Below, in pieces: positions 1 to 64,000 of a DNA stretch of 64,000 nt (position 1 is its first letter; each line of letters starts with the position of its first letter). The translations under genes and the position numbers were made by a program. This DNA comes from Caldisericia bacterium (lineage in GTDB: Bacteria > Caldisericota > Caldisericia > JAAYUI01): NCBI GenBank assembly GCA_017999835.1, contig JAGNLA010000004.1:1-64000 (forward strand), read 5' to 3'. Below the pieces are notes generated by a model. It made no database searches. It was not told where the DNA came from and saw only the letters and a list, made by a program, of their open reading frames with translations.

Positions 1-78
1 CTTGCAGGAGCTGCACTTGAGCTTCTGTCTTCTTACTTTATACAGTTTTGTGTTGCCACACCTTGGGCATGTTTTCAT
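1..78 (-). CDS. Zinc-ribbon protein, N-terminal fragment (transposase-like), runs off the window
   Basis: Only the first 26 codons are inside the window. They read MKTCPRCGNTKLYK, a basic stretch, then KCSSC, which is a treble-clef zinc ribbon with two CxxC knuckles. This arrangement at the extreme N-terminus is typical of IS1595-type and related transposases, but also of small zinc-ribbon regulators, so function is inferred only. The ATG at 78 is preceded by GGTGGTG at a good distance; an in-frame ATG at 90 has no comparable site. About 300 AT-rich bases with no other gene separate it from the tRNA. Confidence 0.55.
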   Translation of the reverse strand, partial: MKTCPRCGNTKLYKVRRQKLKCSSCK

Positions 79-378
79 AGTCACCACCATTGTAATGCAT
101 TTGGTGGCTCATTTGGAGAATTACCCATTAAATTTAGTAAAACGCTATATGAAACGAAATAGTGATTGAGTGTAAGAATCTACGAATATACGACGTTTTT
201 AAATCATCAGCCAACAATATGATTGAATGTCAGAAGTGCCATTAATACTTTAGAGACATCGCTCAAATTATTAATCCAATGAATGCGTTCTAACTAAATC
301 GACAATTCCTATCGAGATTAACAAATAAGATAAATTATGAAAAACAATTCTAAAAAATCTGATAGGGACAAAAAAGGC

Positions 379-454
379 TGGAGCCGGCGAACCGATTCGG
401 ACGGTCGACCTGCTGATTACAAATCAGCTGCTCTACCAGCTGAGCTACACCGGC
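379..454 (-). tRNA. tRNA-Thr (anticodon UGU)
   Basis: The minus strand folds as a complete cloverleaf. The 7-bp acceptor stem pairs 454-448 with 383-389 with one U-G pair. The D arm holds GCTCAGCTGGTAGAGC. The anticodon stem GCTGA/TCAGC encloses loop TTTGTAA, giving anticodon TGT (Thr, codon ACA). The T arm contains GTCCGAATC. The discriminator base is U, as usual for bacterial tRNA-Thr, and CCA is encoded at 381-379. A T6 run follows directly. Confidence 0.95.
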
Positions 455-523
455 ACGGTTTGAGATTCTATACCCGTTGAGCTTGCGGTCAAGTAAAAAA
501 AATCAAAACTCCACGCTGGGCAT

Positions 524-552
524 TTGCGAACTTATTGACAGAGATGTATAAT
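524..552 (+). promoter_or_regulatory. Promoter of the molybdoenzyme gene, probably giving a leaderless mRNA
   Basis: A perfect TATAAT at 547-552 stands 17 bp after TTGCGA at 524-529. The ATG at 560 is only 7 nt past the -10 box, so transcription would begin at or next to the start codon. No Shine-Dalgarno sequence precedes that ATG. Confidence 0.55.
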
Positions 553-559
553 TGATTTG

Positions 560-1150
560 ATGAAGAAAATCGTCAGCCCGGACACCCAAAGGGAAAACCG
601 AGTTCCCGACGGTCAGTTTCTGACCGACAAATTCCCAGTGTTCCACTACGGTTCGACGCCAACAATCGACAAAACCAAATGGATATTTAAAATCTGGGGT
701 CTGGTTGAGCAGGAGGTTGAGCTGGATTTTGCCCAATTCGATGCCCTGCCCAAGGTTGAGCTACATTGCGACATTCATTGCGTGACAACCTGGTCAAAGC
801 TGGACACCCACTGGGTTGGTGTCCAGTCAAAAGAACTGCTTAACCTTTGCAAACCTGACCCCAAAGCCACGCATGTGCTTGTCCACGCCTGGAACAATTG
901 GTCGACGAACCTCACCCTTGAAGATTTCTTTAAAGATGACGTGGTGTTTGCAACAGAGTACGAGGGTCAACCAGTAACAGCCGACCACGGTGGGCCGGTG
1001 AGGCTGGTGGTGCCAAGGCTGTATTTTTGGAAGTCCGCAAAGTGGGTGACAGGAGTACAATTTCTTTCAAAGGAGGTACTAGGTTTCTGGGAAAAATATG
1101 GATACCACAATCATGGTGACCCTTGGAAAGAGGAAAGGTATGGATATTAA
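560..1150 (+). CDS. Small sulfite-oxidase-family molybdopterin oxidoreductase
   Basis: The 196-residue protein is essentially one oxidoreductase molybdopterin-binding domain (Pfam PF00174 type). Cys74 in HCVTTWS is the expected molybdenum-ligating cysteine, followed by conserved patches such as TADHGGPVRLVVP and YFWKSAKWV. It has no signal peptide and no C-terminal dimerisation domain, so it belongs to the short stand-alone group rather than to full sulfite oxidase. The substrate cannot be told. The start is ATG 560 rather than the in-frame TTG at 557. It is followed after 100 bp by a polyferredoxin gene that could pass electrons to or from it, but an operator-like palindrome and possible promoter lie between, so co-transcription is uncertain. 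Confidence 0.85.
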   Translation: MKKIVSPDTQRENRVPDGQFLTDKFPVFHYGSTPTIDKTKWIFKIWGLVEQEVELDFAQFDALPKVELHCDIHCVTTWSKLDTHWVGVQSKELLNLCKPDPKATHVLVHAWNNWSTNLTLEDFFKDDVVFATEYEGQPVTADHGGPVRLVVPRLYFWKSAKWVTGVQFLSKEVLGFWEKYGYHNHGDPWKEERYGY

Positions 1151-1155
1151 TCCTC

Positions 1156-1196
1156 TTGACAAAATTAACTCTGTTTATACCTTAGGGGGGTATACA
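1156..1196 (+). promoter_or_regulatory. Operator-like palindrome (CsoR/CstR-like) with -35-like box
   Basis: TATACC (1176-1181) and GGTATA (1189-1194) form an inverted repeat around a G-rich 7-nt spacer. The shape (TACC, G tract, GGTA) resembles sites of the CsoR/RcnR/CstR repressor family, which sense copper, nickel or persulfide. TTGACA at 1156-1161 lies just upstream; the spacing to a -10 candidate (TATACC, 14 bp) is short. The site sits 60-75 bp before the first polyferredoxin gene. No CsoR-family gene is present in the window, so the regulator is inferred. Confidence 0.45.
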
Positions 1197-1252
1197 AAAT
1201 TCGTAAATACTCGTATCAATAGTATTAGAAAAATTTTCCGGAGGAAGAATAG

Positions 1253-2032
1253 ATGAAAATAAAGCAAAGATTCTGGCGATACCTCTCACAGTGGGGCTTC
1301 GTGGCTTTCATTGTCTGGTATTCAGTCACGCATTTCACATCCACCCCACCAAGACCAGGACCAATAGACAGCATTTGCCCAATGGGCGCCTTCGAAACGT
1401 TGCCAAAACTGTTTATTGACGGCGGATTTGCCCAAAGATCTGCAGATACAAACTTTGTGGTGCTCATAGCAATGCTTCTGGCTGTACTGGCTTTTGGTGG
1501 CGCTTTCTGTGGCTGGGTTTGCCCGGCAGGAACAATAGGCGAATGGCTCTACAAACTCAGAAGGCTGATTTTCAAAAAGCCGATTGTCATTCCAGAAAAG
1601 CTGCACAGAGTTCTCCGCTTTGGCAGATATGTAGTATTTGCGTTAATAGTCCTGATGTCTGCACTGACTCTCTCGCTCTGGTTCCGCATCTGGGATCCAT
1701 ATGTAAACATATTCAAGCTTCACGACATCGAACTTGTGGGCTGGATTGCAATAGGGTTGTTTGCTCTTGGCTCACTGCTAATTGAAAGATTCTTCTGTCT
1801 TTACATGTGTCCGCTGGGTGGCGTGATCCATCCGGTTGCAAAGCTGTCAGCAACAGGCATAGTTCGTGACCCAACGGTCTGCATCGACTGCGGGACATGC
1901 GACACGGTCTGCGTTATGAAGATTCCGGTCAGCAAACAGGTCAAGATAAACCGTGGCGAGTGCATAGATTGCCTAAAGTGTCTGGATGAATGCCCGGCAC
2001 CAGGCTCACTTGACATGAAGATTGGATGGTGA
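1253..2032 (+). CDS. NapH-like membrane polyferredoxin, module 1
   Basis: This 259-residue integral membrane iron-sulfur protein is of the NapH/YccM kind. About four to five hydrophobic helices carry paired membrane-proximal cysteine motifs FCGWVCPAG and FCLYMCPLGG. The C-terminal 60 residues form a two-cluster 4Fe-4S ferredoxin: CIDCGTCDTVC and CIDCLKCLDEC. NapH proteins move electrons from quinol to a periplasmic partner, but the partner here is not a nitrate reductase. The Shine-Dalgarno CGGAGGA precedes ATG 1253. The stop codon overlaps an in-frame ATG of the next gene (ATGGTGA), so the two are translationally linked. Two closely related copies lie at 2982 and 45559. Confidence 0.88.
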   Translation: MKIKQRFWRYLSQWGFVAFIVWYSVTHFTSTPPRPGPIDSICPMGAFETLPKLFIDGGFAQRSADTNFVVLIAMLLAVLAFGGAFCGWVCPAGTIGEWLYKLRRLIFKKPIVIPEKLHRVLRFGRYVVFALIVLMSALTLSLWFRIWDPYVNIFKLHDIELVGWIAIGLFALGSLLIERFFCLYMCPLGGVIHPVAKLSATGIVRDPTVCIDCGTCDTVCVMKIPVSKQVKINRGECIDCLKCLDECPAPGSLDMKIGW

Positions 2033-2037
2033 AGAAA

Positions 2038-2850
2038 ATGAAGCTTAAGCCATATATGGTAATAGGTATTTTGTTTGTTGTGGTCTTCCTCGGTGTAACT
2101 CTCATCGGTCACGCCATCGGTTTCTGGAATCTCCCAGGACAAAACCCCGAAAGCGAACATACGGAAGAAGCCGGAGGTGAAAAGATTGAAGGTGAAAACC
2201 ACGAAGAACCTGCAACCTCAGGCACAGAGACAGAACTCCATGGTTATATGAACCTCAAGGAATATCTCGAAAATTATGGAACCAATCTCGAGTGTGTTGC
2301 TGCAAAAATCGGTGTTACAGTCGAAGAACTAAACATCGAGGCAAGAGAACTTTCACACAGCAAGAACTTTGAGATGGAAGAGATTCAGGAATTTGCCAAG
2401 GAGTGTAAGGAACAAGCTCAAACAACAAACAACAATATTGCCTCAATCCCAAACCAAGGCGAGGCAAAAGATGAAAAAGGATCAGAGAATGCTGACGGCA
2501 ACAGCAACAATTCACTCAGCAACAAAGACATTTCAGAAATCATCAATGAATTGGGTAAAGTTGACGGAAACACATCTGACAAAATAAAAAAGGCACTGGA
2601 AGAAGCTCGCAACAAAGGCGAGGTCCCAATCCCAGGCGATTTGGAAGCATTGCCATATTTAAAAGGCTCGGACAACCTTAAACAATACTGCTCGGACAAC
2701 AACATCAACATGGATTGTCTGGCCCAAAAGCTTGGAATTCCTGTATCCGAGTTTGACGACAATGCCAAAGATGTTGCCGCAAAAACAACATCCGGACATG
2801 TTGAAGAAATAAGGGAACTCTTAACTTCCTGTATCGATTACACAAGATAA
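2038..2850 (+). CDS. Single-helix membrane protein with two copies of an unrecognised Cys-pair helical domain
   Basis: The 270-residue protein begins with one membrane helix (VIGILFVVVFLGVTLIGHAIG), then an acidic low-complexity linker. Two copies of a helical domain follow, at about residues 70-125 and 205-270. Each has an early LKEY/LKQY helix, a motif DC/EC-x-A-x-K-[IL]-G-[IV], and a final EC or SC near the end of a helix. I recognise no named family. An alternative ATG at 2026 overlaps the polyferredoxin stop; 2038 is preferred because it lines up with the start of the paralogue at 3773. The fixed position after a polyferredoxin suggests a partner subunit outside the membrane. Function is unknown. 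Confidence 0.8.
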   Translation: MKLKPYMVIGILFVVVFLGVTLIGHAIGFWNLPGQNPESEHTEEAGGEKIEGENHEEPATSGTETELHGYMNLKEYLENYGTNLECVAAKIGVTVEELNIEARELSHSKNFEMEEIQEFAKECKEQAQTTNNNIASIPNQGEAKDEKGSENADGNSNNSLSNKDISEIINELGKVDGNTSDKIKKALEEARNKGEVPIPGDLEALPYLKGSDNLKQYCSDNNINMDCLAQKLGIPVSEFDDNAKDVAAKTTSGHVEEIRELLTSCIDYTR

Positions 2851-2878
2851 AAATCCAGATCTTTTTAGGATTCGCAAA

Positions 2879-2903
2879 CCCCGACTCCCAGTCGGGGTTT
2901 TTT
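2879..2903 (+). terminator. Rho-independent terminator after module 1
   Basis: CCCCGACT and AGTCGGGG form a perfect 8-bp stem with loop CCC, followed by T6. It closes the first polyferredoxin module and separates it from the second. Confidence 0.9.
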
Positions 2904-2951
2904 AGTTTCATTTTAATCAACCATAATTACTATCGTATTTAGTACTATATG

Positions 2952-2965
2952 GTTTCGTATGAAAC
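2952..2965 (+). promoter_or_regulatory. Small inverted repeat before polyferredoxin module 2
   Basis: GTTTC, spacer gtat, GAAAC lies immediately before the Shine-Dalgarno GAGGAG of the gene starting at 2982. It could be an operator or a leader hairpin. It is short and could be chance. Confidence 0.3.
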
Positions 2966-2981
2966 GAGGAGAATTGATAAA

Positions 2982-3767
2982 ATGAAAAAGCGGAAATGGC
3001 GGAACTTGCGATACATTGTTCAAGCCGGATTTATTTTATACCTTGCTTGGTTTGCATTTGGTGGGATGTTCTCCGGCGGTAGGGGCGGTGAGATGCACGG
3101 CATCTGCCCTGTCGGTGCCCTTGAAACACTCCCAACTTTTGTTGGATCACTGGGAACCAATTTCGTCAGGGAGACATCGTCCAACAATCTCATCATGCTG
3201 GGTGCATTGCTTTTGGCGGTTTTGGCATTCGGAGGTGCTTTCTGTGGATGGGCGTGCCCCATTGGAACGCTTGGCGAGTGGCTTTATAAACTCCGCAAAC
3301 TTGTGTTTAAAAAGGATATCCAGCTTTCAAGCAAAACCCACAGCATTCTTGGTTGGCTGAGATATGTTGTTTTGGCTCTTGTGTTTGTAATGTCCTTTGC
3401 AACAGCATCCGTGTGGTTTGAAAGAATCGATCCGTTCATCAGTATCTTTAGCGCAAAAATGTTTTTTGGCGCAACGATTGCCGTTGTCGCAATCTTTGTA
3501 ATTGGCTCATTTGTTTACGAAAGATTCTTTTGTAACTTCCTGTGCCCGCTTGGCGCAACAATAAAACCATTTGCAAAGATCAGCGCAACCGGCATCGTCA
3601 GGGATCCTGAACAATGCAACGACTGCGGCAACTGTACCTCGATTTGCCCAAAAAAGATACCGATAAACACTCAAACAAAAATTGATCGAGGCGAATGCAT
3701 CTCATGCCTGAGATGCATCGAAGAATGCAGCGCTGACAACGCTCTTTCAATGAAGATCGGATGGTGA
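2982..3767 (+). CDS. NapH-like membrane polyferredoxin, module 2
   Basis: A close paralogue of the 1253-2032 product, 261 residues. It has the same plan: CPVGALETLPT near the N-terminus, membrane motifs FCGWACPIGTLGEWLYKLRK and FCNFLCPLGA, then ferredoxin clusters CNDCGNCTSIC and CISCLRCIEEC, ending MKIGW exactly as module 1 does. ATG 2982 is chosen because GAGGAG precedes it at a normal distance; an open reading frame extends upstream to 2949 without a ribosome site. The end overlaps the next frame through ATGGTGA as in module 1. The likely role is membrane electron transfer from or to the quinone pool. Confidence 0.87.
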   Translation: MKKRKWRNLRYIVQAGFILYLAWFAFGGMFSGGRGGEMHGICPVGALETLPTFVGSLGTNFVRETSSNNLIMLGALLLAVLAFGGAFCGWACPIGTLGEWLYKLRKLVFKKDIQLSSKTHSILGWLRYVVLALVFVMSFATASVWFERIDPFISIFSAKMFFGATIAVVAIFVIGSFVYERFFCNFLCPLGATIKPFAKISATGIVRDPEQCNDCGNCTSICPKKIPINTQTKIDRGECISCLRCIEECSADNALSMKIGW

Positions 3768-3772
3768 AGGAA

Positions 3773-4204
3773 ATGAAAAAGTCAGTACCAATTTTTTTGG
3801 CAGGTGTTCTGTTTGTTGTAACCTTCCTTGGCTTGATTGGAATAACACATATTACCGGTTTGTGGGTGCAAAGAGAAGGGCGACCAGGCGGATTTGAAGC
3901 AATGGAAGGCGGAAAGCCTGCCGGTGGATCCAATGGTACAGAGGGATCCCAGGATGAAATCCAAAACATGACTGAGCACTTTGCAAACATGACTGTAATA
4001 GAATTTTGTCAGGTCACCGAAACTGACACCGAATGCGCAATGTCAAAACTGGGCATCGACAGCTCAAAACTTGAATCAACACTTGACGCGGTGGCAAAGG
4101 AAAAAGGCACAACCCTTGCCCAGATGATAAAGCTCGTCGAGGAATGCAACAATGGTAGCTCGAGCCAAGAAAACAGCCCAGGGGAAGGCGGTGGCGATTT
4201 ATAA
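3773..4204 (+). CDS. Single-helix membrane protein with one Cys-pair helical domain
   Basis: The 143-residue protein has an N-terminal membrane helix (FLAGVLFVVTFLGLIGITHI) followed by TGLW. The same position holds IGFW in the module 1 partner. A Gly-rich linker follows, then one copy of the two-cysteine domain (about residues 65-125: FCQVT, then ECAMSKLGI, ending LVEEC), and a polar tail. AAGGA precedes ATG 3773; ATG 3761 overlaps the upstream stop and is an alternative start. It is the second member of the polyferredoxin-partner family in this window. No known function was recognised. Confidence 0.8.
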   Translation: MKKSVPIFLAGVLFVVTFLGLIGITHITGLWVQREGRPGGFEAMEGGKPAGGSNGTEGSQDEIQNMTEHFANMTVIEFCQVTETDTECAMSKLGIDSSKLESTLDAVAKEKGTTLAQMIKLVEECNNGSSSQENSPGEGGGDL

Positions 4205-4259
4205 GCTGAAAACGACAACAAGCAATTCTTATCAAACCAGCATCAACTCCTTTAGCTGT

Positions 4260-4291
4260 ACCGGTCTGACGCCCGTCGGGCCGGTCTTTTT
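4260..4291 (+). terminator. Rho-independent terminator after module 2
   Basis: ACCGG TCT GAC pairs with GTC GGG CCGGT, with G-U pairs in the middle, around loop gccc, followed by CTTTTTATTTG. Confidence 0.8.
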
Positions 4292-4332
4292 ATTTGTATG
4301 GACATGGTTCATTCACTTTTAAGAATTATTTT

Positions 4333-4373
4333 GGTATAAAAATGCTTGATTTTCGTTTCTCTTCGTTTATACC
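4333..4373 (+). promoter_or_regulatory. Widely spaced inverted repeat upstream of mrp
   Basis: GGTATAAA (4333-4340) and TTTATACC (4366-4373) form an 8-bp inverted repeat 25 nt apart, 80 bp before mrp. The 8-mer TTTATACC also occurs in the palindrome at 1174-1181, so a shared regulator is possible but unproven. Confidence 0.35.
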
Positions 4374-4453
4374 TATTTTTAACTGCAATAGCAGTCATTT
4401 TCGACGCATATTAACAACAGGAGTATCTTCTCCGGGTTTTGAAAGGAGTGTCG

Positions 4454-5512
4454 ATGGTTGATAGAAACGAAGTGATGAAGGCGCTCGGAACCGTAATGGA
4501 TCCAGAGCTTGGCGCCGATCTTGTCACCCTTGGCATGATCAGGGATCTCAACATCAGTGATGACGGAAAGGTCAAAGTCGTTGTGTCGCTGACTGTTCCA
4601 GGATGTCCAATGAAAAACAGAATCGGTGACGATGTCAAGAAGGCCGTGGGTTCAGTTCCAGGTGTATCTGCCACTGAAGTCAGTTTCGACTCAATGAGCG
4701 AAATGGAACGGGCAAGCACAGCCTCAAAAGCCAAGGAAGCCCAAAAGAAAACCCAGAATCCACTCGAAAAGCTTTCTGGCAAACCAATAAAACACATCAT
4801 CGCCATAGGCTCTGGCAAAGGCGGCGTTGGCAAGTCTCTTGTCAGCGCGCTGACAACCGTTGCCTTGAAGCGCATGGGATATAAAGTTGGCATTCTCGAC
4901 GCCGATATAACTGGTCCATCAATACCAATGATGTTTGGTCAAAAAGGTCTCCTCAATGGCAGCAAGCAGGGAGTTTCTCCAAGAGAGACAAAAACGGGCA
5001 TCAAGATGGTTTCGATGAACCTCCTGGTTCCAGATCCAACACTCCCAGTCATCTGGAGAGGCCCAGTGCTTGCTGGAGTTCTCAGACAGTTCTACACAGA
5101 CATTGACTGGGGCGAACTTGATTATCTGGTCGTAGACCTCCCGCCAGGAACAGCTGACATCCCGTTGACAGTATTCCAGATTTATCCTCTCGACGGCATG
5201 GTTGTGGTTACTAGCCCACAGGAGTTGGCAAACATGGTCGTCACCAAAGCGTTAAAGATGGCTGAGGAAATGAAGATTCCACTTGTGGGAATCGTTGAAA
5301 ACATGACGCATTTCACCTGCCCGGACGGCAAGATGATCGAGATCTTCGGGCCATCAAGAGTAAAGGATCGCTGCAAGCAGAGTGGTGTAAATTATGTCGG
5401 CGGAATCGCTATTGATCCAACATACGCCGGTCATGCCGACACAGGCACGATCGAAGACGCTCAGCTTCCAGATACAATAAACACGCTTGCAAAAGCAATT
5501 ACGGGGAAATAG
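4454..5512 (+). CDS. mrp: Mrp/NBP35-family P-loop iron-sulfur carrier
   Basis: The 352-residue protein has an N-terminal MIP18/DUF59 domain (residues 1-85, with MDPELG and VPGCPMK) and a deviant-Walker P-loop ATPase with GSGKGGVGKS at 119-128 and DLPPGT further on. The family assembles or carries Fe-S clusters in the cytoplasm. The usual C-terminal CPxCG pair is degraded: the sequence reads HFTCPDGKM, with only one cysteine. AAAGGAG precedes ATG 4454. It heads a tightly packed gene run that continues through DUF1858 and the hyp genes, consistent with a role in metal-centre assembly. Confidence 0.93.
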   Translation: MVDRNEVMKALGTVMDPELGADLVTLGMIRDLNISDDGKVKVVVSLTVPGCPMKNRIGDDVKKAVGSVPGVSATEVSFDSMSEMERASTASKAKEAQKKTQNPLEKLSGKPIKHIIAIGSGKGGVGKSLVSALTTVALKRMGYKVGILDADITGPSIPMMFGQKGLLNGSKQGVSPRETKTGIKMVSMNLLVPDPTLPVIWRGPVLAGVLRQFYTDIDWGELDYLVVDLPPGTADIPLTVFQIYPLDGMVVVTSPQELANMVVTKALKMAEEMKIPLVGIVENMTHFTCPDGKMIEIFGPSRVKDRCKQSGVNYVGGIAIDPTYAGHADTGTIEDAQLPDTINTLAKAITGK

Positions 5513-5522
5513 GAGTATAACA

Positions 5523-5738
5523 ATGGAAAATAAACAAAAAATCACTGAAGACATGACTTTTGGCGAAGTCATTGAAAAATACCCGCAGGTAACAGCAATT
5601 TTCTTCAAATTCGGTCTTCATTGCATTGGCTGTATGGTCAGCGCCGTTGAATCAATCGCTGACGGCGCCGCTGCCCATGGAATCGACGCAAAAGAACTCG
5701 TGAAGGCTCTCAACGAAGAGCTGGAAAATCCCAGCTAG
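5523..5738 (+). CDS. DUF1858 (ScdA_N-like) protein
   Basis: A 71-residue DUF1858 domain protein with the signature FGLHCIGCMVSAVESIADGA, where the CxxC follows the usual FxxFGLxCxGC pattern. This domain occurs alone or fused to Fe-S repair or hybrid-cluster proteins and is thought to bind a metal or cluster, but its biochemistry is poorly defined. AGGAG lies 7 nt before ATG 5523, ten bases after the mrp stop, so the two are co-translated. The pairing with mrp fits Fe-S chemistry. Confidence 0.88.
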   Translation: MENKQKITEDMTFGEVIEKYPQVTAIFFKFGLHCIGCMVSAVESIADGAAAHGIDAKELVKALNEELENPS

Positions 5739-5773
5739 ACATCCATTAAAAAAAATAATAGAATTACAATGAG

Positions 5774-7912
5774 ATGTTTTATAGGTTCTGCAGGTTCATC
5801 CTGCTCATTACTATTATTTTTGTTTCATCATCAGTCAACGCTGTAAGCGATGAATGGTTCACTTACAGGCATGACAACACTCGCAGCGCCAAATCATCAA
5901 TTGACATGCCACCGCCATTTCTCAAAATCAGAGCATATCCTGTTGGTGAGGCAGTTAATCATGAACCAGTGATAAAGAATGGCTATGCCTACATTGGAAC
6001 AGGTTCAATAAGTTGTTTGAATCTGTCCAACGGAGTCACGGAATGGTCAGTCCCTGTCGAATCTAAAGTCTCGACCACACCACTTGCGCTGGACGACAGG
6101 GTCATAGTTGGCACCGAAATTGGAAACGTTATCTGTCTGGATAGCACAACCTCCAGACAAAACTGGCAGCTGACTGGTCTTGGAAAAATTGTCGATGGAT
6201 TCTGCCACGAAAAGGGTACGCTATTTTTCACCACCACTCATGGTTTTGTCTGTGCAGTCACAGAATCAGGGCAAATAAACTTCAAGTACCAAAACAAATA
6301 TCCTTTCTCGTGCGCTCCAAGCCTTTCTGAAGGCAAACTGATAGTTGGTGACGACAAAGGGATTATTCAATGTATGGATACAAAATCCAGCAAGATTCTG
6401 TGGAAAAATGACACATCGGCAACAGATATAGTCGGCGGCTTCAGTATAAGCAACAATAAAATCTTTTTTGGGAGCTTTGACAACCACGTCTATTGCCTTG
6501 AGCTTGCAACCGGAAAACTCATCTGGCAAAAGAGAGTCGACGGCTGGGTGCAATCTCCACCGCTAATTATTGACAATATCGCATATTTCCAAATTAGGCA
6601 CACAAGACTCATTGGTTACACCATTGACAACGGCGAATATTTCAACGAATACGAGTATCAACCTAGCAAATCAGAAACAATAGCCTCTGGCAATACGATA
6701 CTGCTTGGCAGCAATCGAAGAATTGAGGCCATCAACTCTCAGAATCTCGAGCAATCTTGGTACTATGAGTTTGTCGACGAACAAGTGGCATCCATATCGA
6801 TGGGTTCAGGTTACTTGCTGATCGGAACTTCTCTGGGCAGAATTTACCAGTTCAAGACTGGACCGGTTTTGGGTTTATCAACAAAAAACATCGATATTGA
6901 CATTATCAAGGGCTCACCTGATAAATCCTTCAGTTTCGCAATCACCAATCTCAGGCAGGACAAATGGATGACTTCCCTGGAAGGTGATGTTTCAGCATCT
7001 TCCAACTGGCTCTACGTCGAAGAACCACTTTTTAAACTCACCAACAATAAAGCCGTGGAGATCAAGGTTCTCGTATTCGCACAAAACCTTGGAAACCCAG
7101 GCACATACAACGATGAGCTGACCATTTCTTCAAACGGTGGATACGCAAAGATCCCAATCATAGTACGATTTATTGACCCAAACCCACCAAAAGCCTGTTT
7201 TGACAAGAATGCTATCGACATGGGTGCAATGCAGGTCGGAACATACAAAAAGACAACACTACAAGTGACAAACTGTGGAAAAAGCAAACTCAAGATAGAC
7301 ATAGAAATTCACTCGCTAGGCGACTGGTTGGTATCCAGCAGGAAGTCTGCTGAAATTGCAGAAAACAAATCAGAAGACATTATTCTGACTGCAAAAGGCG
7401 ACAATCTCACAGCCACAAAAGGTGAAGACTGTACATACAATGCTGTCGTCCTCATCTCAACCAATGCTGACCAGGAGCCTATTTCAATCCCTGTCAGCGT
7501 CAGGTGCTACGGCATCCCGATTCCAACAACAATCAACATCCAGATTGGCAGCCCAACAGTAAGGATAAACAGCGACATCCTTGAGTTTAACCCGCCAAGC
7601 TACATCTCCAAATCCCGAACAATGGTTCCTCTGAGGCTTATTGGCGAAGCATTCTTTGCCAATGTCGAGTGGATTGCCGACGCAAGAACCATCATGATCA
7701 GCTCCTGCACTCAACAGGCCAGGTTTGTCATAGGTTCAGACATCGTTGAATTGATCACAAACGAGGGTATTGTTGAAAAACAGATCGATGTTCCGCCAGA
7801 GCTTGTCAACGGCAGGACATTCATTCCAATTCGGGCAGTCTCTGACATCCTTGGCGGCAAGACCGCATGGGAGCCCACAACAAAAACAGTCACAATAACA
7901 TACGAGCCATAG
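5774..7912 (+). CDS. Exported beta-propeller protein with ASH-like and copper-amine-oxidase N-terminal domains
   Basis: The 712-residue protein starts with a signal peptide (FILLITIIFVSSSVNA). Residues about 25-370 are PQQ-type propeller blades (repeats such as GYAYIGTGSISCLNLSNG and KIFFGSFDNHVYCLELATGK). Residues 375-590 carry two immunoglobulin-like domains of the BACON/ASH sort (IDMGAMQVGTYKKTTLQVTN). The C-terminal 120 residues are a copper-amine-oxidase N-terminal (stalk) domain (SRTMVPLRLIGEAF and NGRTFIPIRAVSDILGG). It is secreted and probably binds the cell surface. Its place between DUF1858 and hypF, 4 bp before hypF, is odd for a structural protein and may be operon hitch-hiking. 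Confidence 0.85.
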   Translation: MFYRFCRFILLITIIFVSSSVNAVSDEWFTYRHDNTRSAKSSIDMPPPFLKIRAYPVGEAVNHEPVIKNGYAYIGTGSISCLNLSNGVTEWSVPVESKVSTTPLALDDRVIVGTEIGNVICLDSTTSRQNWQLTGLGKIVDGFCHEKGTLFFTTTHGFVCAVTESGQINFKYQNKYPFSCAPSLSEGKLIVGDDKGIIQCMDTKSSKILWKNDTSATDIVGGFSISNNKIFFGSFDNHVYCLELATGKLIWQKRVDGWVQSPPLIIDNIAYFQIRHTRLIGYTIDNGEYFNEYEYQPSKSETIASGNTILLGSNRRIEAINSQNLEQSWYYEFVDEQVASISMGSGYLLIGTSLGRIYQFKTGPVLGLSTKNIDIDIIKGSPDKSFSFAITNLRQDKWMTSLEGDVSASSNWLYVEEPLFKLTNNKAVEIKVLVFAQNLGNPGTYNDELTISSNGGYAKIPIIVRFIDPNPPKACFDKNAIDMGAMQVGTYKKTTLQVTNCGKSKLKIDIEIHSLGDWLVSSRKSAEIAENKSEDIILTAKGDNLTATKGEDCTYNAVVLISTNADQEPISIPVSVRCYGIPIPTTINIQIGSPTVRINSDILEFNPPSYISKSRTMVPLRLIGEAFFANVEWIADARTIMISSCTQQARFVIGSDIVELITNEGIVEKQIDVPPELVNGRTFIPIRAVSDILGGKTAWEPTTKTVTITYEP

Positions 7913-7916
7913 ATAA

Positions 7917-10106
7917 GTGCAGACAAGAATCGTTTTTTTCGGAATAGTCCAGGGCGTCGGCTTCAGACCTTTTGTCTACAGGGTTGCAGTCAAGCATGGT
8001 TTGTTTGGTTTTGTCCGCAACATCGGCAATGGCGTCGAGGCAATTCTGGATGGAGAAAAGGCTGACATTGACAAAGCCATTTCTGAAATGCTTGGCAGTC
8101 CGCCCGAGATGTCTTCTATCGAAAAGCACACGCTAGAGACGGTTGGCAAACCCGAAGCATACACTAAGTTTTCCATTCTCAAAACCCCAAATGACTGCCC
8201 GACAGACGTCATTATCCCGCCAGACATTGGCATCTGTCCTAACTGCAGGCGAGAGATTCTCGACCCAAAGGACAGAAGATACCAGCATTTGATGATCTCC
8301 TGCACTGACTGCGGCCCAAGACTGAGCATCTTGCGAACCCTCCCCTACGACAGGCACACGACATCAGCAGGCGACTTTGAGATGTGCCCAGCCTGCCAGA
8401 AAGAGTACAAGGAACCAGCAGACAGGCGTTACCACGCCCAAACAATCGCCTGCCCCGATTGCGGGCCTGTGGTTTCAATGGGCGACCTCGAAGGTATGTC
8501 AGCTCTCAATCAGGCAAAAGAACTCCTGAAAAAGGGTCAGATTGTCGCTATAAAAGGCATTGGCGGATTTCATCTGGCATGCCTTGCCACAAACTCGCAG
8601 GCTGTTGACCAGATCAGGAAACTCAAGCACCGGGGCAATGAACCTCTGGCTGTCATGGTTTCAGATGAATCACAGGCAGAAAAGCTTGGCATTTTCAATC
8701 AATGCTCAATGAACCTTTTAAACTCGTGGCGCAAGCCAATAGTGCTCGTTCCAAAATCAAACAATTACAATCTCAGTTCAAATGTTGCTCCTGGCACTGA
8801 CAAAATCGGTCTCTTCCTGCCTTACACCCCTTTCCAGGTCATGCTCATGGAGGGCATGGAGCCAATAGTGCTCACCTCGTCAAACATCCATGACGAACCA
8901 ATCTCTGTTAACGAGCAAAACCAACTTGTGCCAAACATTCTGACCAATAATCGTGAGATTGTCATCCCACTTGATGATTCAGTCACACGATGCTTTGACG
9001 ACAAAGAGCAGCTGGTCAGACGAGCAAGGGGCTACGTTCCGGAGACAATTCCGGTCAAAACCATAAAACCTGTTCTTGCCCTTGGGCCGCAGATGAAATC
9101 AACGTTTGCCTTCTTGTGGAACGGCAAATGTCTGGTCAGCCCGCACATTGGCGAGCTTGGCAACCCGGCAACGTTTGAGAGATACAGGCAAACACTTACC
9201 CAGTTTCGTACACTCTTTGGTTTTGCCGAAGAAGCCGTTGCCTACGACATGCACCCTGACTACACAGCCACAAAGCACAGGGCTGAACTCTCCAGCGCCA
9301 AACAATCCTTTTCCATCCAGCATCATCACGCCCACATCGCAGCAGTCATTGCCGAACACGACGTCAAAGGCGACGTCATCGGCATTGCTGCAGACGGCAC
9401 AGGCTACGGCACAGACGGAACCATCTGGGGTTGCGAAGTTTTCACAGGCAACCTTCACGATTTCAGGCACGCAGCCCAGCTGCTCCAGTTTCGGTTGCCT
9501 GGAGGCGAAGTGGCCGTTACCGAGTGTGACAGGATCGCTTTCTCACTTGCCTACCAAGCAGGCATAAGCCTTCCTGAAATCGACCAGGAAAAGGCTGCCA
9601 TCTGGAAAGTTCAGCTTGAAAGAAACATCAACTCTCCAACCACTTCGAGCATGGGCAGACTTTTTGACGGTTTTTCAGTGTTGGCAGGAGTTGGCACAAA
9701 CGCTACGTTTGAAGCAGAGCTGGCCGTGAGGTTGGAATCACTTTTCAAGCCAGATTTGCATCCATACCAGTTCCCAATATCTGAAATTGATGGCAAGCTG
9801 GTGATCGACTGGAGACCGGCATTCGCTCAGGCTGCCAAAGACAGAGGCAACATCTCTGGCAAGTTTCACATAGGCCTTGCAAATGCCCTGGTCGAAGTCT
9901 GCGTCAAACTTCGTAACCAAACATCAACAAACACTGTTGCCATGTCGGGCGGATGTTTCTTAAACCTTGTTTTATCAACTCTTGTTGCAGACGGCCTTAA
10001 AAAACAAGGGTTTTTGGTGCATACAAATAACCGCCTGCCACCAGGCGACGGGTGCGTCAGCTTTGGCCAGGCTGCCATTGTTGCGGCAAGATTAGGAGGT
10101 TGCTAG
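7917..10106 (+). CDS. hypF: Carbamoyltransferase HypF
   Basis: HypF makes the carbamoyl/cyanide precursor for the Fe(CN)2CO group of [NiFe] hydrogenases. The 729 residues show the family order. An acylphosphatase domain holds GIVQGVGFRPFVYR. Two zinc-finger pairs follow (CPNC...CTDCGPR and CPAC...CPDCGP). Next come a YrdC-like domain (IKGIGGFHLAC) and a Kae1-like domain (QHHHAHIAAVIAEH, AADGTGYGTDG, SGGCFLN). The start is GTG 7917, four bases after the upstream stop. hypC follows after one base. No hydrogenase structural gene is in the window. Confidence 0.96.
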   Translation: MQTRIVFFGIVQGVGFRPFVYRVAVKHGLFGFVRNIGNGVEAILDGEKADIDKAISEMLGSPPEMSSIEKHTLETVGKPEAYTKFSILKTPNDCPTDVIIPPDIGICPNCRREILDPKDRRYQHLMISCTDCGPRLSILRTLPYDRHTTSAGDFEMCPACQKEYKEPADRRYHAQTIACPDCGPVVSMGDLEGMSALNQAKELLKKGQIVAIKGIGGFHLACLATNSQAVDQIRKLKHRGNEPLAVMVSDESQAEKLGIFNQCSMNLLNSWRKPIVLVPKSNNYNLSSNVAPGTDKIGLFLPYTPFQVMLMEGMEPIVLTSSNIHDEPISVNEQNQLVPNILTNNREIVIPLDDSVTRCFDDKEQLVRRARGYVPETIPVKTIKPVLALGPQMKSTFAFLWNGKCLVSPHIGELGNPATFERYRQTLTQFRTLFGFAEEAVAYDMHPDYTATKHRAELSSAKQSFSIQHHHAHIAAVIAEHDVKGDVIGIAADGTGYGTDGTIWGCEVFTGNLHDFRHAAQLLQFRLPGGEVAVTECDRIAFSLAYQAGISLPEIDQEKAAIWKVQLERNINSPTTSSMGRLFDGFSVLAGVGTNATFEAELAVRLESLFKPDLHPYQFPISEIDGKLVIDWRPAFAQAAKDRGNISGKFHIGLANALVEVCVKLRNQTSTNTVAMSGGCFLNLVLSTLVADGLKKQGFLVHTNNRLPPGDGCVSFGQAAIVAARLGGC

Positions 10107-10107
10107 G

Positions 10108-10332
10108 ATGTGTCTAGGCATACCTGCAAAAATTTTGGAAAAAAATGGTATGGACGCTGTTGCCGAGATGGTCGGTGTCAAGCGCGACATCAGGCTTGAC
10201 ATGCTTCCGGAAGCAAAAATTGGCGATTTTGTCATCATTCACACCGGATTTGCTATCGAGACGGTTACAGAAGCCGAAGCAAAACAGATACTTGAAACAA
10301 TTGAGCAGGCTTATGGCGGAATCCCTGCCTGA
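10108..10332 (+). CDS. hypC: Hydrogenase maturation chaperone HypC
   Basis: The 74-residue protein begins MCLGIPAK, with the essential Cys2 that holds the Fe(CN)2CO unit together with HypD and hands it to the hydrogenase large subunit. GDFVIIHTGFAI is the usual second motif. Length and fold match HypC/HupF. AGGAGG lies just before ATG 10108. Its end overlaps the start of hypD by 20 bases. Confidence 0.96.
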   Translation: MCLGIPAKILEKNGMDAVAEMVGVKRDIRLDMLPEAKIGDFVIIHTGFAIETVTEAEAKQILETIEQAYGGIPA

Positions 10333-11395
10333 CAACACTTCTCGGCTTATCGGCAAGATTGCATCCTACACTTTGCGCAAACCCATGACGCTTATGGAAG
10401 TTTGCGGCACCCACACCCATGCCATCTTTGCCACAGGCGCAAGATCGCTGATGCCAGAAAACCTGAAAATCATCTCAGGCCCGGGCTGTCCGGTGTGTGT
10501 GACAGACCAGGAAGACATAGACAAAATGGTCGCTCTGTCCGAGATTCCCAATCTTGCTTTGTGCACTTTTGGCGACATGCTCAAGGTTCAAGGCACAAAA
10601 TCGTCACTGGCTTTATCAAAGTCCAAAGGCTTCGACGTCCGGATAATGTACTCTCCGTTTGACGTCATAGGCTGGTCACAAAAGGAGCAACGTAAAACAT
10701 TTGTGCTTGTGGGTATCGGTTTTGAGACAACCACACCAGGCTTTGCTGCCACCATCATCGAGGCCAAAAAACGTGGCATAAAAAACATCTTGCACCTGTG
10801 CCTGCACAAGACAGTTCCAAACGCGCTTGAGGCGCTTGCCCAGTCAACCGAGGTCAAGGTAGACGGACTAATCCTTCCAGGACACGTTTCAGCCATAATC
10901 GGCGTAAAACCTTACCAGTTCCTTGCCGACAGATACAGCATCCCAGGTGTTGTCATAGGCTTTGAAGGCGAGGACATCCTTGTAGGCGTAGAGATGCTTA
11001 CCGAAATGATAGCATCCGGAAAGCCAGGGATAAAAAACCAATACACACGTGTTGTCAAAGATGATGGCAACATCAAGGCAAGAGAGATTGTCTCAGCCGT
11101 ATTTGAGGACTGCGATGCCTCGTGGCGCGGGCTTGGCGTTATCCCAATGTCAGGACTCAAGCACAAAAAAGAATATGAAACTTTCGACGTTCTAAACCAT
11201 TTCAAAATCAACGTCGGCTATTCAAAAGAAGCCGATGGCTGCATCTGTGGCAAGGTCATCATCGGTGCCAAAACCCCCAACCAGTGCCCTTTGTTTGAAC
11301 GTGTGTGCACACCGTCAAATCCGGTTGGTCCATGCATGGTTTCCGGCGAAGGCACCTGCAGCGCATATTTCAAATACAACAGGATGAATCAATGA
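10313..11395 (+). CDS. hypD: Hydrogenase maturation Fe-S protein HypD
   Basis: HypD is the 4Fe-4S scaffold on which the Fe(CN)2CO group is built. Family motifs are present: EVCGTHTHAIF, SGPGCPVCVT, FGDMLKVQG, GFETTTPGFA, GHVSAIIG and C-terminal cysteines in CICGKVI, CPLF and GPCMVSGEGTCSAY. ATG 10313, inside the end of hypC, gives 360 residues, the family length. A longer frame upstream reads only hypC in another frame. The stop overlaps the hypE start (ATGA). Confidence 0.96.
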   Translation: MAESLPDNTSRLIGKIASYTLRKPMTLMEVCGTHTHAIFATGARSLMPENLKIISGPGCPVCVTDQEDIDKMVALSEIPNLALCTFGDMLKVQGTKSSLALSKSKGFDVRIMYSPFDVIGWSQKEQRKTFVLVGIGFETTTPGFAATIIEAKKRGIKNILHLCLHKTVPNALEALAQSTEVKVDGLILPGHVSAIIGVKPYQFLADRYSIPGVVIGFEGEDILVGVEMLTEMIASGKPGIKNQYTRVVKDDGNIKAREIVSAVFEDCDASWRGLGVIPMSGLKHKKEYETFDVLNHFKINVGYSKEADGCICGKVIIGAKTPNQCPLFERVCTPSNPVGPCMVSGEGTCSAYFKYNRMNQ

Positions 11396-12384
11396 ACGAA
11401 GTTTTCAAACTATCCGAGGGTGGTGGCGGAGGAGATTCCAGGCTTTTGATAAGGAAGCTCCTGGAGACACTTGGCAACGACTCACTTTCAAAACTGGACG
11501 ATTCCGGCGTGTTCACTTTTAATGGAATGAATTTTGCCATGACCACCGATGGATTCGTGGTTAAGCCAATATTTTTTCCAGGTGGAGACATCGGCAAACT
11601 ATCAGTCTGTGGCACACTAAATGACCTGGCCGTCATGGCAGCAAAACCTCTTGCAGTCTCGCTTGCCCTGATCATTGCCGAAGGTTTTCCAAAGGATGAT
11701 TTTGAAAAAATCCTGCATTCCATCAAGGAAACCCTTGGCTCTGTGCCAGTGGTCACAGGCGACACAAAAGTCGTTGAATCGGCAAGCGCCGACGGAATTT
11801 TCATCACGACAACCGGTATTGGAGTTCAAATCGCCCATCCAAGCGGAACAAAGGTCAAACCAGGCGACACCTTGATTGTTACCGGGTCAATTGGCAGACA
11901 CGGAGCCTGCATCATGGCTTCCAGAAACGAGCTTGGGTTTGCCGGTCAGCTAGAGTCGGACGTAAAACTGCTTTCTCCAATTCTGATGCCTCTTTTTGAG
12001 GAATTCGGCGACAAAATCCACGCCTGTCGCGACATAACAAGAGGCGGCCTTTCTGCCATGATCCACGAGTTTGCCGAAAGCTCGGGTGTGGGTATGGAAA
12101 TAATGGAATCAAGCGTTCCGGTTGACCCTGACGTCAAAGGACTGTGCATGGCTCTTGGTCTTGACCCGATGCACCTTGCCTGCGAAGGCAGGGCTTTGCT
12201 GGCAGTTGACTCTTCGATAAAAGATGTTGTAGTTTCAAGACTTTCAGCTTTGGGCGAGAAACTGCCGTCAATAATTGGTTGCGCAACCAGTGACCACAAG
12301 GGTATGGCATATCTGACCACAAAAATCGGCGGGAAAAGGATCTTGGAATCTCCAGCTGGTGAGATGCTGCCTAGAATCTGCTAA
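11392..12384 (+). CDS. hypE: Hydrogenase maturation enzyme HypE
   Basis: HypE dehydrates the thiocarboxamide on its C-terminal cysteine to thiocyanate, donating CN to HypD. The 330-residue protein has the PurM/AIR-synthase-like fold with GGGGGDSRLLI near the N-terminus, VVTGDTKVV and RDITRGGLSA, and ends in the required PRIC tail. ATG 11392 overlaps the hypD stop. The stop lies only 6 bases from the end of the convergent ruvX gene, with no terminator visible between them. Confidence 0.96.
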   Translation: MNEVFKLSEGGGGGDSRLLIRKLLETLGNDSLSKLDDSGVFTFNGMNFAMTTDGFVVKPIFFPGGDIGKLSVCGTLNDLAVMAAKPLAVSLALIIAEGFPKDDFEKILHSIKETLGSVPVVTGDTKVVESASADGIFITTTGIGVQIAHPSGTKVKPGDTLIVTGSIGRHGACIMASRNELGFAGQLESDVKLLSPILMPLFEEFGDKIHACRDITRGGLSAMIHEFAESSGVGMEIMESSVPVDPDVKGLCMALGLDPMHLACEGRALLAVDSSIKDVVVSRLSALGEKLPSIIGCATSDHKGMAYLTTKIGGKRILESPAGEMLPRIC

Positions 12385-12390
12385 AATTAT

Positions 12391-12831
12391 CTAGGCCAGG
12401 TCAAGCGGATCATCAAATCCGCGAGGAGTGGTGCGCTCAAGATAACGGGTCAGAATCAGTTGCGCTTCGAAAGCATCTTTTTTGTCGCGCATTTTTTTGT
12501 CAGACTTTCCAAGCTCATGGCCTATTCGTCTGACTTCAACCGATGTCATCCGCTCATCCTCAAGTTCAACCGGCAATGTTGTTGAACTTTTCAGGGCTTC
12601 CAGAAACGTATCAACTCTTTTTATTGAATCTGTCTGGGTTTGGTTAAACGGATACCCCAAAACGATAAGTTCAGCCTTTTTTTCTGAGACTATCTGTAAA
12701 ACCGATTCAACATCTTTTTGAAGTGTAGATTTTTGGATAATGCCGACCGGAAATGAAAAGATGCCATCAGGAGACCAGGCAATGCCAATATTTTTTGAAC
12801 CATAATCTATTGCTACAATAACCTTGCTCAT
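12391..12831 (-). CDS. ruvX: YqgF/RuvX family pre-16S rRNA nuclease
   Basis: The 146-residue RNase H-fold protein starts KVIVAIDYGSKNIGIAWS, the YqgF active-site strand, and later has VLGYPFN and DERMTSVEV with conserved acidic residues. In bacteria it matures the 16S rRNA 5' end. ATG 12831 overlaps the stop of the upstream aldo/keto reductase (ATGA) and is preceded by GGGTGA. It closes the division/alaS gene run; alaS and ruvX are neighbours in many Firmicutes-like genomes. Confidence 0.9.
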   Translation of the reverse strand: MSKVIVAIDYGSKNIGIAWSPDGIFSFPVGIIQKSTLQKDVESVLQIVSEKKAELIVLGYPFNQTQTDSIKRVDTFLEALKSSTTLPVELEDERMTSVEVRRIGHELGKSDKKMRDKKDAFEAQLILTRYLERTTPRGFDDPLDLA

Positions 12832-13763
12832 ATCACCCGCAAACAGTGGAGTGGACAATGGCCGGTGCAATAGGTGCAGACGATGCATTTTTCGTGGTCG
12901 ATGTGCGCCTTGCCGTCAGCAACCTCGATGGCATGCTGTGGGCAAACCTGCGCGCAAACCCCGCAACCTTCGCACCAGAAAGAAACAAGCATCTTTCGCG
13001 GGACAGCGTTGATGGGTTTCTCAGGTTCCCTGCCTTCAAACAGGGCAACGTTCCACTCAAGTTCGTCAATGTGCTTGATGCCTACCGCAACCGAGTGAGC
13101 AAAGGGGTATTTTATGGCGTATTCAAGGGCTTCTCTTGCGCGGTGCAGGAGCTTGCCACCACCAAGAACCTTCATCAGATATACACCCTTGCCGGCATTG
13201 TAGGCTTTTTCAAGCTCATACTCCATCTGAGCCTGAGTTCCATCTTTGATGCCGTAGCCTTCAATGTTAAACATTGAGAAAACGCACTCAATTTCAGGAT
13301 AAATTCTGATGAGTCTGGTTATTTCTATAGTGTGGGTGGAAACGCCGACGGTTTTGATGAGGCCTTTTTGCTTGTATTCAAGCAGAACTTCGAGCGCTTT
13401 CCAGTGGCCTTTGAGTGTGAGTGCTGATTCCTGCTCATGAAGCAGAAATATTGGAATGACGTCAAGTTTCATCTCTCTGAGGGCTTTTTCAACCGATGCC
13501 TTCATCTTCTCAGGGGTTTCAGAGTAGGATTTGGTGGTGATAACCGCGTTGTGCCGAATATGTGGTGGCAGCGCGCCAATGTAGACCTGGGAGTCGTAGA
13601 GTTCGGCCGTGTCAAAGAAGTTCACGCCCATTTCCCATGCTCTTTCCATGACAGCCACACCCTGGGCAAGTGGAAGATGCGCCTGCAGAGGACCCATAAT
13701 CAGGGTTCCAAGGCACAAATGGCTTACGCTATGTCCGGTTTTTCCAAACGGAACGTGTTTCAT
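12828..13763 (-). CDS. Aldo/keto reductase with C-terminal 4Fe-4S ferredoxin domain
   Basis: The 311-residue protein has an aldo/keto reductase barrel (GKTGHSVSHLCLGT; FFDTAELYDS with catalytic Asp/Tyr; IGVSTHT-like strand KTVGVSTHT). A two-cluster ferredoxin tail follows at residues 265-305 (CEGCGVCAQVC and CIVCTYCTGHC). Such fusions occur in anaerobes and may use ferredoxin as electron donor instead of, or besides, NADPH. The substrate is unknown. It overlaps alaS upstream and ruvX downstream by 4 bases each. Confidence 0.88.
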   Translation of the reverse strand: MKHVPFGKTGHSVSHLCLGTLIMGPLQAHLPLAQGVAVMERAWEMGVNFFDTAELYDSQVYIGALPPHIRHNAVITTKSYSETPEKMKASVEKALREMKLDVIPIFLLHEQESALTLKGHWKALEVLLEYKQKGLIKTVGVSTHTIEITRLIRIYPEIECVFSMFNIEGYGIKDGTQAQMEYELEKAYNAGKGVYLMKVLGGGKLLHRAREALEYAIKYPFAHSVAVGIKHIDELEWNVALFEGREPEKPINAVPRKMLVSFWCEGCGVCAQVCPQHAIEVADGKAHIDHEKCIVCTYCTGHCPLHCLRVI

Positions 13764-16363
13764 CCAAGGAGATTCTTGAGCTCAAGCTCAATGGTTGAGA
13801 GTACCTGGTCAGCGTTTTCTGGCGCAATGCCACCCGCCTGACCAAGGTCAGGTTTTCCGCCACCCTTGAAACCACAGATTGAGCCGACTTTTGTTATGAG
13901 TTTTCCGCTGTGGAAGTTGGCAAACGGGATGCCTTTGCTGATGACGCAGAGGTAGCACTTGTCGCCAAGTTTTGAAAGAATAGCTGACACGCCGTGGTCA
14001 AAGCAGTCTAGTGAAAAGTCTGCAACCAGGCGCACGCCTTCCATGTCAAAACCATCGGTTCTGGCAATGATGACATTTGTTGAGCCAAAACGTTTGGCAA
14101 GAGACTGCGATTGTTCAGCGTTTATCTTTGCAAGGCTTGAAACCAGGGCTCTGTTTCTTTTTGTCATGTCGTCAAGCTGAGTGAGGACAAACTCAACCTT
14201 TTCCAGTGCCTGTTTTGAACCTGCGCCAAGGATGGTGCCGATTTTATCAAGACGATCCTCGTCTTCCTGAATCTGCCTTATGGCTTTTCCGCCGACTTTG
14301 GCTTCTATCCTGCGAAGGTTGGCACCTATCGAGGCTTCAGATATGATCTTGAAGGTTCCAATGTCACCGGTTTTTTCTACGTGGCAACCGCCACAAAGTT
14401 CCATTGAAACCTGAGGAATCTGAACCACCCTGACTCTTGAGCCATATTTTTCACCAAACAGCGCAATGGCGCCAAGCTTCTTGGCTTCTTCAAGGTCGTG
14501 CTCGGAGACGTCTACTGCGATATTTTCTGTTACCTGCTCGTTTACAAAACGTTCAATCTGGGCAAGGTCGTCGTTTGTTATGTCGCCTGTGTGGGAAAAG
14601 TCGAACCTGAGTTCTTCCTCACCAACCCATGAACCCGCCTGTGAAGCATTTCCACCTAAAACATTGTGTAGCCCTGTATGAAGGATGTGTGTTGCCGTGT
14701 GGGCTCTGGTTATGGATTTTCTTCTGTTTATGTCAACCTTGAGGTTTATTGTATCGCCAACCTTAAGGACGCCTTTTGTTATTTTAGCTTTATGCAGGAT
14801 AAGCCCGTCAACAGGTGTGGTTGTGTCGATTATTTCAACCTGACAATTATCGTTTGATGCAAAGCCTGCGTCACCAATCTGTCCACCTTTTTCAGGGTAG
14901 AATGGGGTGCTTTCAACAGTGAAACTGAAAACCTGGTTTTCTTCAGTTACTTGGGGGAGGGAGCCATGGTTTGTCATTATCCCAAGAACTTTTGAAGATG
15001 ACTCAAGAGCCTGATAGCCAACAAATCTTGAGGCGCCAGTTTCATCCCTGAAAGCAATGAGCGCTGTTGAGCGCTCAAACTCCTTCTGACCTGTATAAGA
15101 TCTTCTGCCGCGTTCCTTCTGGCTTTCAAGCTCTGCCTTGAAACCTTCTTCGTCTATCTTGACGCCTTCCTCTTCAGCCACCTCTTTAGTAAGGTCGATT
15201 GGAAAGCCATAGGTGTCGTAGAGTTTGAATGCCGTTGCACCGGAAAGAAGACCTTTTTTCTCCTTGAGCTTTGTCAGCTCGTCAGAAAGGATCTGGAGTC
15301 CCATGGCAAGGGTTGAATGGAATTGTGCTTCTTCGCTGGTGAGAATCTTGATGACAGCTTCTTTTCTTTCCGTTAGGAAAGGGTAGGCCTGGTTGTAGTT
15401 GTTTATAACCGATGGCACCAGGTCAGAGAGGAATGCTCGTTCAATGCCAATTTTTCTGCCTGCAAGGGCAGCCCTTCTTGTCAATCTCTTGAGGATGTAC
15501 CCCCTGCCTTCGTTGCTTGGGAACACGCCATCAGAGATCATGAACGTGCATGCGCGGATATGGTCACAGATTAGATTTTTTCTTGATTGGTTTTCATCTG
15601 TTTTTGCTATCTCGTTTAGGGCATTCATCGTTGGAATGAAAAGATCGGTTTCCATGCTTGAGCGGACATTTTGAGACACTGAACAGATTCTTTCCAGTCC
15701 TGCGCCAGTATCAATATTTTTTCTTGGCAGCGGGGCTTTTGTGCCGTCAGCCTTGGCATCAAACTGGGTGAAAACTACGTTCCAAAGCTCAAGGAATCTC
15801 CTGCCTTCAGAATCAAATATGCCGTCTTTCATCGGCAAAGGTTTGCCTGGTTCAAAGTCAAAATAGATTTCCGAGTCTGGACCGCATGGTCCAACATCGC
15901 CCATCATCCAGAAATTGGATGGGTCAAACTGGATTTGTTCAGGCTTCAGACCTACTTTTTTCCATATTTCTATCGATTCTTCATCCTCAGGGTTGACTGT
16001 GACAAGCAGTCTTTCAGCCGGAAGCTGCACAACTTTGGTTAGGTATTCCCAAGCCCATGGGATGGCGTCGTTTTTAAAGTAATCACCAATTGAAAAGTTA
16101 CCAAGCATTTCAAAAAAAGTGTGATGGAACGGAGATTTCCCGACGTTGTCTATATCGTTGGTTCTGACGCACCTTTGAACGCTGACTAGCCTTGTGCTTA
16201 TCGGTTTTCTTTCGCCTGTGAAGTACGGTTTCAAGGGAACCATGCCGGCAAGGGTGAACATGACGGTCGGATCTTGTGGCAGAAGCGATGCGCTTTCAAG
16301 CTTGTAATGGCCTCTATCGGCAAAAAAAGATAAAAAGGTGTCTCGAATGTCTTGCGATTTCAT
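13760..16363 (-). CDS. alaS: Alanyl-tRNA synthetase
   Basis: AlaRS charges tRNA-Ala and edits Ser/Gly mischarging. The 867 residues match the family length. The class II aminoacylation core holds the characteristic MFTLAGMVPLKPYF start region and GRGYILKRLTRRAA. The editing domain has HTATHILH and CGGCHVEKTGDIG zinc residues. The C-terminal DHHA1 domain contains GGGKPDLGQAGG. A GGAAAGAG site precedes ATG 16363. Confidence 0.97.
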   Translation of the reverse strand: MKSQDIRDTFLSFFADRGHYKLESASLLPQDPTVMFTLAGMVPLKPYFTGERKPISTRLVSVQRCVRTNDIDNVGKSPFHHTFFEMLGNFSIGDYFKNDAIPWAWEYLTKVVQLPAERLLVTVNPEDEESIEIWKKVGLKPEQIQFDPSNFWMMGDVGPCGPDSEIYFDFEPGKPLPMKDGIFDSEGRRFLELWNVVFTQFDAKADGTKAPLPRKNIDTGAGLERICSVSQNVRSSMETDLFIPTMNALNEIAKTDENQSRKNLICDHIRACTFMISDGVFPSNEGRGYILKRLTRRAALAGRKIGIERAFLSDLVPSVINNYNQAYPFLTERKEAVIKILTSEEAQFHSTLAMGLQILSDELTKLKEKKGLLSGATAFKLYDTYGFPIDLTKEVAEEEGVKIDEEGFKAELESQKERGRRSYTGQKEFERSTALIAFRDETGASRFVGYQALESSSKVLGIMTNHGSLPQVTEENQVFSFTVESTPFYPEKGGQIGDAGFASNDNCQVEIIDTTTPVDGLILHKAKITKGVLKVGDTINLKVDINRRKSITRAHTATHILHTGLHNVLGGNASQAGSWVGEEELRFDFSHTGDITNDDLAQIERFVNEQVTENIAVDVSEHDLEEAKKLGAIALFGEKYGSRVRVVQIPQVSMELCGGCHVEKTGDIGTFKIISEASIGANLRRIEAKVGGKAIRQIQEDEDRLDKIGTILGAGSKQALEKVEFVLTQLDDMTKRNRALVSSLAKINAEQSQSLAKRFGSTNVIIARTDGFDMEGVRLVADFSLDCFDHGVSAILSKLGDKCYLCVISKGIPFANFHSGKLITKVGSICGFKGGGKPDLGQAGGIAPENADQVLSTIELELKNLLG

Positions 16364-16390
16364 AGAATTGACTCTTTCCGATGGTACTAC

Positions 16391-16828
16391 TTAGTCTAGA
16401 CCGTCCAACGATTTATTATGGGAGCTTTCCTCCCAGACTCTGAGTCTCTCAGAGGATACAGCTACGTTGCGTGTTGCAAATAAAAATACATTCTTGCCAA
16501 CTTTTTCGACCATGCCATCGAGGGCATAAACCGCACCTGATGCAAAATCGATGAACCTTCTGGCTACTTCCTTGTCAGTGTCTTCAAAGTTTGCCATGAT
16601 AGGTCTGCCCTGTTTTAGTGAGTCAACAGCTTTTCTGGCTTCATCAAAGCTGTTTGGTGAGATGACCACAACGGTGAGCTTGCCATAGTGGGTGGTTGTT
16701 ATCTGGCCTTCTGCCTTTTTCATCTCTTTTACAAGCGATTCTTCAGGCTGCTGGGTTTCCAAGACTTCTTCTTCCTCTTCGTCCTCTGAAATACCAAGAA
16801 TATTTTTAAACCAGTTTCCTATGCCCAT
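16391..16828 (-). CDS. sepF: Cell-division protein SepF
   Basis: The 145-residue protein has an N-terminal amphipathic membrane-binding helix (MGIGNWFKNILGI), an acidic linker and the SepF core (VVVISPNSFDEARKAVDSLKQGRPIMANF; IDFASGAVYALDG). SepF links FtsZ filaments to the membrane. A perfect GGAGGTGAT precedes the start. The order ftsZ-yggS-sepF is the arrangement known from Bacillus-type and cyanobacterial genomes. Confidence 0.93.
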   Translation of the reverse strand: MGIGNWFKNILGISEDEEEEEVLETQQPEESLVKEMKKAEGQITTTHYGKLTVVVISPNSFDEARKAVDSLKQGRPIMANFEDTDKEVARRFIDFASGAVYALDGMVEKVGKNVFLFATRNVAVSSERLRVWEESSHNKSLDGLD

Positions 16829-17484
16829 TGATCACCTCCAAAGAGTATCCGCCCAAGGCGTAACAGTGTTGAACCACAGGCTATGGCTGTTTTGTAATCA
16901 TTGCTCATGCCATAGCAGCGTTCCATTTTACATCCTAACTTCTGTTCAAGGTCGCCAGCAAGCTGGTTTGCCTTCAAAAAAACATTTTGAATCGTTTTCT
17001 CGTCCGAGTCAACAGGAGCCATCGTAAACACACCTGAAAGCTTTAGGTGCTGGCTGGACGCGATACGATTCGTCAAGCTTTGCAGGTCATCTGGCAACAC
17101 ACCTGATTTTTGTGTTTCACCGCTTATGTTGACCTCAACCATGCAAGAGATTTGCCTGTCAGCCTTTGAATCGAGTTCATCGGCAAGATGAATGCTGTCT
17201 ATGGTGTCAACCCAGTCAAAGACTGAAAGGGCTTCCTTGACCTTGTTTGTTTGCAGGTGACCAATCATGTGAAGCTGGAAATCTCGTTTTGTATCCATCC
17301 ATCTTCGGGCGTTCTGAACATGATTTTCACCCACAATGCCAACACCAGAACTGACAATATCCAGAATCTGGTCTGTCTGCCCATATTTGGCAGCAACCAT
17401 TATTTTTACAGCTTTTGGGTCTCTGTTGGCCCTTACTGCTTCTTGCTCTACCTGATTGATAACTTGGCCAACACGTTCATTCAC
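16819..17484 (-). CDS. YggS/PROSC family PLP-binding protein
   Basis: The 221-residue protein has the alanine-racemase-like barrel of YggS. Lys in IMVAAKYG is the expected PLP lysine. GENHVQNA, HMIGHLQTNK, VDTIDS, VEVNISGE and GMSNDYKTAI are family landmarks. It keeps pyridoxal phosphate homeostasis. The start is GTG 17484, sharing its G with the ftsZ stop, so it is coupled to ftsZ. It overlaps the sepF start region downstream. Confidence 0.93.
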   Translation of the reverse strand: MNERVGQVINQVEQEAVRANRDPKAVKIMVAAKYGQTDQILDIVSSGVGIVGENHVQNARRWMDTKRDFQLHMIGHLQTNKVKEALSVFDWVDTIDSIHLADELDSKADRQISCMVEVNISGETQKSGVLPDDLQSLTNRIASSQHLKLSGVFTMAPVDSDEKTIQNVFLKANQLAGDLEQKLGCKMERCYGMSNDYKTAIACGSTLLRLGRILFGGDQWA

Positions 17485-18551
17485 TACTGTTTTTTCCTCA
17501 GGAAGGATGGAATGTCCAGATCTCTGTTCTGTTTGACTATTGAACCGATGTCGCCTTCTTTGATTGTTGGCGTACGAAGTTTCATGTTTGCTGGTTTGGA
17601 GTCAAAACCCGTGGCAATGACGATGACCTTGAGCTGGTCTTCCATCGTTGGGTCGATAACAGCGCCCCAAACGATGTTTGCCTTCGGATCGACACTCTTG
17701 TTGACCATTCTGGCAACTTCATTGGCTTCCGAAATCTTGAAATCTTTTCCACCGATTACGTTGCAAAGCAAACCCTTTGCGCCTTCAAGCGACTGGTCAA
17801 GCAACGGCGAGGTTACGGCTGCAATAGCTGCCTCTTCGGCTCTGTTTTCACCCTTGCCAACACCAATGCCCATCCAGGCTGTACCCATGTCTTTCATGAT
17901 GGTTCTGACATCGGCAAAGTCTACGTTGACCAAGCCTGGCACGGTTATGATTGTGGTTATGCCTTCAACGGCTTGTCTGAGTACTTCGTCGACCATGGTG
18001 AACGCTTCTGTAAGACTTGTGTTTTTATTGGTTGCGTCGAAAAGGCGGTCGTTGTTGATGGTGATCATGGCGTCTACCTTGTCACGGAGCTTGTTTATTC
18101 CATTCTCTGCGACGTCAGCCCTTCTGTCGCCTTCAAAACTGAATGGACGAGTAACGATGGAAATGACAAGAGCGCCAAGTTCACGGGCGATTTGAGCGAT
18201 TACAGGTGTTGCGCCTGTACCGGTGCCACCACCCATGCCTGCGGTCAGGAATATGAGGTTTGCGCCAGAAAGCATTTCTGCAATTATGTCCTTGCTCTCT
18301 TCGGCTGCTTTTTCGCCAATATCTGGTAGCGATCCTGAACCAAGGCCTCGGGTCACTCTTGGGCCAATCTGGACTTTTGTTGGTGCAAGCGACATTCGAA
18401 GCGCCTGGGTGTCAGTATTTATAGATATGAACTCGCATCCTTCCAGACCAGATTCAATCATTCTGTTTATTGCGTTGTTGCCGCCACCACCGATGCCAAC
18501 AACCTTGATTATTGCATTAGTGCCTTCCCAGACATCGAATGCGTTGCCCAT
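17484..18551 (-). CDS. ftsZ: Cell-division GTPase FtsZ
   Basis: The 355-residue tubulin homologue has the GGGGNNAINRM N-terminal loop, the signature GMGGGTGTGA, the T7 region NVDFADVRTIM and the C-terminal tail DLDIPSFLRKK that binds SepF/FtsA. The C-terminal linker is very short. AAAGGA stands 8 bases before ATG 18551; an in-frame ATG at 18560 would touch the ribosome site and is less likely. Confidence 0.97.
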   Translation of the reverse strand: MGNAFDVWEGTNAIIKVVGIGGGGNNAINRMIESGLEGCEFISINTDTQALRMSLAPTKVQIGPRVTRGLGSGSLPDIGEKAAEESKDIIAEMLSGANLIFLTAGMGGGTGTGATPVIAQIARELGALVISIVTRPFSFEGDRRADVAENGINKLRDKVDAMITINNDRLFDATNKNTSLTEAFTMVDEVLRQAVEGITTIITVPGLVNVDFADVRTIMKDMGTAWMGIGVGKGENRAEEAAIAAVTSPLLDQSLEGAKGLLCNVIGGKDFKISEANEVARMVNKSVDPKANIVWGAVIDPTMEDQLKVIVIATGFDSKPANMKLRTPTIKEGDIGSIVKQNRDLDIPSFLRKKQ

Positions 18552-18614
18552 CTGTACCATCCTTTCAGACTAACCATTTTAACAGTAATCAATTCCAGCT
18601 TCAACAATAAAAGT

Positions 18615-19463
18615 TCACTGAACAACTGTCAGCTGATACGGAATATCAGCCTTAATAACACCCGGATACTGCTTTGCTTCAAGCCTGAGACCCTCAAGCA
18701 GAGCAGAAACCGAACCCATCTTTACATCCATGTTCGAATCATCTCCAAATACTATCAGTGACCCTTGGGCGGTTCTAGCATAAACTCCATAGATATTTTC
18801 CAGGAAAACCCTCTTGTATCCTGAGGGTATGCCAGATGTTGCCCCCGAGAGGTTAAAGGACTTTGGAGCCACAAGATAGAACTTTTTTCCGTTACTATTT
18901 GTCACATAATCATATTTGTTGTAGATCAATTCAACGATTGTCACCGGGTACGTCGCTTTGGAGCGTAGTACAGCGCCGACAAATTTTTGAAGGTTTTGCT
19001 CGTACTCAGAAGGAGTAGGCATGCCCTCTTTGCCGTCAGGCTGAATGTATCTGACGTTCAAAGCGATTTTTGCGTTTTCAGGTAGAGCTCCTTCAACAAG
19101 ATTGCCTAGAACGTCAACCTTAACCTTGTCTGATCCGTAACCAATAACAAAAAAGTCCTTTTTTTCCTCAACTTCCAACGTTGCCTGGAAGAAAAAGCCT
19201 TTTCTGATTGTCATTTTTTCCAGTATTGGTCCAAGTTCTTTACTTGCATCCTGGAACTGTGAGTTGACCGTGGGAATCATTCCCATAACCAACTTTTCAT
19301 CGAGGTATTTTTCAACTTTTTTTACTTCAATCCTGTTGCAACCGACAATTGTCACTCTTGACGCCGGTACAAGCGGAGGCATGAAAGCTAATAGAAAAAA
19401 TAACAAAACGAAAATGCCTGCAACCAATGGCAAAGCTCTGATTATTGACGCACTAGCTTTCAT
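18615..19463 (-). CDS. FtsQ/DivIB-like cell-division membrane protein
   Basis: The 282-residue protein has one N-terminal membrane helix (LPLVAGIFVLLFFLLAFMPP) followed directly by a POTRA-like start (VTIVGCNRIEVKKVEKYL) and an external beta-rich domain. This topology and its position upstream of ftsZ fit FtsQ/DivIB, which holds the divisome together with FtsB/FtsL. Sequence similarity to named FtsQ is weak by eye, so the symbol is left out. No good Shine-Dalgarno site precedes the ATG. Confidence 0.7.
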   Translation of the reverse strand: MKASASIIRALPLVAGIFVLLFFLLAFMPPLVPASRVTIVGCNRIEVKKVEKYLDEKLVMGMIPTVNSQFQDASKELGPILEKMTIRKGFFFQATLEVEEKKDFFVIGYGSDKVKVDVLGNLVEGALPENAKIALNVRYIQPDGKEGMPTPSEYEQNLQKFVGAVLRSKATYPVTIVELIYNKYDYVTNSNGKKFYLVAPKSFNLSGATSGIPSGYKRVFLENIYGVYARTAQGSLIVFGDDSNMDVKMGSVSALLEGLRLEAKQYPGVIKADIPYQLTVVQ

Positions 19464-19471
19464 ATTTTCTC

Positions 19472-19499
19472 AATATAATATTGGCAAACTCGCTGTCAA
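19472..19499 (-). promoter_or_regulatory. Promoter of the ftsQ-ftsZ operon, probably leaderless
   Basis: On the minus strand, TTGACA (19499-19494), a 16-bp spacer and TATATT (19477-19472) form a good sigma-70-type promoter. The ATG at 19463 begins 8 nt after the -10 box, which predicts a leader of about zero to two bases. Confidence 0.55.
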
Positions 19500-19557
19500 T
19501 AAGCTTCCAACGGGTACCGATTTATATTTTAATAACAAAAGTTGAATGACACAGAGG

Positions 19558-19578
19558 TTTCCTGTATTATTCAGGAAA
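19558..19578. repeat. 7-bp inverted repeat between ftsQ and the formiminotransferase gene
   Basis: TTTCCTG, 7-nt spacer, CAGGAAA. No T tract follows on either strand, so it is not a usual terminator; it may be an operator. The surrounding region 19500-19777 is AT-rich and holds no gene. Confidence 0.35.
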
Positions 19579-19693
19579 TGGCAACAAACAACGTATTTTA
19601 CAATAATACTGCCTCCATTTTCTACTTTTTGCCCTATTGATAAAGGTTTTCCAAAATGATCAATTCATTATATATTAATCAATATGAAATATG

Positions 19694-19744
19694 TTATCAA
19701 CAACGTATACCGTTAGTATTTTCGGTAACACCAAAAGTTGATAA
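19694..19744. repeat. Nested inverted repeats downstream of the hut operon
   Basis: TTATCAAC (19694-19701) pairs with GTTGATAA (19737-19744), enclosing a second 5-bp pair TACCG/CGGTA. The structure lies past the end of the minus-strand operon and might end or protect its transcript. There is no T-rich tail, so the call is tentative. Confidence 0.35.
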
Positions 19745-19777
19745 ATCTTACTATTACTAACTAACACCAATTAGAAG

Positions 19778-21313
19778 TCATATGGAAGAAAGTTTGTCTT
19801 TTATTTTTTGGAATATTTCCTGCGCATGCGCAACAGCAATTTTTTCAATCTCGTCTGCCTGATGCGAAACTTCGGCTGCCTTAGTCTTGTCAGTAAGGCC
19901 AGGGATGTTGATCATTACGTTCAAATGTGCTCCACAAACAGCTGTTTTGACGCAAAGCGATGCAACTCCAGCGTCAGAGAGTGAGTTCTGATTCCCTTTT
20001 GCTGCCACTGCCTCAATAAGATCAAGCGCCTGTGCTGATTTTTGCATGGTCTTGAGAGGAACCATGATGGCCTTAAGTGTTGCTTCCTGAATTCTCTTCT
20101 CTTTGTACTCATCCGTTTCAGGGGTGCCGGACGGAAGTTTTCTGCAGGCAAGGAATTCGTTGAATGCGTCGGAGTCTTCCTGGATGAGCACCATCAGGTC
20201 TTCAACCAGCTTGTCGCCGTCGGCTGCAACCTTTTCCATCTCCTCCTTAACATCTGCAAAACGCTTGCTTTGCGAGAGTTTTGCCACCATGGAAGCCAAA
20301 CCGGCTGCAAGCGCACCGCATGATGCCGAAACTGAGCCACCACCAGGAGCAGGGGATTTTGAAGCAACTTCTTTTATGAACGCCTTCGGGTGCCAGCTGA
20401 CCTGACTTTCGTCGGATGTGCCAAGCCTTGTTTCAAGAATCTGTGTTTTTTTGAACTCCCAGAGGTTGAGGTAGGAGTCCGTAACGTCGATGACAGAATC
20501 CAGTGGCACCATGCCAACGATTTCAGCGCCTATCGGCAACACACCCAGCCTTGCAGCTTCAGTCTTGATTGCTTCAAAAACGAGTCTGATTGGGGTCTTT
20601 TTATAGTTGGTTAGGTTCATTGAAACCTGGACATATCCACGTTCCTTGATGTCAAAACCAAGCGCCTTGCAATATTTGAATCCGCCTGACCTGAAACGTA
20701 TGAGTTTGGCAATGTCTTTTGCTATCTGGACGTTTTTTGTGCCAAGGTTGACGTTGAACGCTACAAGTGGAAACCTCGCACCAACAACAACCGTGCCTGC
20801 TGTCGGGTGCATCTTTGGTTGGCCGATGTCAGGGTTGCGTTCAGGTTTTACGCCCATTTCGTCTTTTATTGCTTCGTATTCACCCTGTCTGATATAGGAT
20901 AAATCTTGTCTTTCTGGAATCCTTGCTGCATCCTCGTAGAGGTATACCGGGATACTCAGTTCGTTCCATATGCGTTCTCCGAGCTTTACGGCAAGCTCAA
21001 CAGCCTCTTCGGTGGTCACATCTGAGATTGGAACAAACGGAATGACGTCTGTCGCACCAAGCCTTGGGTGTTCACCCTTGTGGGTGTTCATGTCGATAAG
21101 CTGGGATGCGGTTTTACACATCTTGAAAGCTGCGTCGGAGGCAGCCTGCGGGTCACCGGCAAAAGTGATGACACATCTGTTGTGATCGGCGTCCATCTGA
21201 ACATCAAGCAGCTTTACACCCTGAGTTTCAGTCACGCAGTTTGCAATTGCGTCCACAACATCTTTGCGTTTACCTTCTGAAAAATTTGGTATGCATTCAA
21301 CAATCTTTGCCAT
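19778..21313 (-). CDS. Fused glutamate formimidoyltransferase / formimidoyl-THF cyclodeaminase
   Basis: The 511-residue bifunctional enzyme of histidine degradation has residues 1-300 as the formiminotransferase (starting VECIPNFSEGKRKDVVDAI, with HNRCVITFAG and HPRLGATDVIPF). Residues about 310-511 are the cyclodeaminase helical domain (SPAPGGGSVSA). It moves the formimino group from formiminoglutamate to tetrahydrofolate and releases ammonia to give methenyl-THF. The fused form is less common in bacteria than separate genes. It follows hutI after 3 bases. Confidence 0.94.
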   Translation of the reverse strand: MAKIVECIPNFSEGKRKDVVDAIANCVTETQGVKLLDVQMDADHNRCVITFAGDPQAASDAAFKMCKTASQLIDMNTHKGEHPRLGATDVIPFVPISDVTTEEAVELAVKLGERIWNELSIPVYLYEDAARIPERQDLSYIRQGEYEAIKDEMGVKPERNPDIGQPKMHPTAGTVVVGARFPLVAFNVNLGTKNVQIAKDIAKLIRFRSGGFKYCKALGFDIKERGYVQVSMNLTNYKKTPIRLVFEAIKTEAARLGVLPIGAEIVGMVPLDSVIDVTDSYLNLWEFKKTQILETRLGTSDESQVSWHPKAFIKEVASKSPAPGGGSVSASCGALAAGLASMVAKLSQSKRFADVKEEMEKVAADGDKLVEDLMVLIQEDSDAFNEFLACRKLPSGTPETDEYKEKRIQEATLKAIMVPLKTMQKSAQALDLIEAVAAKGNQNSLSDAGVASLCVKTAVCGAHLNVMINIPGLTDKTKAAEVSHQADEIEKIAVAHAQEIFQKIKDKLSSI

Positions 21314-21316
21314 TTT

Positions 21317-22534
21317 TTACCTGACCTCCTTGCCGGATATGAAAACGTTTCTTATTGGATTGTTTGAAAACTCGTATGGCAACACGTTGAAAGAGTCACC
21401 GCCAAGTACAAGAAAATCTGCTTTTTTGCCAATCTCTATCGAACCAACGGAATCGTGGACTCTCAGAGAATAGGCAGCGTTGATGGTTGTTGCTGTCAGA
21501 GCCTCTGCTGGGGTCATGCCATACATCATGCAGGCAAGACCAATAACATGCGGAATTGACTGGATGGTGCACGAACCTGGATTTCTATCGGTTGAAAGTG
21601 CAACGATGCAGCCCAGTTCAATAGCTCTTCTAACACGAGCGTAGGGTTTGTTCAAAAAGAAGGATGTTCCAGGCAGGAATGTTGCCACGGTACCTGACTG
21701 TGCCATCGCTTTGAAACCTTCGTCTGATGTGTTAATCAGGTGGTCAGCCGACTTTGCCCCAAGGGATGCTGCCAGCGCTGCACCTCCGGTGTCAGCCAAT
21801 TCATCGCAATGGAGCCTGCACGGCATACCTGAGTGGTTGACTATCATTTCTGTTTCTTGATTTGTAAAAACACCCTTGTCGCAGAAAACATCTATGAAAT
21901 CAGCCAAAGGCTTGCAAGCATCCAGCATCTCGCCTGTCAGGAGGTCGAAATACTCCTCGTGCGTATACTCTTTTGGAAATGAATGAGCGCCAAGAAACGT
22001 TGTTTTTACAGTAACGCCAAAATTTTTGCCAAGGAGTTTTGCCATCTCGAGTTGCCGAACTTCGGTGTCAACGTCCAGGCCGTAACCTGACTTTATCTCG
22101 AAGGTGGTTGTGCCATGAGTAATCATGTCCTGCATTCGTCGAGCTGACTGCTCGTACATCTGGGCATCGGTTGCTTCGCGGGTGGCTTTGACAGAGTTGG
22201 CTATTCCACCGCCGGCCTTCATTATTGTTTCATAGGTTTGACCCGTGAGTCTCATCTCGTACTCGTCAGCCCTGTTGCCGGCAAAAACAAGATGGGTGTG
22301 CGAGTCTACAAACGCCGGGATTACACATGCTCCACCAGCGTCGAACTCTTTGAATCCATCCCATTGGGTCAAGACATCAATACTGTTTCCAACGCCGCAG
22401 AAAACGCCATCTTTAATGGCAAGGGCAGCTTTTTGGTAACGCTTTTGCTGACCAAGCTCCCTGCCACGTCTGGGAACAGGTCCTTCAAGAGTGTAGAGAT
22501 TGCCGATGTTTTTAACAACTAGATCAGCTGTCAT
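21317..22534 (-). CDS. hutI: Imidazolonepropionase
   Basis: HutI opens the ring of imidazolone propionate to formiminoglutamate, the substrate of the next gene product. The 405-residue amidohydrolase has the metal motif DSHTHLVFAGNR, the later IKSGYGLD and HCDELAD segments, and STDRNPGSC. The ATG overlaps the upstream gene stop by 4 bases. hutH and hutU are not in the window. Confidence 0.95.
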   Translation of the reverse strand: MTADLVVKNIGNLYTLEGPVPRRGRELGQQKRYQKAALAIKDGVFCGVGNSIDVLTQWDGFKEFDAGGACVIPAFVDSHTHLVFAGNRADEYEMRLTGQTYETIMKAGGGIANSVKATREATDAQMYEQSARRMQDMITHGTTTFEIKSGYGLDVDTEVRQLEMAKLLGKNFGVTVKTTFLGAHSFPKEYTHEEYFDLLTGEMLDACKPLADFIDVFCDKGVFTNQETEMIVNHSGMPCRLHCDELADTGGAALAASLGAKSADHLINTSDEGFKAMAQSGTVATFLPGTSFFLNKPYARVRRAIELGCIVALSTDRNPGSCTIQSIPHVIGLACMMYGMTPAEALTATTINAAYSLRVHDSVGSIEIGKKADFLVLGGDSFNVLPYEFSNNPIRNVFISGKEVR

Positions 22535-23865
22535 TCTGTTTTTGCAGCCTCAGAAACTGGAGTAATTTTGTTCAAAGTGTCGATAATGATTTTTTGTATT
22601 CCATCGTTTGTCCAGCCGGCCATAACTAAAACCTTGCCTTTTTCGTTTTCAATGACCGAGAACAAATTGCCCATTGGCTTTTGTTGCATTATTTTTATCG
22701 GTTTCTCTGCAATAAAGTACTTCCCTGAACAACCTGCCAATGAAAGACCCTTGTTCTTTATATTGTCAAGAATCCAAGTATAAGGATTGGTAATGCCGTT
22801 CTCCCCAAAACCGATCATGCCAGAAAAACTTTGGTTCAAGACCGCTGGATCTACAGTCTTGTCAATTGAATAGACTGCCATGTAGTCAATCAGAGGCTGA
22901 GGAATTGTAAGGCCAGAGACAACTTCTCCTATGTCTTTGCCTTGCTGTTTTTTTACTGATTCATTTAACTGCGCAGGCGTCATTTCCTGCATTGTTTTTG
23001 TGCCGGCAGGATAAATCATTGCGCCGAGACCCTGAGGGATCTGGTGCATCTGCATGGTTTGGCTCGTGATGTCTATTTTCCAACCTTCAGGCTTGCCGAT
23101 GGTGACTATTTTGTTATTGTCGATATACGATTGTATGCTTTCTGGGTCTGTACTTTTTATCGATTTAAGCGCATCCAGAACTGCTTTACTGTTTTCTTCG
23201 CTGTCAAACTTTGAAGAAATGTAGATTTTAATATCTTTGGATTCAACAAATGCAATATATGACCCTTGTGTGATTCCATCTTCTTTTTTTTGCCCGAGGA
23301 TCCACCCGTATGCATCTTTGATTTTTTCTCCAACTTGTTTTGCATTGTCGTTCAGATAAGCAACGATATCCTTGTGATCAATGACATTTTGTGCTGTCAG
23401 GTACTTTTCAATGTCGTCCTTACTCACGGTATCGTGAGCAATTGCACAGATTATATTGTTTGGAGATGGTGAGGCGACCTTTGCACCACCGACATTGGTT
23501 CCATTAAACGGCTCATAGTCACCAGGTCTGAAGACATAGGTCTGGAGGGTGTTGTCTGCACCGTATGGAGCAATGTCCTCCAAGGTTGTTTCGACAATCC
23601 AGCCTTTTGGAGCATCCATTTCAAAATATCCGTCTTTCTGGGCAAAATGACCATTCACAAGTTCGCTTAGGGGTTCTTCGGTTTTATTCCCACCGCCCAG
23701 GATTGCTCCAATGGCAATGCCGGCTGCAAGCAGGACAATTGCTCCGAGAGAGAGAAACGTGTAAAGTCTCTGTCTATCTTTTTTTTGCTTCTCCATGACG
23801 GAAACTCTTGGCACTTTTTTGCCGGTGTCTGTTTTTACTACATTTCTCTTCGATTTCTTAGCCAT
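22531..23865 (-). CDS. Membrane-anchored protein of unknown function
   Basis: The 444-residue protein begins with a very basic cytoplasmic segment (MAKKSKRNVVKTDTGKKVPR) and one membrane helix (about residues 34-54, LSLGAIVLLAAGIAIGAIL). A large external part follows. It holds two similar halves, each starting with a strand plus PKGW or PEGW (FEMDAPKGWIVE; VTIGKPEGWKID), suggesting a duplicated domain of PsbP/lipoprotein type. I do not recognise the family. It sits between rtcB and hutI with 3- and 4-base junctions, so it is co-transcribed. Confidence 0.75.
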   Translation of the reverse strand: MAKKSKRNVVKTDTGKKVPRVSVMEKQKKDRQRLYTFLSLGAIVLLAAGIAIGAILGGGNKTEEPLSELVNGHFAQKDGYFEMDAPKGWIVETTLEDIAPYGADNTLQTYVFRPGDYEPFNGTNVGGAKVASPSPNNIICAIAHDTVSKDDIEKYLTAQNVIDHKDIVAYLNDNAKQVGEKIKDAYGWILGQKKEDGITQGSYIAFVESKDIKIYISSKFDSEENSKAVLDALKSIKSTDPESIQSYIDNNKIVTIGKPEGWKIDITSQTMQMHQIPQGLGAMIYPAGTKTMQEMTPAQLNESVKKQQGKDIGEVVSGLTIPQPLIDYMAVYSIDKTVDPAVLNQSFSGMIGFGENGITNPYTWILDNIKNKGLSLAGCSGKYFIAEKPIKIMQQKPMGNLFSVIENEKGKVLVMAGWTNDGIQKIIIDTLNKITPVSEAAKTE

Positions 23866-23868
23866 CTG

Positions 23869-25314
23869 CTACCCCTTGACCACGCCTAGTGGTTTCATTT
23901 TTACAATTTTTTTTGCGATACCAGCATTATGCAAGACATTGACAACAAGTTCAACATCCTTGTAAGCGCCTGGCGCTTCCTCGATGAGTGTGTCATTGCT
24001 CTTTGCTTTGAAGAAAACTCCTGATTCTCCTAGCTGTTTTGTCAAACCTGATACGGTGAACTTTTCAAAAGCTTTTGTTCGAGACAGCATTCTGCCTGCA
24101 CCATGACAAGCCGAGGCAAACACTTCTTTCCTGCCTTTGTCGGTTCCAACCATGACAAAGCTGTAACGACCCATGTCGCCAGGCACAAGAACAGGATGGC
24201 CTGTATTTATATATTGTTGTGGCAAGCCTGGCATGCCAGCCGTAAAAGCTCTCGTGGCGCCCTTTCGGTGAACCATGAGGTTTTTTCCGTTATGCGTTTC
24301 TTTTTTTGCGATGTTGTGTGCCACGTCATAAACCAGCTTTGCATCAAGCCTGGATTTTGATATGCCGATTGCGTCAAGCAGAGATTGCCTGACCCAGTGA
24401 GTGATGACCTGTCTGTTTGCCCAGGCGTAGTTTGCTGCTGCTGCCATGGCGGAAAAGTATTGCTTTCCTTCGATTGATCCAATTGGCGCGCAAGCCAGCT
24501 GCCTATCAACAAGATTAATGCCGTATTTCTTGGCGGCTTTTTGCATGACTTCTATATAATCTGTTGCAACCTGGTGACCCAGCCCTCTAGAACCGGTGTG
24601 AATCAAAACCGTGAGCTGTCCTTTAAAAAGGTTGAAAACTTTAGCAGCTTCTTCATCAAATATCTCTACCACTTCCTGAACTTCCAGGAAATGATTGCCT
24701 GCGCCAAGCGTGCCAAGCTGAGGAGCACCTCTGCTCATGGCGTCCTTTGAGATGGCTTCGTGGTCGGCGCCCACCATTGCGCCATTGTCTTCAATCAATT
24801 CGATATCTTCCGGCAAACCAAAACCTTCAGACACAGCCCATTTTGCACCTTGCTCCAAAACTTTCGGGAAATCCTGCTTGCTTATCTTGAGTTTACCTTC
24901 CGAACCAACGCCTGAAGGAATGTTTTCGAAAAGTTTGGCGACGATCTTTTGCATGAACCTTGAGGCATCTTTTGCTTCCAGGGCAGTTGAGAGCAGTCTT
25001 ACACCACAGTTGATGTCATACCCGACACCACCGGGGGAGATGACTCCATCGTTGGCATCAAAAGCAGCCACGCCGCCTATAGGGAATCCATAGCCCCAGT
25101 GAATGTCTGGCATGGCAAACGAAGCATCAACTATCCCAGGAAGAGTGGCGACGTTTGCAACCTGTTCGAGAGCGTTGTCTGAAAACAGCGACTCTTCCAT
25201 ATCTTTGGATGCAAATACCAAACCCGGCACTTTCATGCCGGGTTTGTATGATTTTGGTATCTCTATTAAATTGTCGTCCAACCTGGTGGTCGAATCGATC
25301 CATTTAACTGACAT
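23869..25314 (-). CDS. rtcB: RNA-splicing ligase RtcB
   Basis: RtcB joins RNA 2',3'-cyclic phosphate or 3'-phosphate ends to 5'-OH ends using GTP and Mn. The 481-residue protein has the family motifs GGVGYDINCGVRLL, GTLGAGNHFLEVQ, HTGSRGLGHQV and HRKGATRAF with the histidine that takes GMP. No archease or RtcA gene is adjacent. It sits one base from the bactofilin gene. Confidence 0.96.
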   Translation of the reverse strand: MSVKWIDSTTRLDDNLIEIPKSYKPGMKVPGLVFASKDMEESLFSDNALEQVANVATLPGIVDASFAMPDIHWGYGFPIGGVAAFDANDGVISPGGVGYDINCGVRLLSTALEAKDASRFMQKIVAKLFENIPSGVGSEGKLKISKQDFPKVLEQGAKWAVSEGFGLPEDIELIEDNGAMVGADHEAISKDAMSRGAPQLGTLGAGNHFLEVQEVVEIFDEEAAKVFNLFKGQLTVLIHTGSRGLGHQVATDYIEVMQKAAKKYGINLVDRQLACAPIGSIEGKQYFSAMAAAANYAWANRQVITHWVRQSLLDAIGISKSRLDAKLVYDVAHNIAKKETHNGKNLMVHRKGATRAFTAGMPGLPQQYINTGHPVLVPGDMGRYSFVMVGTDKGRKEVFASACHGAGRMLSRTKAFEKFTVSGLTKQLGESGVFFKAKSNDTLIEEAPGAYKDVELVVNVLHNAGIAKKIVKMKPLGVVKG

Positions 25315-25315
25315 T

Positions 25316-25681
25316 CTATTTGCTTGTTTTTGCGTTTAAATTGCTCTTGCCTGAGAAGGTTACGTTTTCTTCAAGCCTGAACCTTGAAGTTTCGAGTTCG
25401 ATGTCACCGATGAGCTTTGAACCCTCAAGCAATTCAATGACTTCTTTGCAGTAAAGGTTGCCTTCTATGAATCCGAGGTTTGTCACGGAGCGCATTTTGA
25501 TGTCGCCTTTGATGTGGCCGGATTTGCCAATAATCAGATGACCTTCACCCGAGACGTCGCCTTCAAGCGAACCATCGATGCGAAGTATGCCGTTGCAGAT
25601 GACAGAACCGACGATGCGGACTGTTGAGGCGATGTAGGATTCTGACCTGTCACGAAGGTCTGTCGGTGTTTTTCCAAACAT
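25316..25681 (-). CDS. Bactofilin-type polymer-forming protein
   Basis: The 121-residue protein is a bactofilin (DUF583) beta-helix. It has the typical RIVGSVICNGILRIDGSLEGDV stretch and regularly spaced turns (GHIKGDI, GFIEGNLYCKEVIELLEGSKLIGDI). Bactofilins polymerise without nucleotide and often position cell-wall hydrolases. Here it lies directly after two M23 peptidase genes, the classic bactofilin/M23 partnership. The Shine-Dalgarno site AGGAGAT is clear. Confidence 0.92.
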   Translation of the reverse strand: MFGKTPTDLRDRSESYIASTVRIVGSVICNGILRIDGSLEGDVSGEGHLIIGKSGHIKGDIKMRSVTNLGFIEGNLYCKEVIELLEGSKLIGDIELETSRFRLEENVTFSGKSNLNAKTSK

Positions 25682-25693
25682 TTAGCTTATCTC

Positions 25694-26635
25694 CTAGAAC
25701 GGGAATTTTTCTGGATCGACTGACTTGCCGTTTATCCTGATTTCATAGTGAACGTGTGGGCAGTCTGCGTTGCCAGTTGCGCCCATAAGCGCAATAACCT
25801 GTCCAACCTTAACCGTTTCACCGACTTTTACAAGGATCTGTTCGCAATGACCGTATCTGGTGACAATGCCGCCACCGTGGTCAACGTCGACGCAGTTGCC
25901 ATATCCACCACTCCAGTCGGCAAGGGTGACTTTGCCAGATGCAGTTGCGTGGATTGGTGTACCTGTTGTGTTAATGATGTCCACACCTTCATGGAATGAA
26001 TTTGTCCACTCTCTCCAGCCCCACGGGGATGTGAGACGACCTTTTGACGGCCAGCCTGAAGGGGTGTGTTCGATGATTTTTTTCGTTTCTTCCGAGTTCA
26101 GTTTGAGCCTGTTGAGATTCCTTGCCCATTCATTCTCGTTTTCAAATATTTTTTTGCCTTCTTTTTCAATTGTGGAGTATGCCTCTGGCATGTCGTTGGA
26201 TGCTGGTTTTGGAACAGGTTCATAATCAAGATTGTTTTCCTTGAGGAGGGTCGCCCAGGATTGATCCTGAGACACAACACCGATGGACTGCTTGACTTCC
26301 TTGTCGATGCCACCAGCATAGTCGATGAACTGCTCAATTACGGCATACTGATTTTCAATTTTTGTGAGTTTGTTGTTTAGAATGTGAAGATTTTCCCTTT
26401 GAAGGTCGACAAGCCTTCTGTTTGTGCCTTGTCTGAGTGTTTCGATGTTTGACTCAGCCTGGGCATACTTATTGGCATAAAAACCGAGGACGGATATACT
26501 GAAAACTGCGACTATGACAAGACCGTACACCACCGCAAGCGGTATTCTCAGAATTCTGACAGGTGAATCATAATGAGGAACGACCATCATCGTCAGATCC
26601 CTTGATACACTCTTAGGCTTTAAAAGCATTGGCAC
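25694..26635 (-). CDS. M23-family peptidase, membrane-anchored
   Basis: The 313-residue protein has an N-terminal membrane helix (LAVVYGLVIVAVFSISVLGF), a coiled-coil stalk and a C-terminal peptidase M23/LytM domain (about 190-313). The metal and catalytic motifs are HEGVDIINTTGTPIHA and CPHVHYEIRINGK. The domain cuts peptidoglycan cross-links outside the membrane. CGGAGGTG precedes the start. It lies 12 bases from the bactofilin gene; together they probably act in cell shape. Confidence 0.92.
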   Translation of the reverse strand: MPMLLKPKSVSRDLTMMVVPHYDSPVRILRIPLAVVYGLVIVAVFSISVLGFYANKYAQAESNIETLRQGTNRRLVDLQRENLHILNNKLTKIENQYAVIEQFIDYAGGIDKEVKQSIGVVSQDQSWATLLKENNLDYEPVPKPASNDMPEAYSTIEKEGKKIFENENEWARNLNRLKLNSEETKKIIEHTPSGWPSKGRLTSPWGWREWTNSFHEGVDIINTTGTPIHATASGKVTLADWSGGYGNCVDVDHGGGIVTRYGHCEQILVKVGETVKVGQVIALMGATGNADCPHVHYEIRINGKSVDPEKFPF

Positions 26636-26664
26636 CTCCGTAACAAATTACACTCAGTATACAT

Positions 26665-27831
26665 TCATGGAACATCTTGCTTTTTTTCTCCAACGTTTTT
26701 TGAATCTTTCAAAGTATTAGTGGGATTTACTAGATCTTTTGAATTGCTAGAATCTTTGTTGTTTGAGTCTTGAGAATTTTTTTCATCACTGGAATCTTTA
26801 TCTGATTCTTTCAAAACAGTCAGGTCATCACCCTTGATTCCATGGTTGATTGCGTTTCTGATGTACTGGCCGGCATCCCAGAATTCGCCGTCGATTAGCA
26901 ATTCAAAATGGATGTGAGGATCGGTGGAATAACCGGTTGAACCCATGTAAGCAATGACTTGCCCACGTTTTACCCAGTCACCTTCTTTTACAAGGTTTTC
27001 GGCGTTGTGGGCATAGCGTGTTCTTATTCCTCCAGAATCATGTCTGTGAAGAATTTCGACTATGTTGCCATATCCACCATGCCATCTCGACATGGTTACA
27101 AGCCCATCGGCCACAGCATACACCGGTTCACCGAGATCGCCATCGACATCAATGCCTGTGTGGAACTCGGCCATGCCGTTTATTGGGTTGATTCTATTAC
27201 CAAAGCCGGGGGTGAGGTCACGTTTGCCTGGTTTGCCTGGACGTTCGAATTTATATGGATCTGGGATAGGCCATCTGTTTGGTGTGTGGTTCTGGAACCA
27301 GAGGGTGTTGTCAGATTGTCTGGCATCCTCGGCTACCATGTTAAAGGTTTTGTCGGCCTGATCTATGATTTCTTTCATCTGAAGCCCGAGGCTCTTTACC
27401 TGGTTTTGTGGATCAATTGTAGCTGCAAAACCAGCAGACTGGATTGTTTCGTTAAGGTCGTCAAAAGTGAGTGCGTTTGGTGGTAGCTGGAGTTTTTGCT
27501 TTATCTCGCCAGTTCTTTTTTCGAGTACTTTTGAGACATCGATCATGGGTTGGATGTATTCCTCGCTACGTCTGATTTCAGCGCGGGTCATTGCGACCTG
27601 TTGCTCGAGAACCTGGGAGAAATGGGTGGTCCCACCGGCAACAAGGAGATTGTATTCACTCATTCTGGAGGGGTAGAGGACGAAGAAGAAATTGAACAGG
27701 AGACACAGACAAACAGTAAGCGCCACCGAAGCGACATAGAGAATTGACCAATTAATCGGGACAGAGAAGGAACTCTTCCTGCCCGGAAGGATGATCACAC
27801 CCATAGATTTTGTTTGTGCCTTATTCTTCAT
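26665..27831 (-). CDS. M23-family peptidase, membrane-anchored, with polar C-terminal tail
   Basis: A second membrane-anchored LytM-type protein, 388 residues from ATG 27831. It has one membrane helix (about 30-52), a coiled-coil region, an M23 domain with HTGIDVDGDLGEPVYA and DPHIHFELLIDG, and an Asp/Ser/Asn/Lys-rich disordered tail of about 45 residues. An open frame runs further upstream to 27900 but with no better ribosome site. It is the first gene of the shape/rtcB/hut operon. Confidence 0.88.
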   Translation of the reverse strand: MKNKAQTKSMGVIILPGRKSSFSVPINWSILYVASVALTVCLCLLFNFFFVLYPSRMSEYNLLVAGGTTHFSQVLEQQVAMTRAEIRRSEEYIQPMIDVSKVLEKRTGEIKQKLQLPPNALTFDDLNETIQSAGFAATIDPQNQVKSLGLQMKEIIDQADKTFNMVAEDARQSDNTLWFQNHTPNRWPIPDPYKFERPGKPGKRDLTPGFGNRINPINGMAEFHTGIDVDGDLGEPVYAVADGLVTMSRWHGGYGNIVEILHRHDSGGIRTRYAHNAENLVKEGDWVKRGQVIAYMGSTGYSTDPHIHFELLIDGEFWDAGQYIRNAINHGIKGDDLTVLKESDKDSSDEKNSQDSNNKDSSNSKDLVNPTNTLKDSKNVGEKKQDVP

Positions 27832-28265
27832 TGGCAAACCTGTTAAATACTCCGTCTCTCCGCATACAAATGCGGAACCAAATAAATTGTCAACGGACAC
27901 AGTATATTTTGACGTAGTTTACCAGTCAAGTTTTGAGATTAACTGCGTGCAGAAAGGTTACAGCTCAAAGTTAAGGTTTTGACTTGTTTGATATGAAAAT
28001 GGGCTTTTTGGGAATATTCAACACACCTTCATTTTCGGTTTATTTTTGCTCAATATTCAAATGTTCATTATGAATAGATAAAATTATACGTATCATATTT
28101 TCGGTGATGTAAATCAGTTTTTTTGATCATTCGATCGGAAATCATCAATATTCCTCTCAACATCAAGATTTATGGCATCCCATACCTTCAAAAAAATAAA
28201 AATGACAGGCAAGATGCCCATTATTTTTGATAGATGCTCTCTTTCTCAAAAGAATTTAAGATCAG
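27832..28265. other. AT-rich intergenic stretch with one inverted repeat
   Basis: This stretch separates the M23 operon from the XRE gene, both on the minus strand. TCCGCA (27859-27864) and TGCGGA (27871-27876) form a perfect 6-bp inverted repeat with a 6-nt spacer, close to the likely operon promoter. A TTGACA reads on the minus strand at 27893-27888. I see nothing else in the rest. Confidence 0.4.
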
Positions 28266-28610
28266 TCAGTCAGAAAGGCCTTTACTGATGAACCTTTCTT
28301 CTTTCTTGTACACCATGTCAATGAAATCCAGGATTTCCTGCTTGCCTGCCTGTGAAATCTGGCTGGTCAGCCTGACACTGAGCTTCAAGCTTTCGATGGT
28401 GAAAATTTCATCATCAAAAAGATTTGACAAGCTCACGCCAAAGAAATGCGCAAGTTTCTTAAGAGTGACCATTGACGGATTCAGTTTGCCAGTTTCAAAT
28501 TCCGAGAGGTTTGATTGTGGAATTCCGGTACCCCTTGCGACATCGATTTGTGTGTACTTGAGCTTTTGTCTTAATTCCCTTATTCTGTCCCCAATGCTTT
28601 GCTCTTCCAT
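28266..28610 (-). CDS. XRE-family helix-turn-helix regulator
   Basis: The 114-residue protein starts with an XRE/Cro HTH (residues 5-60: IGDRIRELRQKLKYTQIDVA, then GIPQSNLSEFETGKLNPSM, then LAHFFGVSLSNLF). A short helical tail may dimerise it. The start MEEQS at 28610 lacks a Shine-Dalgarno site but lies 7 nt after a TATATA box. It is divergent from, and overlaps by 17 bases, the neighbouring endonuclease-Q-like gene, so it may repress that gene or itself. Confidence 0.88.
   Translation of the reverse strand: MEEQSIGDRIRELRQKLKYTQIDVARGTGIPQSNLSEFETGKLNPSMVTLKKLAHFFGVSLSNLFDDEIFTIESLKLSVRLTSQISQAGKQEILDFIDMVYKKEERFISKGLSD
28558..28586 (+). promoter_or_regulatory. Candidate promoter of the endonuclease-Q-like gene, inside the XRE gene
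   Basis: TTGAGC (28558-28563), 17 bp, TATTCT (28581-28586). The in-frame ATG 28594 begins 7 nt after the -10 box, predicting a leaderless transcript that starts within the opposite-strand XRE coding sequence. Confidence 0.4.
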
Positions 28611-29733
28611 ACAAAAATATATAACATGCAAAAGTAAATTTTCAATAGCAGACCTGCATATTCATAGCAAATACGCCATATCAACGTCCAAGGACTGTAC
28701 GCCAGAAAACCTCATTGAATGGATGAAAATAAAAGGTCTTGACGTCATTGGCACTGGAGATTTCTTCCACAAACAATGGCAAGAAGAAATCGTGCCTTTT
28801 GTCGATAACACAAAAGTCGTACCAACAACCGAAGTTTCCCTGCATTTTAACCATCTGGGCAAAAAGATTGCCATTCATCTCGGGTTGATTTTTTCCAGTA
28901 TCGAATCAGGAATTGATATAGGCCACATGTTCTCTTCATTTGCTCCTGTTGAAAGAATCGCCCGACCTGACATTTTCTGTAACCCTCATGAATTTTGTCA
29001 GAGAATTTACGAAATAGATGAAAATTGTGCAATCATTCCCGCGCACATCTTTACGCCGTATTTTGGCGGTCTTGGCGCACGCGGCATGGTCGACATGTCC
29101 ATCTTCGACAATTACATCAAGGCCGTCGAAACAGGCATCTCGGCTGATATTGAAATGTGCTCGTCGGTCAAGGCACTTGAAAAGTTCAGTTACGTCAGCT
29201 TCTCTGATGCCCACAGCCTCCCATCGCTTGGCAGGGAGGCAACAGTTATCAACGTTGGCGATGTCTCAAAAGAGATTCTCAACCCCAAACTGACCATAGA
29301 GTGTTACCCCGAGCTTGGCAAATACCACAACACCGGCCACCGGAAGTGCGGCTATTCAAGAGAAAACGATGACGGAACGTTGACTTGTCCTGTATGCAAA
29401 GGCAAGATGACCAGAGGCGTTTCTGAAAGACTTTCGTCACTTGAAAGAACCGCAAAAACCCTTCCAAAATCGATAAAAATAGTACCACTGCTTGACATCC
29501 TCAGGTGTACCCAGGAAACGAAAGGCAAGACAGCAAAACAGGGGAGAATCTATCTTGAGGCCACTGAGAAAATCGGCAACGAATACCACATTTTGCTTTC
29601 TGCCGACCAAAACAGTCTAGCTCAGGTTTTTGACGACAAAACTGTCGAGACGATCCTTGATTTGCGCTCGGGGAGAGCTCGAATCATCCCGGGATTTGAC
29701 GGCCAGTACGGAAGATTTGCATTACCCAGTTGA
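28594..29733 (+). CDS. PHP-domain protein of the endonuclease Q type
   Basis: The protein has an N-terminal PHP phosphoesterase domain (IADLHIHSKYAISTS, then VIGTGDFFH, PAHIFTPYFG, SFSDAHSLPSLGRE supplying metal-binding His/Asp). A small zinc-binding segment follows (HRKCGYSREN...TCPVCKGKM), then a C-terminal region, as in endonuclease Q. Archaeal and some bacterial EndoQ enzymes cut DNA 5' of deaminated bases. The start is uncertain: the only in-frame ATG is 28594, inside the divergent XRE gene, with no ribosome site. A promoter ending 7 nt before it supports that choice and gives 379 residues. Confidence 0.78.
   Translation: MLCSSIQKYITCKSKFSIADLHIHSKYAISTSKDCTPENLIEWMKIKGLDVIGTGDFFHKQWQEEIVPFVDNTKVVPTTEVSLHFNHLGKKIAIHLGLIFSSIESGIDIGHMFSSFAPVERIARPDIFCNPHEFCQRIYEIDENCAIIPAHIFTPYFGGLGARGMVDMSIFDNYIKAVETGISADIEMCSSVKALEKFSYVSFSDAHSLPSLGREATVINVGDVSKEILNPKLTIECYPELGKYHNTGHRKCGYSRENDDGTLTCPVCKGKMTRGVSERLSSLERTAKTLPKSIKIVPLLDILRCTQETKGKTAKQGRIYLEATEKIGNEYHILLSADQNSLAQVFDDKTVETILDLRSGRARIIPGFDGQYGRFALPS
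28618..28645 (-). promoter_or_regulatory. Candidate promoter of the XRE gene, probably leaderless
   Basis: On the minus strand, TTGAAA (28645-28640), 16 bp, TATATA (28623-28618). The XRE start codon at 28610 follows after 7 nt. Confidence 0.45.
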
Positions 29734-29797
29734 AATAATGTTCGGGAATTGTGCAGAATTTCCCTAGAATCATCGTCGTTATTATCCATCTGATATG

Positions 29798-29825
29798 TTG
29801 ACACGAGGGAGTAAATAAATATACA
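29798..29825 (+). promoter_or_regulatory. Promoter of the exported propeller gene
   Basis: TTGACA (29798-29803), a 16-bp spacer and TATACA (29820-29825). The gene starts at 29864 with a strong TTGGAGGTG site, so this one has an ordinary leader. Confidence 0.6.
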
Positions 29826-29863
29826 CAGGTATCTATCTGATATTTTTTCTTTGGAGGTGTTTG

Positions 29864-31096
29864 ATGAAACACGTATCAGTAATAGCAGCAATTATGGCAA
29901 TCATGCTTGCCTTCTCCCCTGTTCAGGCCATCACAAGCGAAGGCACAACGATCGCCCAGAACCTAACATCAGTCAGCACAATTGTCTCTCCTGACGGACA
30001 AAACATTGTTTACATGACATCCAGAAACACTGATGAGGCAACAATCCCAATGATAAGCGTTTTCAACGTAAACAGCGGGAACACGAAAAGCCTTGATTAC
30101 GCAAACCCCATCAACTTGGGGATGGACATGACATACGCAGCCTCAAAAAAGTTCTTCACCTTTGTTGGCTATGATTTTGAAAACTCAGCACCATGCACGC
30201 TCAACTTCGTCCCCTTTGACTCGATGGCAGTGAACAAGGTGCCAAATGTCAAAGGAAACATTATTAAGATTTGCGCAACAGGAAGCTTCATTGTCTGGCT
30301 TGAAAATGGCGTCTCCAACAAATGTTCAATAATGGCAAAAGACACGGACAACACCGCCGATCCTTTCCTCGTTGCCTCGCTTGACGTATCGTCAATTTCT
30401 TCAATATCGCTCTATGCTTTCGAAAACAGCAACAAAAACTATGTGCTGTTTGATGACAAAACCGACAACAAATCTGCAATCTGCCTGTTCAGCCTTAACG
30501 ACAAATCGCTGACCAAGCTTGCCGATTCAGAGTTTGTCGAATCAAACCCACGCTACCAGGCTGGCAAGGTTTTCTACACAAAAAGCACAAGCGTAGATCC
30601 AAATTATTTTGAAACCAGCAGCGCAGGTGGAACTATCGAATGTGTTACACTTGATGGACAGGATTTAAAAACAGTCTTCACCTTTGACAAGGCAACCATG
30701 CCAAACCTCATATCAAACATCAAAAACCCAACCAATTTCTTTTTTACCCTGACAAACAAAAATGAAAACATTACGACTGTCAAAAAATACGACATCGCTG
30801 CTGACTCCGCCTTCGATGCATTCAAGACTGAGTCAGGTGATTATATTTGGATCACACCAGAGTCGTGCTTTAGCAACAACATTGTTTATTCGAACATGTC
30901 CATGCGCAACGAATCGAAGCTCTATGTCTACGATTTCATCAATGCAAAACTGAGCGCAATCTCCGAATCCAGCGACATAAAGATCTTCTCCGGTATCGTC
31001 GGCGGTAAAATCGCCTATGTATCAATCGAGCTTACTGGCACAAACCCAAGAGAACGTGCTGTAACCGCAATAAAGCTCATCCTTTCAACCATCTGA
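29864..31096 (+). CDS. Exported TolB/WD40-like beta-propeller protein
   Basis: The 410-residue protein has a signal peptide (HVSVIAAIMAIMLAFSPVQA). Repeated blades of the TolB/DPP6-like kind follow (ISVFNVNSGNTKSLD; AICLFSLNDKSLTKLADSEF; KLYVYDFINAKLSAISES). It resembles periplasmic or surface propellers of unknown partner. Start ATG 29864 follows GGAGGTG; a TTG at 29861 is in frame but less likely. It is a single transcription unit ended by the terminator at 31113. Confidence 0.8.
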   Translation: MKHVSVIAAIMAIMLAFSPVQAITSEGTTIAQNLTSVSTIVSPDGQNIVYMTSRNTDEATIPMISVFNVNSGNTKSLDYANPINLGMDMTYAASKKFFTFVGYDFENSAPCTLNFVPFDSMAVNKVPNVKGNIIKICATGSFIVWLENGVSNKCSIMAKDTDNTADPFLVASLDVSSISSISLYAFENSNKNYVLFDDKTDNKSAICLFSLNDKSLTKLADSEFVESNPRYQAGKVFYTKSTSVDPNYFETSSAGGTIECVTLDGQDLKTVFTFDKATMPNLISNIKNPTNFFFTLTNKNENITTVKKYDIAADSAFDAFKTESGDYIWITPESCFSNNIVYSNMSMRNESKLYVYDFINAKLSAISESSDIKIFSGIVGGKIAYVSIELTGTNPRERAVTAIKLILSTI

Positions 31097-31112
31097 ACTA
31101 ACACCGATATTT

Positions 31113-31143
31113 AAAAAGCCAGGCTTTTGAGCCTGGCTTTTTT
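31113..31143. terminator. Bidirectional terminator between the propeller gene and gyrA
   Basis: AAAAAGCCAGGC and GCCTGGCTTTTT make a 12-bp stem around loop TTTTGA, with T runs on both strands. It serves the plus-strand propeller gene and the minus-strand gyrBA operon. Confidence 0.92.
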
Positions 31144-31160
31144 ATTTGATTCGATTATTT

Positions 31161-33656
31161 TCAGTCAGTCAGCTTGGGTGGAGCATCCTGAATCTGGATG
31201 GATTCATCAATATCTGGTGGTGAGCCAGGGTCACCCATTCTTGTAATGGATATTACCTTGTCGCCTTCCTCAAGCTTGATGAGCCTTACACCTGTTGCAT
31301 ACCTGCCAAGCTGTGGGATCTGGGATGTGGTTATCCTGATGGTCTGACCCTTGACTGTTATGATAAACAGGTGCTCGTCAGCTCTCACAACCCTGCAGCC
31401 GACAACTGGACCGGACTTTTCATTGATGTTCATGGCGCGAACACCCTTGCCGCCACGTTTTATCAACCTGAAGGTGTCAAACTCGGTGCACTTGCCGTAA
31501 CCGTTTTCAGAGATGCAAAGCAAGGCAGTTTCGGGTTCTTCGACTTCCATGCCGATAACCTGGTCGCCAATGTCAAGCCTTATGCCGATGACACCTTTTG
31601 AAGAACGTCCTGTTATCCTGATGTCGCCTTCGTTGTAGCGGATTGCCTGTCCCATCTTTGAGACTATTACAACTTCTTCGCCCGGGTTGACCGGTCTTGT
31701 CTTCTTGAGCCAATCATCATCCTCAAGGGTAATGGCAATGATGCCGGTTTTTCTGATGTTTTCAAACGACTTGAGCTCGAGTTTTTTAACCGTTCCCTTT
31801 GCAGTTACCATCATCAGGTTCCTGCCGTCCCAGGTTGTGACCGGGAGGAAGGTTGTTACAAACTCAGATGGCAATATTGGCAGCATACTTGTAATCGGTG
31901 TTCCTCTGGCTGCTCTGCCTGTTTCAGGTATCTCAAAAATCTTGAATTTGTAGACCTTGCCAAGGTTTGTGAATGCGAGCATGTCGGTTTTGTTGGTAAC
32001 TGCATAGATGTCCTGGGCTGAATCATCACTATGCGATTGCATGCCTATTACACCCTTGCCACCTCTGCCCTGGGCTCTCCATGCTTCAGCCTTAACACGC
32101 TTCATGTAACCGTCTTTAGTTACCGAAACGATGACTGCGTCATCGGAGATCAGGTCTTCTTTTTTTATCTCGCTGACTTCGGCAGCATGGATTTTAGTTC
32201 TGCGCTTGTCTGCGTATTTTCTCTTGAGCTCTGCAAATTCGTCTTTAATGACCTTGTGGAGAACTTCCGGTTTTTCCAGTATTGCTGTCAGTTCACCGAT
32301 ACGCTTGACCAACTCTGCAATTTCTTTGTCGATTTTGTCGACCTCGAGTTTGGTGAGTCTTGCAAGACGCATGTCCAGAATGGCTTTGGTCTGCTCGTCA
32401 CTGAGATTGAACCTGTCCTTTAGCCCCTTTGCCGCTGCTTCCGTGCTTTCAGCGCTGCGGATTATCTGGATTGTTTCATCGATGTTTGTGATGGCAATCC
32501 TGAGACCTTCCAGGATGTGCTTTCTTTCCTGGGCTTTTTTGAGTTCGAACTCTGTTCTTCGGACAACGGTTGCAATCCTGAAGTCGAGGAAGTTGCGAAG
32601 GATGGTTTTGAGTCCAGCCTCAATTGGTCTGCCATCGATGATGGTGAGCATGATGGCGCCAAATGTTGTTTGGTATGTTGTGTGCTTATAGAGCTGGGTT
32701 TCAACAAGTTGCGGATCGGCACCTTGTTTTAGTTCAATTACAACCCTGAGACCTTCCCTGTCGGATTCGTCACGAAGATCGCTGATGCCTTCAATCTTTT
32801 TCTCGCGCACAAGGCTGGCAATATCTGCAACCATCTGCGCCTTGTTGACCATATACGGAATTTCGCTGATTATCAGAGAGGTTCTCTTGCCTTCGTTTTC
32901 AATTGACGAGATGCCTCTGGTGATTATCGAGCCACGGCCTGTTTCATAGAATTTTCTTATACCTGCAGGTGAGATTATCTGGCCACCGGTTGGGAAGTCC
33001 GGGCCAGGCATAAGAGCCATCAAAGCCTCGGTTTCGACTTCCTCGTCGGTGCGGTCAATCATGTAGTTGAGGCAGTCAATCATCTCGCCAAGGTTGTGTG
33101 GCGGAATGTTTGAGGCCATGCCTACACCTATGCCTGATGAACCGTTGAGAAGGATGATTGGCAGCTTTGAAGGCAGAACCACTGGTTCATCAAGTGTGTT
33201 GTCAAAGTTTCTTGACCAAGCAATGGTGTTTTGGTCTATTTCGTCAAGCATTGACATGGCAATCGGAGTCAGTCTGACTTCTGTGTAACGTTGGGCAGCA
33301 GCCATGTCTCCGTCTATTGAGCCGAAGTTGCCCTGACCGTCAACAAGAGGGTATCGGGTCGAGAACGGTTGAGCCAGCCTTACGAGAGCGTCGTAGACTG
33401 CGGTTTCACCGTGCGGGTGGTACTTGCCCAGGACGTCTCCGACGATTCTGGCTGATTTCTTGTGTGGCTTGTCCGGTGTGTTGCCAAGCTCGTTCATAGC
33501 ATAGAGAACACGCCTGTGAACAGGTTTTAGTCCGTCCTTTGCGTCAGGAATCGATCGCCCGATGTTGACCGACATGGCGTAGTCGAGGTAATAGGTTTTT
33601 ATCTCTTCTTCGACTTTTATCTCTCTGATGTTTTGTCCTAAGTTTTCAGATTCCAT
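31161..33656 (-). CDS. gyrA: DNA gyrase subunit A
   Basis: The 831-residue GyrA has the breakage-reunion domain with catalytic Tyr124 in [10 protein letters not shown] and the region [16 protein letters not shown]. The C-terminal six-blade pinwheel begins with the GyrA box variant QGRGGKG. The box marks it as gyrase rather than topoisomerase IV. It follows gyrB after 9 bases. Confidence 0.97.
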
Positions 33657-33665
33657 CGGTCACCT

Positions 33666-35621
<1,956 letters not shown>

Positions 35622-35631
35622 TCAACAAAAC

Positions 35632-36117
35632 ATGGATAAGCCAGCAATCAACAGGATATTGAAGAAAGCGGTGACTGTTCTACTTCCAACCATAGTACTG
35701 CTTGCCCTCTCATCTTGTTCACCAGGGTCGGGGACATCGATCCAGCTTCCAAACACCAACGTCAAAGGCATGCCAGACCTGTCTGTCAGAGACGTGCCAA
35801 TCTTCTCCCCTTCAACCGACAACCCAGACAACCCGCTGAAAAAGGTTTCGGACAAGAAAACTGTTGGCGGGGCAGACGTCCTGTTCGAGGGAACGATAGA
35901 AACAAGTTTTGAGCCAGGCTATGTTTACACGTGGTATGAGAAGGAACTAAAAAAATCGGATTGGCGAGTTATTTATACCAGAAAATACGACGATGTGTAT
36001 AAAGAAGGCAAGTTCACCTCCACCCGTGGAGACGAGACACTTGATCTCTCAATAATCAAGAGTTCAAACAACACTAAAACCGTCATAATTTATCTGTGCA
36101 CCAAGGAGCCCAAATGA
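35632..36117 (+). CDS. Lipoprotein of unknown function, first of a pair
   Basis: The 161-residue protein has a signal peptide ending in the lipobox LLALSSC, so it is expected to be lipid-anchored outside the membrane. The mature part has a compact alpha/beta domain with GYVYTWYEKELKKSDWRVIY. The tandem gene product has a matching FEWYDKNYANYGFKLKS, so the two are paralogues. The family is not recognised. ATG 35632 follows GAGG; a GTG at 35617 is possible. Confidence 0.75.
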   Translation: MDKPAINRILKKAVTVLLPTIVLLALSSCSPGSGTSIQLPNTNVKGMPDLSVRDVPIFSPSTDNPDNPLKKVSDKKTVGGADVLFEGTIETSFEPGYVYTWYEKELKKSDWRVIYTRKYDDVYKEGKFTSTRGDETLDLSIIKSSNNTKTVIIYLCTKEPK

Positions 36118-36683
36118 CAAGAAAACTGCTTTTTGCATGCTGTGCCTGCGTAATCATTTTGTCACTTGCCGGCTGTTCTGAAACCGCAAAGGTCAGCAGC
36201 ACTGATTATCTCAAGCCTATTGACAAGGATTACAAAACCCCTGAAGTTGCCAAGCCAGAGGAAGTAATCATTCCATTTTTGACAAACCAGGCGTGGGCCG
36301 ACGAACTTTCAAAATTCGTTCCAGTCTACGAGAATCCCGAATTTATGTCTGAGAAAGACATGGGAAGACCGGAAATTTTCCGAAACCCACTAAACGGCAA
36401 GGCGACTGACATCACAGCACAAACATACCACAAAGGTGATCCTAGAGCCATTTTCGAATGGTATGACAAAAATTATGCCAACTACGGCTTTAAACTCAAA
36501 AGCCAGAGTGATAACAAAGATTCAAGGGTTTACATCGTTGTTGATGAGCATGGCTACTTCATTCTCACTGACGGCAGCAATGCATTTGAGATTCACGTCT
36601 GGAAGCTTGACGGTTATCCAGAATGGACAAAGGTCACGTACTCTGGCACAGTCGCCAAAGATTGTCAGTGTGGCACAAGATAA
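36114..36683 (+). CDS. Lipoprotein of unknown function, second of a pair
   Basis: A 189-residue lipoprotein with lipobox SLAGC (signal LLFACCACVIILSLAGC). The mature part shares the FEWYDKNYANYGFKL motif with its neighbour and ends with a Cys pair DCQC. AAGGAG precedes ATG 36114, which overlaps the stop of the first lipoprotein, so they are co-translated and perhaps form a complex. Function is unknown. Confidence 0.75.
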   Translation: MTRKLLFACCACVIILSLAGCSETAKVSSTDYLKPIDKDYKTPEVAKPEEVIIPFLTNQAWADELSKFVPVYENPEFMSEKDMGRPEIFRNPLNGKATDITAQTYHKGDPRAIFEWYDKNYANYGFKLKSQSDNKDSRVYIVVDEHGYFILTDGSNAFEIHVWKLDGYPEWTKVTYSGTVAKDCQCGTR

Positions 36684-36716
36684 TAACGGTCTAAAGAATA
36701 ATTTCCGAACATATCC

Positions 36717-36745
36717 AAAGCTCCCGTTTCTCGGGAGCTTTTTTT
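36717..36745 (+). terminator. Rho-independent terminator after the lipoprotein pair
   Basis: GCTCCCG and CGGGAGC pair around loop TTTCT, followed by T7. Confidence 0.9.
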
Positions 36746-36806
36746 GTTTGAACCTTTTAATATGTTGTTAGGTAATTGTTTCAAACTACCTCAAAGGAGG
36801 ATGAAA

Positions 36807-39800
36807 ATGAAAAAGTTTGCAATATGCATCCTCGCAGCGATGATGGCGCTTGCCATCGTCCCATTCGGAACTGCCAAGGCTGCTGCAGCCGTTAATGGCA
36901 GAATTAGCGGTCTTGACTGTTACTCAGGCAGGATGGTCGTTGTTTATTCAAGCATTGGTGGAACAATGAATGTTCAGATAACAGATTCCACCAGCATCTC
37001 TGTCAATGGAGCGCAAGCTTCATGCTCTGACCTTCAAATTGGGATGAGCGTCACCGTTTCAGGCGAGATGCAGGACAACATCCTGGTTGCGTCAAGAGTT
37101 GCTGCCACAGGTGCTGCCCAGGAGCAGACATTCAGGCTGTCAGGCAAAGTTGTGTCGATATCATGTCCTTCAACTCTTATCGTCTCAACTTCGTATGGAA
37201 CAATCACATTTGACATCTCGAATGCCAATTTCACAAAAAACGGCGTCGGAGCATCATGCGACCAGATTGCATCAGGTGACACCGTTATCATTTCTGGAGT
37301 CAAAAAAGGGCAGGACTACATAGCACAAACCGTCGCTGCGATGGCTTCGGCTGAAACGTTCTCTATCCATGGGACAATCATCACAATCAACTGTCCAGTA
37401 ATTACCGTGGAAGTCTCAGGTCAGTCCATTGACATCAACGTCAGCTCAGCAAGCATTCTCATTAACGGCAAGCCTTCTGACTGTTCCTCGCTTGAGCCAA
37501 GCATGAACGTATCTGTAACCGGCACAAAGACAGGACAGAATTATGTCGCAAGGCAGGTCAATGCCATCCGACCGCCAGAACCATTTACAATCTCAGGAAA
37601 AGTCTCATCAATCAATTGCTCGTCCGGAATCCTGTACCTTTCAACAAGCCAGGGCGTGCTCAATATTGTGGTCTCAAGCTCCTCTTTCTCAAAAAACGGC
37701 AGCAACGTTACATGCTCAGATATAAAACCTGGCGATACAGTTGTGGTTACTGGACTTACAGATGGAACGACTTATCAAGCCCAAACGGTTGATGTCACCG
37801 CCTCTCTTCCCGTGGCTTTCAACATCACTGCTCCGATAACTACCGTCAACTGTCCAAAAATTACAGTCAAAAGCTCAATAACAATTTCTCTCGAAAGCGC
37901 AACAATTCTGATCAATGGCCAAAATGCATCTTGTTCAGACCTCAAGGTCGGCGACGTTGCAACCATCAATGGAACTTCCTCCGACGGCTCCTACACGGCA
38001 AACGCAGTATACGTTGCAAGAGCGTCAACTGACCCAACACCTGATCCAGACCCACCAACAACAAAAGTCCTCACGGGAATCGTAAAGCAAATCGACTGCT
38101 CGTCCAACGTTGTAATCGTTTCATCTAATACCGGTGATTTCTCGCTCCCCCTCAACATCTCATTCACACGAGACGGTATGGCTGCAACATGTGCCGACCT
38201 GGTCGTTGGCGACAAAGTTACGATCACCTATACAGTACAAGATAGCAATGTAACTTTGAAATCCATAGAGTTTGAGTCTACATCCGGTGGAGGTTCAGGC
38301 TACACAACAATTACAATGCAAGGCGAAATCGTATTCATCGACTGCAATGCAAAAATGCTCAATCTCAAGAAATCGGACAATACAGTGGTTGTTGTAACCA
38401 TCGATCCTTCATGTCTCTTCTATTCCAACAATTCAAAAGTCTCTTGTTCAGATTTTGCAGTTGGAGACAATGTTACAGTTTACGCAAAGGTTTACACATC
38501 AAGCGGAATGACCTCTGCGTACAGAATTGCAAAAACATCAAGCACCGACCCTGAACCTCCTGCAGAAGACGTATTCAAAGGCTATATCAGCTCAGTGGAT
38601 TGCCTTAGTCAGAGGATCACTATCAAGATTGACCCGGTCGAATATCCAGTAGACATTTCCGCTGCTGCAATCTATGTTGACGGGAAAGCTGTAAGCTGCA
38701 CCAATCTCTCAGTAGGCATGGAAGTGACCATCACTGGCAGAGGAGACTCATCAACAGGCAACATTTTCATCATTGCAAAAAAAGTTGATGCAAAATCAAC
38801 TAACTCAGGCTGTGACAATGGTGTCTATTCCATCACCGGAACAGTTGAATTCATCGACTATATAAACAAAGTTATCACAATAAAAATCGGCTCCTCATAC
38901 ATCACCGTGACATGGAACGACACCACGATATTCACTGTTGACGGCGTAACCTCGACTTATGACAAGATACTCAAAGGAGACACCGTCACCGTAAACATCG
39001 AATGTTCAACAAACCAAAGCATGATTGCAAAAACCGTGAACAAGAAAACATCATCATCTTCAACAACAAACACCATCAGCGGAACAATTCTCTCGATCAT
39101 GTGCAGCAAAGGTTACATGACAATCTCAGGCGCTGACGGCATACCAATTACCATCAAGCTCTATTCAACAACCGAGTTCTATCTCAACGGAATCAAGGTA
39201 ACCTGCAGTGCACTAATTCCAGGCTTTACCGTAACAGTCACATACACAACTGATCAGGTAGGCTACAAAGTTGCTTCAAAAGTCGAAGCCACAACACCAA
39301 CCTCAGGCGGAGGTTCAGGTGGCGGATCAAGTGGTGGAGGCACCGGTGGAGGTTCAAGCGGCGGAACACCACCACAGCCACCACCAGGAACAGGTAGCGG
39401 TGGTGGATCTTCAGGCGGAGGTTCATCAGGTGGCGGAAGCGGTTCAAGCGGAAGTGGAAGCTCTGTTAAATCTGGCGATCCGTACCAGTCGGTTGTAACA
39501 GTTGAGTCATTCGACTGTGCCTCAGGAACAATCAAGGGTGCAGACGAATACAACTCAGGAACCAAGGTTGAAGTTAACCTTACAAGTGAAGGCGGATTCT
39601 GGTATAAGCAAGAAAAGATTGACTGCGACAGAGTCAAACCAGGCTATCTAGTTAAAATCGTAGGTAAGTATGGTTCCAGCTCATCAAAGATTAATGCCGA
39701 ATCAATCGAAGTTCTTCCGGTATCACCCGTTTCCTTCAGCGTCATCGGCAGGGTTGTAGAAGTCAACACCAGCACAGGTATTGTCAAACTCGAAAAGATC

Positions 39801-41138
39801 ACAACCACCCAATCCCAAGATCCAATCATCATGTCAACAGCCGGCACATCTGAAACATTCACAGTCAAAATTGACCCAACAACCACCTTTGACTACAGGG
39901 GTGAAAAGCTGACCATCAAGGATCTTCGCGCTGGAATCATCATGAACGTCGAAGGCTTACTCGACCCTGTCAACAGCTTTATGACAACAAACAACTTTGC
40001 CCTCTCGGCAAGGCAGGCAACAGCCGTAACACAAACCGGTACAGTTGCCGACGTGTTCTGCGACAAGAACCTCTTCTGGATATCACTTGCCGACAAACCC
40101 GATTCAAAGTATGTACTCATAAGACTTAGCGCCGAAACAGACATCCAGGTCAACGGTTCAAAGGCAACATGCTCTGACATCGTCAAGGGCGCAACCGTAA
40201 CAATCAATGGCAAGCTCGATCCGTTCGATCTGTTTGTCACAGCCGAATCAATTGAGTCAGAAATAGAAAAGGCCAAGAGCTCAACTGTCGAAGGCGAAGT
40301 TGTCTCAGTTGACACCGACAGATCATTCCTGTGGATAAAGATTGACGATGCCAACGGTATCAGATACATCCAGGTCTTCTTCACGGCAGAAACAAAGATT
40401 CTCTTCTTTGGAAAAGCAGGAACAGCATCTGACCTTGCAACAGCAGGCATGGTGTCAATCACAGGTCTTGCCGACACAGCCAACGCCTTCATCTTCAATG
40501 CCACAACCATCGAAACAACCGGCAAGATTTCTGAAAACCTGACAGCTTCGGGTACGGTGGTGTTTACCGATTGCTCATCAAAAGTCTTGTTTGTAAAGAC
40601 ATCAGCTGGTGTTGAAAGATTCGAACTGACCACAACAACAAAGCTCCTTGCAGGTGACAAGATTGCTTCCTGTACAGACATCAAGGAAGGCGCAGCCGTC
40701 ACACTCGTTTACGACAAGAAGGGTACAAAGACATTTGTAACAAAAATCACCCTTCCGGCAGCAAAGACCATCATCAAACTAACAGTTGGCCTGGGTGCCA
40801 TGAGCATCAACGGCAAAAACCAGCTCATCGATGCACCACCGTACATCAAAAATGGCACAACAATGGTACCTCTGAGAGTGGTCACTGAAGCTCTCAACGC
40901 CTCTGTCAGCTGGAATCAGTCCGACAAGAGGATCACCATTCAAAAAGGTTCGAAAGTCATCATCTGCTGGATCGGCAGAACCGATGCCCTGGTTGGCGGT
41001 CTTTCAACAACGATTAGCCAGGCTCCGGAGCAGGACAAGTCAGGCAGGACAATGGTTCCAATCCGCTTCATGTCCGAGCTGTTCGGCGCCGAAGTCCTCT
41101 GGGATCAGGCCTCAAAGACAATCACAATCACCATGTAA
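36807..41138 (+). CDS. Giant exported protein with 15 OB-like (DUF5666-type) repeats and a copper-amine-oxidase N-terminal domain
   Basis: The 1443-residue protein has a signal peptide (residues 1-26, ending GTAKA). Fifteen repeats of about 75-90 residues follow. Each starts like GKVSSINCSSG, has a middle strand ending in NGxxxxC-SDL-xxGD and a final xVTGxxxGxxYxAxxV, matching the DUF5666 beta-barrel pattern. A Gly/Ser/Pro-rich linker (encoded at about 39300-39475) divides ten repeats from five. The C-terminal 115 residues form a copper-amine-oxidase N-terminal domain (GTTMVPLRVVTEAL and GRTMVPIRFMSELFGA). It is probably an extended surface stalk. Most repeats have a fixed Cys pair. ATG 36807 sits six bases after AAAGGAGG. 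Confidence 0.85.
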   Translation: MKKFAICILAAMMALAIVPFGTAKAAAAVNGRISGLDCYSGRMVVVYSSIGGTMNVQITDSTSISVNGAQASCSDLQIGMSVTVSGEMQDNILVASRVAATGAAQEQTFRLSGKVVSISCPSTLIVSTSYGTITFDISNANFTKNGVGASCDQIASGDTVIISGVKKGQDYIAQTVAAMASAETFSIHGTIITINCPVITVEVSGQSIDINVSSASILINGKPSDCSSLEPSMNVSVTGTKTGQNYVARQVNAIRPPEPFTISGKVSSINCSSGILYLSTSQGVLNIVVSSSSFSKNGSNVTCSDIKPGDTVVVTGLTDGTTYQAQTVDVTASLPVAFNITAPITTVNCPKITVKSSITISLESATILINGQNASCSDLKVGDVATINGTSSDGSYTANAVYVARASTDPTPDPDPPTTKVLTGIVKQIDCSSNVVIVSSNTGDFSLPLNISFTRDGMAATCADLVVGDKVTITYTVQDSNVTLKSIEFESTSGGGSGYTTITMQGEIVFIDCNAKMLNLKKSDNTVVVVTIDPSCLFYSNNSKVSCSDFAVGDNVTVYAKVYTSSGMTSAYRIAKTSSTDPEPPAEDVFKGYISSVDCLSQRITIKIDPVEYPVDISAAAIYVDGKAVSCTNLSVGMEVTITGRGDSSTGNIFIIAKKVDAKSTNSGCDNGVYSITGTVEFIDYINKVITIKIGSSYITVTWNDTTIFTVDGVTSTYDKILKGDTVTVNIECSTNQSMIAKTVNKKTSSSSTTNTISGTILSIMCSKGYMTISGADGIPITIKLYSTTEFYLNGIKVTCSALIPGFTVTVTYTTDQVGYKVASKVEATTPTSGGGSGGGSSGGGTGGGSSGGTPPQPPPGTGSGGGSSGGGSSGGGSGSSGSGSSVKSGDPYQSVVTVESFDCASGTIKGADEYNSGTKVEVNLTSEGGFWYKQEKIDCDRVKPGYLVKIVGKYGSSSSKINAESIEVLPVSPVSFSVIGRVVEVNTSTGIVKLEKITTTQSQDPIIMSTAGTSETFTVKIDPTTTFDYRGEKLTIKDLRAGIIMNVEGLLDPVNSFMTTNNFALSARQATAVTQTGTVADVFCDKNLFWISLADKPDSKYVLIRLSAETDIQVNGSKATCSDIVKGATVTINGKLDPFDLFVTAESIESEIEKAKSSTVEGEVVSVDTDRSFLWIKIDDANGIRYIQVFFTAETKILFFGKAGTASDLATAGMVSITGLADTANAFIFNATTIETTGKISENLTASGTVVFTDCSSKVLFVKTSAGVERFELTTTTKLLAGDKIASCTDIKEGAAVTLVYDKKGTKTFVTKITLPAAKTIIKLTVGLGAMSINGKNQLIDAPPYIKNGTTMVPLRVVTEALNASVSWNQSDKRITIQKGSKVIICWIGRTDALVGGLSTTISQAPEQDKSGRTMVPIRFMSELFGAEVLWDQASKTITITM

Positions 41139-41162
41139 CAAACTGCTGCTCGACTTAAACCA

Positions 41163-41195
41163 GAAGCCCCGAATTTCTTCGGGGCTTCTTCATTT
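41163..41195 (+). terminator. Rho-independent terminator after the giant repeat protein
   Basis: GAAGCCCCGAA and TTCGGGGCTTC form an 11-bp stem with a 4-nt loop, followed by TTCATTTT. Confidence 0.88.
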
Positions 41196-41337
41196 TCTGG
41201 CATTGTGATGAATCTAGGTGATGAATTCTCTTCTGTTTAGACTCAATAAAATGATTACGCTATACGCTACATCTTTGGGCATTAATATCAGAAATAAACA
41301 GCTAGGTTAAATCAATATGTTAAGTTCAAATCGAATT

Positions 41338-41358
41338 CATGCATGTAATACATGCATG
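41338..41358. promoter_or_regulatory. Perfect 9-bp inverted repeat, operator-like
   Basis: CATGCATGT, aat, ACATGCATG. A 21-bp near-perfect palindrome in the 480-bp AT-rich gap before the thioester-domain gene. Its size and symmetry suit a dimeric regulator. The rest of 41196-41490 shows no gene. Confidence 0.45.
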
Positions 41359-41494
41359 TTTATTTACTTCACAACTACATTTGAGAGCTATCTCGAGATG
41401 TTAAAATGATTTTACCATACCTTAATGTATATTTTTTCTTTGTTAATGTTAAACACATCATAATCACAGGTAAGTTTAACTATTGTAATATTAC

Positions 41495-41621
41495 TATAAT
41501 AAACACAATCAAAAGCAGGAAAGGAGGCTATATCTCCAAAAAAGACCTAAACACATAGTGGCATGAAAAAGCTGGATTGGAACTTGAAAACGCTGATAGC
41601 CTTAAATTAAGGAGGATTTTT
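41495..41621 (+). promoter_or_regulatory. -10 box and structured leader of the thioester-domain gene
   Basis: TATAAT at 41495-41500 (weak -35) would start a transcript near 41507. The leader has GGAG/CTCC and GGCTAT/ATAGCC pairings, and the Shine-Dalgarno AAGGAGG lies in the palindrome CCTTAAATTAAGG (41600-41612). It matches no riboswitch I know. Confidence 0.35.
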
Positions 41622-42662
41622 ATGAAAAAACTGTCTATCGCATTAATGACACTTGTATTTGCACTTTGCCTAGTTGTTCCAGCTTTGACTACGGTGGTTG
41701 CCGCAGAAATCAAGGAATATCCGTTGTTTGCTGGAAAGTCGGCAAAAGTTGGAAAGATTCAGGTCACAAACGACTCGATCAATTTGAAAATTAAAGTTTT
41801 AGTCGAAGACCCCTGGGTTCTTGTAGGTTCACCACACATAGAGGTCGCTGCAACAGTCGATGGAATACCACAAAAGAATGGGAATCCGATACCAGGGCAG
41901 TTCACCTACACCGGCAAGGATGTTTCCATACCTCTTGGCAGTTGGTCAGCAGGCAAGGAGTTGATTGTTGCAGCTCATGCCGTCGTTAAAAAAAGAACCG
42001 GCTATAACCCGCCAAGCCTTGTTGACTTTGCCAATGCGTTGCCGGCACAGGCCAAAATGACAATCTCCTATCCCGGAACAAGCAGCTATTTCAAGGCTAC
42101 TTTCTCATCCGGTTTGTCAGGCACATTCAACTCATGGTGCATAGATACCGACCACCCAATTGCTCCAAAAACACTGTACACAGTCAATGTTTACTCGTCA
42201 TACGAATCCCTTCCGGCTGGGACAGTTTCTTATCCTGAGAACTTTGACCTTGTCAACTGGATTTTAAACCAGAAGTTCATTGGCAAGGCATCCACCTGCA
42301 AAGGCACATACACATGGGGCGACATCCAGATTGTAATCTGGACACTCCTCGAAAGCACGGCGCCAGGCGCATCCACCGGTACAGTAGGACCTTGGGAGCA
42401 GTGCAGGGTCGACGAGTTAGTCAGCGCTGCAAAATCCAAAGGTGAAAACTACACTCCTCCATGTGGCGGCGTCATCGCCACCATTCTGGTACCAACAAAT
42501 AACGCTCAGGTTTTAATCGTAGAAACAACAGCCGCTGCTGTTAATGTAGAGTGCGTTCCAGTTTATGGATCAGATGAAACCGCATGGGCCGCAGAGTCCG
42601 AAGGCAATCACGCTTTCCCGGGTAAAAACTGGGCCACATACGTTCATTACACAGTTCAATAA
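41622..42662 (+). CDS. Secreted protein with candidate thioester domain (TED-like)
   Basis: The 346-residue protein has a signal peptide (LMTLVFALCLVVPALTTVVAA). An N-terminal beta domain runs to about residue 145. A region at about 150-330 looks like the thioester/TQXA domain of Gram-positive adhesins: SWCID at Cys173, YTVNVYSSYESLP, DLVNWILNQKF and YTWGDIQIVIW with Gln236. In TED adhesins a Cys and a Gln of such motifs form an internal thioester that binds host or surface targets covalently. There is no LPxTG or membrane anchor, so attachment to the cell is unclear. AAGGAGG precedes ATG 41622. Confidence 0.72.
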   Translation: MKKLSIALMTLVFALCLVVPALTTVVAAEIKEYPLFAGKSAKVGKIQVTNDSINLKIKVLVEDPWVLVGSPHIEVAATVDGIPQKNGNPIPGQFTYTGKDVSIPLGSWSAGKELIVAAHAVVKKRTGYNPPSLVDFANALPAQAKMTISYPGTSSYFKATFSSGLSGTFNSWCIDTDHPIAPKTLYTVNVYSSYESLPAGTVSYPENFDLVNWILNQKFIGKASTCKGTYTWGDIQIVIWTLLESTAPGASTGTVGPWEQCRVDELVSAAKSKGENYTPPCGGVIATILVPTNNAQVLIVETTAAAVNVECVPVYGSDETAWAAESEGNHAFPGKNWATYVHYTVQ

Positions 42663-42680
42663 TAATCTAGAAAAGCTAGA

Positions 42681-42709
42681 AAAGCCCCGGTTTTGTCCGG
42701 GGCTTTTTT
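42681..42709 (+). terminator. Rho-independent terminator after the thioester-domain gene
   Basis: AAAGCCCCGG and CCGGGGCTTT form a stem around TTTTGT, followed by further T residues. Confidence 0.92.
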
Positions 42710-42859
42710 GTTGGTATTTGATATACAATCTCATCTTGATGAACCATTTTCTTTTGTATAATGAAATTCCTTGGCCAAAGCATTTCAAGTCAAGAAATCA
42801 AACTTATGCTTCTGTAAAATCTTTTCTTGTGAGGTGGAATTACGAGCAACTGGGAAAAC

Positions 42860-43180
42860 GTGCAGGCAGTCAGGAGAATGCAGGACTTCATCGAGGAAAA
42901 CATCTCGCAGTCAATAACCCTGCACATGCTCTCGCAAGCCTCAGGGTACTCCCCATGGCATGCAGCGCGGATTTTCAAGGAACTGACCGGCAAGAATCCC
43001 TTTGACTACATCCGGGAGCTTCGGCTGTCGCGCGCAGCAGAGAGACTCCAGCAAGAGGATGTGAAGGTCATTGACGTGGCATTTGACTTCGTGTTTGAAA
43101 CCCACGAAGGTTTTACCAGGGCTTTTTCGAAGTACTTTGGAGTCAATCCCAAGCGTTTTGCCATGGAAAACCACAGGTGA
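42860..43180 (+). CDS. AraC-family HTH regulator, N-terminal half of a split gene
   Basis: The frame encodes a complete double helix-turn-helix AraC DNA-binding domain (IEENISQSITLHMLSQASGY; ARIFKELTGKNPFDYIRELR; DVAFDFVFETHEGFTRAFSKYFG). Similar sequence (TSNWENVQAVRRMQ) continues in frame upstream to ACG 42842, which stands four bases after GAGGTGG where relatives would have ATG. So the natural start may be a non-AUG codon or a lost ATG; GTG 42860 is the first usual start. The frame ends at 43180 in a GTGA overlap with the effector domain, which relatives carry on the same polypeptide. Confidence 0.75.
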   Translation: MQAVRRMQDFIEENISQSITLHMLSQASGYSPWHAARIFKELTGKNPFDYIRELRLSRAAERLQQEDVKVIDVAFDFVFETHEGFTRAFSKYFGVNPKRFAMENHR

Positions 43181-43755
43181 AATTGTTTATGCCTGAAAGC
43201 ATGCGTGATTACTACCTCAGACTTCAGAGAGGAGAATGTGAAATGAACGAAAAACAAAGCTGCAACACCGTTTTTGTCCAGGTTGTTGAGCGACCGGCTC
43301 GAAAGTTGATACTCAAAAGGGGCAAGCAAGCAAAGGATTACTTTGCTTACTGTGAAGAGCTTGGCTGTGACGTCTTCGAGGAGCTAAAAGGGGTCAAGGA
43401 TGCGCTTTACGAACCGGTTGGCATGTGGCTACCAGAAAACATGCGCAAACCAGGTACATCCGAGTATGCCATGGGCGTTGAGATGCCAGCCGACTACAAA
43501 GGCCCGGTGCCACAAGGTTACGAGATCATCGACCTCCAATCGTGCAAGGTGATGATTTTCCAGGGGCAGCCGTACGATGACAGCGTTTTTGAGCAGGCCA
43601 TCACCGACCTTTGGGCGGTCATGAAAACTTACAAGCCTGAGCTTTACGGTTTCCAGTGGGCAGATGAGGACGGGCCACGCTTCCAGCTTGAGCCGCAAGG
43701 CTACCGCGGCTACATCGAAGGCCGACCGGTCAGGCAGGTTAACCTGAAGAAGTGA
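43177..43755 (+). CDS. AraC-type effector-binding domain, C-terminal half of a split gene
   Basis: The 192-residue product starts KLFMPESMRDYYLRLQRGE, the linker that normally follows the AraC HTH in this family. A GyrI-like/effector-binding domain follows (FVQVVERPARKLILKRG; CDVFEELKG; GVEMPADYKGPVPQGYE; GYIEGRPV). It is in the -1 frame relative to the HTH part and could be made from GTG 43177 by coupling or from ATG 43243 after AGAGGAGA. It may be a working two-piece regulator or a damaged gene. Confidence 0.72.
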   Translation: MKLFMPESMRDYYLRLQRGECEMNEKQSCNTVFVQVVERPARKLILKRGKQAKDYFAYCEELGCDVFEELKGVKDALYEPVGMWLPENMRKPGTSEYAMGVEMPADYKGPVPQGYEIIDLQSCKVMIFQGQPYDDSVFEQAITDLWAVMKTYKPELYGFQWADEDGPRFQLEPQGYRGYIEGRPVRQVNLKK

Positions 43756-43775
43756 TTTTGATGTTTGAGCAAGCT

Positions 43776-43808
43776 ATAGTCCCCGAGAAAACTTCGGGGG
43801 CTATTTTT
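43776..43808 (+). terminator. Rho-independent terminator after the AraC-type genes
   Basis: ATAGTCCCCGA pairs with TCGGGGGCTAT (one U-G) around GAAAACT, followed by TTTTATTTTG. Confidence 0.85.
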
Positions 43809-43881
43809 ATTTTGAATTGAACCTAAAATTGAAACAGAATATAATATAAATGAAGATTTATTCATAATAATTGGAGGGAAC

Positions 43882-45450
43882 ATGACGAAGAATATCAAAA
43901 TTGGTACCATTATCCTAAGTTTTTTATATCTGAGTTGTGCACTCGGTTCAAACTTACCTATTGTTTCAAGTAATGATTCCAAAACCAAAGGTTACATTAT
44001 CGAGAATAAATCCAAATACACCATGAAACTTGAGTATTTGGATTATAGAAATAAAAGGGACGTCGCACCAGGTTCAAAGTATGTCATAAACTCAAATGAA
44101 AATCCTTTACGTGTTAGCTGGAAATTGCAAATCCCTGGTGAGCCGTTTTTTGAAAATCACACATACGGCTATTTGTTGTCAAAGACAAACAACAAACTTA
44201 CTGTCAGTGATCACAACTCAGGCCTGAATGGTTACCCTTGGACAATAACAAAAAAAGCCAACGCATCTGACTGTACAATAAACGTCAAAGCAAATGTTGA
44301 GTGCGAATGTCTGATTTACAGGCGTGCTATTTTTATAAAAAGAATATCCTTACCTGATTCGGTAACATTGGAAGTAAAGGATATACTGGACAAAACAATA
44401 ATTTTTTCATACAAATACAAAGACAATTATTACACTGTCAATTTGTCATTTCCAAAACAATTCAAGGGAGGCATGTACGAGTTGTCATTCAACCTAAACA
44501 CAGATCCTACAATCAAGGCGAACATGGCAAACGATGACAAGAAAACCATGACTTTAGATGGTTGTGTAGGATTTGCTGGTTTCTCTGTTGGGCATGCGCT
44601 AATGTTAAAGAAAAATGTGGCGTATTTCCCATCTAACTATTCCGGTGTTTTTGATGTAAAGAGTTGCCTGTTTGACAAAAGATTGCTGAAAGAACTGAAA
44701 GCAACAAAAGCAATATCGCCAGAGTTTAGTTATAAAATCAATTATTCAACTCAAAACCAAACACCATGGGTAATACCCTTATACTGTTATGAAGAAACGG
44801 ACAGCCAGGATACAGCAGTGAACCTCGGCAACTTTTTCCCTGATAATTTCACACTTGATGTTATCAAAGTCAAGTCTGAAGGAAATGTATTTGTTGCAAG
44901 GAATGTCAAAAGTTGGTCGACAGAGGACAATACGGGTGAATACATGGTGAGGCCAACAAAAAGTATGAATTTTATTAAAATTGAAAACAAAAAAACCTAC
45001 ACACTGCACATAGTGAGTAATGACCATAAAAAAGATGAATACATATATGATACAAAAGGACTGCAGTATTTCACAGATGCTAACTATTATCTCTCTGGTT
45101 TGTTTGTCTACCAGTCTGAGCAAAAGCCATTCAAAATTATCAGCGGAAAGGGCTACATCGATATTGAATCGATTGCAAAAGACCTGGGTTCAACCAATTA
45201 TGCAGATATAAATGGGGTAGCGTCATTTGATCTCAAAATGTCAGGAAAAGACAAATTGCTGCATATAACAATAGACAAGAACGTAACCAACAAAATTGTT
45301 GTGGATAATAACTACTTTGATCTTGACGCAAACATTGTTGTTTCTGATTCCAAACTGTATATCCCTCTAAAGACATTTGTAACAATCATTGACGCCAAAA
45401 TGAAATGGTACCCCAAAACAAAAAGTGTCTGTTTGTCATACAAATACTAG
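43882..45450 (+). CDS. Exported protein of unknown function with degenerate copper-amine-oxidase-like C-terminus
   Basis: The 522-residue protein has a signal sequence (IGTIILSFLYLSCALGSN; a lipobox reading is possible at LYLSC). A long beta-rich body gives no recognised family. The last 100 residues look like a weak copper-amine-oxidase N-terminal domain (YIDIESIAKDLGS; DSKLYIPLKTFVTIIDAKMKW; KSVCLSYKY). It is visibly more A+T-rich than its neighbours, with many AAA/AAT codons, which may mean acquisition or relaxed constraint. TTGGAGGG precedes ATG 43882. It stands alone. Confidence 0.7.
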   Translation: MTKNIKIGTIILSFLYLSCALGSNLPIVSSNDSKTKGYIIENKSKYTMKLEYLDYRNKRDVAPGSKYVINSNENPLRVSWKLQIPGEPFFENHTYGYLLSKTNNKLTVSDHNSGLNGYPWTITKKANASDCTINVKANVECECLIYRRAIFIKRISLPDSVTLEVKDILDKTIIFSYKYKDNYYTVNLSFPKQFKGGMYELSFNLNTDPTIKANMANDDKKTMTLDGCVGFAGFSVGHALMLKKNVAYFPSNYSGVFDVKSCLFDKRLLKELKATKAISPEFSYKINYSTQNQTPWVIPLYCYEETDSQDTAVNLGNFFPDNFTLDVIKVKSEGNVFVARNVKSWSTEDNTGEYMVRPTKSMNFIKIENKKTYTLHIVSNDHKKDEYIYDTKGLQYFTDANYYLSGLFVYQSEQKPFKIISGKGYIDIESIAKDLGSTNYADINGVASFDLKMSGKDKLLHITIDKNVTNKIVVDNNYFDLDANIVVSDSKLYIPLKTFVTIIDAKMKWYPKTKSVCLSYKY

Positions 45451-45519
45451 GGCTAGACATACATCTTTTATGGTAAAACAGCGGATATAGATTTCCAAAC
45501 GTCGCTTTTGCTTGAGTCT

Positions 45520-45554
45520 TTACCTCAATTCCATACAATTTGCCATTGAGGTAA
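45520..45554 (+). promoter_or_regulatory. Shine-Dalgarno-sequestering hairpin before the third polyferredoxin gene
   Basis: TTACCTCAAT (45520-45529) pairs perfectly with ATTGAGGTAA (45545-45554) across a 15-nt loop. The 3' arm holds the GAGG ribosome site of the gene that starts at 45559, so folding would block translation. No T run follows, so it is not a terminator. Confidence 0.55.
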
Positions 45555-45558
45555 CTAA

Positions 45559-46425
45559 ATGGACAAACCAAAAGCCGACCAGGCACGAAAATGGAAGTTC
45601 TCGACATCCGAGATGATGCGAACGATCACCCAGACAGCAATACTGCTGTGGCTGTCAAGCATTTCGCTGACGCACATGTATGGAAGACTTGGTTTCGGCT
45701 GGCCAGGCAACTCGGCAGCATCGCTTGACCAGTACTGCCCGTTTGGCGCGCTGGAGACACTCCCAACGCTCATCGGTGGGCTTGCCAAGGGTCAGTTCAC
45801 CTTCATAGGCGGCACAGGCTTCAACGATCTGTTCCTGCTTGGTGTTTTGCTGATTGTCACAATTCTTTTCTCTGGCGCTTTCTGTGGCTATCTTTGCCCG
45901 TTTGGTGCTGTGTTTGACTGGCTTTACAGACTCAGAAAAGTTTTCTGGAAAAAGGATATCAGACTGAATCCAAAGTTTTCATCGGTTTTGTCGTACCTTA
46001 GGTACGTCACCTTCATATTGATTATTGTAATTACCACCATTCAAGGCATTCTGATGTTTGCAAATATTGACCCCTACAGGGCTTTCTTCCATTTTGGCTA
46101 TGAGCTGACATGGATTTCGGCAACAATTATGATCGTTGCGCTTTTGAGCTCTCTTGTCATTGAGAGATTTGCCTGCAACTACGTTTGCCCGCTTGGCGGA
46201 TTCGTTGGTGTGGTGGCAATGGCTGGCATGAGCAGGATTGTCAAGTCAAAAGAACCAGGCCACGAGTGCACCAGCTGTGGCAACTGCGATGCAGTCTGCC
46301 CGGCAAACCTGACCCCTTCAACAAACATCGAGGCCAGACGCTGCATAATGTGTGCAAAATGTATCGATGCCTGCGAGCTTTCTAACTCGCTGGTCATTTC
46401 CTTTGCCGGAATGGAGTGGAGGTAG
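45559..46425 (+). CDS. NapH-like membrane polyferredoxin, module 3
   Basis: The 288-residue paralogue of the 1253 and 2982 products has CPFGALETLPTLIGG near the N-terminus, membrane motifs FCGYLCPFGAVFDWLYRLRK and FACNYVCPLGG, and ferredoxin clusters CTSCGNCDAVC and CIMCAKCIDAC. The C-terminus (FAGMEWR) differs from the KIGW of the other two. It is an electron carrier in the membrane; the partner is unknown. A one-helix protein gene follows after five bases, as in the other modules. Right after it begins the phage-like region. Confidence 0.87.
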   Translation: MDKPKADQARKWKFSTSEMMRTITQTAILLWLSSISLTHMYGRLGFGWPGNSAASLDQYCPFGALETLPTLIGGLAKGQFTFIGGTGFNDLFLLGVLLIVTILFSGAFCGYLCPFGAVFDWLYRLRKVFWKKDIRLNPKFSSVLSYLRYVTFILIIVITTIQGILMFANIDPYRAFFHFGYELTWISATIMIVALLSSLVIERFACNYVCPLGGFVGVVAMAGMSRIVKSKEPGHECTSCGNCDAVCPANLTPSTNIEARRCIMCAKCIDACELSNSLVISFAGMEWR

Positions 46426-46430
46426 CCTAG

Positions 46431-46526
46431 ATGAAAAGACAAATCGTTTTCCCGATACTGGTTTTGTTTGTGTTCCTCGTGCTGATTGCGGTTTTTAGGA
46501 TCGTGGGGTACATGGTTTCGTTGTAG
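46431..46526 (+). CDS. 31-residue single-helix membrane peptide, partner of polyferredoxin 3
   Basis: The short gene encodes a basic start (MKRQ), a hydrophobic helix (IVFPILVLFVFLVLIAVF) and RIVGYMVSL. GGAGG stands eight bases before ATG 46431 and the gene begins five bases after the polyferredoxin stop. It aligns in position and helix pattern with the N-termini of the one-helix proteins at 2038 and 3773 but has no Cys-pair domain. This suggests the helix is the conserved, polyferredoxin-contacting part. Confidence 0.72.
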   Translation: MKRQIVFPILVLFVFLVLIAVFRIVGYMVSL

Positions 46527-46533
46527 CTTTATA

Positions 46534-46818
46534 TCAGAAAGATAATGGGCTCAATATCACGCCTTTGAATAATTGCACAGGTACATCCAGCAAAAATGGC
46601 CTGCCGTCCAGAAACACTATATCAGAGCCAATCTGAAGCTTGACGTGTTTGGCACACTTTGAACAATACCTGTCAAACTCTATCACCCTTCCGAGGTGAA
46701 GCTGTCTCATCTTTTTTGGTCTGCCAAGCTTTTTTGGTTCAACCCGAAAAACTCCCTCAGATTGGCAATCCTCCATGTCTACCACTCCAAAAACCTTGCC
46801 CCACTCAAAATTGTTCAC
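46534..46818 (-). CDS. Small protein of unknown function with one CxxC
   Basis: The 94-residue product from GTG 46818 has GGGAGG four bases upstream. It has a basic segment (PKKLGRPKKMRQ) then RYCSKCAKHVKL and a beta-rich end. With a single CxxC it could be half of a zinc ribbon or bind metal as a dimer. A terminator-like hairpin separates it from the phage cluster upstream, so it may not belong to that cluster. No family was recognised. Confidence 0.55.
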   Translation of the reverse strand: MNNFEWGKVFGVVDMEDCQSEGVFRVEPKKLGRPKKMRQLHLGRVIEFDRYCSKCAKHVKLQIGSDIVFLDGRPFLLDVPVQLFKGVILSPLSF

Positions 46819-46828
46819 TCATCCTCCC

Positions 46829-46868
46829 AAAAATGTTTTGGGCATGAATCTATGAAAATCCATGCCCA
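46829..46868 (-). terminator. Candidate terminator of the phage-like operon
   Basis: Read on the minus strand, TGGGCATG pairs with CATGCCCA (46861-46868 and 46839-46846) around a 14-nt loop, followed by AAACATTTTT. It lies just after the last gene of the cluster. Confidence 0.55.
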
Positions 46869-46884
46869 TTGCTGAACTTTCATC

Positions 46885-47595
46885 CTATTGCGAGATTGGC
46901 GCCGTGATAAGCTTGACCTTCAGCCTTGGCTGGGTCAGAGAATTCCAGTACCCCCAGACTGAAAGCCCTACTGGCGGGATCATGTGTTTTGCAATCGGAA
47001 TGTTCACGCTCCAGTTTTCGGTTTCCAGCTGCACCGGTGCGCAATACGAGTCCTGGGCAAACTCCCAGGTGGTGGCCATCGGTGTCACAGGTTTGTCTTC
47101 CCAGCCAAGAAACATTGTGCTGGTGAAGTCAAACCTGGGGCTATGGAAATCTGATAGCTGGTAGAGTGTTGTTGGATTGTACGTTGCTGTATGGAGAACA
47201 ACCGAGCCGACAACGGCTATGGCGTCCTGTGGAGGGATTGGCGGAGTGGCAGGATCGGGGAAGGCGCTTATCGAGATGCCATAAACATTGACCAAGCCAG
47301 TAACTGTTATCAGTTTCTGCCATTGGAAACTCTGTGACATCACCCCTGAAAGCCAGGGTCTTGGAACGTGTTCTCCATCGGTTGTTCCAGAGTTTGTTAC
47401 GGACAAGAAAGCGTTGCCGATGTTTTCAGACATTGCCTCAAGCGTCGCTTTGGTGTTGTCCGACCAACTTACAGCCTCGGCAACAGCCAAATCAAAGGTT
47501 TCGCCGATTTTTCCATCAGCCCAGCCGACAAACTCCCGCAACATGCCAAACGTTTCCCTGCATTGCGCCCATGCTACCAAAGCCTGACCTCTCAT
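46885..47595 (-). CDS. Phage-like appendage protein of unknown function
   Basis: The last gene of the cluster encodes 236 residues. A helical N-terminal part (WAQCRETFGMLREFVGWADG, then FDLAVAEAVSW) is followed by a beta-rich C-terminal part. It sits where tail fibre or tip genes usually lie and has a helical start like the 47592 product. No enzyme motif is seen. Starts overlap the upstream gene by 4 bases. The function is inferred from position only. Confidence 0.6.
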   Translation of the reverse strand: MRGQALVAWAQCRETFGMLREFVGWADGKIGETFDLAVAEAVSWSDNTKATLEAMSENIGNAFLSVTNSGTTDGEHVPRPWLSGVMSQSFQWQKLITVTGLVNVYGISISAFPDPATPPIPPQDAIAVVGSVVLHTATYNPTTLYQLSDFHSPRFDFTSTMFLGWEDKPVTPMATTWEFAQDSYCAPVQLETENWSVNIPIAKHMIPPVGLSVWGYWNSLTQPRLKVKLITAPISQ

Positions 47596-48317
47596 GCGTC
47601 CCTCCAGGTTATCAGGTTGTGTGCCTGGTCAGACTCCCAAACACACGCTGCCGACCACCACTTGCCTTCTGGCAGGCATTGGACGTCAAACCTTGTGTAA
47701 TGTGTATTTTCACAGTATCCAATCCTTTCAAAGTATGGATAAAGTCCAGACACGTGCGATGGTGGTTGCCCCGATGGGTTGGCATAGGCTATCCAGCAAT
47801 AGGGGCTGTTGAAGTGCACACCGAACGATCCGGGAATTGGTGCCTGATCATCTGCACATATCGGCACTGACCAGCCCGAAACCTCTCTTTGAAGCTCTTC
47901 AGAGGCGTTGTACTGCTTCATCGTCATGGTTATCCCTGACGGGACATACGAACCAGCCAGGCCCAGACAATGGATTCTACCTTTTCCAGAGATGTAGCCT
48001 ATGTCAATATTGCCATTCTCCTGATTTGGAATGGCAATCTGAGCCGTACCATCCGATCTTCTCGGAATGGCCGCATGGATATGAAGGTACATCGGACATG
48101 CAAAGGGATTGATCTGGGCAAGAGCTTCATTGACCGTATTTGTAGCAAACCCATCGAGGTTTTCCAAAATCTGGGCAATTTGTGAAGCAAAATCTGCAAA
48201 TCTTTGCGTGCAGGAGTAGGCTAAGCCACTACCAGCCGGTTCGATCTGGTTGTTCATCTCCACCCAGATCCTCGTGCATTCAGACAGAATCTGAGCCATG
48301 ATGCTGGAAACTGCCAT
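47592..48317 (-). CDS. Phage-like appendage protein of unknown function
   Basis: A 241-residue product with an N-terminal helix (SSIMAQILSECTRIWVEMNN) and a beta-rich, Trp/Tyr- and Cys-containing C-terminal region (PYCWIAYANPSGQPPSH; YCENTHYTRFDVQC). It overlaps both neighbours. Aromatic-rich beta structure and location fit a tail tip or receptor-binding protein, but no family was recognised. Confidence 0.6.
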   Translation of the reverse strand: MAVSSIMAQILSECTRIWVEMNNQIEPAGSGLAYSCTQRFADFASQIAQILENLDGFATNTVNEALAQINPFACPMYLHIHAAIPRRSDGTAQIAIPNQENGNIDIGYISGKGRIHCLGLAGSYVPSGITMTMKQYNASEELQREVSGWSVPICADDQAPIPGSFGVHFNSPYCWIAYANPSGQPPSHVSGLYPYFERIGYCENTHYTRFDVQCLPEGKWWSAACVWESDQAHNLITWRDA

Positions 48318-48598
48318 CAGCTCCCCCCAAGAAGACTTGCCGTTTGAATGCTTGTTTGGTTGTCGTGCTGCTCTTTTGTGCTGTTTCTTTGACCGTTTTC
48401 ATCCCAGCTTTCGAGGATAACAACCGTCCAGCTACCGTTTCCACAATACCATGCCTGTAATGTCATGGAACCATTCACTTTTTCAGTATCGACATTTTTA
48501 CAATGGCACAAGCTTCTTACTGGCCAGCCAAATCCTGGAATTGAAAGCAAAAGGTCGCAAGCCTGGGCATAAATGTCAAGTTTTTCCTGTGTTGTCAT
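48317..48598 (-). CDS. Small phage-cluster protein of unknown function
   Basis: A 93-residue product starting MTTQEKLDIYAQACDLL, with LCHCKN and a Trp-rich strand (LQAWYCGNGSWTVVIL), then a polar tail. A GGGGGGAAC site precedes the start. It is one of three short unknown genes between the tail tip gene and the operon end. No motif identifies its role. Confidence 0.55.
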   Translation of the reverse strand: MTTQEKLDIYAQACDLLLSIPGFGWPVRSLCHCKNVDTEKVNGSMTLQAWYCGNGSWTVVILESWDENGQRNSTKEQHDNQTSIQTASLLGGS

Positions 48599-48606
48599 GT
48601 TCCCCC

Positions 48607-49920
48607 CTAAACCTCTGTCAAAAAGATGCCGTCAAATCTTGTCACGCCACCATCATTTTCTGATGCTTGTCCATAAAGCCTGATCTGATAAGGTGAATCG
48701 CCCTGGCAAAGCACCCCAAGCCTGACCCATTTGCCGGAAAATGACGCCATGGGCTGCCCCTGGGTCACGTCCAGCGTGGTGTAAACCCCTGTTCCACTCG
48801 ACGGAATGATCTCTATCTTTGCCCTTTGGGTAGTGTTTACCCAGCAGCTTAGGAAAACGTCCCTTGGCGTGTTACAAGATATGGTCTGCTTTAAGTACCT
48901 AAAGCCTGTCTGTTCTGTATTTTCCAGCTGGACTGTCGAGTCGCCAAACAGCAACTGCTCGGATTGAGTGACGTTGGCCACACCTGCACCTTCGAGCTCC
49001 CAGGAATCTGGCAGAACCCCACTCCAGTTGAGGAATGCAGGATTTTTCAATCTCAAAATCCCGTATGAGCCATTCATTTTTTCAGCGTTCTCGGAAAAGC
49101 TGTAGAAAGTGTTTGATGCGGAACCTCCAACAATTACCGGCGTAGTCTCCTGTTTTGACTGATGCTGCTCGATGTAGCGATAGGTTGCCTTGACCACAGG
49201 GTCAATTTCTATGACGGCCAAACCTGAGTCGTGAGCGAAGAGCAAATTCTCATTTATCTGGATGGTTGTTGAGTTTGTAACCGACGCAACCGAACAAACC
49301 TCGTCCTGGGCTGATTGGCTGCCTTTAACCGTTATGCAGTCTCCAGCCTCAAAACCAACGCTTGACGATACAAGCAAGGTCGTTGATCCGACTTGAGCCT
49401 GTGCCGTTAGAAGTGTATTGCCTTTTATCACCGATCCAAAAACGACTTTCCCGTTCTCGTAATCGACAGTAAAATCAACGTTTTCTGTTTTGACTGAGCC
49501 GTTGACTGTCACAACCGGTGACGGGCTTCTCAACCAATCGGACAGACTGCTGCCTGTTGTGCCATGAACCGACTGATAAGTTCTGAAATCATCAGTTGCC
49601 AGCATCTCATCAGTCACCAGATAGACAAACATCTGGTCACATGCCAGCATGTTGACATCTGGCAAGGAGCCACCAGAAAAAATATGTCCAGACGCAAACC
49701 ACTCGTGTGGGCCAAACGATGACTCAATTTTCCCAAACACATCGAAGAAGTAGACCTGGATGCTGTTGTACGTCAAAGGTCCGACAGCCTGATGCGAAAA
49801 CACGCCTGTTTCTTGCGGCAGGTGCAACTCTGACACCAGACCGTTGCCCCAGCCCGCAGAAATGCTGTCTCGAAGCGTACCGCCTTTTACAGGCTGTATT
49901 CTAGGTGTAGATGGCAGCAT
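48607..49920 (-). CDS. Virion structural protein with carbohydrate-binding-like C-terminus
   Basis: The 437-residue product has N-terminal beta structure. At about residues 170-240 comes a small domain (VGFEAGDCITVKG; DEVCSVASV; ENLLFAHDSGLAVIEI) that also occurs in the capsid and tail-tube proteins of this cluster. The C-terminal 130 residues look like a jelly-roll (SWELEGAGVANVTQS; FRYLKQTISC; WVRLGVLCQGDSPYQIRLYG). It is probably a tail tip or baseplate-like part that meets the target surface. GGGAGG precedes the start. Confidence 0.65.
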   Translation of the reverse strand: MLPSTPRIQPVKGGTLRDSISAGWGNGLVSELHLPQETGVFSHQAVGPLTYNSIQVYFFDVFGKIESSFGPHEWFASGHIFSGGSLPDVNMLACDQMFVYLVTDEMLATDDFRTYQSVHGTTGSSLSDWLRSPSPVVTVNGSVKTENVDFTVDYENGKVVFGSVIKGNTLLTAQAQVGSTTLLVSSSVGFEAGDCITVKGSQSAQDEVCSVASVTNSTTIQINENLLFAHDSGLAVIEIDPVVKATYRYIEQHQSKQETTPVIVGGSASNTFYSFSENAEKMNGSYGILRLKNPAFLNWSGVLPDSWELEGAGVANVTQSEQLLFGDSTVQLENTEQTGFRYLKQTISCNTPRDVFLSCWVNTTQRAKIEIIPSSGTGVYTTLDVTQGQPMASFSGKWVRLGVLCQGDSPYQIRLYGQASENDGGVTRFDGIFLTEV

Positions 49921-49933
49921 TGTTTCCTCCCTT

Positions 49934-50434
49934 TCATCCTGTGAATTCTATTTCCCAGACGACAGTTTTTGCCACCTGGGATGTTTTTGACTCGTTGACC
50001 TGAGCAACAGAGAACAGCTGACCGGTAGCCAGAAACAACCCGACCTTTTTCCAGTTGAAGTTGAACTCAGGCTGACCGATGAAGTTGCTCACGACCATCT
50101 TTTTACCAACGCTGTCCACTTGCTCGCACATCCTGTAGGACACCGAACCGCCAAGGCTCGTGTCGTTTTTGTTCGGTTCTACCGTGCTGGTGGACGCCCC
50201 AAACTGCTCTATCTGAAAAATTGGTGCTACCAGTCTGGAGTTGCTTCTATTAACATTGCACAGCGCCGACACGATCGCTGATATGCCAGCGTTTGTTATC
50301 ATGTTTCCTATTCTTTTCCCATCAAAGCTGACCACGCCTTTGAGCCTTGCACCAAGCCAGCCTTCAAGTTGGCTTCTTTCAACAGACTCACAGGCTTGTG
50401 CCACATGTTTAAGCCATTCCATCATCCCTCCCAT
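49934..50434 (-). CDS. Phage tail-region protein of unknown function
   Basis: The 166-residue product is beta-rich with a short helical start (MMEWLKHVAQACESVERSQL), consistent with a small distal-tail or tip component. It overlaps the upstream hub gene by 13 bases. Starts at ATG 50434 (after GGAG) or at two ATGs directly after GGGAGGG (50425, 50422) are possible. No family was recognised. Confidence 0.58.
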   Translation of the reverse strand: MGGMMEWLKHVAQACESVERSQLEGWLGARLKGVVSFDGKRIGNMITNAGISAIVSALCNVNRSNSRLVAPIFQIEQFGASTSTVEPNKNDTSLGGSVSYRMCEQVDSVGKKMVVSNFIGQPEFNFNWKKVGLFLATGQLFSVAQVNESKTSQVAKTVVWEIEFTG

Positions 50435-52164
50435 TCGCCTGCTCCAAAGCCGCTTGCGTCAAATCCATAACCCCTGGGGTCAACCATGCAAGCAACAATC
50501 GATGTTATGCCCAGCTCCTGAGTGTGTTCTATCTTTCGAACCGAGTTGATAACATCGCTTGTTGATGAGTTTTCCTGCTCCAATTCTGCAATTCGCCTGA
50601 GGATGTCAGAAAACATCGATTGGTAGAGATTCGGGTCAAGGCTTGAATGGAGCTCCATCCGCCATGAGTGTGGAAGGATTTCGTGCACGACCTTGGTCAC
50701 TTTCACGCTTTCAGCCTGACCGAAACGCTCAAGATCGAATGACACAAGCCAGCCAGGTTTTGCTACTGGTGCAGAAATCCTCTCGCCATTTCGATATTTC
50801 CAGACAGCAAGCTTGCCTTTTGACGGTGGATCCTTGTGGCTTTGGAGCAGGAAATCTGCGTATTTGTAAAGCACCGACCAATCCTTGATGGCAGGTCTTG
50901 AAACCTTGGTCAGGTCTATCTGGACGCCATATTTTTCAACTGATTCTGCGTCTACATCTGAAATCAGCGAGATTTTCATCAGCCTTCGATAGGACACCAT
51001 GAACCCAAGCATTTTTGCTGACTGGTTTTCAAGATTAGGATTCGTGTAGTAGGAACCAAGGTTTGCCTGGCCTGTTACAGCGCCTTTCTGGTTGACCCCG
51101 TCGACCACGATGACGGTTCCTTTTGAAAGGTAGATATGTCCGCCGTTTGCATTGTCGTCGCTGTCATCCAGATAAACACAGTCGTAGTCAGGGATTATCG
51201 CTGTTGACCCTTGGCCGGTGACCAACATTCCGTTGTCCTGGTCAAGAAAGTAGGTTTTGACATAGTCAACACCGTCAACCAAACCTTCAGGCATCAATGT
51301 CTGCTTGCCTGACACATTCTGGCTGGAGCTACACGTCATGTTGACAAGCTTGCCGTTTTCGAGCAAACCATCGCCAGCGTCAAACACAGCAAAGACCTCA
51401 ATCTCCTGACATTTGTACCATATCGGGATACTTAAAGGGTATGCGTCGGTGCTGGTTGTTGCGTCAAGGTCAGCCAATGCTACATACTGCCTTGTTTTCC
51501 TCTGCGCTGCCGCCTCACCACCTTCCACCCAGACCCTGTTTGCCAGAGTGCTGTAGTCTTTCTCAAACCTGGTGGTTGCGCCTTTTGTTGTGTCGGCGTG
51601 GGTATCGGTGATGACAGTCTGCAGCACGTCCACAAACTCTGGTCCAAAGTAATGAACCTTGTTTGGGTCAACCTTCCAGCTCCACTGGGTCAGGTCACAG
51701 AGCGTCTTGAGGCATTGAGTCAGGGTTTGTCCGGAAAACTTCAAATCGACAATTGTTGAATTTTCCTCAACATTTGCAGTTGAGTGCCCAGGCAGGTATT
51801 TCTCCACCAGCGCTTTGTAGACATCAGAGGCAGCCCAGCCCGAGTAGTGGTCGTCAACAAACCGTAGTCCAGCCTCAGCCGACCAGTCGGTGGCAGTGAT
51901 TGCAAACCTTGCCCCGCCAACCTCGTCGGTTCGTTGTGGCTGCTGGTTTGTTCTGCCACCAAAGATTACGTTGCCGTCTGTATCGGTTACCACCAGCTCA
52001 GAGAAAGCCTTTGGCTCAATGCTCTGCTCCCAAACTGGGTTTATTACTGTTTCAAGAGTGCAAACAGCTGGTTCACCAATGCTGTGGCTGATTGTCAGCC
52101 TTGTCACCAGGCCAACAACTTCAACACCGACAAGCTTGACTGAATCAATTCCGCACAACATCAC
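50422..52164 (-). CDS. Phage tail hub / tip protein
   Basis: The 580-residue product follows the tape measure gene and has the make-up of a gp27/gpD-like tail hub. An N-terminal beta-barrel domain (VVGLVTRLTISHSIGEPAVCTL; FGGRTNQQPQRTD) leads to FVDDHYSGWAASDVYKALVEKYLPG and LTQCLKTLCDLTQWSWKVDP, which are hub-type motifs. A long insertion follows, then a C-terminal helix-rich end (ILRRIAELEQENSSTSDVIN). Position and motifs agree. It overlaps the tape measure stop by 4 bases. Confidence 0.72.
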   Translation of the reverse strand: MMLCGIDSVKLVGVEVVGLVTRLTISHSIGEPAVCTLETVINPVWEQSIEPKAFSELVVTDTDGNVIFGGRTNQQPQRTDEVGGARFAITATDWSAEAGLRFVDDHYSGWAASDVYKALVEKYLPGHSTANVEENSTIVDLKFSGQTLTQCLKTLCDLTQWSWKVDPNKVHYFGPEFVDVLQTVITDTHADTTKGATTRFEKDYSTLANRVWVEGGEAAAQRKTRQYVALADLDATTSTDAYPLSIPIWYKCQEIEVFAVFDAGDGLLENGKLVNMTCSSSQNVSGKQTLMPEGLVDGVDYVKTYFLDQDNGMLVTGQGSTAIIPDYDCVYLDDSDDNANGGHIYLSKGTVIVVDGVNQKGAVTGQANLGSYYTNPNLENQSAKMLGFMVSYRRLMKISLISDVDAESVEKYGVQIDLTKVSRPAIKDWSVLYKYADFLLQSHKDPPSKGKLAVWKYRNGERISAPVAKPGWLVSFDLERFGQAESVKVTKVVHEILPHSWRMELHSSLDPNLYQSMFSDILRRIAELEQENSSTSDVINSVRKIEHTQELGITSIVACMVDPRGYGFDASGFGAGEWEG

Positions 52165-54122
52165 ACACCTCGAAATTGAACAATGTCAAGCAGAGCCTGC
52201 TGCGCTTCAATGGCTGCCGACTGGGCTATTGCCTTGACCAGCTCGGAAAGCGATCCATTGTAGTCGCCAAGGTTGATGTTGAACTCCTGGTTTATCTGGA
52301 TGGCTCCTGAGCTTTGCAGACTTGATAGCGAACTGCCGGAGAGGCTGGAAAGACTTGACAATCCACTTGAGCTTTCACTCCCCTGAAGATATTCAAGCAG
52401 CAGCTTTGCTGTCTCCTCGGGGTAGGTCTCCCTAAAATTTGGATCAGCCAGGTTTGCATAAGGGCTGCCGTCAAGCTCTGCCATTCTCATGGTGACAGCC
52501 TGGTCTTTGTAGGTTTGAGCTGTTTTTGACAGTGCCGATTCAAAGTCCATCATGCTCATGTTAGAAAGCAGTTCGCTGGTGAACTGGACAGTTCCCCAGT
52601 CGCCACCAAGGCCAAGAAGCTCTGAAAACAACGGTTTTCTGCCGGTCTTTACCGCTTCTGAATTAGCTAGTGAATCCAGACTTAACTGAGACTGTTTTGA
52701 AACGTAGGTGTCCCATGCGCCTTCGCTCATCCCAAAAACATCTTCCAGCAACCCCATCATTTCTTGAATTCGTTCAGGAGTCCAGCCAAGCGTTGTCCCA
52801 CCATAGAATTCCTCGAATGAGCCCTTTAAACCAATGAGAGTGTTGGCAAACCCACCAAAGAGCTCCCATGCCGATTTGATGGCTCTGCCACTCTCAGTTT
52901 CCGGTACAGCCTGCATGCCTTCCCTGACGTCTATCGGTATCAGGTCACGGAACATGTTCATGTCGTACTTGGCGCTCAGTCCATACTGACCAATCTTGTT
53001 CCAAGAGTCGGATTTGATCATGGACATGCCATACTTTGCTATGAAGTCATCTGCAGAGAGATTCTCCCAGTCAAGCCTGGTTTCCACATCAGCCTGGGCA
53101 TTCCATGCAGGGAAGTTTTTCAGAGACTGGCCAATGACTCCACCATAAATTTGTTCAAGCTGACCAAGTGAATATTCCGGAGCAAAAGCCTGAAACCACT
53201 TTGTCTGGCTGATGGCTGTCGGCAAACCTGTGCCGGCATCTATCTGTGAACCTTCGAGTAGATCAGGGATGTTTGAGTATTGATACTTCTGGTCAAGGTT
53301 TTTCCTGAACTGCTCAAAATCCATTCCTGAGGTTGGCCATTTTACCACGGTGTCGTAGAATGCCTGATAATCCTGAGCTTTCTTATAATCTTCAAACTCC
53401 TTGCGAAGCGATTCCTCGTCAAAAGGCAAGACAGCCCCGGCCTCCATGTTCATCAAAAACTTTGATGAGATGTTTGGTCTGCCAAACAACCACTGGATAT
53501 TTGAAACCAAACCACTAAGGCTTAGCTGCGACGAGATATCAAGCTTGGCAAATATCGAGCCAATCTCGTCAACTCCGTTTTCAATCAGCCCTTTGCCAGA
53601 AAGCAACCCCTGCGATAATAGTTTTGCCAGCCTTGTTGTCCAATTTTTGGGATCTTCAACAGACAACGGACCGTACTTTGTTGGCGAGTGTACCTGAAGG
53701 TAGCCTGCAAGGATGTCGGAGATGTCGTAGGCTGCGCTTGAAACCTCGCTTGAACCGGCACGGAGCCCCTGGGCAAAAGCTCTTGCGGCGTTTGCTCCCC
53801 AACTTTGCATCAATGTTGACAGCTGCGAGAGAGAGCCAGTTGTTGAAGTCAGAATCTCAGTCCCCAATGATGACCCGATTTGTCTGCCTGTCTGGGAAAT
53901 CGTTTGTCCTGCCGAAACCAGATCGTTTGAAAACGTAGAAATTCTGGCACCAAGCGACTCGATGGAGGCTGCGACGGTTTTTATCTGCTTGTCAAAGTCC
54001 TGCGACCTTGCACCTGCCGAATCGGTTTGTCTTGAAAGCTCGTCAAGTTTTTTCTTCAGGCTCTCGATGACGGTACTTGCCTGATCGTTTGCCTCAACGG
54101 TTATTGTCAGCCTGTCAGCCAT
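52161..54122 (-). CDS. Tail tape-measure protein
   Basis: The 653-residue product begins with a coiled-coil (VIESLKKKLDELSRQTDSAG; LGARISTFSNDLVSAGQTIS), then RAFAQGLRAGSSEV and the tape-measure signature LQVHSPTKYGPLSVEDPKNW, and a long helical remainder ending LVKAIAQSAAIEAQQALLDI. By the rule of about 0.15 nm per residue, a tail near 100 nm is expected. It has no clear lytic domain. GGAGG precedes ATG 54122, 16 bases after the end of the frameshifted chaperone. Confidence 0.85.
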   Translation of the reverse strand: MADRLTITVEANDQASTVIESLKKKLDELSRQTDSAGARSQDFDKQIKTVAASIESLGARISTFSNDLVSAGQTISQTGRQIGSSLGTEILTSTTGSLSQLSTLMQSWGANAARAFAQGLRAGSSEVSSAAYDISDILAGYLQVHSPTKYGPLSVEDPKNWTTRLAKLLSQGLLSGKGLIENGVDEIGSIFAKLDISSQLSLSGLVSNIQWLFGRPNISSKFLMNMEAGAVLPFDEESLRKEFEDYKKAQDYQAFYDTVVKWPTSGMDFEQFRKNLDQKYQYSNIPDLLEGSQIDAGTGLPTAISQTKWFQAFAPEYSLGQLEQIYGGVIGQSLKNFPAWNAQADVETRLDWENLSADDFIAKYGMSMIKSDSWNKIGQYGLSAKYDMNMFRDLIPIDVREGMQAVPETESGRAIKSAWELFGGFANTLIGLKGSFEEFYGGTTLGWTPERIQEMMGLLEDVFGMSEGAWDTYVSKQSQLSLDSLANSEAVKTGRKPLFSELLGLGGDWGTVQFTSELLSNMSMMDFESALSKTAQTYKDQAVTMRMAELDGSPYANLADPNFRETYPEETAKLLLEYLQGSESSSGLSSLSSLSGSSLSSLQSSGAIQINQEFNINLGDYNGSLSELVKAIAQSAAIEAQQALLDIVQFRGV

Positions 54123-54138
54123 GAACCCTCCAAAAACG

Positions 54139-54680
54139 TCATTTTCTCTCCCGAAGCTTCATCTGCTTGAGTGCAAACTCGTGGATTGTGCAACGGATCA
54201 GCACCACCAGTGCATCCTGGTCGCCGAGTCCACCCGAGTTTGGCCACAAGCCAAGCGTTGCAGACTGGTTTGCCCAGAAGTAGGCTAAAGAAAGTTTTTC
54301 CGGCAAGTTGGAGGAGACGCCGTAAAGCGTCTCCTCGATTAGTTTTTTTCATTCTCCCCGTAGCCATTGAAGTCAAGTACCTCATAAAGAAGGATTCGGT
54401 AATAGACCGCATCCAGAGCAGCAATGTCGTCAGCTGTCGGCTCAATGGTCACCTCATCAAGAGTCAGGCTGTGACAACAGTTTTTCACAAACATCACGTT
54501 TGCGTCCGATGCCATCTCGAACTTGCCTGATTCTGATTGAGCAGATTTTGAATCCAGTATCTGCTTTTGAATCTGAACGAACTGGTTGTATCCAATGCCG
54601 TGAATCTCAGCCTTGTCGCCTTTTCTGGCTTTTGGATCTATCTTTGAAAACTCAACGGTCTTTGTTCTGACATAGCTCAT
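54139..54680 (-). CDS. Tail assembly chaperone, long form made by -1 frameshifting
   Basis: Two products are predicted. The zero-frame protein (54680-54339) has 113 residues (start SYVRTKTVEFSKIDPKARKG, end NGYGENEKN). A -1 shift at the heptamer A-AAA-AAC just before the stop continues for another 70 codons to 54139, through FWANQSATLGLWPN and IRCTIHEFALKQMKLRERK, giving 180 residues. This is the G/GT arrangement of phage lambda and most long-tailed phages, located between tail tube and tape measure as expected. The chaperones coat the tape measure during tail building. Confidence 0.88.
54311..54348 (-). promoter_or_regulatory. Programmed -1 ribosomal frameshift signal
   Basis: Slippery A-AAA-AAC (54348-54342), the zero-frame TAA stop directly after it, then a perfect 10-bp hairpin GAGGAGACGC/GCGTCTCCTC (54336-54327 with 54320-54311) beginning five bases past the slippery site, loop TTTACG. 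Confidence 0.9.
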
Positions 54681-55913
54681 TTAGAAACCGTACTTTCCAT
54701 TGACCAGCTCAACCTTTGCAGCAAAGCCCTGGGTGTCATCAAACACGGCCATGGCTTTCCACGACTGGGCAACCCTCTTGCCAACTTCAACCGGCACAGA
54801 GCAGGCGCTCATGTAGGCATTTGGCATGACAAACTTCAGGCTTGAGTGCTGGGTTGACGTGCCAATGTGGTCGCCGGTGGTCTCAATGACGCAGGCAAAC
54901 GGACGAGTGGTTTGTGAAACACTGTAGTCTGAGCCTGAACCGCCAAGGAATCTTTGCAAATCGACATCCGACTCAAACAAAGCCTCTGCCTCAAATGATG
55001 CCGAAACTCCGCCAGGCACGCCTTTTGTTGCAAACACACCAGACTGGAGCGTTCTCTCGTTACCCTCAAGACCATTTGAAAGGTCAAGTTTCATCGATGT
55101 TATTGCGCCTGATTTTTCAACGCCGTCAAACGAAACGGTCGTGTTGGATGTTGGCAGGGCGACAATCTCATCGTAGACCGGAGTCGAGATTGTGTTGTGG
55201 ATGCTGGTTTTTGAGCCTGTAAAGCTTGCGCGGATGGAAACAGGTTCCATCGACTGCCAGGCAAACGCCAGCGATTCGGCTGTCATGCCGGAAAACCTCT
55301 GGGCGCCTGAACCGTCAGGCGTTCCAAGGTCGAGTTCCCATGTGTAGCTTGGTAGGTCTGAAACCTCGGTGAACACATGTTTGTAAACAGGTGTCAGGTT
55401 TTCGGTGACTGTTGAGCCTGAGGTATGGCCGTAGAGCAAACCACCACCAGTGCCTTCAGCAGTGATGGTGATTTCGTTGCCCGAGATTGCTGAAATCCTT
55501 GCAAACTCGCATGTTGCGCCTGTGCCAATTGCAATCCAGTCACCTACTGCAAAATCTGTCGAATCAACCAGACCAATGTTCTTGTCTCCGGCAACAGCTG
55601 CCTGTTCAAGCGTGTCTGTTGCAGGACTTAGCGGAGCTTCTGTAACAGCGGTCGTTGAAACCAGCCCAAAAACTGAGTAAAGAAGTTGTCCGGTTGCCAC
55701 CGGATCGGCTGTAAGTTCTATCTCAGCCTTCTGGTTCCAGGCTTTCTGGACAACCTCGCTGCTCTGGCTTGAGCCTGCGATTCGAAACCTTCTTTGAATG
55801 TCGCGTCCTATTGACGGTGTTATCTTGAGAAGCTTCCAGAAAGTATCTGGAGCTTTTTCAGTTGCAAAAGTGGTTTCTTTGGCAAAGCCAAAGTAACTGC
55901 TTTCCCCTTTCAT
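54681..55913 (-). CDS. Major tail tube protein
   Basis: The 410-residue product lies directly upstream of the tail chaperone, as tail tube genes do. The N-terminus (YFGFAKETTFATEKAPDTFW) and RRFRIAGSSQSSEVVQKAW with GQLLYSVFG are typical of the phage tail tube family (Phage_tube type). Residues about 101-170 are an inserted beta domain with DWIAIGTGATCE, shared with the capsid protein. The C-terminal half is beta-rich (FSGMTAESLAFAWQ). One abundant protein forming the tail tube is expected. Confidence 0.82.
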   Translation of the reverse strand: MKGESSYFGFAKETTFATEKAPDTFWKLLKITPSIGRDIQRRFRIAGSSQSSEVVQKAWNQKAEIELTADPVATGQLLYSVFGLVSTTAVTEAPLSPATDTLEQAAVAGDKNIGLVDSTDFAVGDWIAIGTGATCEFARISAISGNEITITAEGTGGGLLYGHTSGSTVTENLTPVYKHVFTEVSDLPSYTWELDLGTPDGSGAQRFSGMTAESLAFAWQSMEPVSIRASFTGSKTSIHNTISTPVYDEIVALPTSNTTVSFDGVEKSGAITSMKLDLSNGLEGNERTLQSGVFATKGVPGGVSASFEAEALFESDVDLQRFLGGSGSDYSVSQTTRPFACVIETTGDHIGTSTQHSSLKFVMPNAYMSACSVPVEVGKRVAQSWKAMAVFDDTQGFAAKVELVNGKYGF

Positions 55914-55922
55914 TTTCTCCTC

Positions 55923-56336
55923 CTATAGATTCAAATCCACAGTCAAGCCGATGCTTGCACTGTGGATGAACTGATTTTCGTGGTAAAACGGCGTGCCGGA
56001 AAACTCTGTGTCGGTCAGCCTTGAGGTGTAGCTCTGAAGAAATGTCGGTTGCCTTGCCATTTCCTCAAGATGACCAACGATGTCGGCAAGCTGAAGATAT
56101 CCCTCATCTTTGCTGGCGTAATCCCGAACCAAAACCTCAATGGTAACAGGCACTTTTCGAGCTTTCCTTCCACCTATGGAAACCGGTGTTTCTGTTGCTG
56201 GTCCGACTGAGACCATGCAGCAAGGAAAACTGGTTGCCAAATGTTTTGGTCCAATTGAAACCTTCAGGTTTTCAAACCCTTCCTCGATGGCCGTTTTCGT
56301 GTTTTCAAGTATCTCCCTATATGGCGTTCCCATCAT
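55923..56336 (-). CDS. Phage tail-terminator / tail-completion type protein
   Basis: The 137-residue product starts at ATG 56336, overlapping the stop of the upstream gene (ATGA) after GGGGGG. It has an alpha-beta layout: ILENTKTAIEEGFENLKVSI helix, MVSVGPATETPVSIGGRK strands, DYASKDEGYLQLADIVGHLE and a C-terminal strand. The position between the gp10-like gene and the tail tube gene matches tail terminators (lambda gpU/HK97 gp10-11 region). The assignment rests on order and shape. Confidence 0.65.
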   Translation of the reverse strand: MMGTPYREILENTKTAIEEGFENLKVSIGPKHLATSFPCCMVSVGPATETPVSIGGRKARKVPVTIEVLVRDYASKDEGYLQLADIVGHLEEMARQPTFLQSYTSRLTDTEFSGTPFYHENQFIHSASIGLTVDLNL

Positions 56337-56707
56337 GACCCCCCAAGAATGCAGTCTTTGAACAGCTTGACGATGCCTGCTGCAAGGTTTGGTATGCACA
56401 TAAACGGCCTTGCCGGCATACGTTTTGTGCCGTTGTGGATGTAGCTTGCGTAAGGCAGGGAGTCGAGAACCTCACCGATGTGGACAAGGTTGCCTTCGGT
56501 TCTGACTTTCAACGCTTCAGACTTCATCTTGCCGGTTTTGACCAGGGGGCGGTTGCCCGCCCACTTTGGTCTGCCTCTTTGTTTGAAGTTCTCTTCAACC
56601 TCACCGGCAACAAACGCACCAGCCTGTCGCAACAAGGTTGGTCTGTCAGCAAGTTTGCCGGATGCCTGATTGAGCGTCTCCAGGTTGCTATCAAGCCTTA
56701 TGCTCAT
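56333..56707 (-). CDS. HK97 gp10 / Mu gpG-like head-tail joining protein
   Basis: The 124-residue product has the usual helical start and then RPKWAGNRPLVKTGKMKSEA, followed by YASYIHNGTKRMPARPF. The latter is the signature of gp10/gpG virion morphogenesis proteins (Y-x-x-x-x-x-G-T-x-x-x-P-A-R-P-F). Such proteins act at the head-tail connector. ATG 56707 overlaps the upstream stop. Confidence 0.82.
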   Translation of the reverse strand: MSIRLDSNLETLNQASGKLADRPTLLRQAGAFVAGEVEENFKQRGRPKWAGNRPLVKTGKMKSEALKVRTEGNLVHIGEVLDSLPYASYIHNGTKRMPARPFMCIPNLAAGIVKLFKDCILGGS

Positions 56708-57075
56708 GCAACCCACATTCCACCAGCAGCTTCGGTTTTTGGCTGGAGTCCTGCCTCTATCCTGCCGTCAGCGATTTTTTCCAGCAGCTCTTTGGCACGC
56801 TTTATCTTGGACTCCCAAACTCCGATACTGGCCTCAACACCTTCGCTGTAGAGCCACTCGAGCACAAGCCCAACCGAAAGATCGGTTGCCACCTGGGCGA
56901 CAAGCTCAGGTACAGGCGTTGGCACTGTCCAGTTTGTCCCAAGGTAAGCGTCGACGATGGCACAGGCTTTTGATATGGCTGTTCCAAGCGAAAATGCCGT
57001 TTCCGAGGAGTCTGGCACCAGCGCACTGTCTACGCCTTTGAGTTCGAGCCTGACTTTTTGTACGTCCGTGTACAT
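56704..57075 (-). CDS. Head-tail connector / head-completion protein
   Basis: The 123-residue helical product (GTAISKACAIVDAYLGTNW; LSVGLVLEWLYSEGVE; IKRAKELLEKIADGR) looks like the DUF1320/gp36-like or gp6-like adaptor that docks under the portal. The W-pair motif and the position after the capsid gene support this. GAGGTGAAG precedes the start, which lies inside the end of the small upstream gene. Confidence 0.72.
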   Translation of the reverse strand: MYTDVQKVRLELKGVDSALVPDSSETAFSLGTAISKACAIVDAYLGTNWTVPTPVPELVAQVATDLSVGLVLEWLYSEGVEASIGVWESKIKRAKELLEKIADGRIEAGLQPKTEAAGGMWVA

Positions 57076-57215
57076 GCCTTCACCTCTTCAAAATCCTGAC
57101 TTGTCTTGAGATACCCAATCTCCTCCTGGTTTTCAGTTGTAAAAACTTCGCCAGAAAGAGCTTTTCTCCAGCAGGTTGTGACCGAGCCGGAGAGCTTTTT
57201 GCAGACAAAAGTCAT
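57030..57215 (-). CDS. Small connector-region phage protein
   Basis: The 61-residue product from ATG 57215 shares one base with the capsid stop (TGATG) and follows GGTGAAG. Sequence MTFVCKKLSG then GEVFTTENQEEIGYLKTSQD resembles the small proteins often found between capsid and connector genes in tailed phages. It overlaps the next gene by 46 bases. The role is unknown. Confidence 0.55.
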   Translation of the reverse strand: MTFVCKKLSGSVTTCWRKALSGEVFTTENQEEIGYLKTSQDFEEVKACTRTYKKSGSNSKA

Positions 57216-58393
57216 CACTTCACCTTGAGGTTGTTGAGCACGACAACAGCATCCGGGTTTTCGAGTGCGCAATCGCACCTGATGGTGACAACAAAGTAGG
57301 TCACGCCTTCGGTTGCACGTCTCTCGGTCTCAATCTGGACATCCTGCTGGATGCCAAGAATGAGGTTTGATGTGTCACAAAGCATGGTGAATGTGCCGTC
57401 ATTTGTGACTTCAACGACTGCCTGCCCTAAAGTGTGGTCGTACTCGAGAGCCTCGGTGAGGTTGAGTGTTGTCGATGAAATGCTGGCAATTTTCCTGACT
57501 TCACAGGTGGCACCTGTTCCGATTGAAATCCAGTCGTTGGCAGTGAAGCCTGTGGCTGAAGCGACTTCGACGGCTGTGGCATCCTTGCTTGCAGCTGACG
57601 TAAGGGTTGATGAACCACCACTGGAGACGGCAACCGGAAGGTTTGACGGAAGCAGAGCACAAGAAGAGATTGGAACTCTGCCAAATGAGAGAAGTCCTTC
57701 GCCCGTAATCGCCTCGTCACCGAGAGGTGTTGTTCTGTTGCCGATGATGTCGACGAAATCCTGATACAGGTCATCGCTCATGACAAACCTGAGGTTTTCG
57801 CGGTTGCCCCTGTACTTGCTGGCAAGAGTCTTAATAGCCTTTGAGAGCTTCTCGGAGCTGACATAACGGTCGGAAAGAGTTGTGCAATCGATGACATGGC
57901 CATCTGCAACCGCTCTTGGGAACCAACCGGTGATCTGTTCCCAGATGTGGGTTTTGTCGATGGTATCGCCAACATCCTGACCCATCAGGTATGCGTATTC
58001 AAGCTGGTTACCGATCTGGTTTGCCACCATCCTCATCAGGTGGTCAGCAAAAGCTTCACCTTCGATGTTGTCCAGAAGGGCGTCATCGGCGATTGGCACA
58101 ATGGCTTTCATGTTCTTTGAGGCAAGAGTGATGTTTGTGGTTGTCACGTCATTGAAGCTGTTGCCGGCTGTGCCGTAGACACCAGGCCTCAAGACTTCTT
58201 CGCCAAGGCCAAGCCTGACCAGTTTCTTGGTGTTGCCCTTCATCCTCTCGACACGGGCGTTGTTTTTTAGAAACGATGCATCGATGATGTAGTCGATGAA
58301 ACGATCTGCATCCTCGGTTGACAATCCGACACGGTTTGCAAATGTGCCGGATGTGATTGCTGCTTTTGACAAAAGTTCTGAATTTCTAATCAT
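57215..58393 (-). CDS. Major capsid protein
   Basis: The 392-residue product has HK97-fold major-capsid character. N-terminal helices lead to RVERMKGNTKKLVRLGLGEE, then DDALLDNIEGEAFADHLMRM with QIGNQLEYAYLMGQD (spine-helix region) and VMSDDLYQDFVDIIGNRTTP. The C-terminus FVVTIRCDCALENPDAVVVL is typical of capsid P-domain ends. Residues about 263-330 form an inserted beta domain with DWISIGTGATCE, shared with the tail tube. It follows the protease/scaffold gene. The assignment is strong from order and motifs. Confidence 0.85.
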   Translation of the reverse strand: MIRNSELLSKAAITSGTFANRVGLSTEDADRFIDYIIDASFLKNNARVERMKGNTKKLVRLGLGEEVLRPGVYGTAGNSFNDVTTTNITLASKNMKAIVPIADDALLDNIEGEAFADHLMRMVANQIGNQLEYAYLMGQDVGDTIDKTHIWEQITGWFPRAVADGHVIDCTTLSDRYVSSEKLSKAIKTLASKYRGNRENLRFVMSDDLYQDFVDIIGNRTTPLGDEAITGEGLLSFGRVPISSCALLPSNLPVAVSSGGSSTLTSAASKDATAVEVASATGFTANDWISIGTGATCEVRKIASISSTTLNLTEALEYDHTLGQAVVEVTNDGTFTMLCDTSNLILGIQQDVQIETERRATEGVTYFVVTIRCDCALENPDAVVVLNNLKVK

Positions 58394-58417
58394 TATCCCC
58401 TCCCAATTTTTAAAAAA

Positions 58418-59110
58418 TTACGATAGCAAGCCGATGACTGACATCCATGGCTTTGTCGGCTCTGTTTGCCCAGACATCGCTTTTGTCTTTGTGAACCTTG
58501 CTTCGATGGCTTCCAGTCTTGCTCCGAATTCCTTGACCGACTTGTCCAGTTCCTCGCAGATGTCCATGAGTTTCTCGACAATCTCGGTTACAGCGTTCAG
58601 TTTCTCGGAAAAATCATCAACAAACTCCTCCGGAACGGTTCTTTCTACCTCATCGGCAGCCTTGCCAAACCATTTTCCAAACATCCCCATATCCTTTCCC
58701 ATGCCACAAACGAGCATGAAACCGGCATCATTGTTTGCCGGCTGGTCTACAACCGATACCTCGGCAATCGACATTTGTGTGATTACCGAAACCGGTTTTC
58801 CTCCCCGAATCTGCGTCTCCCTGTCACCAACCATGCCACCGATGGAAAAACCTTTGTAAATGCCAGATTTTATCTTGTCCCAGCACTCCATGTCTGTGAT
58901 TTCGGCACCGATTAGCAAACCTTTTTCAAGCATCACAATGTGCTTTGCCTTGCCAACAGTCTTTGACTGGTGCATCTCCCTGATGTTTCGCCATCTTGAA
59001 TACTCTGTCACAGCCTTTTCAAGCGCTTTCTTTGAGACCACCTCGTTCTCCTTGTCAATAGACTCGGTTGAGGCAAACCCCCAGACAAAACATTTTTCTT
59101 TTTCTCCCAT
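58418..59110 (-). CDS. XkdF-like prohead protease with scaffold-type C-terminus
   Basis: The 230-residue product starts FVWGFASTESIDKENEVVSK and has NIREMHQSKTVGKA and EVSVVDQPANNDAGF, the His- and Ser-region motifs of XkdF/HK97-type prohead proteases. After residue about 165 it is a coiled-coil (KLNAVTEIVEKLMDICEELD) like a fused scaffold. It should shape and then cut the capsid shell. ATG 59110 after AAAAGGGGG is preferred to the TTG just before. Confidence 0.8.
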   Translation of the reverse strand: MGEKEKCFVWGFASTESIDKENEVVSKKALEKAVTEYSRWRNIREMHQSKTVGKAKHIVMLEKGLLIGAEITDMECWDKIKSGIYKGFSIGGMVGDRETQIRGGKPVSVITQMSIAEVSVVDQPANNDAGFMLVCGMGKDMGMFGKWFGKAADEVERTVPEEFVDDFSEKLNAVTEIVEKLMDICEELDKSVKEFGARLEAIEARFTKTKAMSGQTEPTKPWMSVIGLLS

Positions 59111-59142
59111 CAAACCCCCTTTTCAAAAATCCCTTGCTGCTA

Positions 59143-60324
59143 CTACTCTTCCAATGGCATCAAGCCAATGCTTCTCCTGACTTCCTGGGCAGTCATGACC
59201 CCAGCGTCAATAAACAGTTTCTGAATTTGAGCGTTTCTCATCTCATCCTCAGCGTCCATCTCGTTGAACTCAAACCGGACGTTGTCAATGCCAAAACCTT
59301 TTTTGATGATGAGTCTTGTGATCCTCTCCGAGAGGAAACGCTGCCTTGGGCTGATGACCAGACTTTTAAAGTTTGCAAGCTGGGTTTCACCTGTCCCACC
59401 GCCCAGGTTGCCTGATTCGATGATTCCAAGCAGATGCGGTGGCACGCCGTGGGCAACCACCATCAGATCGCGGTTCGTCTTGCGAAATTCGGCAAAACTG
59501 GCTTCCTTTGGCGAGGTTGAGATGGGTTTAAGATCACCCGTTACATCCTTGGGGAGCTGGAGAATCATGGTTTTGTGAGGGTTCCCCTTGAGGTTTGAAA
59601 AGTATTCCTGCAAATCTTCCTTGTCCTTTGGCGTGAGCATGCCACCGGAAATGATCAGACAATACTGTGGCGAAGCGTTGTTATCAAAGAAGTTGATGTT
59701 GAAATCGCGCGCCATGAGGTCGCCCATGGTCGAACCAATGGCTGGAACAGAATCCGGCAGACCATAATAAGTTGAGGCAGGGTTGTATTTTGCCAGGTGG
59801 ATCATCTCGGAGAGCGGCATTCCTTCTTCATCAACAGCGCCAGTTTCGCCAAATCTTGAAAACTTCATCTTCTTTGCCCCACGAAGCTGGACAAAACCAC
59901 CATCCGAGGCAACCCTGACCGTGTGCGCCGGCACATGGTAGAGCCCTGTCAAAGAGCCAGACGGTTCCCTCGTCACCTCAAGGTAGGCGTTGCCCAGACA
60001 CTCAAGGTCAACCATCACCTGGTGGAGCACTTCGTCAAAACTGAAGTCTGGGTTGCACTTTGAAAAGAAAGACTCCAGTTTTTTTACATCCTCCGGGTCA
60101 GCGTCCCCAAACGCGACAAGCCGCCAGCCCTGCCCAACTGTGAACTGGGACTTGACCTGAACCGCCCTGTAGTAAACCTCGGATGTCTGGTAAAGCTCCA
60201 GTAACCTTGAAAAATTCAAATAGAGCGGCGGTTCGACAATCCCAGTCATTCCGCAGAATGGATCCTTTAGCTGCCTTGACTGCCCTTCCCTACCCCCAAC
60301 AAAATCAACATCTGCTTTTTTCAT
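59143..60324 (-). CDS. Phage portal protein
   Basis: The 393-residue product has portal hallmarks of the PBSX/HK97 type: EVYYRAVQVKSQFTVGQGW, LVDLECLGNAYLEVTREPSG-like MVDLECLGNAYLEVT, YHVPAHTVRV, HLAKYNPASTYYGLPDSVPA and the crown region GVPPHLLGIIESGNLGGGTGE. The portal forms the dodecameric DNA gate. GGGAGGGAG precedes the ATG, which overlaps the terminase stop (ATGA). Confidence 0.9.
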   Translation of the reverse strand: MKKADVDFVGGREGQSRQLKDPFCGMTGIVEPPLYLNFSRLLELYQTSEVYYRAVQVKSQFTVGQGWRLVAFGDADPEDVKKLESFFSKCNPDFSFDEVLHQVMVDLECLGNAYLEVTREPSGSLTGLYHVPAHTVRVASDGGFVQLRGAKKMKFSRFGETGAVDEEGMPLSEMIHLAKYNPASTYYGLPDSVPAIGSTMGDLMARDFNINFFDNNASPQYCLIISGGMLTPKDKEDLQEYFSNLKGNPHKTMILQLPKDVTGDLKPISTSPKEASFAEFRKTNRDLMVVAHGVPPHLLGIIESGNLGGGTGETQLANFKSLVISPRQRFLSERITRLIIKKGFGIDNVRFEFNEMDAEDEMRNAQIQKLFIDAGVMTAQEVRRSIGLMPLEE

Positions 60325-61855
60325 ACTCCCTCCCTGTTTCCCCCTATAAAATCAAGCGTCAGGCACGCTCCTCTGTTTCCAAGCGACACTGCCATCTCAA
60401 AAGCGTCGATCATATCGTCATGCCTGCCTGACGGAAACTCCACAAGCTGACCAATAAAATTCTCATGATGGCTTGCTACCAGCACCTTGCCGTTTTCAAA
60501 CAACGGTTGAAGGGCTTTTATCCTGGATTCCTTCGGTGCGTTTGGCCTGATACCAACAACCGGAATCCCACCCTTAAGCTCCAGATGCTCGATGAGCGCT
60601 CTCTGATAGGCAACATCCTCAATGCCAACAAGCAACGGTCGCCACTGCGTCACCTTGTCCCTGATAACCTGGGCTTGCCTTGCAAAACCAAGTTTGTCCA
60701 CAAACAAATCCAGCAGGAACCATTTGTCTTCATACTTGCCAACAACAGCAAGCGCAAAAGAGTCAGCCTTGTCCGACTTTGATATGGCAAGGTCGCAACC
60801 GATGTAAATCGAAAGCAATTCTCTGGGAGGCAACTCTTTCCAGATGTGAATCCATTCCCTTTTAAACACCCTGCCTGAAAAAAATCTGATATCGTTTTGC
60901 TTTTCGCGGTCAAAAAACGTTTGCCCCATCATAAGTCGCTCAAGTAGTAACCGGTCAATGCTCCATTGCTCCTGCCACAAAACCTCGCCTGGATCGGATT
61001 TTTCCACCCCAAGGAGTCTGCCATTTCTAAACCTGAAAAAACTGTCAATTGGCTGACCCTGTGCAAGAGCCTTTTCAAAGTTTTCAGGATACCTGATGAT
61101 TGCTCTCTCAACCGTTCCAGACCAGGCTGGGTCGGCAATGAGTCTGCCATACAAATCCTCTGGGTGTTTCCTTGTACCGATGACAAGCATCTTGGTGTCT
61201 GGAACCGACAGGTTCATCAAAGACCCGGCAAACCAGTCCCAAACCTTTTCTCTTTGGTCTGGTGAGCTGGAGTTTTGGTCATCGATGATGTCATCACAGA
61301 TGATCCAGTCAAAATGCATGCCGGTTATTCCTGCATCGATGCCTGTTGCAAAAATTGACGGTTCACGGCTGTTATTGCCTTCAAACCTAATTTTTGTTGC
61401 TGAAGGTCTGCCGTCAAACTTGGGTAAAAGACCTGCATCAATAAGATTTCTTGCACATTTTGTGGTTTGAGCCAGGATATTTGAAGCAATATTTTCGGTT
61501 TTTGAAATGATCAAAATTCTTGAACCAGGCTGCTTTTTGATGATTGACAAGACACCAAGTACACCGAAAACCGTTGTCTTTCCGTGAGCTCTTGGAGCAA
61601 GATGAACTTTTCTGCTCCAAGGTTGGTCGAAACTTTTCAGCCACTGTTTTTGGTGCGGGGAGAGGTCAAGATTCAGACATCCGGCAAGCTGATCCCCGGT
61701 TTCCCCAAAACCAGCATCCTCCCATATTCGATCAGTAATCTGGCCGGATCTCAGATATCTAGCTCTCCATCGATTCTGTCGGCCTAGCGGACGCTCAACC
61801 AGCCCCCGGCAAGTTGCAACGCCATGTTCTCAGCTCGTTTGATGTCCCCTTCCAT
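60321..61855 (-). CDS. Terminase large subunit, reading frame interrupted near the 5' end
   Basis: The main frame encodes HLAPRAHGKTT (Walker A-type), WIICDDIIDD (Walker B) and a nuclease part with IGCDLAISK, GIEDVAYQRALIEHL and RHDDMIDAFEMA, the acidic triad of terminases. This frame is open back to 61830 but has no ATG, GTG or TTG before Walker A. A short frame from ATG 61855 (MEGDIKRAENMALQLAGG) joins it by a -1 shift, or by one more G, in a G5 run at about 61802-61808. The joined product would be 511 residues, a normal length. No small terminase gene is seen. The promoter at 61873-61900 lies just upstream of ATG 61855. Confidence 0.85.
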
Positions 61856-61872
61856 CCCTCTCACCAATAAAT

Positions 61873-61900
61873 ATTGTAGAAATACTATATAGTAAGTCAA
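61873..61900 (-). promoter_or_regulatory. Promoter of the phage-like gene cluster
   Basis: On the minus strand, TTGACT (61900-61895), 16 bp, TACAAT (61878-61873), each five of six matches. The start of transcription would be near 61866, about ten bases before ATG 61855. The remaining part of the 61856-62038 gap is AT-rich and also holds the leader of the plus-strand gene. Confidence 0.6.
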
Positions 61901-62038
61901 CGATATTTATTAATTTTGTAAGTATTTATCAAGATTAATCGAGCATGAAAAGATTTTCGTTGGCTACTTTCTCAAAAGTGTTTAACAAAGTTGAAAATAA
62001 ATGAAAAAATCGATAGAATCCTTTGCAGGAGGATTGAA

Positions 62039-64000
62039 ATGAAAAAATTTTTCTTGTTGCTGACTGTTATGGTGCTTGCGTTCCCGGGGTTTGTAAAAAC
62101 CCAGCAAACATATGAATTCAAAACCATCGGTCACGGTCCTCTCGGTGACGATCTTGGGACACCAATGACGGTGTGTGCAATGCCCAACGGTGCTGTTGCA
62201 GTCTTTGACGCCTCCACAACCTCGATTGTCTTTTTTGACAAAACCGGCAAACTGACAAAGAAAACCAGAATCAAAATCGATGCTTTCACCAGCAGCACAA
62301 TTCCAGCCGACATACAGTTTGGCGGATTTGTCCAGCCAATATCGTTTGACTGTGACGACGAGGGCAACCTTTTCCTTCTGACTGCAAAGAACCTTGGCAA
62401 ACTTGGGCAGGATGGCTCAACGACACCGGTCATCGATTTTTCATCACTGTCTCCAGCGTTAACCTCACCAGTTATGGTTCATCTATATAAGAATAAATTT
62501 TATATCCTCGACCAAAAACTTGGTGTTGTGGTGTTTGATTCGACAGGCAAGTTCGAAAAAACAATTGGACAACAGGGTAAGGGCTCTGGAAAATTCAACA
62601 ATCCTGTCAACTTCTGGGTGGGTGTCGACGGCTCAGTTGTCATCCTCGACTCCCAAAATTTTGGGAGCCAGGATGAGGTCGAGACCGCAGAAATGCTTCT
62701 TATGGCCTATGACCACTCAGGAAATCTAACCAAAGAATTTGGCCCATCGGCAACTGACATGGAAGCCGAAGACTACATGCTGACAATGCCCTGGGTCGGA
62801 ACAATGACACGCACTGCCATCTATCTTGTTGATATTTCCTTCAAAAACTACCAGCTCAACTGGGTCATCAAGCAGTTCAACCTTGAAGGCGACCTTGTGA
62901 AAGTTTGGCCAATAATTCGCGATGACAAACTAGAGGAGCCAGCATTAATAAAAGACGTCATCATTTCAATGGACAGCGGTTCTGACGACTCTGTGTATTT
63001 TACCATGCCATTTGCAGGCAAGCTATTGAGCGAACCATCGATGTTTGTCAAAATCGGAAACAACAAATCGGATGCTGGCACGATAAAACTCCCATCATCT
63101 GCCATAACAACGCCGAACGGAAACACTTACATTCTAGACGTCTTCCCGCCAGCCATTCACCAGTATGACTCAACCGGCAAACTCATCAAAGAAAATGAGA
63201 TAAAGGACAATTTCTCAATTCTCCCGGGGCTTGACCTGTCGTTTGGAATAGACATGGCATACGCCAAAGGCGAGATCATCATCTCAACCGGTATGCGTGT
63301 TCTCAAGGTTGACGAAAAAACTCTTGAAGTTACAGGTGAAACCGACCTGTCTTCAAGTTCGATGGATTTTTCGATATTCCAGTCCCTCGCCTGGAAAGAT
63401 GGCTCTCTGGCCGCAATCGACAGCAACGGCCAGGTGTCGGTTTCTTCAGGCGGCATCCCAATAACCTTTGACGCAATGAAAGACATGGAAGCCAAAAAAC
63501 TGACAGACGTAGCTTTTGACAAGAACGGTTCTATCTTGGTACTTGACCCCACCATCAAAAAAATTGGTATGTACACTACTTCAGGTTCCTTCATGGGCAA
63601 AATCGACATCAGCCCAACGATTGAATCACCTTCATCGATTTGCTGTCTGCCAACAGGCGAAATTGCTATCATTGACGCCCTGAACTGCAACGTTAACCTC
63701 ATTGCTTCAAACGGTTCGCTGATATCAAGCTTTGGCAAGCCTGGTCCAATTTCATCTACAGCTACAGAACAGGATTACTCAGCAAACCCTGGTGAGTTCT
63801 ATATGCCTACCCATGTAACGGCAAATTCTGAAGGAATACTCACTATCGTCGACTTTGGCAACTGCAGGGTTCAGACAGCAAAGAACGCCACCCCTCCACC
63901 ACCGGAAAAAACACCGGCAAAGTTGTCTGTCAGCCACACAAAGATCGATTTTGGCAAAGTGTACTATGAAAACGAAGGAGCATCGATTCAAATCGAAATT
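62039..64000 (+). CDS. Exported NHL/propeller-type protein with C-terminal ASH-like domain, runs off the window
   Basis: The frame is open from ATG 62039 (after GCAGGAGG) to the window end, 654 codons. It has a signal peptide (FFLLLTVMVLAFPGFVKT) and NHL-like blades with repeated short units (FDSTGKFEKTIG; YDHSGNLTKEFG; YDSTGKLIKEN; GILTIVDFGNCRVQ), a Pro-rich hinge PPPPEKTPAK and the start of an immunoglobulin-like ASH/BACON domain (LSVSHTKIDFGKVYYENEG). The 5774 product has a related domain after its propeller, so the unseen C-terminus may carry a copper-amine-oxidase N-terminal domain too. It flanks the phage cluster. Confidence 0.85.
   Translation, partial: MKKFFLLLTVMVLAFPGFVKTQQTYEFKTIGHGPLGDDLGTPMTVCAMPNGAVAVFDASTTSIVFFDKTGKLTKKTRIKIDAFTSSTIPADIQFGGFVQPISFDCDDEGNLFLLTAKNLGKLGQDGSTTPVIDFSSLSPALTSPVMVHLYKNKFYILDQKLGVVVFDSTGKFEKTIGQQGKGSGKFNNPVNFWVGVDGSVVILDSQNFGSQDEVETAEMLLMAYDHSGNLTKEFGPSATDMEAEDYMLTMPWVGTMTRTAIYLVDISFKNYQLNWVIKQFNLEGDLVKVWPIIRDDKLEEPALIKDVIISMDSGSDDSVYFTMPFAGKLLSEPSMFVKIGNNKSDAGTIKLPSSAITTPNGNTYILDVFPPAIHQYDSTGKLIKENEIKDNFSILPGLDLSFGIDMAYAKGEIIISTGMRVLKVDEKTLEVTGETDLSSSSMDFSIFQSLAWKDGSLAAIDSNGQVSVSSGGIPITFDAMKDMEAKKLTDVAFDKNGSILVLDPTIKKIGMYTTSGSFMGKIDISPTIESPSSICCLPTGEIAIIDALNCNVNLIASNGSLISSFGKPGPISSTATEQDYSANPGEFYMPTHVTANSEGILTIVDFGNCRVQTAKNATPPPPEKTPAKLSVSHTKIDFGKVYYENEGASIQIEI

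Follow-up and report, generated by a model that had tools for sequence, protein, structure and literature searches.

Is the phage-like gene cluster on one strand of this Caldisericota genome a gene transfer agent (GTA), or is it a virus, active or decaying? GTAs are tamed virus shells in which bacteria pass fragments of their own genome between cells, and their gene clusters are defined for only a handful of lineages, chiefly within the Alphaproteobacteria; Caldisericota is a poorly known phylum. The locus was analysed in a window of 64 kb (the whole stretch of DNA studied), in which family profile matches delimited a siphophage head-to-tail gene set at 46534-61855 on the minus strand, comprising the large terminase (TerL), portal, S78 protease, HK97-type capsid, connectors, tail tube, G/GT, tape measure, hub and fibre. 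The window genome (G000) was compared with the four other genomes of its family (G001-G004), which belong to another genus, and with L042, an IMG/VR contig that carries the intact cluster copy of a congener. This family sample is small, five genomes, all of them Caldisericota MAGs so far as they are named, with two only 69-74% complete and without a detected holin, and its size counts against a GTA reading. The genes of the cluster, with a hairpin near its end, are listed below from terL onwards.

60321-61855, minus strand: terL, large terminase (phrog_38, 6.5e-82), start ATG at 61855
59143-60324, minus strand: portal (PF04860, 3.4e-36), 62% identical in G001-G004 and 87% in L042
58418-59113, minus strand: S78 prohead protease with a C-terminal scaffold-like region (PF04586)
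57215-58393, minus strand: major capsid protein, HK97-type (phrog_1623, 4.2e-63; PF05065), 72% and 92% identical to relatives
57030-57215, minus strand: small gene of 61 aa, conserved in the congener
56704-57075, minus strand: head-tail adaptor, Mu Gp36-like (PF07030, 5.9e-9; phrog_195)
56333-56716, minus strand: neck or tail completion protein, HK97 gp10-like (phrog_26, 2.2e-10)
55923-56333, minus strand: 136-aa protein in the tail-terminator position (function inferred from position), conserved in all relatives
54681-55913, minus strand: tail tube protein (PF18906, 6.3e-14)
54107-54680, minus strand: tail assembly chaperones G and GT, with a -1 slip site AAAAAAC at 54348-54342
52161-54122, minus strand: tape measure protein, 653 aa (phrog_6435, 8.5e-8)
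50422-52164, minus strand: 580-aa probable tail hub (by position and length), conserved in all relatives
49934-50434, minus strand: protein resembling a tail-collar fibre N-terminus (weak PF12571, 0.0099; phrog_5417, 3.8e-5)
48607-49920, minus strand: 437-aa tail-tip protein, sharing the module inserted in capsid and tube
48317-48598, minus strand: 93-aa tail-end protein, fast-evolving, 44% identical in the congener
47592-48317, minus strand: 241-aa tail-end protein, compared with relatives
46885-47595, minus strand: 236-aa tail-end protein, compared with relatives
46839-46868, minus strand: terminator-like hairpin
46534-46818, minus strand: 94-aa gene, the last of the cluster, with a conserved counterpart in the corresponding position of the congener

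The one-strand head-to-tail set described in the initial annotation was recovered in full, TerL, portal, protease, capsid, neck, tube and tape measure being matched by PHROG or Pfam profiles, and its frameshift signal in the tail module was found as a heptamer kept in all six relatives. The AlphaFold model of the 580-aa probable hub was unusable (mean pLDDT 36). The capsid has an inserted module of ~75 aa that is also inserted in the tail tube and is carried by the 437-aa tail-tip protein, and in the other genus the protease and the scaffold-like region are encoded by different genes. The terminator-like hairpin was present at 46868-46839 (the congener has one in the corresponding position, with another sequence), but it does not close the cluster as had been supposed: the conserved 94-aa gene lies beyond it, so the cluster ends at 46534 and not at 46885.

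The broken start of the terminase gene, also noted earlier, was confirmed: downstream of the ATG at 61855 lies a G run (61803-61807) in which, by comparison with the intact gene of the congener (513 aa, L042:64-1605), the reading frame of this assembly slips by one base. The ATPase and nuclease motifs are intact downstream of the slip, and terL is intact in G001-G004 as well. The slip may be either a mutation or an assembly error; as it stands in the window assembly, it counts against a GTA reading. Every cluster gene other than terL is an open frame.

Profile searches matched no integrase, repressor, replication or lysis family inside the cluster, as had been claimed, but the claim does not hold for the whole genome, in which lysis genes exist elsewhere. 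No small terminase was present in the cluster, and neither an integrase nor a larger prophage was found beside it. There was no tRNA at the cluster, the only one of the window being at 379-454, and no att-like direct repeats longer than 10 bp flanked it. The codon use was host-like, as previously stated (GC3 of 0.53 versus 0.49 in the host). A neighbouring DUF4388 gene was considered as a possible part of the element and ruled out, since genes of its kind are host genes that occur across several Caldisericota families; that flank is therefore host DNA.

The whole cluster was collinear at the same locus in all four other genomes of the family, next to the same three right-hand neighbour genes, which are only 33-52% identical. 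The left flank was not common to the two genera, which weighs against a GTA reading. The capsid profile matched 5 of 54 Caldisericota genomes, exactly the family, and the cluster was absent from the other 49. Between the window genome and the other genus, identity was 77% for GyrB, 72% for the capsid, 62% for the portal and about 50-53% for TerL, so the divergence of the cluster is in line with that of the host. In a TerL tree the six cluster carriers formed one clade (support 100/100), branching as their hosts do. In the congener L042 all 16 genes were collinear and dN/dS was low; amino acid identity was 80-92% for terL, portal, protease and capsid (80% for terL) and 44-70% for the tail-end genes. 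Between species about 90% identical, dN/dS was 0.04-0.12 for each cluster gene tested, while the dS of cluster genes equalled that of the flanking genes; judged by these ratios, all the cluster genes tested are under purifying selection. The checks of synteny and of dN/dS proposed in the initial annotation therefore came out in its favour, and neither of the outcomes it had named as refuting, an integrase or att sites beside a larger prophage in close relatives or absence of the cluster from all relatives, was observed.

The search for unlinked lysis genes that had also been suggested revealed, in the window genome, a cassette of a coiled-coil/TM protein, an amidase and an LLH holin, located on contig C6, whereas the head-tail cluster is on C8. 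Holin orthologues of the other genus (G001, G002) are likewise unlinked to the cluster. The holins showed dN/dS of 0.04-0.07, as expected of purifying selection, and were not found in any of the 49 Caldisericota genomes without the cluster. The amidase gene belongs to the lysis cassette in the window genus and is the last gene of the head-tail operon in the other genus.

Upstream of terL, where the initial annotation assigned a single promoter, a promoter-like match was present, but matches of this kind are common (18 found versus 11.4 expected).

61872-61900, minus strand: promoter-like site TTGACT-16-TACAAT (TTGACT at 61900, TACAAT ending at 61873), overlapping the dyad
61872-61889: 18-bp dyad TATAGTA-N4-TACAATA, read from 61889 to 61872

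The same dyad occurs upstream of the unlinked lysis cassette (G000:C6:137018-137035). The genome has only three exact copies, two of them at the head-tail and lysis promoters, and a copy with 2 mismatches lies in the promoter of the head-tail operon in G001 and G002. In the other genus, the holin locus lacks the dyad. Weaker matches (1-2 mismatches) were about as many as in a reversed control, and about 1% of random intergenic pairs share a dyad as well as these two promoters do. This only moderate significance, together with the absence at the other holin locus, counts against a GTA reading.

What a particle packages cannot be read from its genes, and the tail-end genes of this cluster are the fastest-evolving (44-70% amino acid identity versus 80-92% in the congener), as target recognition would predict. 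Both points would suit a domesticated phage particle that serves a different purpose from the spread of random host DNA, such as a headed particle used to kill competitors or to carry a fixed cargo. However, the ATPase and nuclease motifs of TerL, like the portal, rank with the most strongly conserved parts, so DNA packaging is under selection, and the cluster has no recognisable toxin or cargo gene; we consider this explanation unlikely. An active temperate Caldisericota phage, inserted repeatedly at one hot spot, would be in keeping with the known reuse of attachment sites by phages and with the cataloguing of one copy as an IMG/VR virus contig. It is hard to reconcile with a dS equal to that of the flanks and a TerL that branches as the hosts do, or with the lack, in or beside the cluster, of a tRNA and of the hallmarks of a temperate prophage (integrase, repressor, replication genes, att sites). 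In addition, the cluster was on no viral contig larger than itself, and the true prophage-like portals that G002 does hold are absent from its sisters; repeated insertion is thus very improbable. That the window genome carries a defective or decaying prophage, as the frame slip at the terL start and the missing integrase, repressor, replication and small-terminase genes might suggest, is just as hard to credit and has largely been refuted already, since all other genes are open and the same stripped set persists at the same locus in two genera with dN/dS of 0.04-0.12, whereas decay would predict dN/dS approaching 1 and lineage-specific losses.

We therefore regard it as probable that the cluster is the structural locus of a GTA, a siphophage domesticated before the two genera split and vertically inherited since, the packaging and transfer of host DNA being inferred. 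The attributes proposed for GTAs are a tailed particle derived from Caudoviricetes, full endogenisation, often over several loci, and mostly vertical inheritance with host co-diversification, along with encapsidation of mostly random host DNA, a head too small for the full gene set and delivery of DNA to other cells (PMC9662315). By gene content, the cluster satisfies the first, its genes being of Caudoviricete origin and capable of building a tailed particle; the unlinked lysis cassette satisfies the second, and comparison of the genomes shows the same for the third, although only one family was sampled. A further expectation of GTAs, purifying selection on the genes for packaging, head and tail, is borne out as well. 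The GTA-like reading of the initial annotation is in this way supported by locus conservation, low dN/dS and unlinked lysis genes, while the experimental half of the definition lies beyond sequence evidence. Gene content, vertical inheritance, purifying selection and the co-occurrence of lysis cassette and cluster are documented in the genomes compared; random packaging, regulation through the dyad and transfer are inferred.

A host regulator would act at the shared dyad to turn on the head-tail operon in a fraction of the cells, and the same regulator would switch on the separate lysis cassette, at least in the window genus. In a cluster without a small terminase to pick out a packaging site, TerL would fill heads from the host chromosome; the absence of that gene fits random packaging of host DNA but does not show it. 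The resulting long-tailed particles, predicted at ~100 nm from the 653-aa tape measure by the usual length rule, would be released by holin and amidase and could deliver chromosomal DNA to kin. Particle or packaged-DNA data are lacking, which counts against a GTA reading.

Like RcGTA and RcGTA-like elements of Alphaproteobacteria (Rhodogtaviriformidae), the locus is a one-strand cluster of ~15 kb that encodes TerL, portal, protease, HK97-type capsid and a siphophage tail, is inherited vertically and has partner genes at further, unlinked loci, lysis genes among them (PMC9662315, PMC10883770, PMC11841831). It differs in phylum and in having no small terminase in the cluster, whereas RcGTA g1 is one (PMC7947584). 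The bias of RcGTA-like proteins towards cheap, low-carbon amino acids was not seen in TerL, the only protein compared (side-chain carbon 3.07-3.11 versus 3.12 +/- 0.12 in viral homologues), and this too counts against a GTA reading. The Brachyspira GTA (VSH-1/BhGTA, Brachygtaviriformidae) is likewise phage-derived, non-alphaproteobacterial and kept across its genus (PMC9662315), but its host phylum is unrelated. Desulfovibrio Dd1, Methanococcus voltae VTA and Bartonella BaGTA also arose by independent domestication of phages, package host DNA and have putative small terminases without a DNA-binding domain (PMC11841831). For those three, particles and packaged host DNA have been proved experimentally, whereas the Caldisericota cluster rests on genomic evidence alone. 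Its protein families are those of ordinary siphophages with a PF04860 portal and a phrog_38 TerL. The nearest database matches were Streptomyces phages and IMG/VR contigs (portal about 31%, TerL 31% or less), and no close phage relative, nor any phage with the whole gene set, was found. With somewhat less assurance, we favour an independent GTA domestication that predates the split of the two genera, in which head-tail and lysis genes form one regulon under the shared operator and the endolysin gene swapped loci; regulation and transfer are again inferred, and no comparison with RcGTA sequences was made.

Literature searches found no GTA reported for Caldisericota; what is new here is the unlinked lysis cassette and, for this phylum, a GTA candidate. 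According to a 2024 review, new GTAs cannot at present be definitively located by sequence homology, synteny or gene content (PMC11841831). In this case the candidate is singled out by comparative evidence, namely the same locus in two genera, purifying selection and a co-occurring lysis cassette. A copy filed as an IMG/VR virus contig may thus be a vertically inherited cellular locus, and the family offers a concrete system for testing the frequency with which phages become domesticated for DNA sharing, and the selective forces behind this in bacteria with small genomes.

The candidate gene transfer agent (GTA) cluster runs on the minus strand from 61855 to 46534, on a contig of 139,922 bp (C8), whose first 64 kb make up the window, in a genome of 1.89 Mb and 28 contigs (G000). 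Its gene order is as follows, the 136-aa protein being placed as tail terminator by position only.

Head part, minus strand: large terminase (TerL), portal, S78 protease, HK97-type capsid, 61-aa gene, adaptor, neck protein
Tail part, minus strand: 136-aa protein, tail tube, G/GT tail assembly chaperones, tape measure, probable hub, fibre-like protein
End, minus strand: four tail-end genes, hairpin (46839-46868), 94-aa gene (46534-46818)

The chaperone slip site, AAAAAAC (54348-54342), was retained in 6/6 relatives, and the window cluster showed no recognisable gene for an integrase, a repressor, replication, lysis or a small terminase. The terminator-like hairpin of the initial annotation is present but does not mark the cluster end, as the conserved 94-aa gene comes after it; the congener contig L203 also has a hairpin in the equivalent position, with another sequence. 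A module of ~75 aa inserted in the capsid protein (57215-58393) recurs in the tail tube (55398-55631), in a 437-aa tail-tip protein (49204-49425) and, outside the cluster, in a 3024-aa open frame of the relative G002 (G002:C140:96093-96332, L040).

In a protein search of 61 genomes, the portal was detected in 4/4 other family genomes (G001-G004, all of one sister genus, with named records that are Caldisericales/Caldisericia MAGs), elsewhere giving marginal matches at best, and a capsid profile search of 54 Caldisericota genomes found it only in the five family members. Synteny at the same locus, which the GTA proposal had listed as a check, was confirmed, the entire cluster being collinear with the window in all four. 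The three right-hand neighbours, whose window copies encode 869, 187 and 1533 aa, keep their order and orientation in G001-G004 at only 33-52% identity; the left flank is not common to the window genome and the sister genus. Between-genus identities of 72% for the capsid, 62% for the portal and about 50-53% for TerL, compared with 77% for GyrB, indicate a divergence about as expected for inherited genes.

Only the sister genus has a gene for a 96-aa membrane-segment protein, possibly an extra holin, between portal and protease (L015:16357-16647 and equivalents in G002-G004; dN/dS 0.12). At the left edge of the sister-genus cluster there lies an OLD-type ATPase gene (L015:1801-3651), possibly a defence gene, which varies between species, has a match in only 3/4 genomes with dS about 1.0, and is outside the cluster set. 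Two further portal matches in G002 (L022 and L023; G002:C15 and C109), not found in its sister species, are likely ordinary prophages, in contrast to the conserved cluster.

The same cluster was present on a 15.7 kb IMG/VR contig from a congener (L042/L203), with 76-77% DNA identity across the head half and 16/16 tested genes collinear. Protein identities were 92% for the capsid, 87% for the portal, 80% for TerL and 44-70% for tail-end genes, with dN/dS of 0.04-0.26 where dS was estimable. Relative to the unbroken congener TerL (L042:64-1605, 513 aa), the window frame does shift by one base inside a G run (61803-61807), which accounts for the broken terminase start noted initially. As the congener copy is intact and the window frame is open past the slip, with ATPase and nuclease motifs intact, the slip is recent or an assembly error; assembly error, recent mutation and a phase-variable site remain as alternatives. 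The sister-genus copies are also intact.

Selection was followed by pairwise dN/dS among the four sister-genus species (about 90% DNA identity). Capsid (0.049) and portal (0.064) fell in the purifying range, as did TerL (0.045), tube (0.075) and tape measure (0.079), every cluster gene tested lying at 0.04-0.12; cluster-gene dS was 0.19-0.61, with flanking genes in the same range. The nearest phage portals were about 31% identical, long TerL matches ≤31% and capsids 37-47% in parts, and no viral contig besides the congener's shared more than two or three cluster genes. In a TerL tree that included 35 viral homologues, the cluster sequences, six in all, formed a single clade (100/100) branching like the hosts.

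The sister-genus cluster terminates in an N-acetylmuramoyl-L-alanine amidase (PF01510, 1.3e-18; dN/dS 0.10) that the window cluster lacks. The unlinked lysis genes suggested as a search were found on contig C6, where the only PF01510 match of the window genome (C6:137375-137761) belongs to a three-gene cassette:

C6, gene 1: coiled-coil protein, 99 aa, with a membrane segment at its C-terminus (as read from its sequence)
C6, gene 2: amidase, 235 aa, PF01510
C6, gene 3: holin of superfamily 6, 134 aa, PF09682 (3.5e-13), phrog_608

Host genes surround it, e.g. triosephosphate isomerase (named from sequence) and a PEGA-domain protein. Orthologues of the 99-aa and holin genes are adjacent to each other in G001 and G002, likewise unlinked to the cluster (dN/dS 0.041 and 0.066). 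Among 54 Caldisericota genomes the holin matched only G000, G001 and G002, the cluster carriers at least 90% complete (G003, 74%; G004, 69%); therefore, the lysis module tracks the cluster. The amidase lies in the unlinked cassette in the window genome, whereas it ends the cluster in the sister genus, and with 33-34% identity between the two, the gene may either have moved or been replaced.

A dyad, TATAGTA-N4-TACAATA, lies upstream of both the head-tail operon and the lysis cassette of the window genome, which has three exact copies. It is also upstream of terL in the congener and, in opposite orientation with two mismatches, in the sister genus; none was found upstream of the sister-genus holins. 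As random pairs of intergenic stretches had an equally good common 18-mer in 18/1,466 trials, the sharing is suggestive only and no proof. The third exact copy (41481-41498) precedes a gene for a secreted 361-aa protein (41577-42662, plus strand), a possible further regulon member. A perfect palindrome, TATAGTA-N4-TACTATA (L240:8502-8520; G000:C26:200502-200519), was seen upstream of a hydrogenase-like operon (as read).

Published GTA attributes are of sequence-based and experimental kinds, the latter being random DNA in the particles, a head with too little room for all of the genes, and delivery (PMC9662315). The main rival still standing is a particle that serves some purpose besides the transfer of DNA. 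Neither a decaying prophage nor a phage inserting at a hot spot accounts for the conservation of the locus, the low dN/dS and the presence of unlinked lysis genes that co-occur with the cluster. No report of a GTA in Caldisericota was found in the open-licence literature, a search that was not exhaustive. Unlike RcGTA-like proteins (those of the alphaproteobacterial GTA), cluster TerL did not show a low-carbon amino-acid bias. In RcGTA, the small terminase no longer binds DNA specifically (PMC7947584, PMC11841831); by analogy, the lack of a small terminase in the cluster would be consistent with unspecific packaging. Judged from sequence alone, the cluster shows the sequence-based attributes of a GTA: phage-derived particle genes, endogenised across several loci and vertically inherited.
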